Shown here in pieces: positions 1 through 38,050 of a stretch of DNA of 38,050 nucleotides (position 1 is its first letter; the number at the start of each line of letters is the position of its first letter). The notes below the pieces were generated by a model. That model was not told the origin of the DNA, searched no databases, and worked only from the letters and a program-made list of their open reading frames with translations. The translations under genes and the position numbers were made by a program. The DNA is taken from assembly GCA_016278265.1 (NCBI GenBank), contig JADQCE010000022.1, positions 1 through 38,050 of the forward strand. The letters are read 5' to 3'. The stretch comes from Halothiobacillus sp. (GTDB taxonomy: Bacteria > Pseudomonadota > Gammaproteobacteria > Halothiobacillales > Halothiobacillaceae).

Positions 1-89
1 GCATCGAGGCTCGCGTAACGATCCGAAAGATCAAAGAAACCCATCTGCGACATCGTCAAACCCCAAGTCGTGGAAACCTCCGCCATCAT
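1..89 (-). CDS. IS5-family transposase, N-terminal fragment (runs off left edge)
   Basis: On the minus strand an open frame begins with ATG at 89 (other in-frame ATGs at 86, 53 and 44) and runs through the left edge. The residues MGFFDLSDRYASLDA match my memory of the N-terminus of IS5-family (IS1182/IS1194-like) transposases. Only about 30 codons are visible, so the start cannot be fixed; 53 or 44 would give the usual MSQMGFF or MGFF start. The insertion-sequence end is expected just upstream, around 105-135, where a T-run followed by a GAGGTGCCCTT-like stretch could be the terminal repeat. Family assignment rests on a short peptide. Confidence 0.6.
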   Translation of the reverse strand, partial: MMAEVSTTWGLTMSQMGFFDLSDRYASLD

Positions 90-641
90 ACCGCCATGGC
101 AAGGTCAGGGCAATTTTTTGAGGTGCCCTTAAGTTGATGGTCTCCGACAAACTCGGGGCGATTCACGTAACCCTGAAATCAACAGCGCCACCCGTCGCGC
201 TTTTCAACATCGAGGGGGACATTCCCAGGCGCTGTAATATCATGACTTTATATCGCGCTGTCGCCGAGGTGGATTCCCCCTGGATTCCCCGGTGAAGAAG
301 CCAGTCGCTAGCGAAATACTGCGCTCAGCCCCCCCGTATACGTTCGGGGCCCGGGAGGAACCATGGGAGGGGGAGGCGCTCTGCCCAGCGTGGCCAACTG
401 GCCCGAAAACGGGATCTCTCCAAAGCGGTCAATCCTGTTACTTGCAGCGACGGTCCAGATATGGACCTTTAAAAAGCAGAGTATGTGGGCAAGTCTAGGG
501 TGCAAAGGGCTGGGAGCGGAATAACGCATGCGCGGCTTAGCTAGCGCAGAAATTGGCGCCATGGGCCACGGCACGGGCGCTGAAGGTGCTGAGACCACAT
601 CGTATCGGCGTTGAAACCGATCATGGCGTTGCCGCACGCCA
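90..641. other. Region without a recognisable gene, between IS5 end and defence operon
   Basis: About 550 bases hold no convincing gene. A short plus-strand open stretch (137-294, VSDKLGAIHVTLK...) has no start preceded by a ribosome binding site and no family I recognise; it could be a gene fragment cut by the insertion sequence. A small tandem duplication of GGATTCCCC lies near 271-290. The longer frames here (292-498 plus, 308-637 minus) lack family signatures. The 3' end of the defence operon abuts this stretch at 642, but I see no clear terminator hairpin with a T-run. Confidence 0.4.
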
Positions 642-3269
642 TCACGACACCTTGTTCATTTTCCCACGCAAAGCCTCTGACCAGTTCTTCAAAATTTGAA
701 TATCGCGCATGATGTCATCCGGTTCCGGCGGTTCGGGATCGTGTCCTCTTGAGGGGTCGTGCGCATCGACGAAATCACAGCACTTTTTGAAGCCGCTCTG
801 GAAGGTTTGCACATCACATTCCTCAATCGCCGTGACGCGCTTTAGATCTTTCGTGTTGATGTAATCCCGGTGACGCATAATCACATTGGCAAATACGATA
901 TCTTCGAGTGCGCGCTCCCACGTCGCCCGCAACCGGCTGTAGAGCGAGGCGACCGCTACTTTGTAGCTTTCATCGTCATGCGATTCGTGTAGACGCTTGG
1001 CATCGCGCGCTTCCTTTTCCAGCTTGTCGATCCGGTCGCGAATACTCGATGCTGTCCAGGGCAGGTCCTTGTTGACGATGCCAACAACATCCTGCCCCCG
1101 CGTCAGATGCGCGAGCGAAATAGGCGTATCCCGCTCTGCAGCTAGTTGCGCCAGATCATTCACGAATATCATGTCATGCGTAAAAACGATGACCTGTCGG
1201 ACGCCGGCTTCGGTGGCAAGCCGCTTTGCCACTTTCGAACGCCAGCGGTGATCGAGTGATGAAACCGGATCATCGAATACGAGTGCCGAATGATGTGCGG
1301 CGTTCGCTAGCTCGGTCAGGTAAGAAGCGAGCGCTACACAGGTCTGCTCACCCTCGCTGAGCACGTCGTGCACCTTGGCTTTTGGGTTGGCGTAGAGCTT
1401 CACCTCATATTGCGGGGAACCGAATTTGCCGCCCGACCGCACGACCTCTACCCGCACGCGGCTCCCGGCCAACTTAACTATTTCCTGCTGAAACCGGTCG
1501 CGCATCCGGGGTGTGATGAGATTGTCGGCGATCTCGTTGCCAAGCCGTGTAATCGCCGTCGTAGCTGTCTCGCGAAGGCAGTCGTCAATCCGTTTGAGTG
1601 CTGCGAGCCGCTCTACTTCCTTCGCCGCTATTTCCAACAGCTCCCGGCTTTGCTTGCGGTCCTGCAAGTCGGACAGCTCATTTAGAACGGCCTCCCGCGC
1701 GGCTCCCCCGGACGCGTCATCCAATGAAGCGGCGTAGGACCGGGTTTGCTCCGCTTCAGCTTCTACGGCATCTGCTAGAGGCGCTGGCAGCAGGAGGGGC
1801 ACAGGAACTTCCGCACCGGCAAGCCGCGCAAGGGTTTGCCTCTGCACACACCGCGCAATAGCAATGTATCGCAGCCCCCGCTTTGCGAGAGCAAAATTGC
1901 TGGCCCTTAACCCGCGATACTGAGCAGAGACCTTATTGACGTGCACGGCAAGAGCACGAAACGTCTCTTCGGCAGTCTTGAAAAGTTTCTCCGCCTCGGC
2001 AGCTTTGGTTTCAGTATCTTTTTTTATGAACTCCTCGAAACCGAGCATTCGTTCTGCTGCCGCGTCATCAATTGTCTGGTGGCACAGAACGCAGATATCG
2101 CCAGATTCTGGTGGGAAATAGACGCCGTCATCGCGAGCAACCTTCGAGTAAGCGCGCGCTGATTCCCAGAGCGTCCGCCAGACGCTCTCCCCGACACCTT
2201 CCAGCGCCAAACCAGAGAATGCATCATTCGCAGCCGTGTTTGCTGCGCTTCGCGCATCGCTGGCGCTCTTCTTGAGCGACAAAAGCGCCTGAATGGCCTC
2301 TTCGCTGAGTGCTTGCTCAAGGCGCGACAGATAGGCGTTCAGCTGATCAAGTTGGATGGCGTATTCACGCTGCGAACGTGCCGCCACTACCGGGTCTTGA
2401 GCGAGGTCAGCTTTCAGCTTGGCAAGACGCGCCTCTTCTGTGTCGGAGAACGGGGCTTTAGGCTCGATAGTCGCAATATCGGTGTTATGGCTGAGTGAAG
2501 AAAGGGCTTTGCCTAGCGTAGAACGAATGGACCAGATCGGGTTCGTGAAGGCGGCGTTGCGCTGCTGTTCCAGCGCGTCCTTTTCTGCCGTGAGCTTCGT
2601 CTTGATGTCCTGGCAGACACCAGCGAGATCATCTGGAATATCAAGACCGAAGGGGCGAAACCAGACCTCGTTCTTCTTTTGAACGTGCACAGTGGCCGCC
2701 TCACGGTCAAAAACCGTGATGGCCGAAAGCACTTCGGCGGCGTCATCGTCGTTCTTCCATGAGATTGCTTCGCTCGCGCCGCCCCCGCGAGATATGCTTA
2801 GCTCGGCACTGGCCGTACCGGTGGGCGGCGCACTGTATACGTCAGGCATAATTTCTCCGGCGTGGCGCGAGCGGCAGGCATTTTTGAGAATGCGAGTGTA
2901 GCCTGATTTGCCTGTGCCGTTTTGGCCATATACGATGGTCAGGCCGTTCTTCTCGAACTCTAACTTTTGCCCGCTGGCGAGTTGATTGACCCCGGCGACA
3001 TTCGCAATCCCCAAGAGAGAAACCGATTCACCGGCTCCGGGATCAACGGGAAGGTGATCCTTCGAGAGCGGCTGCGCCGTAAGCGTGACCAACGGGTCGC
3101 CATGCTCCTTCTTGCAGAGCAGCAAAATCTCCCTCAGCGCACCTTCATCGGGGTATCCGCTCTGAACGATACGTCGCAGTGCATCTCGCTGCCAAAGCGG
3201 ACGGCTGTGCGACCAGTTCAAAATCGTGTTCAGCACAGTGTCGGTGCGCTCAGGTATCGCATCGCTCAT
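642..3269 (-). CDS. AAA_13 / RloC-like ABC ATPase with coiled coil and zinc hook
   Basis: An 875-residue ABC-type ATPase of the Rad50/RecN/RloC kind. Seen: Walker A GQNGTGKS (115-122), ABC signature LSEGEQ from residue 637, Walker B LVFDDP with D-loop SSLD, and the H-loop histidine in VIVFTHD. Between the two ATPase halves lie long charged helices interrupted by CVLCH (393-397), a CxxC motif like the zinc hook of Rad50 and RloC. Near the C-terminus is an R-x3-E...H arrangement (LRATWERALED...MRHRDY), which recalls the Arg-Glu-His triad of PrrC/RloC anticodon nucleases but also occurs in other AAA_13 proteins. It is the last gene of the operon and overlaps the type IIG gene by ATGA. Known: PrrC and RloC accompany restriction systems and act when restriction is defeated. 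Inferred: an abortive-infection or DNA-end sensing arm of this island. tRNA cleavage is possible but not shown. Confidence 0.82.
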   Translation of the reverse strand: MSDAIPERTDTVLNTILNWSHSRPLWQRDALRRIVQSGYPDEGALREILLLCKKEHGDPLVTLTAQPLSKDHLPVDPGAGESVSLLGIANVAGVNQLASGQKLEFEKNGLTIVYGQNGTGKSGYTRILKNACRSRHAGEIMPDVYSAPPTGTASAELSISRGGGASEAISWKNDDDAAEVLSAITVFDREAATVHVQKKNEVWFRPFGLDIPDDLAGVCQDIKTKLTAEKDALEQQRNAAFTNPIWSIRSTLGKALSSLSHNTDIATIEPKAPFSDTEEARLAKLKADLAQDPVVAARSQREYAIQLDQLNAYLSRLEQALSEEAIQALLSLKKSASDARSAANTAANDAFSGLALEGVGESVWRTLWESARAYSKVARDDGVYFPPESGDICVLCHQTIDDAAAERMLGFEEFIKKDTETKAAEAEKLFKTAEETFRALAVHVNKVSAQYRGLRASNFALAKRGLRYIAIARCVQRQTLARLAGAEVPVPLLLPAPLADAVEAEAEQTRSYAASLDDASGGAAREAVLNELSDLQDRKQSRELLEIAAKEVERLAALKRIDDCLRETATTAITRLGNEIADNLITPRMRDRFQQEIVKLAGSRVRVEVVRSGGKFGSPQYEVKLYANPKAKVHDVLSEGEQTCVALASYLTELANAAHHSALVFDDPVSSLDHRWRSKVAKRLATEAGVRQVIVFTHDMIFVNDLAQLAAERDTPISLAHLTRGQDVVGIVNKDLPWTASSIRDRIDKLEKEARDAKRLHESHDDESYKVAVASLYSRLRATWERALEDIVFANVIMRHRDYINTKDLKRVTAIEECDVQTFQSGFKKCCDFVDAHDPSRGHDPEPPEPDDIMRDIQILKNWSEALRGKMNKVS

Positions 3270-6200
3270 GAGGGCACCGGTACTGATTCAATAATTTCTG
3301 CATCATCGTCTGACAGGCCGAACGCCGCGCTCACCTGGCGCTGTAGCTGTGCCTTTGCATTATTGGCCGCGCGCTCGCGCCGTCTCCGTTCGTGGGAGGT
3401 GCGTGCTGCATCCACCGCTTTGAGTGCGCTCACCACTTTCTCGGCTTGCTGTTCGATTGCGGCCTTGGCTGCCTGATCCTGAGGAACAGGAATCGGCAAG
3501 TTTTTAATAAATTGCTTGCCGTGGGAATAATATCCACCCCTGAATACGCTGGTATTTGTGCGGATCAGCGCCTCACAAAGCGGATGGTTCAGAACGGCTA
3601 GCAGATAGAGCGTCGAGATCGGCGCGCCATCCTTGGCACGGATCATGTAATACGGGCCGTTACCGCCACCGGTGATAATCGTGTTCGTCTCATCATACGC
3701 GTAGCGCGGCTCGCGTGAGAGAACGGGCAGGATGATTTTCGGGCTGTCGAACTTCGTCAGGCTTTGCGAGCGCCCATACTGATAGAATTGCCGTTCGTCC
3801 GCCAAGCCGCCGACAACATTGCGGCCTTCGAGGGTTTCGCGCCGCGCGCTCAGATATTCCAGGCAATGCGGGTAATTGGCTGCCATTTCATCGGGCTGTA
3901 ATAGCCGGGCGCGAAGCTTGCCTTTTGGCGTGGTCACCAACTCGTAAGGGAAGATCATCCAGGCGTTGGCCACGGGCTGGCCAAACGCTTCGAGCCGTGC
4001 ATCATGAAGGCAGGGGCGAAGGATGCCACGCTCGATCTTCCATTCGCGCTCGTTCCACTCTATCCAGATATACTCATCATCGAAGCGTGTGGGGCGCAGG
4101 AAATAGATTTCATCAGCACTGGTCTGAACGCCCACCTCAATATTGGCCAGCGCTTCCAGTCTGCCCGGCACTTCGCCTTTGATCCGCGCGAAGAGTGCCC
4201 GGACATCCTCCTGGCCGAATGTCCAAGCCTCGTCACTCAGCTCTGCGGCGGGAATGGTCGAGATTACACCCGTCCGGCCATAGCGCCACTCCTCCAGCGG
4301 CCCAGCTTCCTCCACACGAACCGTCTCACAGCCAGTGTGATCCATGACAAGGATGCAGGTATAGTTGGACGTGCCTTGTCCGAAGACAGGCTTTACCCCG
4401 AAATTCACGATCTCTTCTAGAACCGGCGTGCAGGTCAGAAGGCCGCGCAGCGCCCGCCCCGAGCGTATCGTCATAAATTTATTGGGGACTATAACGCCGA
4501 CGCGGCCCTGATCTTTGACCAGCGCAAGCGAGCGCTCGATGAACAAGGCGTATTTGTCAAAATTGTCCTGCCGCGCCGTACTGTAGGGCGAGCCCGCCGC
4601 ATGGTAGAAAGCCGCCTCTTCCGGCGAGTAGGTCACCATGTTCTGAATGCGGATATAGGGCGGGTTGCCCACCACCACGTCAAAGCCACCAGCGGCCATC
4701 TCGTCAGCAAACTCGTCTTCCCAACGAAATGGATTGATCGCATCATGCAACGCCGCTGGCAGCGGTCCGCATGCGGCTTCCCATTCCTGGGTGCTGACAA
4801 GAGAATTGCCGCAGCGAATATGGCTATCGAGTTCCGGTAGCGCGGCGTGCTTCTTCCTCCGCACGTAATCCTTGAGCGCCGCCTCGCTTTCATCCTCAAT
4901 GAGCTTGAGCAGCAAACTGAACTGCGCCACTTCGACTGCGTTGGGATCGATATCGACGCCGCGCAGATGCGCTAGCAGGATGCGGCGCTTCTCATCGAAA
5001 GTCAGGCGCCAGATGTTCTCACCGGCCTGATATATTGCGGTGCCTGCATGCTTCTCCATACCGTCCGCAACATACCAATCCAGATAGTGACCGAGCAGGA
5101 AGTCGTAGGCCGAGAGCAAAAAGATGCCGGAGCCGCAGCACGTATCGGCCAGCGTGAAGGCCGCAAGCTCTTGTGGGGAGCGCCCAGCAAGGAGCGGGCC
5201 GAGAGTGCGGGCAACAATAGCATCAGCGATGAAGCTCGGAGTGGGCACCACGCCCCCACTTTCGCGAATTTCCGGCTTGCTGGTGATGGTGACAGCACCA
5301 TCCTCCACCACGATTACTTCACCGAGGAATTGCTCATAGATTTCCCCTAGCACCTCGGTTTCGACCACCGCGAAGGTGTAGGGACTGAGCGGATAATACA
5401 GCTCGGCAATGATACCTTGCAGCACATCGTCACTGATCCGTATCCCCAGCGGATCATCATCAATCAGGCGAAACAGCCCTGAATCGTAAAATTCATCCGC
5501 GCGGCGCAGGACATCCATGAGGGCATCAAAGGTGGCGCTGCCATCAAGGTTTTTGAGCGTTTCGTATTTCTCGATCTCGCGATCTTCGCAAATCCGCAGA
5601 AAGACTATGCGCGAGAGAAAAAGTTGAACCCCGTAGGTCAGCTCTTCGGAGCTGAGGTCGGGCGTGTTCTCGTGGATATCGGCGGCGAGGCGGGCGCGCC
5701 AATCACGGACTTGATTTAGAAAGAAATCGTCAAATTGCTGCGCACCATGGCGCGTCGTATCAATGGCAAAGCGCCGGTCGAACGCGCCCGAAAGCACACT
5801 TTCTTGCGAAAGCAGTGACCATAATTCATCAAACCGTGCCTCGAATTCCTCATAGCCGAACAGATGCAGTCTCGCGACATGCGCCTCGTCGGTCTCGACC
5901 GGTACCGATTTACAATCATAAATGGCGAGCTGATGAAAATTGGTAACAACCGAGATCGGCAAGCTGGCCGAATACCCGTAGCGCCGCGTCTGAAACGCAG
6001 GTGCGCGATCACGATCAATTCGGACGCTTGGCTTCTTCGCCTCAATGAAAATCTTGCGTTGGCGCGCAAGTCGAAGCTCATAATCTGGCCGCTTGGACAG
6101 CCGCTCGTCCCCCACTTCGACGGTCGCCTCTTCGATCACCTCACGGTAGATTAGCGGCAGGGCGCGCCGGTTGTGAACGTCCCATCCGAACGCTTCAAGT

Positions 6201-6379
6201 AGAGGGGTTATGAACTCGGTACGAGCCTGAGTTTCGTTGTACCCAGCATCGCGGTAATCAGCCTCGTTAAGACGGAAGCGGCGGGCCAGCTCAGCCACGC
6301 GGGCGCGGGCTTGTTCTTTCGCTTCATCACTGTGAGGCGCGGTGGGAGTTACGGTTCCGGCATGCCCATCATCACTCAT
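3266..6379 (-). CDS. Type IIG-like restriction-modification enzyme (nuclease + Eco57I-type m6A methyltransferase)
   Basis: A 1037-residue single-chain enzyme. The start at 6379 (MSDDG) is chosen because it gives an ATGA overlap with the upstream gene; a longer frame from 6466 would overlap that gene by 91 bp. N-terminal PD-(D/E)xK nuclease signature: RPDYEL (D99) followed by FIEAKK (E113, K115), as in HsdR-N domains. The middle holds methyltransferase motif I (DTCCGSGIFLL) and catalytic NPPY (572-575), typical of N6-adenine methylation. The C-terminus looks like a TaqI-type specificity region ending in QFIKNLPIPVP. Length and order match Eco57I-type enzymes (about 1000 residues), which cut outside their site and methylate one strand. 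The separate methyltransferase just upstream is the expected companion. It is probably a cytoplasmic restriction enzyme against foreign DNA; specificity is not predictable. Confidence 0.88.
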   Translation of the reverse strand: MSDDGHAGTVTPTAPHSDEAKEQARARVAELARRFRLNEADYRDAGYNETQARTEFITPLLEAFGWDVHNRRALPLIYREVIEEATVEVGDERLSKRPDYELRLARQRKIFIEAKKPSVRIDRDRAPAFQTRRYGYSASLPISVVTNFHQLAIYDCKSVPVETDEAHVARLHLFGYEEFEARFDELWSLLSQESVLSGAFDRRFAIDTTRHGAQQFDDFFLNQVRDWRARLAADIHENTPDLSSEELTYGVQLFLSRIVFLRICEDREIEKYETLKNLDGSATFDALMDVLRRADEFYDSGLFRLIDDDPLGIRISDDVLQGIIAELYYPLSPYTFAVVETEVLGEIYEQFLGEVIVVEDGAVTITSKPEIRESGGVVPTPSFIADAIVARTLGPLLAGRSPQELAAFTLADTCCGSGIFLLSAYDFLLGHYLDWYVADGMEKHAGTAIYQAGENIWRLTFDEKRRILLAHLRGVDIDPNAVEVAQFSLLLKLIEDESEAALKDYVRRKKHAALPELDSHIRCGNSLVSTQEWEAACGPLPAALHDAINPFRWEDEFADEMAAGGFDVVVGNPPYIRIQNMVTYSPEEAAFYHAAGSPYSTARQDNFDKYALFIERSLALVKDQGRVGVIVPNKFMTIRSGRALRGLLTCTPVLEEIVNFGVKPVFGQGTSNYTCILVMDHTGCETVRVEEAGPLEEWRYGRTGVISTIPAAELSDEAWTFGQEDVRALFARIKGEVPGRLEALANIEVGVQTSADEIYFLRPTRFDDEYIWIEWNEREWKIERGILRPCLHDARLEAFGQPVANAWMIFPYELVTTPKGKLRARLLQPDEMAANYPHCLEYLSARRETLEGRNVVGGLADERQFYQYGRSQSLTKFDSPKIILPVLSREPRYAYDETNTIITGGGNGPYYMIRAKDGAPISTLYLLAVLNHPLCEALIRTNTSVFRGGYYSHGKQFIKNLPIPVPQDQAAKAAIEQQAEKVVSALKAVDAARTSHERRRRERAANNAKAQLQRQVSAAFGLSDDDAEIIESVPVPS

Positions 6380-8133
6380 CCCTGGCTCCGCGTTTTCTTC
6401 CCGGCGCGGCGGCGTCCAAGCCGCCGGTTTCGCATCTTCTCCCAGATGCCGCGCAGCATTGCGCATTCGGCTTTTGAGAGTCCGACTTGCTGCATCAAGA
6501 TGCGGCGGTTGTTCTCTTCGAGCACGGTCTCAAGCCGCCCGGCGCGGATCAATGCGTCGCATTCTTCGAGCGGCAGGGCATGGCCAAGTGTCGCTGGCAT
6601 AAGCAGCTTTTCTGCTTCGGTCGGCTCCAGTTCCAAAACGCCGCCGCCATAGCTGCGTCCTTCGATTTCTGCCGATGCCGCCGTCATATAGCTGTAACTA
6701 TTGGCGACAATGGTACGCGGATCAACGCCGTGGCTTCGCATCCGGTGAATCGTATCGGTTGCCGTCGCTTCGGCCTCATTGAGAACGATGCGAGGAAAGT
6801 CGTAAATCTGGCGGAAAACAAAAGCATCCGGCACGTAGACAGACGGCACTGCGTACCAAGGTGTACGCACCGAGCACTTATAACCCTTATGCACATCCTG
6901 GCTTTCGCCAAGCCGGATATAGCTTGCAAGCGCGCCTTTGGGTTTCGTGCCGTTGATTGGTGCGAGATGCAAAAGATGCACCCGCTGATCCTCAGCGGCG
7001 AGCATCCGCCAACCGTCGCTATCAACCGTCGCGCCTTCCAGATGGGCAGAACGCCCAATCAGCGGCATCGTATAGCCTTGCAGGCCAAGTTCCTCGACCT
7101 CGCTTTCGCGCAGGACAAAAAACTGGTTTTTCCCCGTCACAACCCCGACATTCACCGAAGCATATTTGCCCAGCTCAGTCGTGCTCCCACCGGCACGTAG
7201 CGCGCGCATGAAGGAAATCTCTTCGGCGTTTAGGAAATATTTCAGCCATTTCTCGCTGTCATGGCAGACCGTTTTGGGGGATGCGCCGCGCAACACCTCG
7301 CGCGGTGTGTGCTTGACGATATCGGCGACCGAGTCGCTTTCCGTCAGATTGACCTTGCACGGATTGCTCGCCGAAGGCGCAGGGCGCGCTTCATCAGCGA
7401 GCAGGAGCAGCACTTCCTGCTCAGCTTTCTCGAAGAACAACTCGTTGCAGGCAATGAGATCGACGCGACCAAACCGGTCGGTCAAAAACGAGCGTAATTG
7501 CGCCGCGTAACTTACCTGCAAAAGCTCGGCGGGAAGCACGAGCGCCATGCGCCCGCCTTCCTTGAGCGCCGCTGCCGCTGCAACAACAAAGGGAACCCAG
7601 ATATTTGTCAGGCGGTTTGGCGAGAGCCCTTGCTCATGCATGATGTCCATCGCCCGGCTGCGATGGGGCTCCGGAAAGCTCTGATAGCGAATGAAGGGCG
7701 GATTGCCGACCACCACATCAAATTCTGGACGGTCCGGGCGGCTCCACCACGCAAAAAAATCGCTGTTCACGACAACATCATCAGCGCGCATGCCCAGGCC
7801 ATCCTTGAGACGCATGCGGGCTTTATCAGCCTCATCCGGTATAATTTCTATTCCGCGCAAACGGTTCGCACGGGCTGGGCCTTTTGCGCCTAACGCTTCG
7901 AGGCGCGCACTTGCTGCCTCAAGGAAGGAGCCGTCGCCGCAACTCGGCTCAAGCACTATCTCTCTTGCATCGCGAATTGCCCAAGCGCAAAGCCAGCGCG
8001 CCAACTCACCAGAGGTATAGTAGCCGCCGCGCAGCTTGTCGGCGTCAAGTTTGGTAAAGCGTCCACTATGGGTCCGATCGGGCGTTTCCTTTGCCAAGGA
8101 ATCGACCGCAATGCCGCTCGTATGCTCGTTCAT
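6376..8133 (-). CDS. Eco57I-family N6-adenine DNA methyltransferase
   Basis: A 585-residue class I SAM-dependent methyltransferase. Seen: GGYYTS (36-41), the typical entry motif of this family; motif I LEPSCGDGSF (61-70) for SAM binding; catalytic NPPF (144-147), which marks amino-methylation of adenine; and a long C-terminal half likely to hold the target recognition domain. There is no nuclease motif. Its size is close to M.Eco57I (about 540 residues), the companion methylase of a type IIG enzyme, and the next gene encodes just such an enzyme. It overlaps the regulator gene upstream and the type IIG gene downstream by 4 nt each (ATGA), which implies translational coupling. Inferred role: protects the host genome at the site cut by the downstream protein. 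Confidence 0.88.
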   Translation of the reverse strand: MNEHTSGIAVDSLAKETPDRTHSGRFTKLDADKLRGGYYTSGELARWLCAWAIRDAREIVLEPSCGDGSFLEAASARLEALGAKGPARANRLRGIEIIPDEADKARMRLKDGLGMRADDVVVNSDFFAWWSRPDRPEFDVVVGNPPFIRYQSFPEPHRSRAMDIMHEQGLSPNRLTNIWVPFVVAAAAALKEGGRMALVLPAELLQVSYAAQLRSFLTDRFGRVDLIACNELFFEKAEQEVLLLLADEARPAPSASNPCKVNLTESDSVADIVKHTPREVLRGASPKTVCHDSEKWLKYFLNAEEISFMRALRAGGSTTELGKYASVNVGVVTGKNQFFVLRESEVEELGLQGYTMPLIGRSAHLEGATVDSDGWRMLAAEDQRVHLLHLAPINGTKPKGALASYIRLGESQDVHKGYKCSVRTPWYAVPSVYVPDAFVFRQIYDFPRIVLNEAEATATDTIHRMRSHGVDPRTIVANSYSYMTAASAEIEGRSYGGGVLELEPTEAEKLLMPATLGHALPLEECDALIRAGRLETVLEENNRRILMQQVGLSKAECAMLRGIWEKMRNRRLGRRRAGKKTRSQG

Positions 8134-8333
8134 CGGTCATGCCCCACTCGGAACAAAGGCTGTTCATCGCGAAGCAGGCGTTCGATTGCCTCCCGGACCA
8201 CCCAAGCCACAGAGACTTTGTTCTTCTCTGCTATTTCTGTCAGCTCCGTGTGCTGCGCTTCGGTTAAGCTGACCGAAAGGCGGTGTGACGCTTTGGGCGG
8301 GATCTTCTTTTTGACGATTGGCGGCATGGTCAT
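8130..8333 (-). CDS. Ribbon-helix-helix (CopG-like) regulator of the defence operon
   Basis: A 67-residue protein with the pattern SHRLSVSLTEAQHTELTEIAEKNKVSVAWVVREAIERLL (split here as one beta strand, RLSVSL, plus two helices), which is the CopG/Arc ribbon-helix-helix fold. Two ATG codons lie close together (8333 and 8327); the upstream stretch GGGATTC suits either. It is the first gene of a four-gene minus-strand operon and its stop overlaps the methyltransferase start as ATGA. A perfect 13-nt palindrome lies 25 bp before its start and is a natural operator. Inferred: an autorepressor playing the part that C-proteins play in other restriction systems, or setting the dose of a toxic nuclease/ATPase. 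It could also be the antitoxin-like member of the operon. Confidence 0.75.
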   Translation of the reverse strand: MTMPPIVKKKIPPKASHRLSVSLTEAQHTELTEIAEKNKVSVAWVVREAIERLLRDEQPLFRVGHDR

Positions 8334-8357
8334 CGAATCCCAATTTGCACCATGCTA

Positions 8358-8370
8358 CACCACTGTGGTG
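8358..8370. promoter_or_regulatory. Perfect palindrome CACCACTGTGGTG, candidate operator
   Basis: A 6+1+6 perfect dyad, 25 bp upstream of the first ATG of the ribbon-helix-helix gene on the minus strand. Position and symmetry fit a binding site for that dimeric regulator, overlapping the expected promoter of the defence operon. I see no strong consensus -35/-10 pair around it, and no binding is shown. Confidence 0.45.
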
Positions 8371-8679
8371 AAGTATGACACACGTCCTTTGCGTTTACCC
8401 CCAGAATTTCTGGAGAAGCTCTCTCCATGGTGGATCCGCGATCAAACAAAGCTAGAACACACGCGAAAAAAACTATGAATCAGTAGGCTAGTTGTGGGGT
8501 GTCTCCGCAAGTTGCGGCTGTCGTTAACCGAGCCAGACGTATCGGTCAGCAGGCTTTCAGCCGATGTGCATGTGATGGTCAAGAGGGCACTTGCACTTCT
8601 GGTGAGCGTCCGCCGAAGCTGTATCCCGCGAGTGCCTTGCTATGCTGCTCTCAAACCCTTTCAGCCCATGCCGATAGTC
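8371..8679. other. Region without a recognisable gene between defence operon and phage-type genes
   Basis: About 300 bases separate the operator region from the 3' end of the next minus-strand gene. The plus-strand frames that cross it (from 8494 and 8499) run into the antisense of real genes and show no family features. The junction between the defence operon and the integrative element probably lies here, but no repeat or att-like sequence marks it. Confidence 0.35.
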
Positions 8680-9339
8680 TTAGCGATCCTCCCAAGGTTT
8701 TTTCTTCGGCATCGCCGAAGTCACCTCGACCTCCCGCAGCATGCGCCCCTCGATCAGCCCGCCCCGGGTCCAGCCCAGCGCGCGCCACCAGTCGTCATAG
8801 GCGCGGCGGGCCGCCTCGATCTGGTGGGGATGCGGGGAGAATGTCACCGGGCAGGCCAGAACCTCGACGGTGCGCCACTTGCCACGGGTGAGGATGCGTT
8901 CTGTGCCGACGACGATGGTGCTGGCGCGTTCGCCATGCTGATTTTGCCGCGTTTCCACCGGCACGCACCGCGGGACGGCCGCAGGCATCCAGTCGGGCGT
9001 GAGCCCGGCGCGCGCCAGTTCGGCTACGCGGATCGCCATACGTTTTCCACCGAGGCTGTCGGGCATCCCGGCCACGGTGGCAGCGATCACCTCGGCGTCC
9101 TCGTGAGTGTAGCCGCCAATCTTGTGCTGGCCGCCATCGACCTTGCAGCCCAACGTGGCACGCTGCAGCAGGATGTATTCGAGGCCGAAGCCGAAGCCTT
9201 CCTCGGTCACGTCCCGGGGCGGTGGCAGCTCCAGCTGCGCCTTCTCGACCCGGAACGCCCATTCCAGCGCCGCCTGCACGCCCAGCGCGCGCTTGACCTT
9301 CGTGCCGCCTGCGCGGCCGATCCTGCCGTGGAAACTCAT
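8680..9339 (-). CDS. Phage-type hypothetical protein
   Basis: A 219-residue basic protein that I do not recognise at family level. It begins MSFHGRIGRAGGTKVKRALGV and has a central motif TLGCKVDGGQHKIGGYTHEDAE and a C-terminal WRALGW segment. It has no signal peptide or membrane helix. It starts 12 bp after the stop of the cytosine methyltransferase gene, with AAGGA upstream, and is the last gene of the minus-strand row 11997-8680. Small conserved proteins of this sort sit near the integrase end of Rhodobacteraceae prophages. A structural or DNA-handling role in an integrated element is likely, but its biochemical function is unknown. Confidence 0.6.
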   Translation of the reverse strand: MSFHGRIGRAGGTKVKRALGVQAALEWAFRVEKAQLELPPPRDVTEEGFGFGLEYILLQRATLGCKVDGGQHKIGGYTHEDAEVIAATVAGMPDSLGGKRMAIRVAELARAGLTPDWMPAAVPRCVPVETRQNQHGERASTIVVGTERILTRGKWRTVEVLACPVTFSPHPHQIEAARRAYDDWWRALGWTRGGLIEGRMLREVEVTSAMPKKKPWEDR

Positions 9340-9351
9340 GGCTTCAGTCCT

Positions 9352-10509
9352 TCAAGGAAATCCATTTGCGTTGGGCGCTGGGGTTGGTCCGTCGGCCGCC
9401 AGATCCAGGGGCCGGAGGCCGTGGGCAGCGCCGAGAGAGCGCCACGCATGTGCTGCTGCCAATGGATGAACTCCGTTTCCGAGCAGGCGCAGAGCGCGTG
9501 CCCGATGGGCCAGCCCATCAGCCATCCGACGAAGAGCGGGTTCAGCCGCCGCCGTGACCTCCCCTTCAGGATCCGCCGCGAGACGGCCCGCCCATGCGAA
9601 GCAATCATCGAAGCCCAGAGCGGGCGCGAGATCGGGGCGTGTCGCGAGGACCGCCGCCCATCCCGCGTGATCGGCGGGGCCGGGCGGGTGAAGCCCTGTT
9701 CCGCTCGGTAGTGCAGGATATCCATCCGACTCTTGCCGTCCGTGCGGGTGATGCTCGCCTTTGAGCTGCCCTTCCAGTTCTGCGCCGCTGGCGTCGGCCA
9801 TTGCGCCGCCTGTGCCGGCAGGGGCGGCGTCCCGCCCGAACCGTAGCTCTGACCCGGCCCACCCTTCGCGCCATCGGTGGCTTTCGGCGTCGACCAGCTG
9901 GCGATGCCCAGCGCCAGCGCCTCGGCCTTGCGGGTAAAGTCGCTGTTCCCCGCCCGGTTGTAGCCGACCGTGCCGGGATGCAGGCTCATCGGTGTGGGCC
10001 AGGATGAAGATCCGCAGCCGCAGGTGCGGCGCACCGACTTCTGCCGCGCTGAACAGACCCGCCGCAGGCGTGTAGCCCATTGCCCAAAGCTTTCGCAGCA
10101 CGGCCTCGAGCCCGAGGGTGACGTGACCGGGGACGTTTTCGAGGAACACCCATTCAGGGGCGCACTCCCGGATGACGCGGGCAACGTCAGGCCAGAGGTG
10201 TCGGGGGTCGCCCGTGCCGCCGCGCTTTCCGGCGGCGCTGAAGGGCTGGCAGGGATATCCGGCGAGGACGGTATCGAAGGCCCCGCGGAAGGGCCGGGCG
10301 TCGAAGCTGCGCAGGTCGTCCCAGATCGGGGCCGGGGCGAAATACCCCACGCGCTGGGCGGCGATGAGCACAGAGCGGGGCCAGTCCTCCCATTCAACGA
10401 AGCACCGGGTGTGGTATCCGGGCTCGGCGAGCATGAGGCCCATATCCAGGCCTCCGCCGCCTGCGCAGAGGCTGAGCCCGTGCCGGGGGCGTGACACCAT
10501 GCCATTCAC
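9352..10509 (-). CDS. C5-cytosine DNA methyltransferase (Dcm-like, phage-encoded)
   Basis: A 385-residue m5C methyltransferase. Seen: motif I LSLCAGGGGLDMGL (12-25) for SAM binding; motif IV GYPCQPF with the catalytic Cys87; motif VI ENVPG; motif VIII RLRIF; and motif X near the C-terminus (LGNGVHPLAAAHAW). The region between VIII and X, the recognition domain, is rich in low-complexity Gly/Ala. The start is GTG at 10509, giving a 4-nt GTGA overlap with the upstream gene; ATG at 10500 is the alternative. No cognate endonuclease lies beside it, so it is probably an orphan phage methylase that shields the element from host restriction. A frame of similar length on the same strand (9336-10505) is a shadow with Ser/Pro-rich, non-protein-like composition. 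Confidence 0.9.
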   Translation of the reverse strand: MNGMVSRPRHGLSLCAGGGGLDMGLMLAEPGYHTRCFVEWEDWPRSVLIAAQRVGYFAPAPIWDDLRSFDARPFRGAFDTVLAGYPCQPFSAAGKRGGTGDPRHLWPDVARVIRECAPEWVFLENVPGHVTLGLEAVLRKLWAMGYTPAAGLFSAAEVGAPHLRLRIFILAHTDEPASRHGRLQPGGEQRLYPQGRGAGAGHRQLVDAESHRWREGWAGSELRFGRDAAPAGTGGAMADASGAELEGQLKGEHHPHGRQESDGYPALPSGTGLHPPGPADHAGWAAVLATRPDLAPALGFDDCFAWAGRLAADPEGEVTAAAEPALRRMADGLAHRARALRLLGNGVHPLAAAHAWRSLGAAHGLRPLDLAADGPTPAPNANGFP

Positions 10510-11489
10510 CGCACCCCGCGCTCACGCAGGCGCTCCGGTGTGACCAGTCCCCGCGCCAGCATTGCCTCGCACATGGCGTTGCTGATCATGCTGGAGGGGA
10601 GGAACTTGTCGGAGTTGACGAGGTCGGCGTAGAAGGCCGCGAGCTCGTCGTCGCTGGCTCTGGGGCCATCGTCGCGCTTGCGGCGCCGGCTCTCGCCGCT
10701 TCCGGTGACTGATCCCCTTGCCGTAACCGGCGCGCCGGTCTGCTTCAGGCGCTGGGCGGCCCGTTGCATGGCGCGGTCGAGCGCCTTGGGCCCATCCGGC
10801 GGCTCCGGGTGATCGCGGCGCGAGGCCTCGGCCACGGTGAGGATCGCCTCCTCGTCGAGGCCCAGATCGTCGCGCCAGCGCCGGACATGCTCGCGCGGCG
10901 GCCAGCCCTGCCACCAGCCGGGCAGGGTTGCGTGGGCGGCAAAGCCCAGCGCGCCGAGCAGTTCCGCAAAGAACCGATCGAAATCGGATTCGCGAACTCG
11001 CGCGTCCTCCTCCTCCTTTACAGGTTTACTTAGAGGTTCCCTTACAAGGTTAGTCTCCGGAATCCGGAGATGGCTTTGGGCAAAATCCGGAGATGGCTTT
11101 GCCGGAAATCCGGAGATGGCTCCATGTCCGAATTCCGGAGTTGGGTCGCTGTCCTGTTCGCTCTCCGTTCCGGCAATCCCATCTCCGGTTTCCGGAACTG
11201 GCTCTTGTGGAAGGCCATCCTCGAACCCCAGGATGTAGCGAGTGGCCTGGCGCTTGTGGGTGCGCGGATCATGGCTGCGCACGCGGTGGATCAGGCGCAA
11301 CTCCTCGAGCCTGGCGAGGTGGTCGTTCAGTGCAGAGACCGACATTTCCGCGTCGTCCGCCAGCCGCGCCTGTGTCGGGAAACAGCCGAAATCCGGGTTA
11401 TGCCGGTCGCACAGAAACCACAGCACGATCTTGGTGGCGGGCTTCAGCCCGCGCTGCTTGATGGCCCAGTTTGTGGCGTCGTGGCTCAT
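10506..11489 (-). CDS. Winged-helix replication-initiator-like protein of an integrated element
   Basis: A 327-residue protein. The start at 11489 (MSHDATNW) is preferred over 11522 because GGAGGG lies just upstream. Residues about 5-95 form a helix-turn-helix_36-type winged helix: KIVLWFLCDRHNPDFGCFPTQ, then LADDAEMSVSALNDHLARL and a basic wing. The rest is a linker rich in acidic and polar residues and a C-terminal domain that includes LPGWWQGWPPREHVRRW. This layout (N-terminal winged helix, flexible middle) is that of phage O-type replication proteins. The linker-coding DNA carries 23-bp direct repeats, as the lambda O gene carries its own origin iterons. It is coupled to the cytosine methyltransferase gene by GTGA. 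Inferred: initiator of element replication. A plain transcription factor is the alternative. Confidence 0.62.
   Translation of the reverse strand: MSHDATNWAIKQRGLKPATKIVLWFLCDRHNPDFGCFPTQARLADDAEMSVSALNDHLARLEELRLIHRVRSHDPRTHKRQATRYILGFEDGLPQEPVPETGDGIAGTESEQDSDPTPEFGHGAISGFPAKPSPDFAQSHLRIPETNLVREPLSKPVKEEEDARVRESDFDRFFAELLGALGFAAHATLPGWWQGWPPREHVRRWRDDLGLDEEAILTVAEASRRDHPEPPDGPKALDRAMQRAAQRLKQTGAPVTARGSVTGSGESRRRKRDDGPRASDDELAAFYADLVNSDKFLPSSMISNAMCEAMLARGLVTPERLRERGVR
11061..11146. repeat. 23-bp direct repeats inside the replication-like gene (candidate iterons/origin)
   Basis: The core TCCGGAGATGGCT (plus strand) starts at 11063, 11086 and 11109, an exact 23-bp period, followed by a degenerate copy TCCGGAGTTGGGT at 11134 and another, TCCGGAACTGGCT, at 11191. 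Each core holds the palindrome TCCGGA. As 23 is not a multiple of three, each copy is read in a different frame, so selection for a protein repeat cannot explain it; a DNA-binding array can. Placement inside an initiator-like gene recalls the lambda origin. Confidence 0.6.
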
Positions 11490-11997
11490 GGCGCGGCCCT
11501 CCGCGCTGATTGAGGGCGGCATCGATCACGCCGAGAACCCGTGGATCATATTGTGCGCGCGGTCCCGGGCGGCATGCGTGGCCCCTGGCCTCCAGCACCG
11601 CCTCGGCATCCACCTCGGCGCGCCGCGCGAGTGGCGCCGGCATTGTGGCCAGGAGCCGGTTGCGCAGCGAGGTGAGGGCGACAACCTCGGTCAACGCCCC
11701 GTCGCGTTCCGCACGCCGGATGCCCATGTCGAGCGCCGACAACTCGCTGTCGCGAAGGCCCTGCAGGTGCAGCAGGCGATGGTCGCTCAGCTGCCACCAC
11801 TTGCGCCGATCCCGGTCGGTGTAGGTCTCCACCAGCGGAAACAGCTCTTCGAGCGCGCGGGTCATGCGCTGCGCGGTGCGCAAGTTCACGCCGAAGATCT
11901 CGGTGATCTGCACAAGGCTGATACCGCCCGGCCGGGCCGCGGCCTCTTCGGCCAGGCGCATGAGTTTGAGGGCTTTCCCGAGGCGCTTGTTGTCCAT
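11398..11997 (-). CDS. HTH regulator of the WYL/YafY type, lacking the WYL domain
   Basis: A 199-residue protein starting at 11997 (MDNKRLGKALKLMRLAEEAAARPGG), with GGGATGGG upstream. The N-terminal winged helix (ISLVQITEIFGVNLRTAQRMTRALEEL) is typical of DeoR/YafY-type WYL regulators, and the following helical region (LSALDMGIRRAERDG...LTSLRNRLLATMP) matches the linker of that family. The frame then reads AALNQRGG and runs into the start of the next gene in another phase. The WYL ligand-sensing and C-terminal domains, another 120 or so residues in full-length members, are therefore missing. About 90 bp at the 3' end overlap the replication-like gene. It may be a naturally short phage regulator or a truncation by deletion. 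The gene is divergent from 12269-12865, and a dyad lies between them. Confidence 0.6.
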   Translation of the reverse strand: MDNKRLGKALKLMRLAEEAAARPGGISLVQITEIFGVNLRTAQRMTRALEELFPLVETYTDRDRRKWWQLSDHRLLHLQGLRDSELSALDMGIRRAERDGALTEVVALTSLRNRLLATMPAPLARRAEVDAEAVLEARGHACRPGPRAQYDPRVLGVIDAALNQRGGPRHEPRRHKLGHQAARAEARHQDRAVVSVRPA

Positions 11998-12056
11998 GAC
12001 CCATCCCTGACCGAATCTGACAGGGACGTTAACGACCACTCTCCTGAAAAGCGAGT

Positions 12057-12074
12057 AGCTGATTCTGATCAGCT
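12057..12074. promoter_or_regulatory. Dyad AGCTGAT-N4-ATCAGCT, candidate operator
   Basis: Perfect 7-bp inverted repeats with a 4-bp centre (TCTG) lie 60 bp upstream of the WYL-type regulator start (11997, minus strand) and within the 271-bp gap shared with the divergent gene at 12269. The location suits an operator controlling both directions. No promoter elements with good consensus were recognised nearby. Confidence 0.4.
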
Positions 12075-12268
12075 CAGGCCGATTCCATCTTGCGTGTTTC
12101 AGATCACCGGGGGCATCTCGCCCGGCTCTCCGGACATGCATGATGATGTCGCCTTGAGGCGTGTTTCTGGCCCGCGATCCTGGTTGCAAGTGGCGGTGTC
12201 GGAACGCGCCGCCTGTGATGCCCGTCGCTGACCCGGGGGTCGCCGATTGACGAGAGGATGCACATTCC

Positions 12269-12865
12269 ATGAACCTGCCACCCAGAGTCTTCTATTCCCT
12301 GACCGAGATTTCCGCACGCTGGGGCTGTCCCGCGGCCGATGTGGCCGGATGGGCCGCGGCCGATCATCTGTCGCTGGTCACCAGCATCGCTGCGGTGTTC
12401 TGCGGCAAGCTGCCGGTGGCGGGGATCGTGGCGGTGAGCGCCGCCGACATGATGCGCATGTTCCGCCGCCATGGGCCAAGCGAGGAAGAGTGCCGGGTGT
12501 TTCGCATTCGACTGCCGGGCAGCACCGAGTGGCAATACATCACCGACCCGCCAGACGGCGTGCTGATCAAGCTGACCGACCTGATGCTGATGGCCGACGA
12601 GGTGCACCGGTTCGAGGATGACCGCGATTTGCTGCGCCGCCCGGCATTGTCGCCCGGCGCTGTGCCTCGCTATGACTGGGACGCGGTCAATATCATGCTG
12701 TTTCAGAGGATCAACGACCGTGGTCTGCCCGCGACGCAGGGTGAGTTGATCAGCGAAGTGCAGGACTGGTTTGCGCAGAATTCGCCAACGGGCGAGATCC
12801 CGGAGGAGAGCACCACGCGCAAGAGGATCGCGCCGATCTGGCGGGCGCTGCGGGAGAAGGACTGA
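12269..12865 (+). CDS. Hypothetical protein next to integrase
   Basis: A 198-residue soluble protein of no family I can name. It begins MNLPPRVFYSLTEISARWGC, which looks like a small helix-turn-helix/excisionase-like segment (a 'tei a.rwgc...dv..w' pattern, as in MerR/Xis-type domains). A central region follows (VFRIRLPGSTEWQYITDPPDG), then a conserved-looking C-terminal helix with ESTTRKRIAPIWRALR. A GAGAGG stretch precedes the start. It converges with the integrase gene 35 bp downstream. In Rhodobacteraceae elements such a gene often sits beside the integrase. A role in excision control is possible, but this is inference. Confidence 0.55.
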   Translation: MNLPPRVFYSLTEISARWGCPAADVAGWAAADHLSLVTSIAAVFCGKLPVAGIVAVSAADMMRMFRRHGPSEEECRVFRIRLPGSTEWQYITDPPDGVLIKLTDLMLMADEVHRFEDDRDLLRRPALSPGAVPRYDWDAVNIMLFQRINDRGLPATQGELISEVQDWFAQNSPTGEIPEESTTRKRIAPIWRALREKD

Positions 12866-12900
12866 GGGCTCGAGAGGAAGGGGGCACCGGTGTGGCCCGG

Positions 12901-14157
12901 TCAGGCGCCTTTCCGGTCCTGCCCGGCATCGTGCACCAGTTGCGGGCGGGGCCGGAAGATGCTGGCAACGGTATTGACCCCCTCGCGCAGCGGGGAATCC
13001 ATCAGGTGCGCATAGCGCTGTGTCGTCTGCATCTGCGTATGGCCCAGCAGCTTGCCGATCATCTCGAGCGAGGCGCCGCCGCTCACCAGCAGGGATGCGA
13101 AAGTGTGCCGCAGATCGTGGATCCTCACCCCGGGCAGGTCGGCCTCTTTCTGGATGGCGATCCAGAACCGGCGGATTTCCTGCACCGGCTGGCCGGGGGT
13201 GTCGCCGGGAAATAGCCACGGATTGCCGCGTGGCACCACAAGCTGGCGCTGACGCACGATGGCCGCAACCTCGTTTGAGATCGGGATGCGGTGGATCTTG
13301 CGCTGCTTGGTGGTGGCCGCGGGTTTTGACCAGCTGCCGAGGTCGAGGTTGAACTGCTCGAACCGGGCCTGTCGCACCTCACCCACCCGCGCGCCGGTCA
13401 GCATGCAGAGCCGTATGATCCCGGCTGCGCGCTGATCGCTGGCCGCATCCAGCGCCTTGGCCAGCCGGCGAATTTCCTCGGGCGTCAGAAAGCGCTCACG
13501 CTCGGTCTCGACCCGCCGGCGAAAGCCGCTGGCGGGGTTGTCACTGCGCCAGCCCCAGTCGATCGCCAGCGACAACATCTTGCGCAGCACCTCACCCACC
13601 CGGTTGGCGCGCACCGGCGTGGGCTTTGGTCCCTGCAGCTTGCGGGCCCGGTTGTTGGGTTTGGCCTTCGAGGGGCGCGCGCGGCCAGCGGCGATCTTGT
13701 TCAGCAGCTTTTCGACATCGGCCCTGGTGATCTCGGTCACCAGCCTGTTGCCCCAATCGGGCGCCACCAGCTTGTGCATGATCGTATGATGATCGGACGC
13801 GTTCCGCGGCGCGAGATTCGGCGTGTGTTCTTTCAGATAGCGCTCGATCATGTCGCTGACCCTTGGCGCCTCGCGCGCCGACTCGCGCAGGCTCAGCGGG
13901 TCGATCCCCTCGTCGATGTCGCGCCGCAGCTCTTTCGCCCGCTCCCGCGCGGCCACCGTACTCCATTCCGGCCAGCGTCCGATGGTCATCCGCCGCTGCC
14001 GTCCGCCAAACCGGTAATCGAGCGTGAAAGCCCGGTTCCCCGAGGTGTAGATGGTGATCGAGAACCCCCGCACATCGGTGTCGAAGATCTGGTAGTCCCG
14101 CCCCAGCTTCTCGGCCTCGCGGACGGTTTTCTCATTCAGTTTCAGCCTGTTGGCCAT
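12901..14157 (-). CDS. Tyrosine site-specific integrase (prophage/island type)
   Basis: A 418-residue tyrosine recombinase of the class that integrates at tRNA genes. Seen: an N-terminal DUF4102-like arm-binding domain (VRGFSITIYTSGNRAFTLDYRF...MTIGRW), a core-binding SAM-like domain in the middle, and a catalytic domain with Arg in TGARVGEVR, H347-x-x-R350 in HDLRHTF, His373 in LLGHTQ and nucleophile Tyr382 in TTQRYAHL. All catalytic residues are present, so the enzyme may be active. Reading is leftward, and a candidate att region in an initiator tRNA-Met remnant lies 2.5 kb to the right. The gene begins close to a 110-bp inverted-repeat element. Inferred: catalyses insertion and excision of the element spanning at least 8680-14157. 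Confidence 0.93.
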   Translation of the reverse strand: MANRLKLNEKTVREAEKLGRDYQIFDTDVRGFSITIYTSGNRAFTLDYRFGGRQRRMTIGRWPEWSTVAARERAKELRRDIDEGIDPLSLRESAREAPRVSDMIERYLKEHTPNLAPRNASDHHTIMHKLVAPDWGNRLVTEITRADVEKLLNKIAAGRARPSKAKPNNRARKLQGPKPTPVRANRVGEVLRKMLSLAIDWGWRSDNPASGFRRRVETERERFLTPEEIRRLAKALDAASDQRAAGIIRLCMLTGARVGEVRQARFEQFNLDLGSWSKPAATTKQRKIHRIPISNEVAAIVRQRQLVVPRGNPWLFPGDTPGQPVQEIRRFWIAIQKEADLPGVRIHDLRHTFASLLVSGGASLEMIGKLLGHTQMQTTQRYAHLMDSPLREGVNTVASIFRPRPQLVHDAGQDRKGA

Positions 14158-14261
14158 GTATCGCTCCCCATTGCTCGTCCCGTCATGAGGCGCGGATTCG
14201 CGCCCATATCAAGCAAAGCATGGCGACCGGACCGGAATGCAGGCGGAGACCGGAATTGGGG

Positions 14262-14371
14262 GGCTTTGTGGATGGCATGGATGCTCTCTCCTTCTGTGAT
14301 GCCTTCAACAAACATCACGTTGGCACATTACGATGCCGTCGGGAGGGGGCATCCATGCCATCAACAAAGCC
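14262..14371. mobile_element. 110-bp inverted-repeat element (MITE-like)
   Basis: The ends are 23-bp inverted repeats with one mismatch: GGCTTTGTGGATGGCATGG.. at 14262-14284 and its complement at 14349-14371. The GGCTTTGTT-type tip resembles ends of IS5/IS427-group insertion sequences. The centre has no gene; it contains a smaller hairpin (GTGATG...CATCAC) and the string TGGCACATTACGATGCCGTCGGG, which recurs in altered form at 24149-24172. No clear target duplication is seen. It lies between the integrase promoter and the 3' end of the LuxR-type gene, where the hairpin could also act as a transcription boundary. Confidence 0.5.
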
Positions 14372-14382
14372 GTAGCGAACGC

Positions 14383-14979
14383 TCACCTCCCCGTTTCGCA
14401 CTCGACAGCGATACCGGACATCAACTCCTCGACGAGGAAAGCGGTCAGCTGTTGACGGGTGGTCAGCCCGGATTTACGGAACACGGCATTCAACTGGGTC
14501 TTGATGGTTGAGGCCGATTTGCCACGAAGATCGGCAATTTCCCGATTTGAAAACCCTTTCATCGCCAGGATTGCCACGGTCCGCTCCGAGGACGACAGAT
14601 TCCACCCGTCGAACAGCCGATCCATGTGAGATTGGAAATTTCCGGAAACCACCTCGATCTGCTGCCCCAGCGCATTCACCTGCTGGCGGCTGTGCCGAAG
14701 GAACAGGCCGCTCGTGATGACCCCAACGACCATACCCAGGCTGGCGAGCGTCTGGATATATTCCTGATAGACCCATGGAATGGGCCAGGTTCGCAGTCCC
14801 AGAACCTCTGACCAAAGGGCGCCCAGGAAGAAGACCGCGCTGAGGAATTGCACGATCAGCGCGGCATAGAGGAGGATGACGCGCAACGGCTTTGCCCCGA
14901 GAGACGAGGCAAGCGCCATGTCGACCTTCCGGATCGGGCCGTGGGGGCGCTGCGGATGGTTTTCAGCCAGATCAGTCAT
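14383..14979 (-). CDS. Membrane-anchored LuxR-type transcriptional regulator
   Basis: A 198-residue protein if it starts at 14979 (MTDLAEN), which overlaps the preceding gene's stop by 8 nt; the frame is open to 15066 but that would run deep into the neighbour. Two hydrophobic helices (VILLYAALIVQFLSAVFFLGALW and TLASLGMVVGVITSGLFL) form a hairpin membrane anchor. A short coiled region follows (QQVNALGQQIEVV), then a LuxR/GerE helix-turn-helix (LSSSERTVAILAMKGFSNREIADLRGKS...TQLNAVFRKSGL). No sensor domain is visible, so it may sense the membrane state or work with the two exported proteins encoded upstream. Family is clear; target genes are unknown. Confidence 0.8.
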   Translation of the reverse strand: MTDLAENHPQRPHGPIRKVDMALASSLGAKPLRVILLYAALIVQFLSAVFFLGALWSEVLGLRTWPIPWVYQEYIQTLASLGMVVGVITSGLFLRHSRQQVNALGQQIEVVSGNFQSHMDRLFDGWNLSSSERTVAILAMKGFSNREIADLRGKSASTIKTQLNAVFRKSGLTTRQQLTAFLVEELMSGIAVECETGR

Positions 14980-15478
14980 CGCCGCCCAGCCCCACGGATC
15001 CGCTGACCGACCCGCCTGTGGAAACCGAGCCGGCCCCGACATCGACATCCGCGCCAATATCCGCATCCGCGCCGGCAGGAGAATCCTCCGTGCCGGATAC
15101 GCTCTCGGAGTTTCGAGAGGTCATATCGGACGAGGCGTCATCCCTTCCTCCGGCCGTGTCGTCGGAAAAGGTCTCGATGATGGCATCGCGCTTGATTTCG
15201 CCGGTCGAACTGCTGACGATCACTTCGCGCAGTCGTGTCGCATCACGCGCGAGAATCCGGTACCTGCCGAGAAAGGTTCGCGTCACTTTCGTGACATTGT
15301 AGCCGTCTTCTTCAAGGGATTTGATAACATCGACATAAAGCGCGTCGGCCAGCCGAACCGACGCGCTTTCGTTCCCCGATGCCTCGGCGTTGTTTGCCTG
15401 AGCCGATACGGGCGCGGAAAGTGCGACTGCAGTCAAGACGACGGCAGCTGCGGCGGATATGTTCCTGCAATGCGTCAT
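14972..15478 (-). CDS. Exported PepSY-like protein with acidic Gly/Ser tail
   Basis: A 168-residue protein with a good signal peptide (MTHCRNISAAAAVVLTAVAL... cleaved near VSA-QA) and GGAAGGAG upstream. Residues about 45-100 (LYVDVIKSLEEDGYNVTKVTRTFLGRYRILARDATRLREVIVSSSTGEIKRD, given in parts) have the size and pattern of a PepSY-type beta-alpha domain. The last 60 residues are low-complexity Asp/Gly/Ser/Ala. It is coupled to the LuxR-type gene by an 8-nt overlap. Its signal peptide and upstream DNA resemble those of the next exported protein at 15650-16186, so the two are likely co-regulated. Probably periplasmic; it may modulate the membrane regulator, but function is not established. Confidence 0.7.
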   Translation of the reverse strand: MTHCRNISAAAAVVLTAVALSAPVSAQANNAEASGNESASVRLADALYVDVIKSLEEDGYNVTKVTRTFLGRYRILARDATRLREVIVSSSTGEIKRDAIIETFSDDTAGGRDDASSDMTSRNSESVSGTEDSPAGADADIGADVDVGAGSVSTGGSVSGSVGLGGDD

Positions 15479-15592
15479 CCCGGTCTCCTTCCTTTCTCAT
15501 ATTCCTTGCCCAGGGAACAAGTTTGCTGCGCGGCAATCCGCGCATATGCAGGATGATAATGCCTCGACTGCAATATCGGCAAATGAAGGGTG

Positions 15593-15616
15593 CCTGCGCC
15601 CAAAAAAGGGCGCAGG
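15593..15616. terminator. Hairpin CCTGCGCCC-A6-GGGCGCAGG between two exported-protein genes
   Basis: A perfect 9-bp stem with an A6 loop (T6 on the minus strand) lies 34 bp after the stop of the 178-residue exported protein (minus strand) and upstream of the next gene. No T-tract follows the stem on either strand, so it may be an intrinsic terminator of poor type or an mRNA end-stabilising hairpin. Confidence 0.45.
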
Positions 15617-15649
15617 AATGCTCGCAATCGTTCAGCGCGGGAGGATGAA

Positions 15650-16186
15650 TCAGGCGCTTTCTTCGACGACGATCATGATATCATTGTCGGACTTCGCGGC
15701 AACGCCGACTACATCGCCCGCGGTGTAGCCCTTCGCCTTCATCGCCGCTGTCAATCCGGCATTGGCCTCGATGGCCTGGCGCACCGCGTCAATCGAGGAT
15801 TTCTGGTCGGTCAGGGCTTTTTCAACCTTGCGCGCACTTGCCTTCGATCCCGCCTTCAGGTCGGCGAGCGTCACGATGCTGAACCGTGTCCGGTTGTCTG
15901 TGTCGACAATGGAGGCACGAACATCAGCCATGGCGTCATCCGAAGCATTCAAGCTCGACACCACCGACCCGACGGTGATTTTTCCGGTTTTTGCAGCCGC
16001 GTCGGCCGTGGTTCCGGCAGAGGCGTCTGCGCCCTGTTTGGTCCCGGAGCCGGCGTTCGTGCTTGCCTCGACACTCGCATCAACAGAGATACCGACGCCC
16101 GCAGCCGGCGCGGACACCGGCACGGCGAGGCTGAAGGCCGCCAGGGCTACGATACTTGCTGCGGATATGTGCTTTCGATGGGTCAT
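15650..16186 (-). CDS. Exported alanine/aspartate-rich hypothetical protein
   Basis: A 178-residue protein starting at 16186 with GAAAGGAG seven bases upstream; the longer open frame to 16504 has no ribosome site and is not used. The signal peptide MTHRKHISAASIVALAAFSL is near-identical in plan to that of the protein encoded at 14972-15478. The mature part is Ala/Ser/Thr/Asp rich, with a helical centre (VGSVVSSLNASDDAMADVRASI and FSIVTLADLKAGS) and a C-terminal domain ending SDNDIMIVVEESA. It is probably periplasmic. The pair plus the membrane LuxR protein forms a small co-oriented group. No known family was recognised. Confidence 0.65.
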   Translation of the reverse strand: MTHRKHISAASIVALAAFSLAVPVSAPAAGVGISVDASVEASTNAGSGTKQGADASAGTTADAAAKTGKITVGSVVSSLNASDDAMADVRASIVDTDNRTRFSIVTLADLKAGSKASARKVEKALTDQKSSIDAVRQAIEANAGLTAAMKAKGYTAGDVVGVAAKSDNDIMIVVEESA

Positions 16187-16330
16187 TGCGATCTCCTTTC
16201 GGTCAGATATTCGTTGCCGACGGAACCGGGTGCCCCGCGACAATCTGCGGAAAAGAAAGGCAGGATGGGCCGGTCCGCCCATCGCCCATTCGGGTGAAAA
16301 GCGCCCGTTCACCCGTTTGGTCGACCCGTC

Positions 16331-16389
16331 GTCTGGAAATTCTGCTGAGAGCGGATCACGCATCCTGGCATTCCCATTTGATGTAGGCC
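16331..16389. mobile_element. 59-bp scar of an IS256-type element end
   Basis: The stretch from GTCTGGAAATTCTGCTGAG to GATGTAGGCC matches 37471-37529, the end of a recognisable IS256-family transposase gene, at 57 of 59 positions and in the same orientation. Beyond 16389 the sequences differ completely. It is thus a solo remnant of the insertion sequence end, left by a deletion. The corresponding transposase codons are untranslated here. Confidence 0.8.
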
Positions 16390-16510
16390 AGGGACACTGC
16401 GTGCTGGCAGGCTCGATCTCGCGCTCCACCCGGGGCAGATGGGACGGAAGATGCCCGCGATTGCGCTTGGGCTTGCGCGGCTCATCACCGCGCGCCCGTT
16501 GCATCGCCGC

Positions 16511-16814
16511 TTCACCTCAACGCCACCTCAACCCACGTATGCAGATTTTCACCGTTCCAACCCGCTGAAATCCTTCTGAATCCGTCCGTCGTGCCCGAAT
16601 ACTGGCCATCAGATCTTTTGATTTCAAAGGCTTATCGGCTAAGCTGTTGAAACAACTAAGTCATTGGAATCGTAGTAGTTTTGCCTCATAACCTGAAGGT
16701 CGTAGGTTCAAATCCTACCCCCGCAACCCAAATACCTAGCCTTTTCAAAGGCTTAGATTCCGACAAAAACACTTGTGTATAAGCCTCCGCAATTCACCTC
16801 AACACCACCTCAAC
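16511..16814. other. Att-like region: tRNA-fMet 3' core flanked by integrase arm-type repeats
   Basis: On the left (16511-16532) and right (16793-16814) lie near-identical 22-bp blocks, each made of two CACCTCAAC units spaced 11 bp apart. Between them is the 3' half of an initiator tRNA gene (16685-16729). A second direct repeat, TTTCAAAGGCTTA, also flanks the core (16622-16634 and 16743-16755). Paired helical-turn repeats on both sides of a tRNA core are the architecture of an attP site: core plus arm sites. In a normal single insertion, the two arms would be separated by the whole element. Possible readings: the junction between two tandem elements, or a site carried by a defective element. 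Confidence 0.55.
16685..16729 (+). pseudogene. Partial tRNA-fMet(CAU), 3' half only
   Basis: The sequence from the anticodon loop CTCATAA (anticodon CAT, 16687-16689) through the T-arm GGTCGTAGGTTCAAATCC and acceptor CCCCCGCAACC matches bacterial initiator tRNA. The 5' half (D-arm and 5' acceptor strand) is absent; the bases before 16685 do not pair. It is therefore a duplicated 3' end made by integration at a tRNA gene, not a working tRNA. Confidence 0.75.
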
Positions 16815-16822
16815 GTTTGACG

Positions 16823-16850
16823 AGCCCCCCCTGAAAAGCGGGGGCTTTTT
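16823..16850 (+). terminator. Rho-independent terminator
   Basis: AGCCCCC at 16823-16829 pairs with GGGGGCT at 16840-16846 around an A-rich loop, followed by a T5 run (16846-16850). It reads in the same direction as the tRNA remnant about 90 bp upstream, so it was probably the terminator of the intact tRNA gene. It also insulates the operon downstream. Confidence 0.75.
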
Positions 16851-16891
16851 GATTCTGGTCTCGCCGAAAAGCCTGTGACAGCATCGCTGCC

Positions 16892-17017
16892 ATGATCGAG
16901 GTCCGCACCCTTCCTGACAACCACCCCGACCTTGCGCATTCGCCGCTGCTGCGCGCAGCGCTGCTGACGCTGCAATACGCGCAGGAGCATGGCGCGATGA
17001 CATCTTCTCGGCTGTAA
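16892..17017 (+). pseudogene. 5' fragment of an unrecognised chromosomal gene
   Basis: An open frame of 41 codons, MIEVRTLPDNHPDLAHSPLL..., ending in ...YAQEHGAM TSSRL and a stop. The start looks genuine in composition, but the frame ends abruptly and the following bases (17018-17100) are less GC-rich and carry two TTGACA strings and a small hairpin. It looks like the N-terminus of a longer protein cut off at a recombination junction near 17003. Family unknown. Confidence 0.35.
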
Positions 17018-17066
17018 ATTGCTCCGCCGTTGACACCTCAAGCCAGTTTGTTCTGGCACCGCTCCC

Positions 17067-17096
17067 TTGACACTTTCTGAAACGGCACACTAGCGT
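17067..17096 (+). promoter_or_regulatory. Weak sigma-70-like promoter candidate for the ABC/deacylase operon
   Basis: A perfect -35 hexamer TTGACA (17067-17072) is followed after 18 bp by TAGCGT (17091-17096), a poor -10 match. It lies 60-90 bp before the first permease. Another TTGACA is found at 17033. Support is limited to the -35 match and position. Confidence 0.25.
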
Positions 17097-17157
17097 TCGA
17101 GATGGTACTCGGACGGTACAGTCAGTCCGGGCGTTTATGGGAGGAACACTCGCCGGC

Positions 17158-17829
17158 ATGAACTATGATTTCAGATTCGGAACGCTGTTGCCGTATACGA
17201 ACCAGATTTTCGATGGTGTGCTACTAACCCTGCAACTCTCGGTCGTGACGATCATGATCGGGTTGGTGATCGGCGTCGTCGTGGCCGCGCTGCGTACTGG
17301 CGCCCCAGGTCCGCTGCGTGCGCTGGCCACGGTCTATGTCGAGGCGATCCGCAACACCCCCATCGTCGTCCAGCTGTTCATCGTGTTTTTTGGCCTGCCC
17401 AGTCTCGGCATCCGGTTCACAGCGAGCCAGGCGGCGATCATCGGCCTTTCCATCAACCTCGGCGCCTACAGCGCCGAGATTATCCGTGCAGGCATCGAAT
17501 CCGTGCGCAAGAGCCAAGTTGAGGCGGGTCATGCGCTGGGGCTCAACCGCTATCAGGTGTTCCGCCATGTGGTACTGTTCCAAGCGCTCAAGGCCATCTA
17601 TCCCGCGCTGACCAGCCAGTTCATCCTGCTCATGCTGATGTCGAGCATCGTGTCGATCATCGGCGCAAACGAGCTGTTTCACACCGCCTCGTTCATCGAC
17701 TCGCGGACCTTCCGCTCGTTCGAGGTCTATACCGCGATCACGCTGATATATCTCTGTCTGACGCTGATGTTCCGCGCGACCTTTGGCGCGGTCTATTGGG
17801 CGGTGTTCGTGCGGAGACCAGCCCGATGA
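17158..17829 (+). CDS. Polar amino acid ABC transporter permease (first of pair)
   Basis: A 223-residue inner-membrane permease of the HisM/GlnP family. The start at 17158 (MNYDFRFG) is preferred over 17137 because GGGAGGAAC lies 12 bp before it. About five membrane segments are visible, beginning VLLTLQLSVVTIMIGLVIGVVVAAL. The EAA-type loop that docks the ATPase is present (VEAGHALGLNRYQVFRHVVLFQAL). It overlaps the second permease by ATGA. Together with 17826-19194 and the binding protein at 19221 it makes a full importer for a polar or zwitterionic amino compound. The order permease-permease-ATPase-binding protein, with deacylase and dehydratase genes following, resembles Ehu-type ectoine importer clusters, but substrate is not defined. 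Confidence 0.88.
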   Translation: MNYDFRFGTLLPYTNQIFDGVLLTLQLSVVTIMIGLVIGVVVAALRTGAPGPLRALATVYVEAIRNTPIVVQLFIVFFGLPSLGIRFTASQAAIIGLSINLGAYSAEIIRAGIESVRKSQVEAGHALGLNRYQVFRHVVLFQALKAIYPALTSQFILLMLMSSIVSIIGANELFHTASFIDSRTFRSFEVYTAITLIYLCLTLMFRATFGAVYWAVFVRRPAR

Positions 17830-18476
17830 TGCGCGAATTCGGCTTGAACGACGTCTATTTCCTGCTGCTGGCGGCACGCTGGACGATTGCGCTGACCTTG
17901 GCGTCGACATTGATCGGTGGGCTGATCGCGCTGGTGGTCGCCATTCTGCGCACCATGCCGTTCCGGCTCGCGAACTGGCTGGCCATCGGGTATATCAATC
18001 TTGTTCAGGGAACGCCCGTTCTCGGGCAGTTGTTCATCTTTTTCTTCGGCTTCAGCGCCTTCGGGCTGGATGTCGGCGCCTGGACCGCCGCCGTCACCGC
18101 CTTTTCGATCTATGCCAGCGCGTTTCTGGCCGAGATCTGGCGGGGCAGTCTGCAATCCGTCCCCAAACCGCAATGGGAAACCTCGGCCGCCCTCGGCTTA
18201 CGCTATTTCGAGCAATTGCGTTATGTGGTGATCCCGCAGGCCGTGCGCATCAGTCTGCCACCGACGGTCGGCTTCCTGGTACAGCTCGTCAAGAACACCT
18301 CGCTAGCTTATGTAATCGGTTTCGTTGAACTGACACGGGCGGGTAACATGCTGAACAACGCGACCTTCGCGCCGCTGATCGTCTTTCTGACCGTCGCCGC
18401 GATGTATTTCGTGATGTGTTTCAGCCTCTCTCTCACCAGCCGGAAACTCGAACGGAGCCTACATGTCGCTCATTGA
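17826..18476 (+). CDS. Polar amino acid ABC transporter permease (second of pair)
   Basis: A 216-residue permease. The start ATG at 17826 overlaps the preceding stop as ATGA (an ATG one codon later, at 17829, is also possible). It has TM helices (FLLLAARWTIALTLASTLIGGLIALVVAIL and others), the family motif NLVQGTPVLGQLFIFFFG near the second helix, and the EAA loop (WETSAALGLRYFEQLRYVVIPQAV). It forms a heterodimer with the upstream permease. Its 3' end overlaps the ATPase gene by 14 nt. Confidence 0.88.
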   Translation: MMREFGLNDVYFLLLAARWTIALTLASTLIGGLIALVVAILRTMPFRLANWLAIGYINLVQGTPVLGQLFIFFFGFSAFGLDVGAWTAAVTAFSIYASAFLAEIWRGSLQSVPKPQWETSAALGLRYFEQLRYVVIPQAVRISLPPTVGFLVQLVKNTSLAYVIGFVELTRAGNMLNNATFAPLIVFLTVAAMYFVMCFSLSLTSRKLERSLHVAH

Positions 18477-19194
18477 ACTGAAAGAGGTCTGCAAAAGGTT
18501 CGGCAATCTCGAGGTGCTCAAGGACATCGACCTTTCGGTCGATGAGGGTGAGATTGTCGCCGTGATTGGGCGGTCAGGGTCGGGAAAATCGACGATGTTG
18601 CGCTGTGTCAACGGTCTGGAACCCGTTCAGAAGGGCCGAATCGTGGTGGATGGCACCGACATCACCGCGCCCAAGGCAGATCTCAACGACCTGCGTCAGC
18701 GCGTCGGAATGGTATTCCAGAGCTACAATCTGTTCCCGCACCTTTCGGTCGAGCGCAACGTGACCCTCGCGCTCAGGGTCGTGCGCAAGACCCCCGAGGC
18801 CGAGGCGCGCGACATCGCCCACGAGATGGTCACCAAGGTCGGCCTCGCCGAAAAGCTCAATGCCTATCCTGATGAGCTTTCGGGCGGCCAGCAACAGCGC
18901 GTGGCCATCGCTCGATCGCTGGCCATGGGGCCGAAAGTCATGCTGTTCGACGAAATCACCTCGGCACTCGATCCCGAACTGGTGGGCGAGGTGCTGCGCG
19001 TGCTCGAAACGCTGGCCGCGGAGGGCATGACGATGATTCTGGTCACCCACGAGATGAACTTTGCCCGCACGGTGGGCCATCGCGTTGTCTTCATGCACGA
19101 GGGGCGGATTCACGAAGAGGGCCCCGCGCGCGCGACATTGGACAGTCCGCGGACCGCCGAACTCACAAGTTTTCTGGATGCTGTTTTGCACTGA
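18463..19194 (+). CDS. Polar amino acid ABC transporter ATP-binding protein
   Basis: A 243-residue cytoplasmic ATPase of the GlnQ/HisP family. Walker A GRSGSGKST (36-44), Q-loop VFQSYNLFPHL, signature LSGGQQQR, Walker B MLFDE and H-loop VTHEM are all present. One oddity is DEITSALD in place of the usual DEPTSALD, with Ile for Pro directly after the catalytic Glu; the catalytic Glu itself is kept, so activity is expected. It powers the two permeases encoded just upstream, with 14 nt of gene overlap. Confidence 0.92.
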   Translation: MSLIELKEVCKRFGNLEVLKDIDLSVDEGEIVAVIGRSGSGKSTMLRCVNGLEPVQKGRIVVDGTDITAPKADLNDLRQRVGMVFQSYNLFPHLSVERNVTLALRVVRKTPEAEARDIAHEMVTKVGLAEKLNAYPDELSGGQQQRVAIARSLAMGPKVMLFDEITSALDPELVGEVLRVLETLAAEGMTMILVTHEMNFARTVGHRVVFMHEGRIHEEGPARATLDSPRTAELTSFLDAVLH

Positions 19195-19220
19195 GTATCA
19201 TAACCAGGAGGAGAAAAGAC

Positions 19221-20009
19221 ATGTTCAAGCAGATAACAGGCCTCGCCTTCGCGGTGGCCACGGCCCTTGCGGGCTTCATGACGCCAGCCCAGGCCGAGCT
19301 CAAAGACATTCTCGACGCGGGGAAAATCCGCATCGGCGTGACCGCCGACGTCCAGCCCTTCGGCTTTCTCGACGAGAACAATGAGAAGATCGGCCTCGAC
19401 GTGGATGTGGCCGGGATGATCGCCGAGGCGATGGGGGTCGATTTGGAGCTTGTCACCGTGACGAGTGCGAACCGGATTTCCTATCTTGCCACGAACCGCA
19501 TCGACTTGACCATCGCAGCCATGGGCGCGACCCCTGAGCGCGCGCTGCAGATCAACTTTTCCTCGCCCTACTCGGCGCTTTCTATCGGCCTGTTTGGCCC
19601 CGAAGGCAGCGGCGTCGACAGTCTGGCCGAAGTCGGTGACAAGTCGATTGCCGTCGCACGAGGCACGACACAGGATATCGAACTGACCGCGCGGGCGCCC
19701 GATGCTAACATCTCACGCTATGACGATGACGCAACGGCGGCCTCGGCATATCTCTCAGGCCAGGATGATCTGTTCGCCACGGCGAACATCATCGCCAGCA
19801 GCCTGACGCAGCGCGACCCGGACAACCCGTTGAAGCCGATCGAGATGTTCCGCTACTCGCCGGCCCACGTGGGTGTGCCGAAGGGCAGCCCGGAACTGTT
19901 GCAGTGGGTCAACACCTTCGTATTCTACAATATCAACAACGGCGTCCTGTCAGACTTGACCGAAAAGTGGCTCGGCACACCGCTGCCCGAGAACTTCCCC
20001 AGCCTCTAG
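19221..20009 (+). CDS. Periplasmic amino acid-type binding protein (ABC importer)
   Basis: A 262-residue solute-binding protein of family 3 (SBP_bac_3). AGGAGGAG lies before the ATG; the signal peptide ends near TPAQA-ELKD. The mature protein starts KIRIGVTADVQPFGFLDENNEKIGLDVDVAGMIAEAMGV (the family's first-lobe signature, shown in part), followed by NRIDLTIAAMGATPERALQINFS, with the usual Arg-containing second-lobe region. It delivers the substrate to the permease pair encoded upstream. A perfect 12-bp hairpin follows its stop. The ligand may be an ectoine-like, N-acyl or hydroxy amino acid, judged only from the enzymes encoded next. Confidence 0.9.
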   Translation: MFKQITGLAFAVATALAGFMTPAQAELKDILDAGKIRIGVTADVQPFGFLDENNEKIGLDVDVAGMIAEAMGVDLELVTVTSANRISYLATNRIDLTIAAMGATPERALQINFSSPYSALSIGLFGPEGSGVDSLAEVGDKSIAVARGTTQDIELTARAPDANISRYDDDATAASAYLSGQDDLFATANIIASSLTQRDPDNPLKPIEMFRYSPAHVGVPKGSPELLQWVNTFVFYNINNGVLSDLTEKWLGTPLPENFPSL

Positions 20010-20017
20010 GCCAAACC

Positions 20018-20047
20018 TGTGAAAGGCGCCTTGCCGCGCCTTTCACA
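20018..20047 (+). promoter_or_regulatory. Intercistronic hairpin after binding-protein gene
   Basis: TGTGAAAGGCGC (20018-20029) and GCGCCTTTCACA (20036-20047) form a perfect 12-bp stem with a 6-nt loop, 9 bp after the stop of the binding-protein gene. No T-run follows, so it is more likely an mRNA 3'-end protector or partial attenuator that raises binding-protein yield than a full terminator. A similar hairpin follows the other binding-protein gene (32530-32558). Confidence 0.7.
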
Positions 20048-20080
20048 TCATGCCGACGTGCCCATAGAAAGAGGCTGCTC

Positions 20081-21094
20081 ATGTCACGCAAATCCACTGC
20101 CCATACCAAGCTCGATTTCGGAAAATCCGGCAAGCAGACCGGCTTTGTCTACATTCCGCAATCTCCCCATAACGACGCTTGGGGGGCCGTGCCCATCCCC
20201 ATGGCCATCATCGCCAATGGCGATGGGCCGACTGTGATCCTTCAGGGCGGGAACCACGGGGATGAATACGAGGGGCCGATCACCATCGGCGAACTGATCC
20301 GCGATCTCGACCCCGGAGAGGTGCAAGGGCGCATCATCTGCCTGCCCGCGATCAATGTGCCTGCGGTGAATGCCGGGCGGCGCGTCTCGCCGGTTGACGG
20401 GTTGAACATGAACCGCACCTTTCCGGGCGATCCGGCGGGCACCATTACCCAGCAGATTTCGGCCTTCGTCAATGACCAGATCCTTCCGCTCGGCGATGCC
20501 TTTCTCGACCTTCATTCCGGGGGCTCGTCGCTCGACATCCTGCCGAGCGCCATCATCGAACCGGCGCCCGATCCCGAACATCACCGGCGCAACGCGGCGG
20601 CCGTCCTCGCCTTCGGGGCGCCGCTGGTGGTCGTGATCGACAACTTGGGTGAAGCCCGCACATCGACAGCCGCATCGGTGCGCGCCGGCTTGACCACAGT
20701 AGGAACCGAGATGGCGGGCCGCGGCACCGTCTCGCTCGATGCGCTGGCGATCTGTCGGCGCGGCGCGCGCAACGTGCTGGCGCATCTCGGCGTACTTGAG
20801 CCGCAGGGGCCCGCGCCCGAGCGTCCCGAGACGGTGCTGACGATACCCGGCCCCCCCGGTTATGTGTATTCGCCGACGGATGGCGTGTTCGAGGGGTTCC
20901 ACTCCCTCGGCAGCGAAGTGCGCGCCGGACAGGAGGCGGGCCGCGTCCATCACCTGACCGATCCGTTCCACCCGCCCGAGACACTATATTATGGTGCCGG
21001 CGGCATCCTCTATGGCCGCCGTCAGCCGGGCCGGGTTGAGCCAGGCAACTGCTGTGCGGTAGTGGCCGCACCTTATGAAGGCGATTTGCCATGA
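20081..21094 (+). CDS. Zinc-dependent N-acyl amino acid deacylase (AstE/aspartoacylase family, DoeB/EutE-like)
   Basis: A 337-residue enzyme. The start at 20081 (MSRKSTAHTKLDFG) follows AAAGAGG; the longer frame from 19904 would run into the binding-protein gene. Zinc ligands typical of the succinylglutamate desuccinylase/aspartoacylase family are visible: H59-x-x-E62 in GGNHGDEYEG and H145 in DLHSGG. The C-terminal beta domain (PGPPGYVYSPTDGVFEGFHSLG) is as in DoeB, which removes acetyl from N-alpha-acetyl-diaminobutyrate in ectoine breakdown. The gene overlaps the dehydratase gene by ATGA. The ectoine hydrolase (DoeA/EutD) is not in this window, so ectoine itself is uncertain; an N-acylated amino acid is the safer statement. 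Confidence 0.8.
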   Translation: MSRKSTAHTKLDFGKSGKQTGFVYIPQSPHNDAWGAVPIPMAIIANGDGPTVILQGGNHGDEYEGPITIGELIRDLDPGEVQGRIICLPAINVPAVNAGRRVSPVDGLNMNRTFPGDPAGTITQQISAFVNDQILPLGDAFLDLHSGGSSLDILPSAIIEPAPDPEHHRRNAAAVLAFGAPLVVVIDNLGEARTSTAASVRAGLTTVGTEMAGRGTVSLDALAICRRGARNVLAHLGVLEPQGPAPERPETVLTIPGPPGYVYSPTDGVFEGFHSLGSEVRAGQEAGRVHHLTDPFHPPETLYYGAGGILYGRRQPGRVEPGNCCAVVAAPYEGDLP

Positions 21095-22032
21095 TCGATA
21101 TCGGCGACATCCGCGCCGCCGCCGAGCGGATTGAAGGCAAGGTCCGCTACACGCCGCTGATTGCCGCGACCCAGACCCTGCGCGACATTGCGCCTGAGGC
21201 CGAGCTGATTCTGAAACTCGAACTGCTTCAGGTCACAGGTTCGTTCAAGGCACGGGGTGCCACGAACAAGTTGCTGGCCACCTCGCCCGACAAGCTGCGG
21301 AATGGCGTCGTCGCGGCCTCTGGGGGCAATCACGGGCTGGCCTCGGCGCGTGCCGCGCATATGGCGGGTGTTCCGTCGATGATCTTCCTGCCCGAGAACG
21401 TCTCGCCCACGAAGGTCGAGAAACTCGCAAAGTGGGGGGCCGAAACCGTCATCACCGGCACCGTCTGGGACGAAACAAACAAGGCGGCGTTGGAATGCGT
21501 CGAACGAACGGGTGCCGCCTATTTCCATCCTTTCGCCGATCCGCTGGTGGTGGCGGGGCAGGGGACGGTCGGTCTGGAACTGATCGAACAGGTGAGCAAG
21601 GTCGACACAGTGGTGATTGCCATCGGCGGAGGCGGGCTGATTTCAGGTGCTGCCACCGCGATCAAGACCCTGGCGCCCCATGTCCGCGTTATCGGGATCG
21701 AGGCCGAGGGCGCGCCGACGCTGCTGCGCTCACTCGAAGCGGGGCATGTGGTGACGCTGGATGCTGTCACCACGGCCGTTCCGACGCTCGCCTGTCGTCG
21801 CACGGACGAACGCATCTATGACCTCGTGTCGCAAAATGTGGATGACATCGTGCTGGTCTCGGATGAGGTCATGAAGGTGGCGGCGGAATGGCTCTGGTTT
21901 GAGCTGGGCATCGCCGCGGATCTGAGCGGGGCCGCCGCGGTGGCGGCGCTGCTGGACGGGCGCATCACGACGACACCGGGCGAACGAATTTGCGCGATCG
22001 TCTGCGGTGCCGGTACCGAAGGGATCGGCTGA
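21091..22032 (+). CDS. Fold-type II PLP threonine/serine dehydratase-like enzyme (EutB-like)
   Basis: A 313-residue pyridoxal-phosphate enzyme. PLP lysine K53 lies in TGSFKARGATNK, the substrate loop is ASGGNHGLA, and the glycine-rich phosphate loop is GGGGLISG. Length (about 310-330) and lack of a regulatory ACT domain match catabolic hydroxy-amino acid dehydratases such as EutB of hydroxyectoine operons, beta-hydroxyaspartate dehydratase and serine racemase-like proteins. It would release ammonia from a beta-hydroxy amino acid made by the deacylase encoded just upstream (ATGA overlap). It is the last gene of the operon. Exact substrate unknown. Confidence 0.82.
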   Translation: MIDIGDIRAAAERIEGKVRYTPLIAATQTLRDIAPEAELILKLELLQVTGSFKARGATNKLLATSPDKLRNGVVAASGGNHGLASARAAHMAGVPSMIFLPENVSPTKVEKLAKWGAETVITGTVWDETNKAALECVERTGAAYFHPFADPLVVAGQGTVGLELIEQVSKVDTVVIAIGGGGLISGAATAIKTLAPHVRVIGIEAEGAPTLLRSLEAGHVVTLDAVTTAVPTLACRRTDERIYDLVSQNVDDIVLVSDEVMKVAAEWLWFELGIAADLSGAAAVAALLDGRITTTPGERICAIVCGAGTEGIG

Positions 22033-22145
22033 GGCGTGCCCGGGCGGGGTGCGCGCTGGTTTAAAGCCCGAAATCCGCGCAGATCGTGTCGGTCAGTCCC
22101 TTGGGCGCCGTCAGGTAATCTCCCCATTTTTAGCAAATGAATTTC

Positions 22146-22370
22146 TCAGGCCGATTGAGGGTTCCATTTCTGGCGAGATTTGCAGAGCGCGTTGGCGATT
22201 GAAACGAACTTCCGGGCGACGGCTGTGACGATAGCATTTTATGGTTTTCCGGCGGCGCGAAGACGGTCAGCGAAGATCTTCAGAACTGGGTTGTGATGGC
22301 TGGCGACGAGGGCCGCCTGGAACATGACGTGTCGCAGCAGGCGCCGTCTCCTCCTCCAATGGCGTGCTTT
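22146..22370 (-). pseudogene. IS110-family transposase C-terminal relic
   Basis: On the minus strand the translation contains LRHVMFQAALVASHHNPVL, then KIFADRLRAAGKP, an in-frame TAA, then NAIVTAVARKFVSIANALCK...RQKW and a final TGA at 22148-22146. This is the conserved C-terminal region of IS110/IS116/IS902 transposases. Upstream, around 22345, a G/A-rich stretch breaks the frame. One frameshift and one premature stop show it is dead. It lies just beyond the dehydratase operon and probably marks a past recombination point. Confidence 0.65.
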
Positions 22371-22606
22371 GGTTGGCATGCAAGCACATAGCCAAAGTTC
22401 TTGTGCAGATGATGTGCAGTGCAAACCAGAACCTTGCTGCGGTGTACTTGAGCGTCCGGTTTGGTCAAAGCCTTGAGGTAGGTCCCTAGGGAGGGGCTAC
22501 AAAAATTGGCCGGGCATGCCGATCCACATTGCTCGTTCCCGCCGACTTTACAAATGGCCCTCCCTGCGCATCGCCGACGTTCGTGCCCCATGTGGCGAAT
22601 GGGGGG

Positions 22607-22909
22607 TCACCGCCGAGTGCGCAGGCGATACCCGAGAGTAGGATGGGAGCCCTGCTGGCCGCTGCAACCGTGCCGAACGATCTTCAGGCAACCCTCCACG
22701 CAAGCCCGGGCCTGGTCGCGCATCACGGCATAGTCGGACAACATTCCAGTCAGGACGGCTCCCGCCGGCAAAGCGTCGATCTCCGCCACCGCGCGGTCCA
22801 GCGCTTCCGGGCTGTACGCCACCACCGGCGGGCATACATGAACGGGTGCTTCAGAACCCGCCCCCGCGCAGTCGGTCTGACCTGCCCCCCAAAAAACCAG
22901 GCCATTCAA
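22607..22909 (-). pseudogene. Phage lysis-type (spanin-like?) fragment
   Basis: An open frame of 100 codons with TDCAGAGSEAPVHVCPPVVAY near the start, then SPEALDRAVAEIDALPAGAV and LSDYAVMRDQARAC. The Cys-rich N-terminus after a short hydrophobic stretch and the Ala/Asp helices recall small outer spanin (Rz1-like) proteins of Rhodobacteraceae prophages. It lies on the same strand as an M15 peptidase fragment and a DUF6127-type gene, which also belong to phage lysis modules. The 5' end seems to be cut near the IS3 relic. Function is inferred from position and composition only. Confidence 0.35.
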
Positions 22910-22957
22910 AAGGAGAGTTTGTTCTCGTAACGTTCAAAGCAACAAGGAGAACAGACG

Positions 22958-23121
22958 ATGCGCAAATCACGTTTCACCGAGTGGTAGGGGACCGTGGCCC
23001 CAGTGGGGCCGCGTAAGCCCCGGACACCAGATTGTCGGGATCCTGCAGGAGTATGCGGCCGGGGCGAAGGTCTCGGATCTGTGCCGCAAGCACGGCATGT
23101 CGGATGCGACGCTCTACATTT
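22958..23121 (+). pseudogene. IS3-family orfA relic
   Basis: It begins with AAGGAGAACAGACG-ATG and reads MRKSRFTE, then a 46-bp foreign stretch (22982-23027) containing a stop and a small hairpin, then resumes QIVGILQEYAAGAKVSDLCR and KHGMSDATLYI, the helix-turn-helix of IS3-family OrfA. The frame is lost after codon LYI, where an unrelated sequence follows. Only the first third of orfA remains and orfB is absent. Confidence 0.75.
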
Positions 23122-23130
23122 GTCAAGAGA

Positions 23131-23170
23131 CACCCAGTCTTACGAACTAAGGCGACACCCAGTCTTACGT
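23131..23170. repeat. Two 15-bp direct repeats ACACCCAGTCTTACG
   Basis: Identical copies at 23131-23145 and 23156-23170 (25-bp period), directly after the point where the IS3 relic breaks off. They may be ends of another insertion sequence or the product of a slipped junction. No gene overlaps them. Confidence 0.6.
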
Positions 23171-23190
23171 GGTGTCGCGCAACGGAGCTG

Positions 23191-23240
23191 CCCCGGGAGC
23201 GCGCGCTGACCGCCAAGAGTCAGAGCGCGCTCCCGGGGCT
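23191..23240. repeat. Perfect 15-bp inverted repeat at the truncated M15 gene
   Basis: GCCCCGGGAGCGCGC (23191-23205) and its exact complement (23226-23240) surround a 20-nt spacer. The right arm forms the last codons of the M15 peptidase fragment (..SPGSAL). The peptidase frame ends within this palindrome, which suggests that an inverted duplication, or an insertion with such ends, broke the gene. Confidence 0.65.
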
Positions 23241-23435
23241 GCGATAGGCGGAGTTGACGATCAGTGGCTTGCCGAGCCGGTCGCGCAGCGCCTGGAGCTT
23301 GTCCAGCGCCTCGGGATGCAGCTTGATCCGGCCGGTGCCCCGGCAGGCGATCTCGGCGGGCGAGAAGTCGGGCCAGCGCCAGAGGTGCCGGGGCACCTCG
23401 CGGAAATGTCGAAACGTGCGGATGGGGTCGGCCAT
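23220..23435 (-). pseudogene. M15-family peptidase (phage endolysin), N-terminal fragment
   Basis: Starts at 23435 (MADPIRTFRHFREVPRHLW). It reads through WPDFSPAEIACRGTG and LDKLQALRDRLGKPLIVNSAYRSP, the N-terminal part of M15A D-Ala-D-Ala carboxypeptidase-like endolysins. After AYRSP the expected continuation with the zinc ligands (H-x-x-G-x-A-x-D) is missing and the frame stops at 23220 in an inverted repeat. About half the enzyme is lost, including the catalytic centre, so it is inactive. It belonged to a phage or gene-transfer-agent lysis module with the gene at 23556. Confidence 0.75.
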
Positions 23436-23555
23436 GATGAGACTCCTTGCGATGAATGGATGTGAGGGATTGCCCGCCGCCAGGTCCGGACGGCAGTCGG
23501 TGCGGAACGCAAGCGGCAGGTTGGCCCCCGGCATGAGCAGCGCGCTGTGGTGGCG

Positions 23556-23846
23556 TCAGCCGCCTGATCCAAAGACCTTGAGCTTGATCGCGACGCCGGT
23601 GAGCAGCGCGAGCATCACGCCGGTGGTGATGACGTGCACGACGGTCTTCACGGCGGTGCGGCGCACGAGCCGGATGAAATCGAGCAGCACCCGCAGGTCG
23701 CGGATGTCGAACGCGGCTTCGTCGCCCTCGAGCCCGGCATTGGCGAGCGCGTGCCTGGCGCCCTTTTCGGCCGCGCGCGCCAGCATGGCCTCGAACTCGT
23801 CCTCGGGGATGCGGAGATGGCCGTCGTCGGTGCGGGGTGGTGTCAT
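23556..23846 (-). CDS. DUF6127-like phage membrane protein
   Basis: A 96-residue protein starting at 23846 (MTPPRTDDGHLRIPEDEFEAML). It has an amphipathic charged N-terminal half (ARAAEKGARHALANAGL; DIRDLRVLLDFIRLVRR) and one C-terminal membrane helix (VVHVITTGVMLALLTGVAI). I recognise this layout from DUF6127 proteins, which lie next to M15 endolysins in Rhodobacteraceae prophages. A holin-like or lysis accessory role is plausible but unproven. It is the only intact piece of the phage relic at 22607-23846. Confidence 0.6.
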   Translation of the reverse strand: MTPPRTDDGHLRIPEDEFEAMLARAAEKGARHALANAGLEGDEAAFDIRDLRVLLDFIRLVRRTAVKTVVHVITTGVMLALLTGVAIKLKVFGSGG

Positions 23847-23929
23847 GGCCGTCAAACCCTCACATTGATCAGGCAGCGCGCTATGGCATAGCCGACACGA
23901 CGCATGATGCGATGCGCGATTTGGTCCTG

Positions 23930-24190
23930 GCGTGTCAACGTGCATTCAAAAGTGGTCCGGGGTGATCATCTAAAAATGACCCATCCCGGAGGTGGCAAAG
24001 CCCACAGGTGAACGTCCCCCAAGTGGCAGGCTCGTCTGTGGGCTTTGCTTGCGGATCGTCAGGTTTTCTGGCGGGATTTGCTTTGGACAAAACGGTAGGA
24101 TGTGTTGCCAGTCATCGATGATGCTGCAATGGTGCGTGACCCACTCTGGCACATTGATGCCGTCGGGGGGCGGTCACATCATCAGAGCCC
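23930..24190. other. Insertion-sequence-derived junk between phage relic and catabolic cluster
   Basis: No gene is seen. The stretch holds strings such as TGCATTCAAAAGTGGTCC and AAAAATGACCC near 23940-23980 and TGGCACATTGATGCCGTCGGG near 24149-24169. The second recurs in altered form inside the 110-bp element at 14262-14371; the first resembles GCATGCAAAAGTGACCCAC at 37423-37441. These look like terminal regions of IS21-type elements, but I cannot name the element from memory with confidence. Confidence 0.35.
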
Positions 24191-24265
24191 AACGTATGTC
24201 CTCCATTTTCACTTCTGAAAGATTGACAGTTGCAAAACGAACGGTTCTTTTGGATATTATGATGG

Positions 24266-24278
24266 AACAAACGTTTTG
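24266..24278 (+). promoter_or_regulatory. Candidate operator AACAAACGTTTTG before the M81 peptidase gene
   Basis: This 13-mer lies 9 bp before the ATG of the first gene of the right-hand cluster and differs at one base from AACAAATGTTTTG at 29219-29231, before the second transcription unit. An RpiR-type regulator is encoded in the cluster (26091-26966) and is the natural candidate to bind it. Its near-dyad (CAAAYGTTTTG) suits a dimer. An A+T-rich region with TATTAT at 24255-24260 just upstream may be the -10 box. Confidence 0.5.
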
Positions 24279-24287
24279 GGAGTGGGA

Positions 24288-25790
24288 ATGCACATTGCGC
24301 TCGCAAGGTTCTGGCACGAGGCGAATTCCTTCGCCTCCGGCGTTGCGGACCTGAAAGCTTTCCGGTCGCGCGAATGGCTGCGAGGCGACGAGGTGCCGGA
24401 TGCCTTCCGTGGCACCGCGACCGAGATTGGCGGTGCGCTCGCCTGGGCGGACGAGCAGCCGGACGTGTCGCTTGCTTTCTCCCGCTGTGCTTCTGCGCCT
24501 CCGGGCGGACCTGTCGAACAGGATTTGATCGACCGGATCGTGCGGGAGATCGCCCGGGACTCCGTTTTCGATGACGCCGACGGCATCTATCTTTCCCTGC
24601 ACGGCTCTTCGCTGGGGACCGAACGGCTCGCGCCGGAGGAGGAGATTGCGACGCGACTGCGCGCCCGCTTTCCTGATCACCCCATCGTTGCGTCCTTTGA
24701 TATGCATGCCTGTCCGACCGAGGCGCTCGTGGCGGCGCTGAATGGCGCGACCGTCTATCGCAGCTACCCGCATGTGGACATGGCCGAGACCGCCCGCGCG
24801 GCACTCGATCTCTTGGCCGATTGCGTGACACGAGGGACGCGGCCGCAGGTCCTGATGCGAACCATCGGAAAGGTTCTGCCCAGCTTCGGGATGCGGACCG
24901 ATCCCGCTGCCCCGATGACCCGGATCGAGGACGCCGCCGCGGCACAGGCCGACACTGGAAAGGGGGTCCTTGCCGTCTATCCATTTGCCAGTTTTGCCTA
25001 TGCTGACACGCCGGCAGCGAATTCAGGGGTTCTGGTTACCCATTCTGGCCGTGACGCCGCCGCGGCCGTTGCCGCCGCCGGGTCCGTCTGCAACCTGATG
25101 AAGTCGCTGCAGGCAGAGTTTCGCCCCGACCTGCCCACGGCCGCCGATGTACTGACGGAGCGGCCCTGGGCCGACGGTGCGCGCGTCGCGGTGCTGGAGC
25201 CCTCGGACAATCCGCTGTCAGGCGGGGCTGGCGACACGCCCGCCCTGTTGCGGCAAGCGATAGAGGCGGACCTGCCGGAAGGCAGCGTCTTCGCCTTTTT
25301 CAATGACCCGGATCTGGTCGCCCGGTCGGCAGCCGCCGGGATCGGCACGCGCATGGATGTGGCGTTCGGCGGGCGGCTGGACGATCGCTTCGGCGCACCG
25401 GTGAAGGCGTCGGTCGAGGTCGAGAGGCTGACGGACGGCCGATTCAAGAACGCCGGCCCGATGGAAGCCGGCCGGCCGACGGACCTGGGGCCGACCGTCC
25501 TTCTGCGCGCCGGCCCGCTTCGGGTGATCGTGACCGCGTCCGCGCAATCACCGAACGACATCAACTACTTCGTCTTGCACGGGATCGACCTTCAGGAAGT
25601 GCCGGTCTTGTTCGCCAAGGCGAAGAATCATTTCATGGCCGCGCTTGGGCCTTGCTTCGACAGGGTCTTGCAGGTCGACACCCCGGGCCCGGCCATGGCC
25701 GATGCGAGCGCGCTACCCTTCCGTTACGTGCCGCGAGAGCGCTTCGAGCTGAACGAAGACTTCAATCCAAACCAACAGGAGGTATCATGA
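24288..25790 (+). CDS. M81-family metallopeptidase (MlrC-like)
   Basis: A 500-residue cytoplasmic zinc enzyme of the M81/MlrC family (DUF1485 plus MlrC C-terminal). The ATG at 24288 is chosen, with GGGAGTGGGA before it. Family motifs seen: MHIALARFWHEANSFASG at the N-terminus, DGIYLSLHGS, SFDMHACPTEAL and YPHVDMAETA (Asp and His residues are the likely zinc ligands), and a C-terminal domain with QSPNDINYFVLHGID. MlrC cleaves the linear peptide left from microcystin; most relatives act on unknown amide or peptide substrates and sit in amino-compound clusters. Its stop overlaps the start of a TRAP binding-protein remnant (ATGA), so the two were one operon. Inferred: hydrolyses an unusual amide bond in the imported compound. 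Confidence 0.85.
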   Translation: MHIALARFWHEANSFASGVADLKAFRSREWLRGDEVPDAFRGTATEIGGALAWADEQPDVSLAFSRCASAPPGGPVEQDLIDRIVREIARDSVFDDADGIYLSLHGSSLGTERLAPEEEIATRLRARFPDHPIVASFDMHACPTEALVAALNGATVYRSYPHVDMAETARAALDLLADCVTRGTRPQVLMRTIGKVLPSFGMRTDPAAPMTRIEDAAAAQADTGKGVLAVYPFASFAYADTPAANSGVLVTHSGRDAAAAVAAAGSVCNLMKSLQAEFRPDLPTAADVLTERPWADGARVAVLEPSDNPLSGGAGDTPALLRQAIEADLPEGSVFAFFNDPDLVARSAAAGIGTRMDVAFGGRLDDRFGAPVKASVEVERLTDGRFKNAGPMEAGRPTDLGPTVLLRAGPLRVIVTASAQSPNDINYFVLHGIDLQEVPVLFAKAKNHFMAALGPCFDRVLQVDTPGPAMADASALPFRYVPRERFELNEDFNPNQQEVS

Positions 25791-26088
25791 TTTCCATACG
25801 CAACATCCTCGTGGCGTCCTGCGCCATGTCGGCCCTTCCGGGATCAGCCTGATTCACGCAGGCTTTGTCACGACCAAGTTTCTGGAGATCGGGTTGATCA
25901 CACCGCCCGTAGGCCTCAACGTCTTCGTCATAAAGAATGTGATCGGGGATCTGATGTCAGCGGACCAGGTGTTCCGGGGCGTGCTCTGGTTCCTCGTGGC
26001 GGACCTCGTCACGAGGAACCTGTTGGTGGCATTCCCCGAGACCGTGCTCTGGCTGCCGGATCTGTTGAGCGGAGGAGGGGGGCAATAA
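25787..26088 (+). pseudogene. Scar of a TRAP transporter operon (dctP start fused to dctM end)
   Basis: From ATG at 25787 a signal-peptide-like start, MISIRNILVASCAMSALPG, reads until a stop at 25852. In another frame, from about 25840 to the stop at 26088, the translation GISLIHAGFVTTKFLEIGL then ITPPVGLNVFVIKNVIGDL is the conserved C-terminal end of DctM, the large TRAP permease. A binding-protein gene start has thus been joined to the last 82 codons of dctM, with loss of the rest of dctP, dctQ and most of dctM. It lies between the M81 gene (ATGA overlap) and the RpiR gene. The old uptake system of this cluster was deleted; the ABC importer at 30915-33964 may have taken its place. Confidence 0.75.
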
Positions 26089-26090
26089 GA

Positions 26091-26966
26091 ATGAGACTCG
26101 AGGAATTTCAGGAGAAGCTGGTCACTGCTCTGCCGGACATCCCGGCACAGGTGCAGCGCGGCGGGCGCTACGTGCTCGATCACCCGGACGATGTGGTGAT
26201 CTATTCCATGCGCGAGGTGGCAGAGCGCGCATCCGTTTCGCCGGCTACGCTGGTCAGGCTCGCCAATCTGCTGGGCTTCGGGAAATGGTCCGAGATCCGG
26301 ATGATCCATTCCGAAAGCCTGCGTTCTTCCCCGGCGGCCTATCTGGAACGGGCGCGCGACGTGGTCGGCAGCGCCGGCCGCGATCTGGTGCAGGAGACAT
26401 TCGTTTCGCATCAGGCCAACCTGTCGCATACCGCAGCGGTGAACGGCTCTGCTGCGATCCGCGATGCGGCCGAAAGCCTGGCGCGGGCAGAGCGGATCCT
26501 CGTCTCTGCCTTCATGAGTTGCCGCGCGCCGGGGCACACCTTCGTCTACCTGTGCCGGATGCTTCGCGACGGCGTTATCTTCCTCGACACCGAGACACTG
26601 CCGGCCGAATTGCTGTCGCTGCGCGAGAACGACGTGGTGCTGTCGATCAACTTCCAGCCCTACAGCCGCGAAATCCTTCAGGTGGCAGATGGGGTCCGTC
26701 GGTCCGGCGCCGGTCTGGTCTGCCTGTCCGACAGTCGCGCGTCGCCGCTGACGCCCCTCGCCGATCATGTTCTGCTGTTTGGCCCCAACGGCCCGTCGTT
26801 CTTTCCCTCGATAACCGCCGTAACCGCGCTTGTGGAAAGCCTGTTGGCGGCAATGCTGGCCATCCTGGGCGAAGAGGCGAAGGACCGGATCGGCACCATC
26901 GAACAAGAACTTTATCGCAACGGGATCTACACGTCGCCACAACAACCGAAGAAGGGATCTGGATGA
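26091..26966 (+). CDS. MurR/RpiR-family transcriptional regulator (HTH-SIS)
   Basis: A 291-residue regulator with GGAGGAGG upstream. The N-terminal HTH_6 domain (about 1-80) contains SMREVAERASVSPATLVRLANLLG and WSEIRMIHSE, typical of RpiR. Residues about 125-265 form a SIS sugar/amino-compound-binding fold (AERILVSAFMSCRAPGHTFVYL..; NDVVLSINFQPYSREILQVAD). It overlaps the aminotransferase gene by ATGA and is part of the cluster it probably controls, with AACAAAYGTTTTG sites before 24288 and 29264 as candidate targets. The ligand may be a pathway intermediate; family members bind sugar phosphates as well as other metabolites. Confidence 0.87.
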   Translation: MRLEEFQEKLVTALPDIPAQVQRGGRYVLDHPDDVVIYSMREVAERASVSPATLVRLANLLGFGKWSEIRMIHSESLRSSPAAYLERARDVVGSAGRDLVQETFVSHQANLSHTAAVNGSAAIRDAAESLARAERILVSAFMSCRAPGHTFVYLCRMLRDGVIFLDTETLPAELLSLRENDVVLSINFQPYSREILQVADGVRRSGAGLVCLSDSRASPLTPLADHVLLFGPNGPSFFPSITAVTALVESLLAAMLAILGEEAKDRIGTIEQELYRNGIYTSPQQPKKGSG

Positions 26967-28303
26967 GTCACGTCTTTCATCGCGGAGGGGGCACTGCGCC
27001 GCCGATTGCCGTCAGCGCCTCTGGAATGCGGATTGTCGATAAGGCGGGACAGAGCTTTCTGGATGCCAGCGGCGGCGCAGCGGTGTCTTGCATCGGCCAT
27101 GGCGAGCCGCGCGTCGTCGAAGCGATCCGCGCCCAAGCGGCCCAGCTGGACTATGTCCACAGTAGCGTCTTCACCAGCGCTCCCGCCGAGGCTCTGGCCG
27201 AGCGCATCTGCACCTCGACACCGCTTCCGATCGAAAAGGTCTATCTGGTCGGGAGCGGATCGGAAGCCGTCGAAACGGCGGTGAAAATGGCCCGCAGCTA
27301 CCATCTGGCTCGTGGCGAAGCGGGCCGGCACCATGTGATCGCCCGGCGGCAAAGCTACCACGGCAACACCCTTGGCGCGCTCGCCCGCGGCGGCAGCGAA
27401 GCGCGGCGCCAGCCGTATCTGCCCATGATGACTGAGACGCCGCGCGCGGCGCCCTGCTTTGCCTTCCACGAAAAGTCAACAGATGAGAGCGAGGAAGACT
27501 ACGCCCTTCGCGCCGCCGACACGCTGGAGGCCGAGATTCTGCGCCTCGGTCCTGAAACGGTGTCGGCCTTCCTGGCCGAGACCGTGGTGGGTGCGACGAC
27601 CGGTGCCGTTCCACCGAGCCCCGGCTACTTTGCCCGCATCCGCGAGATATGCAACCGCTACGGCGTACTTCTGATCCTCGACGAGGTCATGTGCGGCACC
27701 TGGCGGACCGGATCGTTTCTCGCCTGCGAAATGGAATGCATTTGCCCCGACATCGTCACCCTCGCCAAGGGTCTCGGGGGTGGTTACCAGCCGATTGGAG
27801 CGGCAGTTTGCACGGGCGAGATCCACGATGCTTTCGCCGAAGGGACGCACGGTTTTGTCCATGGACACACCTACATGGCCCATCCCATCGCCTGCGCCGC
27901 GGCGCTCGCCGTTCAGGACGTGATCGCGGCGGACGGGTTGGCTGAAATGGTTAACACCGCGGGCCCGAAACTGCGGCAGACTCTTGAGGCGCGCTTCGGG
28001 AACACGGCCGAGGTGGCCGACGTGCGGGGACGGGGGCTGCTCCAAGCGATCGAGCTCCTGGAAGATCCGTCGCGGAAGGCTCCCTTCGCCTCGACTCTTA
28101 ACATTTCCGGTCGGATCGAAGAGGCGTGCCGGAAACACGGGCTGCTGGTCTACCCGGGCCGAGGAACCGTGGACGGACAGCGTGGGGATCACATTTTACT
28201 CGCGCCGCCCTACAACGTGACGGTCGCCGAGGTGGCCGAAATTGTCGATCGCCTCGGCCGCGCGGTCGACGAGACCTTGTACGCTCTCAGATCCAACGAC
28301 TGA
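26963..28303 (+). CDS. Class III (omega) aminotransferase
   Basis: A 446-residue PLP enzyme starting at 26963 by ATGA overlap with the regulator gene. Seen: N-terminal DASGGAAVSCIGHGEP, GSGSEAVETAVKMAR for PLP phosphate binding, ILDEVMCGTWRTG with the PLP-pyridine Asp, and LAKGLGGGYQPIGA with Schiff-base K269. This fits class III aminotransferases of amines or beta/omega-amino acids (beta-alanine, GABA, ornithine, diaminobutyrate types). The next gene encodes a beta-keto acid cleavage enzyme, so a beta-amino acid donor giving a beta-keto acid is an attractive guess. No signal peptide; cytoplasmic. Confidence 0.9.
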   Translation: MSHVFHRGGGTAPPIAVSASGMRIVDKAGQSFLDASGGAAVSCIGHGEPRVVEAIRAQAAQLDYVHSSVFTSAPAEALAERICTSTPLPIEKVYLVGSGSEAVETAVKMARSYHLARGEAGRHHVIARRQSYHGNTLGALARGGSEARRQPYLPMMTETPRAAPCFAFHEKSTDESEEDYALRAADTLEAEILRLGPETVSAFLAETVVGATTGAVPPSPGYFARIREICNRYGVLLILDEVMCGTWRTGSFLACEMECICPDIVTLAKGLGGGYQPIGAAVCTGEIHDAFAEGTHGFVHGHTYMAHPIACAAALAVQDVIAADGLAEMVNTAGPKLRQTLEARFGNTAEVADVRGRGLLQAIELLEDPSRKAPFASTLNISGRIEEACRKHGLLVYPGRGTVDGQRGDHILLAPPYNVTVAEVAEIVDRLGRAVDETLYALRSND

Positions 28304-28318
28304 CAGGAATAATTACCA

Positions 28319-29149
28319 ATGAATCGACCCTGCATTCTTTGTGTAGCCATCACGGGATCCCTGCCGCAGAAGTCGGACAACCCGGCGGTACCGATCACCG
28401 TCGCGGAACAGATCGAAAGCACGCATGCGGCTTACGAGGCAGGCGCCGCGATTTGCCATGCTCATGTCCGAAATGACGACGGAAGCCCGTCATCGGACCC
28501 CGAAAAATTTGCGCGCCTGAAAGAGGGTCTGCGAAAACACTGCCCGGGCATGATCATCCAGTTTTCCACCGGTGGTCGCTCGGGCGCGGGGCGGGCGCGC
28601 GGCGCCATGTTGCCCTTGCGGCCAGACATGGCCTCGCTTTCCGTGGGGTCCAACAACTTCCCGACACGGGTGTACGAGAATCCACCGGATCTGGTCGACT
28701 GGCTTGTGGGCGAGATGACGGAATACGACATCACGCCCGAGGTCGAGGCCTTCGATCTTTCGCACATTCTGCAGGCGATCCGAATGCACGAGGAAGGTCG
28801 CCTACCCGGACGTCTTTACGTGCAGTTCGTCATGGGGGTGAAGAATGCCATGCCGGCTGACCGCGAGATATTTGACTTCTATGTTCGGACTATGCGCCGC
28901 CGGGCGCCTCAGGCAGAATGGTGCGCCGCGGGTATCGGCCCGAACCAGATCATGCTGAACGAGTGGGCAATCGCCGCTGGCGGCCACACCCGCACGGGAT
29001 TGGAGGACAATGTTCGGCTCGATCGATACACACTCGCGCCCTCGAACGCCGCTCTTATCCGCCGCGCTGCCGAGCTGTGCGAGAAATACGGGCGCGCCGT
29101 GGCGAGCCCGGCGAAGGCCCGCGAGATGCTGGGCCTCAGCCCCAACTGA
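28319..29149 (+). CDS. Beta-keto acid cleavage enzyme (BKACE, DUF849)
   Basis: A 276-residue zinc-dependent enzyme that condenses a beta-keto acid with acetyl-CoA to give acetoacetate and a new acyl-CoA. Seen: HAHVR with zinc ligands His47 and His49, and GLEDN with Glu229 (zinc) and Asp230, matching Kce (3-keto-5-aminohexanoate cleavage enzyme) in position and length. It lies 15 bp after the aminotransferase gene. BKACE members act on many beta-keto acids, including dehydrocarnitine and beta-keto-aminohexanoate; the substrate here is not known, but the neighbouring class III aminotransferase suggests a beta-keto acid formed from an amino compound. The last gene of the first transcription unit, or read through to 29264. 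Confidence 0.9.
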   Translation: MNRPCILCVAITGSLPQKSDNPAVPITVAEQIESTHAAYEAGAAICHAHVRNDDGSPSSDPEKFARLKEGLRKHCPGMIIQFSTGGRSGAGRARGAMLPLRPDMASLSVGSNNFPTRVYENPPDLVDWLVGEMTEYDITPEVEAFDLSHILQAIRMHEEGRLPGRLYVQFVMGVKNAMPADREIFDFYVRTMRRRAPQAEWCAAGIGPNQIMLNEWAIAAGGHTRTGLEDNVRLDRYTLAPSNAALIRRAAELCEKYGRAVASPAKAREMLGLSPN

Positions 29150-29218
29150 GTGAAATGCCGAAAGTCCACATGGATCGGAACATGAAAAAAACCTTTGCAT
29201 TTTGTTGGCATGTCATGA

Positions 29219-29231
29219 AACAAATGTTTTG
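29219..29231 (+). promoter_or_regulatory. Candidate operator AACAAATGTTTTG before the FAD oxidoreductase gene
   Basis: One mismatch from the site at 24266-24278. It lies 32 bp before the ATG at 29264, within a 114-bp gap that is locally A+T-rich (AAAAAAACCTTTGCATTTTG upstream of it), where a promoter is expected. It therefore looks like a second regulated promoter of the cluster. Confidence 0.5.
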
Positions 29232-29263
29232 CAGAGATTGAAGCCAGAGAAAAGGGCCCTCGC

Positions 29264-30889
29264 ATGACGGTAACCGACGCAGCCACAACGGCACCCTTCG
29301 ACGCCGTCCTTATCGGTGGCGGGCACAATGCGTTGGTTACGGCTGGGTACCTTGCCCGCGCCGGGCTGAAGGTTGCCGTCGCCGAGGCACGCCATGTCGT
29401 TGGCGGTGCCTGCGTGACAGAGGAGTTCTGGCCGGGTTTCCACAATTCGTCATGCTCCTACCTTGTTGGGCTTCTCGCGCCCGAGGTGATCCGGGACCTG
29501 GACCTCCCGCGCCACGGGTTGCGCATATTGGAGCGCGACGGCGGTGTCATGTCGGCCCTGCCCGGCGGCGGGGCGCTGGAACTGACGGCCGACGCGCAGG
29601 CTACCCGCCGCAGCATCGAACAATTTAGCCGGGCCGACGCGGGCGAATACGAGCGTCTGAGTGCTGATCTCGACGTGGTGTCCGATACCGTGCGCCGTCT
29701 GGTGCGCGTCATCCCGCCAGAGATCGACGCCGGCCTGTCGGGAATACCCGCGGCCCTGCGCACGGCCCGCGCGCTGCGGAGCCTGCCGCGTCGGCTGCGC
29801 CCGCTTCTTAACGAGCTTATGTTTAACAGCCTTGGCGGCTTTCTCGACGCACGATTTGAAAGCGACGCCTTCAAGGGGCTCTACGGGGTGAAAGGCTTGG
29901 TGGGCAACATGGTCTCGACGCGCAGCAGCGGGTCGGCCTACGTGCTGCTGCACCACGTCTTCGGCGAGGTCAACGGAAAGCGCGGAAAGTGGGGCCAGCC
30001 GCTGGGCGGGATGGGTGCAATCACGCAGGCCATGCGTAACCATCTGGAAAGCCGGGGTGGCGCCGTACTGACCGGACGAGCGGTGCGCGAGGTTCTGGTC
30101 GAAAAGGGCCGCGCGAAGGGCGTGGTGCTGTCGGACGGTGCGCGCCTCGACGCCCGCCTTGTCATATCGGGCGTGACGCCCAAGCTCCTCTTCGAGCGCC
30201 TGCTTGACCCGAACTGGGTGCCGGACGAGGTCGCGCGCCGGATTCGCGGCTGGCGCTGCCGGTCGGGTACGTTCCGCATGAATGTTGCCATATCCGAGCT
30301 GCCCGACTTCGTCGCGCGCCCTGGCACCCAGCTGCAGAGGCACCACAACGGCACTGTCTATGTTGCGCCTTCGCTCGACTATCTCGACGCGGCGCACGAC
30401 GACGCTCGCCATCGTGGCTATGCGCGCAAGCCCATCGTTTCGGTGATGATCCCCACGGTTCTCGACGACACGCTGGCGCCGGAGGGGACGCATATCGCGT
30501 CGCTCTTTTGCCAGCACTTCAACAACGAACTTCCCGGCGACGAAAGCTGGGACACCCTGCGCGACACAGCTGCCGAGCGAGTGATCGACACCGTGACCGA
30601 GGTGGCGCCGAACTTCCGACGCTCGGTCATCGGGTACAAGGCATTGTCGCCGCTGGACCTGGAGCGTGAATATGGTTTGACAGGGGGCGACATCTTCCAC
30701 GGCGAAATGCATCTCGATCAACTCTTCTCGATGCGGCCCGGGCCCGGGATGGCCGGACACCGGACCCCCGTGAAAGGGCTCTATCAATGTGCGTCGGGCA
30801 CGCACCCTGGCGGCGGGGTGACCGGCCTGCCGGGAATGAACGCCGCGCGGGTGATCCTGAACGATCTCAGATGGCGGCGCGTCGCATGA
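29264..30889 (+). CDS. CrtI/PYROXD2-like FAD-dependent oxidoreductase
   Basis: A 541-residue flavoprotein of the phytoene-desaturase-like superfamily (COG1233). The N-terminal dinucleotide fold is VLIGGGHNALVTAGYLARAG followed by AEARHVVGGACVTEE; a C-terminal FAD-binding signature is GLYQCASGTHPGGGVTGLPG. There is no carotenoid gene near, so carotenoid synthesis is unlikely. Related proteins in amino-compound clusters oxidise amines or alcohols, or are of unknown role. It probably forms one operon with the ABC importer genes 26 bp downstream. Inferred: an oxidation step, perhaps of an amine or hydroxyl group of the imported compound. Confidence 0.82.
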   Translation: MTVTDAATTAPFDAVLIGGGHNALVTAGYLARAGLKVAVAEARHVVGGACVTEEFWPGFHNSSCSYLVGLLAPEVIRDLDLPRHGLRILERDGGVMSALPGGGALELTADAQATRRSIEQFSRADAGEYERLSADLDVVSDTVRRLVRVIPPEIDAGLSGIPAALRTARALRSLPRRLRPLLNELMFNSLGGFLDARFESDAFKGLYGVKGLVGNMVSTRSSGSAYVLLHHVFGEVNGKRGKWGQPLGGMGAITQAMRNHLESRGGAVLTGRAVREVLVEKGRAKGVVLSDGARLDARLVISGVTPKLLFERLLDPNWVPDEVARRIRGWRCRSGTFRMNVAISELPDFVARPGTQLQRHHNGTVYVAPSLDYLDAAHDDARHRGYARKPIVSVMIPTVLDDTLAPEGTHIASLFCQHFNNELPGDESWDTLRDTAAERVIDTVTEVAPNFRRSVIGYKALSPLDLEREYGLTGGDIFHGEMHLDQLFSMRPGPGMAGHRTPVKGLYQCASGTHPGGGVTGLPGMNAARVILNDLRWRRVA

Positions 30890-30914
30890 CGAGGCAGGAG
30901 GGTAGGGAGAGACC

Positions 30915-31700
30915 ATGACCGCGAGTCTGACGAACGGCGCCCAGCCGGCACTGGAGGTGCGAGCACTGGAAAAGAGCTTCGGCAATCTCAAGGTGCTGCG
31001 CGGCATCGACCTGACCGCGGGACGCGGTGACGTCGTCTCGATTATCGGCGCCTCGGGATCGGGGAAGTCCACCTTCCTGCGCTGCATCAACCTTCTGGAG
31101 CGCCCGAGCGCAGGCACCATCCGCGTCGCGGGCGAGGAGATCAGGCTGCGCAAGTCGCGCAATGGCGGTCTGGAGGCGACCGACCGGCGTCAGTTGCAGC
31201 GCATCCGCTCCGAACTGGGCATGGTTTTCCAGAACTTCAATCTGTGGTCTCACTTCACCATCCTGCGCAATCTGACCGAGGGCCCCCAACGCGTGCAGGG
31301 GATCAGCTTTGCCGAGGCGCGCGACCGTGCCGAAGCGCTGCTAGAAAAAGTGGGTCTCAGCGACAAGCGCGATGCCTATCCCGCCCAGTTGTCGGGGGGG
31401 CAGCAGCAACGTGCCGCCATTGCGCGGGCCCTGGCGATGGAACCGCAGGCCCTGCTTTTCGACGAGCCGACCTCGGCGCTCGATCCCGAGCTCGTCGGTG
31501 AGGTGCTGCGCGTGATGCAGATGCTGGCCGACGAGGGGCGCACGATGATCGTCGTCACCCATGAAATGCGCTTCGCGCGCGACGTATCCGACAAGGTCAT
31601 GTTCTTTCACGAGGGCCTCGTCGAGGAAGAGGGGTCGCCTGCAAAGGTGTTCGACAACCCCGAATCTGAGAGGTGCCGTCAGTTTCTTTCCAGAATCTGA
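30915..31700 (+). CDS. Basic/polar amino acid ABC transporter ATP-binding protein (HisP-like)
   Basis: A 261-residue ATPase. Walker A GASGSGKST (45-53), a HisP-type insertion (EEIRLRKSRNGGLEATDRRQL), Q-loop VFQNFNLWSHFTIL, signature LSGGQQQR, Walker B LLFDEPTSALD and VTHEM are visible. Match in length (about 258) and inserts to HisP, AotP and OccP points to a lysine/arginine/ornithine/histidine/opine-type importer. It lies 26 bp after the oxidoreductase gene and 49 bp before the binding-protein gene. Confidence 0.92.
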   Translation: MTASLTNGAQPALEVRALEKSFGNLKVLRGIDLTAGRGDVVSIIGASGSGKSTFLRCINLLERPSAGTIRVAGEEIRLRKSRNGGLEATDRRQLQRIRSELGMVFQNFNLWSHFTILRNLTEGPQRVQGISFAEARDRAEALLEKVGLSDKRDAYPAQLSGGQQQRAAIARALAMEPQALLFDEPTSALDPELVGEVLRVMQMLADEGRTMIVVTHEMRFARDVSDKVMFFHEGLVEEEGSPAKVFDNPESERCRQFLSRI

Positions 31701-31749
31701 TGGCGCCAAAAAAAACGAAAAACCAGAGACCAACCAAGGAGGAAAACAC

Positions 31750-32511
31750 ATGAAACTCAAGATTTTCGCTGCCTTTGCCCTGGCTGCGGTTCTGGGCCAG
31801 GCCGCTCAGGCCGACCCGATCCGCATCGCGACCGAGGGGGCCTACCCGCCGTTCAACTACATCGACGAGAGCGGCGAGCTGAAAGGTTTCGACGTCGATA
31901 TTGCGAAGGCGCTCTGCGAAGAGATGAACGCCGAGTGCGAGATTGTCGCGCAGGCATGGGACGGGATGATCCCGGGGCTGCGGGCCGGCAAGTATGACGC
32001 CATCGTCGCATCTATGTCGATCACCGAAAAGCGCAAGCAGGCGGTGAATTTCACCCGGCCGTATTACCAGGCCGGCGCCATTCTGGTCGCTCCCAAGGGC
32101 AGCGACATCGCGCTCGACCCGGAAAAGCTGAAGGGCAAGACCATTGGCGTCCAGCGCGCCACGACCTACGCCAACTTGCTCCGCGAAAAGTATCCGCAGG
32201 CCGAGATCAAGACCTATGACACTGTCGAGAATCACAATCTCGACCTCAAGGCTGGCCGTCTGGACGGCGTGGTGGCGCAGCGCGTCTTTATGTACAACTG
32301 GCTGAAGGAAGAGGGCGGCGATGCCTTCGAATTCAAGGGCGAGCCGGTGCTCGACGAGAAGTATATCGGCGAAGGTGCGGGTATCGCCGTCGACAAGAGC
32401 AATCCCGAATTGCTCGAGCGGCTGGATACGGCGCTGGCAACGATCATGGAAAACGGAACCTATGACGCGTTGAATGACAAGTATTTTCCGTTCTCGATCC
32501 GCAAGGAGTGA
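31750..32511 (+). CDS. Periplasmic ArgT/HisJ-like binding protein
   Basis: A 253-residue solute-binding protein with AAGGAGG before the ATG at 31750; the longer frame from 31561 overlaps the ATPase gene and is rejected. Signal peptide MKLKIFAAFALAAVLGQAAQA cleaved before DPIRIATEG (shown separately to keep the motif clear). Family signatures: AYPPFNYIDESGELKGFDVDIA, WDGMIPGLRAGKYDAIVASM and FTRPYYQ. The acidic/aromatic pocket pattern matches LAO/histidine-binding proteins, so a positively charged amino compound is likely. A perfect hairpin follows the gene. Confidence 0.9.
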   Translation: MKLKIFAAFALAAVLGQAAQADPIRIATEGAYPPFNYIDESGELKGFDVDIAKALCEEMNAECEIVAQAWDGMIPGLRAGKYDAIVASMSITEKRKQAVNFTRPYYQAGAILVAPKGSDIALDPEKLKGKTIGVQRATTYANLLREKYPQAEIKTYDTVENHNLDLKAGRLDGVVAQRVFMYNWLKEEGGDAFEFKGEPVLDEKYIGEGAGIAVDKSNPELLERLDTALATIMENGTYDALNDKYFPFSIRKE

Positions 32512-32529
32512 GGCGCAAAACATCGATAG

Positions 32530-32558
32530 GGCCCCGGCCGGGACGACCGGCCGGGGCC
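32530..32558 (+). promoter_or_regulatory. Intercistronic hairpin after the second binding-protein gene
   Basis: GGCCCCGGCCGG (32530-32541) pairs with CCGGCCGGGGCC (32547-32558), a perfect 12-bp GC stem with a 5-nt loop GACGA, 18 bp after the binding-protein stop. There is no T-run. As in the his and mal operons, such a structure can protect the upstream message and give more binding protein than permease. Confidence 0.75.
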
Positions 32559-32582
32559 GCAACCCAACACGGGTAGTGAACA

Positions 32583-33281
32583 TTGTTTGATCTCGAAGGT
32601 TTTGGTGACCTGCTGCTGCAGGGGACGTTGGTCACGATTGAACTGGCGATCATGTCGCTGGTGCTCGGGCTCGTCTTCGGCCTCCTTGGCGCGGCGATGA
32701 AGCTCTCGCCGGCCTGGCCGCTGCGACTGCTTGCCGGGTTGTATACCGCGGTTCTGCGTGGCGTTCCCGAGCTTGTCGTGATCCTCTTCGTCTATTTCGG
32801 CGGTGTCCTTTTCGTCAACGGGGTTGCCGGCGCGCTGGGGCATGACGGATATATCGACGTGTCGGCATTTGCCGCCGGCGTGACGGCGCTGTCGCTGACA
32901 TTCGGGGCCTACGCGACCGAAATATTCCGCGGCGCGGTGCTGGCGGTGCCCGCGGGGCAGAGAGAGGCGGCACGCGCCTGCGGGATGTCACCGGTCACCA
33001 TCGGGTTTCGTATCCTGTTGCCGCAGGTCTGGCGCTTCGCGCTGCCCGGGCTCGGCAACACTTTTCTGATCATCCTGAAGGAAACCGCTCTGGTTTCGGT
33101 CATCGGTCTGGACGAGTTGATGCGCAAGACGGAGATCGCGGTGGGCTATACCAAGAAACCCTTCACCTTCTTTCTTGCCGCCGCCTTCATCTACCTGGTT
33201 CTGACTGTCGTGGTGATGGCAGTGCAGCGCGGGCTCGAAACACGCGCCAACCGCGGTGTCGCGGGGAGGGCCGGGGCATGA
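32583..33281 (+). CDS. HisQ-like ABC transporter permease
   Basis: A 232-residue inner-membrane permease. Sequence plan follows HisQ: LLLQGTLVTIELAIMSLVLGL, then GLYTAVLRGVPELVVILFVYFG, GAYATEIFRGAVLAVPAGQREAA (EAA loop) and LKETALVSVIGLDELMRK. The only good start is TTG at 32583; no ATG lies upstream in frame and the ribosome site (GGGTAG) is weak. With the intercistronic hairpin this would keep permease synthesis low. It overlaps the HisM-like gene by ATGA. Confidence 0.88.
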   Translation: MFDLEGFGDLLLQGTLVTIELAIMSLVLGLVFGLLGAAMKLSPAWPLRLLAGLYTAVLRGVPELVVILFVYFGGVLFVNGVAGALGHDGYIDVSAFAAGVTALSLTFGAYATEIFRGAVLAVPAGQREAARACGMSPVTIGFRILLPQVWRFALPGLGNTFLIILKETALVSVIGLDELMRKTEIAVGYTKKPFTFFLAAAFIYLVLTVVVMAVQRGLETRANRGVAGRAGA

Positions 33282-33964
33282 ATGTCGAGTTGATGATCGA
33301 CAGCCTGCCGGCGTTGCTGTCGGGCCTTGTCGTAACGTTGAAGCTGGTCGCGGCGGCGCTGGTGGTGGGCTTCGTGATCGCTCTTCCCACGGCCCTGGCG
33401 CGGATCAGCCGGCACGCCGTCCTGCGGGGGCTGGCGTTGGGATACGTCTTCTTCTTCCGCGGCACGCCGCTTCTGGTCCAGATCTTCCTGATCTACTACG
33501 GTTTCGCGCAGTTCGAAGCGCTGCGCGAAAGTCCTTTCTGGACGATCTTGCGCGAACCCTATTGGTGCGCGTTGATCGCCTTCTCGTTGAACACGGGCGC
33601 CTATTCCGCAGAGGTGTTCCGGGGCGGCATCCAGTCGGTCCCGCATGGTCAGGTGGAGGCTGCACGCGCCATCGGCATGTCGGCTGCGACGGTCTTTCGG
33701 CGCATCGTCTGGCCGCAAGCTCTGCGCCAGGCGCTGCCCGCCTACGGAAACGAGATGATCCTGCTGGTCAAGGCAAGTTCGCTTGCCTCGACGGTTACGC
33801 TGATGGATATCACGGGCGTGGCGCGAACGCTGGCGGCGCAAACCTACATGCCGATCGAGATGTTTACCGCCGCTGCGGCAATCTACCTGGCGCTGACCTA
33901 TGCCATGTCTTGGGGCATTATTCTGCTGGAACGCAAACTGACGCCGAAGGAAACGCGGCTGTGA
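33278..33964 (+). CDS. HisM-like ABC transporter permease
   Basis: A 228-residue permease, partner of the gene upstream (ATGA overlap). Membrane helices include LLSGLVVTLKLVAAALVVGFVIAL; also FFFRGTPLLVQIFLIYYG, GAYSAEVFRGGIQSVPHGQVEAA (EAA loop) and ASSLASTVTLMDITG. It is the typical HisM/ArtM partner that forms a heterodimer with HisQ. A 109-bp gap then leads to the second aminotransferase gene. Confidence 0.9.
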   Translation: MNVELMIDSLPALLSGLVVTLKLVAAALVVGFVIALPTALARISRHAVLRGLALGYVFFFRGTPLLVQIFLIYYGFAQFEALRESPFWTILREPYWCALIAFSLNTGAYSAEVFRGGIQSVPHGQVEAARAIGMSAATVFRRIVWPQALRQALPAYGNEMILLVKASSLASTVTLMDITGVARTLAAQTYMPIEMFTAAAAIYLALTYAMSWGIILLERKLTPKETRL

Positions 33965-34073
33965 GATCGGGCCCCGGCAGAACGGTCATGCGGCTGCACT
34001 ATCTTCCCCACACCCATGTCCGCCGGCCGGTTCGGCCGCTGGACACCCGCGCAAAGACGACCGGAGGCCACGC

Positions 34074-35447
34074 ATGAAAGACCGCACGAACATTCGCCCC
34101 ACCGCAGAGTTGCAGGCCGCCGATCTGGCCCATCACCTGCACCCGTTTACCGACCACTCGGAAATGGCAACAGATGGCGGCCCGCGCATCATCACCCATG
34201 GCGAGGGTGTGTGGTTGTGGGACAGCGAAGGCCGGCGGCTGCTCGACGGCATGGCGGGCCTGTGGTGCGTCAATATCGGCTACGGCCGCCCCGAACTGGG
34301 CGAAGTAGCCCGGAGGCAGATGGATCGGCTGGCCTACTACAACACCTTCTTCAAGACCTCGCACGAACCTGTGGTGGAACTGTCCGAGCGTCTGGCGGGA
34401 CTTCTGCCCGCCGGGCTTGACCATGTCTTCTTCGCCAATTCCGGATCCGAGGCCAACGACACCGCGTTGCGGTTGGTGCGCAACTACTGGGCCCGGCAGG
34501 GTCGGCCCGAGCGGCAGGTGATCGTGAGCCGGCGGCACGCCTATCACGGCTCGACGATCGCTGCGGCGAGCCTGGGTGGGATGGCCAGCATGCACGACAT
34601 CCCGGGCGTTCCGATCCCGGGCATCGTCCACGCCGAGCCGCCCTATTCCTGGGAGGCGGGGGCTCAGCTCGACGATCCCGAATTCGGGGCACGCGCGGCT
34701 GAGTCGGTCGAGGCCGCGATCCTTGACGCCGGGCCCGATACGGTCGCGGCATTCATCGGCGAACCCGTCATGGGAGCCGGCGGCGTGATCGTGCCGCCGC
34801 CGGGGTACTGGAAACGGGTACAGGAAATTTGCGACAACTACGGGATTCTTCTGATTTGCGATGAGGTGATCTGCGGCTTTGGCCGGACGGGCGAATGGTT
34901 CGGCGCGCAGAGCTACGATATCCGGCCCGACGTGATGACGATGGCGAAGGGCTTGTCGTCAGGCTATCAGCCGATTTCCGCGGTCGCGGTCAATGCGCGG
35001 GTGGCCGAACCGCTGCTGGATCGGGCCGGGCGGTTCCCTCACGGTTTCACCTATTCCGGCCACCCGGTGGCTGCGGCGGTCGCGCTCGAAAATCTCGATA
35101 TCATGGATCGCGAAAACCTGGTGGGGCATGTGCGCGACACTGCGGGCCCGGCGCTGCAGGCGGGTCTCGCGACACTTCGCGACCATCCGCTGGTTGGCGA
35201 GGTGCGCGGCTCGGGTGCCATGGCGGCGCTGGAATTATCCGCAGACAAGGCGACCCGACAAGCCTTCGAACCGGCGGGGTCCGTTGCCGCGCGGGTGCGT
35301 GATCTTTGCTTTGAGCGTGGCCTCGCGACCCGAGCCGTCCGCGAAGGGCTGGTCTTCGCACCGCCGCTCGTGATCACGGAAGCCGAGATCGACGAACTCG
35401 TGTCGATCCTGAAATCATGCCTCGACGACGTGTGGGCGGTGCTCTGA
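34074..35447 (+). CDS. Class III omega-aminotransferase (pyruvate type)
   Basis: A 457-residue PLP enzyme with CCGGAGG before the ATG. The N-terminal AADLAHHLHPFTDH is the hallmark of the pyruvate-dependent omega-transaminase group (Chromobacterium-type amine, taurine, beta-alanine and putrescine aminotransferases). Others seen: FFANSGSEANDTALRL, ICDEVICGFGRTGEW, and K292 in MAKGLSSGYQPIS. It probably removes a terminal or beta amino group with pyruvate as acceptor. It is distinct from the aminotransferase at 26963 (they share only family motifs), so the pathway may remove two amino groups, as from a diamino acid or polyamine. Same operon orientation as the importer. Confidence 0.92.
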   Translation: MKDRTNIRPTAELQAADLAHHLHPFTDHSEMATDGGPRIITHGEGVWLWDSEGRRLLDGMAGLWCVNIGYGRPELGEVARRQMDRLAYYNTFFKTSHEPVVELSERLAGLLPAGLDHVFFANSGSEANDTALRLVRNYWARQGRPERQVIVSRRHAYHGSTIAAASLGGMASMHDIPGVPIPGIVHAEPPYSWEAGAQLDDPEFGARAAESVEAAILDAGPDTVAAFIGEPVMGAGGVIVPPPGYWKRVQEICDNYGILLICDEVICGFGRTGEWFGAQSYDIRPDVMTMAKGLSSGYQPISAVAVNARVAEPLLDRAGRFPHGFTYSGHPVAAAVALENLDIMDRENLVGHVRDTAGPALQAGLATLRDHPLVGEVRGSGAMAALELSADKATRQAFEPAGSVAARVRDLCFERGLATRAVREGLVFAPPLVITEAEIDELVSILKSCLDDVWAVL

Positions 35448-35661
35448 CTGGAAGTCGCGAATTGTTTGCTTCCAACGGTGTTTTGCCTCGTCGGCCTCCG
35501 ACCTCCTTCGTGGATTTGCATCTTGCCGGCGTATTATTGCAAGACGAAGGGGAACGACTTGATGTTCTCGCTGCAAAAGGGTGAGGCAACTGAAAGTTGA
35601 GGACACGTGCACCCTGCACGATGCCGAAAGCTCGATTCACCAGAAGGATCCTGTTTGAGCC

Positions 35662-37239
35662 ATGACCTCTGCACTCTCACGGACCCAGCATATCCGCAAA
35701 CACGTCGTTGAAACGGACGGGGGTGTTGTCGCCTCCCAGCACCGGCTCGCCGCCGAGGCGGCAGCAGAGGTGCTGCGCGCTGGCGGCGATGCCGTAGATG
35801 CGGCTGTCGTCTGCTCTTTCGTGGTGGGCGTTCTCGAACCTTGGATGTCGGGTCCCGCAGGCGGAGGCGCGTCGGTCCACTGGCGGGCGGGCACTGGCGA
35901 GGCCACCGCGATCAATTTTGGAATGCGCTCACCGAAAAATCTCCGGGTGGAAGACTTCCCGCTTTCGCGCGAGGGCAAGGCGGGAGATCTTTTCCCGTGG
36001 GCGCGGGTGATCGATGACCGGAACGTGCAAGGCGCGACCGCTGTCGCGGTTCCCGGAACCGTGGACGGGTTGGGGCAGGCCCATGACCGCTGGGGCCGGA
36101 TGCCATGGTCCGAGCTGCTGCAGCCAGCCATCCGGCACGCAAGGGAAGGGATGCTGGTCGATTGGTACGCGGCCCTGATCATCGCCTCGAGCGCGCGCGA
36201 GCTGGCAAAGGACCCGGACGCGGCGGCACTATTCCTCGATGACGGCCAATGGCCCAAGGGCTCGGGCTGGACCGCGATCCCTGAGAACCGGCTGGATCAG
36301 TCCCGTATGGCCGACAGTCTCGACATAATCGCGCGGGGCGGCGCGCGGGCCTTTCACGAGGGCGACCTGGCGCAGGCGATGGCGCAGGACGTGCAGGACA
36401 AGGGCGGGTCGCTCGGTGTCGAAGATCTCGCGGGCTATCGCGCCTGGATGGGACCGGCGCGGCGTGTGGATTACCGCGACGCCGCCTATCACGTCCTGCC
36501 GGGCCTGACCGCCGGGCCGACCTTCGCGCATGTGATGGCCGAGCTCGAAGATGCCGATCTGTCGACCGCGCCCAATGCTTATGCCGCCTATGCTGACGCG
36601 CTGCGCAATGCCTATGCCGCGCGGCTGCGCGCTATGGGCGACACCGGCGAGGTTTCCGAGGCACCCGGCTGCACCACACATTTCTCGGTCGTGGACCGCG
36701 CGGGGAACATGGTTGCGCATACCCAGACGCTTCTGTCGATTTTCGGCAGTCGCGTCGTGTCACCGGCTACCGGGTTCCTGATGAACAACGGAATCATGTG
36801 GTTCGATCCCGAGCAAGGCAAGCCGAACTCGCTGGGACCGGACAAGGCCTGCCTGATGAATGTCTGCCCAATGCTGGGCGAGCAGGGCGCCCGTCGCTTT
36901 GCCATCGGTGCCTCGGGCGGACGCAAGATTGTCGGCGCGGTGGCGCAACTTGCTTCCTTCATGGTCGACCGAGGAATGAGCCTTGAGGAAGCGTTCCACC
37001 ACCCCCGTATCGATGTTTCCGGCGGCGAGACCGTGATCGCCGACGATACGCTGGCGGCTGCGGTCATCCGCCGTCTCGAACGGGATGCCCCGGTTCGAAC
37101 GACACGCCGGACGGTCCTGCCCTATGCCTTCGCGTGCCCGGCGGGCGTAGCGCGCGCGCGCGGCCGGAACTGCGGCTGCACGGAAGTCATGTCACCCTGG
37201 GGCGACGCCGTTCTGGAAGATCAACAGGAGAGAGAATGA
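35662..37239 (+). CDS. Gamma-glutamyltranspeptidase-family hydrolase, cytoplasmic
   Basis: A 525-residue Ntn-hydrolase of family T3. The autocatalytic site GCTTHFSVVD gives nucleophile Thr338, which becomes the N-terminus of the small subunit; AEAAAEVLRAGGDAVDAAVV and GPAGGGAS are conserved large-subunit motifs, and FGSRVVSPATGFLMNNGIMWF and ASGGRKI match the small subunit. No signal peptide is seen, unlike periplasmic GGTs, so it acts inside the cell, as HpxW or FpuD-type amidohydrolases are thought to do. The preceding 214-bp gap (35448-35661) holds no gene and may hold its promoter. Inferred: cleaves a gamma-glutamyl or other amide bond of the imported compound before or after transamination. 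The stop overlaps a truncated next gene (ATGA). Confidence 0.88.
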   Translation: MTSALSRTQHIRKHVVETDGGVVASQHRLAAEAAAEVLRAGGDAVDAAVVCSFVVGVLEPWMSGPAGGGASVHWRAGTGEATAINFGMRSPKNLRVEDFPLSREGKAGDLFPWARVIDDRNVQGATAVAVPGTVDGLGQAHDRWGRMPWSELLQPAIRHAREGMLVDWYAALIIASSARELAKDPDAAALFLDDGQWPKGSGWTAIPENRLDQSRMADSLDIIARGGARAFHEGDLAQAMAQDVQDKGGSLGVEDLAGYRAWMGPARRVDYRDAAYHVLPGLTAGPTFAHVMAELEDADLSTAPNAYAAYADALRNAYAARLRAMGDTGEVSEAPGCTTHFSVVDRAGNMVAHTQTLLSIFGSRVVSPATGFLMNNGIMWFDPEQGKPNSLGPDKACLMNVCPMLGEQGARRFAIGASGGRKIVGAVAQLASFMVDRGMSLEEAFHHPRIDVSGGETVIADDTLAAAVIRRLERDAPVRTTRRTVLPYAFACPAGVARARGRNCGCTEVMSPWGDAVLEDQQERE

Positions 37240-37361
37240 CCTGCGCTGAGGCGACGACTTTAAGTGGAATGCCCCCACTGAAGTGTATGCGATGGCTGCG
37301 CCCCATTGATTTTGCGCTTGCGCGGTGTCGCGATGGGATCCAAGCGGAGGGCTATCCGTAG
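37236..37361 (+). pseudogene. Truncated next gene of the cluster
   Basis: A start ATG at 37236 overlaps the GGT-like stop as ATGA and has AGGAGAGA before it, so translation of a further gene once began here. The frame reads MTCAEATTLSGMPP... and ends after 41 codons, with no family features beyond the first dozen residues. The following DNA (37362-37470) is insertion-sequence debris, including GCATGCAAAAGTGACCCAC. The cluster was therefore longer and has been cut on this side. Confidence 0.5.
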
Positions 37362-37470
37362 CTCGTCAAGGACTACGAGACGAGGTCTCTATGAGTCTGT
37401 TGGCCTGCTGGGTGTGAATCAGCATGCAAAAGTGACCCACTTGGGTGGATTATGGATTGAGCAACCCGAG

Positions 37471-38050
37471 GTCTGGAAATTCTGCTGAGAGCGGGTCACG
37501 CATCCTGGCATTCCCACTTGATGTAGGCCTTGGTATCCGAGGCCCATTTTTCGTCGATCTCGACTGGGACGGCGCTAACGAGGCGCAGCAGCGCGTCTTC
37601 GCCTAGAAAGACCCTGACCTTGACGGTGCGCCGCTTCAGTTCCTGCTGGACGGAGCGCTCCATCGGGTTTGACTTGCGCATCCGGCGTCGGTGATGTTCG
37701 GGCAGCGTGAAGACGGCGAGGCCCTCGGGGACCTTCTCCTCGAGCCAGGCGGCCAGTTTCGGCGCGGAGTCGCGGTAGCTGGCGACCAGCTCGGCCAGGG
37801 CGGTTTCGGCCTTGGTGTGATCGTCCGCTGTCCAGATCGATTTCAGCTGTCTGCCGATGCGCTTGCGGGTCTCGGCGTTGGGGCGTGATGGATGGAGTTC
37901 CGGGCGAGGTGGAACTGGCAGCGCTGCCATGTGGCACCGCCCAGAACGGCGCGCCGGGCGGCGCGCAGGCCGCTGTGGTCATCGGAGATGATGAACGGTG
38001 TTTGTCAAAGGAGTTGTCCGCCGGTTTCATGCGGCGTTTCTGATTTCAGG
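37471..38050 (-). mobile_element. IS256-family element end with frameshifted transposase, cut at right edge
   Basis: The minus-strand translation from 37930 to 37496 (IGRQLKSIWTADDHTKAETAL, then PEHHRRRMRKSNPMERSVQQEL and IKWECQDA) is the C-terminal part of a mutator-type IS256 transposase. Upstream codons (ISDDH, ARRAVLGGATWQRCQFHLAR) are found in a different frame; the shift lies at a G4 run near 37880-37883, where five G would restore it. Beyond about 37998 the transposase match ends and foreign sequence follows to the window edge, so the 5' end has been replaced as well. Inactive. The terminal 59 bp (37471-37529) match the scar at 16331-16389. Confidence 0.75.

Follow-up and report, generated by a model that had tools for sequence, protein, structure and literature searches.

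A putative lambda O-type replication initiator gene with a predicted phage origin in its own middle, in a probable prophage remnant of Halothiobacillus sp.

We analysed a 38,050-nucleotide stretch of contig JADQCE010000022.1 from Halothiobacillus sp. (the window). The minus-strand gene at 10506..11489 is very probably a phage replication initiator of the lambda O type that has the phage origin in its own middle, and its product would bind its own gene and melt the block adjacent to the binding sites. Both an iteron array and an AT-rich block lie inside the gene, and the repeats and the block are under selection at the DNA level. The origin most likely works like that of lambda O, as a member of this type without a recognised neighbouring P gene.

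The initiator open reading frame spans 10506-11522 on the minus strand and encodes 338 amino acids. The start codon is probably the ATG at 11489, since the alignment of 63 homologues is invariant from M12, and we delimited the O-like initiator gene by this alignment and by its matches to HTH_36 and phrog_345. The protein matched Pfam HTH_36 with an E value of 6.3e-12. Its best PHROG match was phrog_345, 'replication initiation O-like' (E 3.9e-25), and phrog_391 was also matched (E 6.4e-14), which assigns it by sequence to the O-like family. Similarity to Pfam MarR_2 (E 4.5e-5) was under the curated cut-off, and a search of NCBIfam gave no match and thus no curated transcription-factor equivalog. 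A reading made from the sequence alone had named an ordinary regulator as the outcome that would overturn it, and the O-like PHROG match together with the empty NCBIfam search speaks against that outcome.

In the AlphaFold2 model (mean pLDDT 74.6), the protein has a winged-helix DNA-binding domain (wHTH; residues 12-100, 11223..11489), a disordered linker encoded by the repeat region (residues 112-161, 11040..11189), and a helical C-terminal region (residues 169-338, 10509..11018), all encoded on the minus strand. The pLDDT of the linker was below 50 at residues 112-144 and 149-161. The structural matches over residues 11-103 were winged-helix proteins, and among them were 4pql and 4pt7, which we take to be structures of staphylococcal-type plasmid RepA initiators. 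By analogy, the C-terminal region is presumed to recruit the replication machinery. The best PDB match of the whole model was DnaD (E 2.4e-3), but the C-terminal model alone had no fold match in the PDB at E<=0.001 (best E 4.0). The DnaD match was absent there, and a DnaD-like C-terminal helicase loader is therefore not put forward here. A sequence search of solved structures with the initiator gave no match above noise (best E 0.083).

The 13-mer AATCCGGAGATGG occurs at 11061, 11084, and 11107, that is in 23-bp steps, and nowhere else in the window on either strand. In coding sense it reads CCATCTCCGGATT, and the three copies are iteron core 1 (11107..11119), core 2 (11084..11096), and core 3 (11061..11073), all on the minus strand. 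Core 3 adjoins the AT-rich block and is part of a dyad at 11054-11070, TCTCCGGAATCCGGAGA. Beyond the three exact iterons, further steps of 25 bp and 57 bp lead to two degenerate copies, which are likewise dyads. These are the second dyad (11122..11144, CCAACTCCGGAATTCGGACATGG in coding sense) and the outer dyad (11179..11201, CCAGTTCCGGAAACCGGAGATGG in coding sense), both on the minus strand. The three iterons lie in three different codon phases and encode different peptides.

Two null models were used, 1000 shuffles that preserved both the protein and the codon usage and 1000 shuffles of the codon order. Three copies of any 13-mer were found in 0/1000 of the former and 0/1000 of the latter. 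Moreover, the best 36-nt match at a lag of 23 was 32, compared with shuffle maxima of 28 and 22. The sequence-only reading had described three copies of exact 23-bp period and two degenerate ones, and both the sequence and the shuffles confirmed them. It had placed them out of phase with the codons, where a winged-helix gene encodes its linker; as in the lambda type of origin, the array of dyad iterons does lie in DNA that encodes the AlphaFold2 linker of residues 112-161, here with one exact copy per reading frame. Its interval of 11061-11204 needs to be extended: the repeats are there, but the feature runs on into the AT-rich block at 11014-11051, outside that interval. No exact DnaA box (TTWTNCACA) was found in 10201-11900.

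The AT-rich block (11014..11051, minus strand) consists of three 12-bp repeats, and its 12-bp period, its stability, a codon test, and its conservation point to an unwinding element. This 38-bp block is the least stable site of the module at 8704-14261, with the minimum at 11016. Only 5 of the 5520 38-nt windows in the module were less stable than the block, and all of them were its neighbours.

To place the gene among its relatives, we collected loci by tblastn and pattern searches, keeping the best 80 of 94 viral-contig loci and the best 80 of 175 bacterial-genome loci. Among the matches listed, the relatives were mostly from Rhodobacterales. The 161 loci, including our own, gave 156 full-length open genes (L081 and truncated genes were omitted), and the 143 distinct ones were aligned. 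A regex anchor was present in 141 of the 143, and 114 genes remained after thinning and were used for trees. By regex, the block lies right after the array in 141/143 distinct relatives, and the two that the regex missed (L088 and L135) have the array too when inspected by eye. Three iterons of one sequence class were found in 130/141 genes and two of three in another 10, while L123 was intermediate. The upstream dyads were near-perfect in both arms in 131/141 genes, and a dyad was present at the block-proximal copy in 136/141 (classes summed). Synonymous conservation, measured in 15-codon windows across the 143 distinct genes, showed an excess of 0.41-0.54 in windows over residues 126-175, against 0.05-0.36 in the others, and the protein sequence of the linker is among the less conserved parts of the initiator. 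The comparison of orthologues that had been proposed as a check therefore came out in favour of the repeats, which are not absent but keep fixed 23-bp steps and the same position in the gene, with more synonymous conservation and less protein conservation.

The gene-wide AT maximum is at the block in 135/141 relatives. Among these relatives, valine is encoded by GTA in 288/288 block codons but in only 2.6% of 1864 codons elsewhere in the gene. Serine is AGT in 99% of 104 block codons compared with 3.3% elsewhere, and arginine is AGG or AGA in 99% of 180 block codons compared with 5% elsewhere. GTT is as AT-rich as GTA, yet GTA is always used, and thus it is the sequence of the block that is conserved. 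We also examined 18 initiators whose wHTH identity was below 62% (mean 45%). The block was present in 17 of them; the block pattern itself had served to collect as many as six, which leaves an unbiased count of 11/12. In these divergent initiators, the block valine was GTA in 36/36 codons compared with 21/227 elsewhere.

The sequence-only reading had compared the arrangement with the lambda O gene and its internal origin, and the layout bears this out. As with lambda O and ori-lambda, the initiator gene is of the wHTH type and has the origin, here a predicted one, in its middle, and dyad iterons about 20-24 bp apart are followed by an AT-rich tract directly beside them. A lambda control with the same script gave the annotated O iterons at nt 349, 369, 393, and 416 and the AT maximum at nt 438; counting from the ATG at 11489, we find iteron starts at nt 371, 394, and 417 here, and the block starts at nt 439. 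The lambda repeat was the weaker of the two by shuffle test, with 2/300 shuffles reaching it compared with 0/300 here. The two systems also differ. The iteron and AT-block sequences are not those of lambda, and in place of lambda's plain A-rich tract the block is a defined 12-bp repeat. The C-terminal region here is without a recognised fold match. The gene next to the initiator is not P but a cytosine methyltransferase (in pRA03 also a DNA methyltransferase), and in 8704-14261 we recognised neither a P gene nor a gene for another helicase loader (8704-9339 was searched by Pfam and NCBIfam only).

Which part of the protein reads the iterons was approached by scoring iteron classes against the alignment columns, including the C-terminal part where it was filled. 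Among the 25 columns most informative on iteron class, 23 were residues 50-93, the other two were residues 15 and 41, and none was C-terminal. The residues that follow iteron class are those expected to touch DNA: residues 62 and 67 in the predicted recognition helix (residues 62-74, 11301..11339, minus strand) track the class, and residues 82-93 in the predicted wing, a loop (residues 82-94, 11241..11279, minus strand), are among the most informative columns. In a first set of 128 distinct helix-iteron rows, Arg62 occurred with GTC in 101/101, and Val or Ile at position 62 occurred with [TA][CT]TCC, which has TCC without the G, in 27/27. Arg67 was found with GTC[TGC]CA in 10/10 rows, and the motif was found without Arg67 in 0/118. 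A second set of 71 later rows is not a blind test, since the motif classes were defined after both sets had been viewed; there Arg62 occurred with GTC in 40/41, and Val, Ile, or Leu (one Pro) at 62 with [TA][CT]TCC in 14/16, the Val62 rows L378 and L379 being exceptions that carry other iterons. Arg62 and Arg67 together went with GTC[TGC]CA in 17/18 rows of this second set, and 0/46 rows lacking Arg67 had the motif. It was missing in 8/25 Arg67 rows, six of which have Glu62 with ACCGGAC-type iterons and two of which are L303 and L304. From this co-variation we infer that the initiator binds the iterons through its wHTH, and an arginine-guanine contact would be the chemical reading of the match.

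Trees of the 114 thinned genes showed that recombination moves the wHTH and the iterons as a unit relative to the C-terminal domain. Iteron class changed 4 times on the wHTH tree, where 4 is the minimum, versus 28 times on the C-terminal tree. On the C-terminal tree, residues 60, 62, and 93 followed the class in 8/8 supported independent pairs (p 0.0078). Thus, the wHTH and the iterons travel together. Linkage by itself could in part explain this co-transfer. When the helix was masked, the wHTH tree had 1 supported independent switch (6-7 were unsupported), and beyond this one switch no independent origins of the helix-iteron match could be demonstrated with support within that tree.

We propose that origin function involves three steps. 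Through the N-terminal winged helix, copies of the initiator would bind the dyads and the three iterons at their 23-bp spacing, as the co-variation suggests. The assembled complex might then strain and open the adjoining 38-bp AT-rich block of 12-bp repeats, which is consistent with the position, stability, and conservation of the block. By analogy, the C-terminal region may deliver the replicative helicase of the host, or the loader of that helicase, to the opened strand. Recombination swaps the binding domain and its sites together and leaves the C-terminal domain, as the tree comparison showed, because the binding domain and the sites are contiguous.

The genes around the initiator resemble those of the plasmid prophage of Roseicitreum antarcticum pRA03, where the order is integrase, phrog_13283 protein, WYL regulator, small HTH protein, hypothetical protein, nuclease, initiator, and methyltransferase, followed by terminase and capsid genes. 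In the window, profile matches identified a tyrosine integrase (12901..14157, minus strand) and, directly downstream of the initiator, a DNA cytosine-5 methyltransferase (9352..10509, minus strand). A protein of unknown function (12269..12865, plus strand) matched phrog_13283 over its whole length (E 1.8e-79); it adjoins the integrase on the opposite strand and has the same place in pRA03. Just upstream of the initiator, comparison with pRA03 and the relative L082 revealed the junction of a deletion of about 1.7 kb (11510..11522). This deletion between the WYL regulator and the initiator also took the small HTH protein, the hypothetical gene, and a VRR-NUC-like nuclease. As a result, the WYL-type regulator ORF is truncated (11398..11997, minus strand; its relatives in L082 and pRA03 are full-length), and the initiator keeps its own ATG. 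From 8704 leftwards to the contig end there is restriction-modification cargo. The defence genes at 642-8333 include a type IIG restriction-methylation fusion (PDLC03604, E 2.6e-271), a type II methyltransferase (PDLC03267), a PDC-S06 ATPase (PDLC04891, E 9.6e-203), and a small RHH protein. On the right, at 14262-14371, two 30-nt inverted repeats that are 90% complementary and separated by 50 nt stand in place of the final ~25 bp of the conserved prophage right end. This pair is single-copy in the assembly and looks like a MITE or an IS remnant. When the right flank (14262-16200) was compared with 40 related genomes to look for an attachment or empty site, it gave three matches only, one of them our own and two of them short. 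No structural genes were recognised in the window. The local element is likely a prophage remnant, in which the cassette looks intact.

A methyltransferase follows the initiator both here and in pRA03, and in RcBaka a DNA methylase lies two genes on. Methylation control of origin firing has been speculated for other phages, according to the available part of one report (PMC5537653).

The same repeats might instead be operators, at which the initiator or another phage regulator controls its own operon while replication starts elsewhere. The sites are dyads, the protein is a winged helix with MarR-like similarity (the sub-threshold MarR_2 match), and in iteron systems autoregulation often goes together with initiation. 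We nevertheless consider pure operators improbable: the sites are within the coding region and not at a promoter, the protein is assigned to the O-like PHROG, and a fixed, sequence-specific AT-rich block is present in 141/143 relatives and, in more divergent initiators, even beside completely different iterons. It is less credible still that the repeats are a feature of the protein, either a selected repetitive linker peptide or low-complexity drift. The linker is indeed disordered in the AlphaFold2 model, and the 12-bp period of the block means that it also encodes a tetrapeptide-like repeat. But the iterons encode different peptides in three frames, none of the protein-preserving shuffles gave three copies, synonymous sites are more conserved at the array and block than in the rest of the gene, and the codons used in the block are almost invariant. 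We reject a repeat at the protein level on these grounds.

A further alternative, which is compatible with a lambda O-type origin, is that the origin family is real but that the prophage here is decaying and its copy is a dead fossil. We regard this as a substantial possibility, a little short of evenly balanced. The regulator has been truncated by the deletion, the end of the conserved right boundary has given way to the inverted repeats, and our assembly had no match to the terminase and capsid genes of pRA03 or to PF05876, PF03354, and PF04860. Against this, the initiator ORF, the iterons, and the block are all intact, the element's left part is out of view, since window position 1 is the contig end, and one PF03237 terminase-like match was found on another contig of the assembly (G000:C6).

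Returning to the lambda O-type origin, we searched for the array and block on other C-termini. Three further queries and one profile gave 216 later loci with 60 distinct new genes. The C-terminus was similar to that of the present initiator in 29 of these and weakly similar in 3, while 28 had no blastp match at E<=1. Leaving out two of these that were too short, we examined 26. The block was present in 25/26 and a period-23 repeat upstream of it in 23/26 (at most 2/200 shuffles were as good), where many of the 26 genes are interrelated and independent cases are thus fewer. The repeat was equalled by 5 and 7 of 200 shuffles in L380 and L384, and L303, a distant member, had neither array nor block.

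Our confidence is evenly divided on a wider proposal, in which the wHTH, the iterons, and the GTAA block would form a portable origin cassette that phages have fused to different C-terminal domains. Iteron specificity would be readable from the recognition helix, with Arg62 matching the G of GTC and Arg67 the C in GTC[TGC]CA. The (AACCNGTAANNG)n block would be a constant, sequence-specific unwinding or loading element and not a mere AT tract, recognised by a common host factor or by a binder of the melted strand.

A scan for the block that was independent of the protein gave, among the matches listed, 96 overlapping matches in 80 loci. Of the listed matches, 27 were in 18 initiator-like loci, all with a best repeat period of 22-23, and 69 were in 62 loci in other ORFs of AT-rich contigs. 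The latter look like chance or NEPV-type protein repeats. The raw repeat score exceeded the 99th percentile of random spots in 2/96 listed matches, and use of the block as a general marker was thus unsupported. Two loci, L409 and L419, have initiator-like ORFs that are highly divergent (they begin with MSFDAISWAMNQ and MSFPAIAWALKQ); these contain repeats of the CCCAAATTTCC type at 22-bp spacing and share the GTAA block.

Our literature search found no report that describes iterons, or an origin inside a gene, for these alphaproteobacterial phages, and the word 'iteron' has 0 occurrences in the available portions of PMC8601537, PMC6536676, PMC10783043, and PMC5537653. If our reading is correct, the replication origin of many alphaproteobacterial temperate phages would be placed to within about 200 bp. 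It would also provide a predictive link from the recognition helix to its DNA sites, down to single residues and bases. With a constant 12-bp-repeat block beside very different iterons, the old question of whether melting depends on a specific sequence or on AT content would become testable. Moreover, exchange of the cassette would change origin specificity without rebuilding helicase recruitment, which recalls the lambda-phi80 and lambda-82 hybrids with which Furth and Yates reportedly studied origin specificity in 1978.

Similar arrangements are known from plasmids. Rep of pSK41, a staphylococcal RepA_N protein, is described in the accessible text of PMC5703833 as having an N-terminal DNA-binding domain, a central linker encoded by the origin, and a separate C-terminal domain, with four Rep boxes inside the rep gene. 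The initiator described here is alike in its N-terminal DNA-binding domain, its linker encoded by predicted origin DNA, and its separate C-terminal domain. RepA_N initiators differ in being a plasmid family of Gram-positive bacteria, and the RepA_N domain (Pfam PF06970 according to the same text, PMC5703833) was absent from the Pfam matches of the initiator up to E 0.1 and from those of the 63 homologues. RepC, the initiator of the alphaproteobacterial repABC plasmids, has the origin within its own gene, in an AT-rich region where silent changes abolish replication; in the part of the source available, RepC of p42d has no iterons (PMC3155836). In contrast to RepC of p42d, iterons are present in the initiator gene here. 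Similarity to Pfam RP-C was weak, with E 0.029 and 14.6 bits, below the curated cut-off of 24.4, and 23/63 homologues had such similarity at E<=0.1. A homologous wHTH is found in the O-like initiators of the RcBaka group of Rhodobacter phages and of Labrenzia phage vB_LagS-V1, whose genes likewise have internal repeats and the GTAA block. The iteron spacing is 24 bp in RcBaka compared with 23 bp here. In vB_LagS-V1, the tblastn match to the initiator spans residues 9-168 only, and the C-terminal part lies beyond it.
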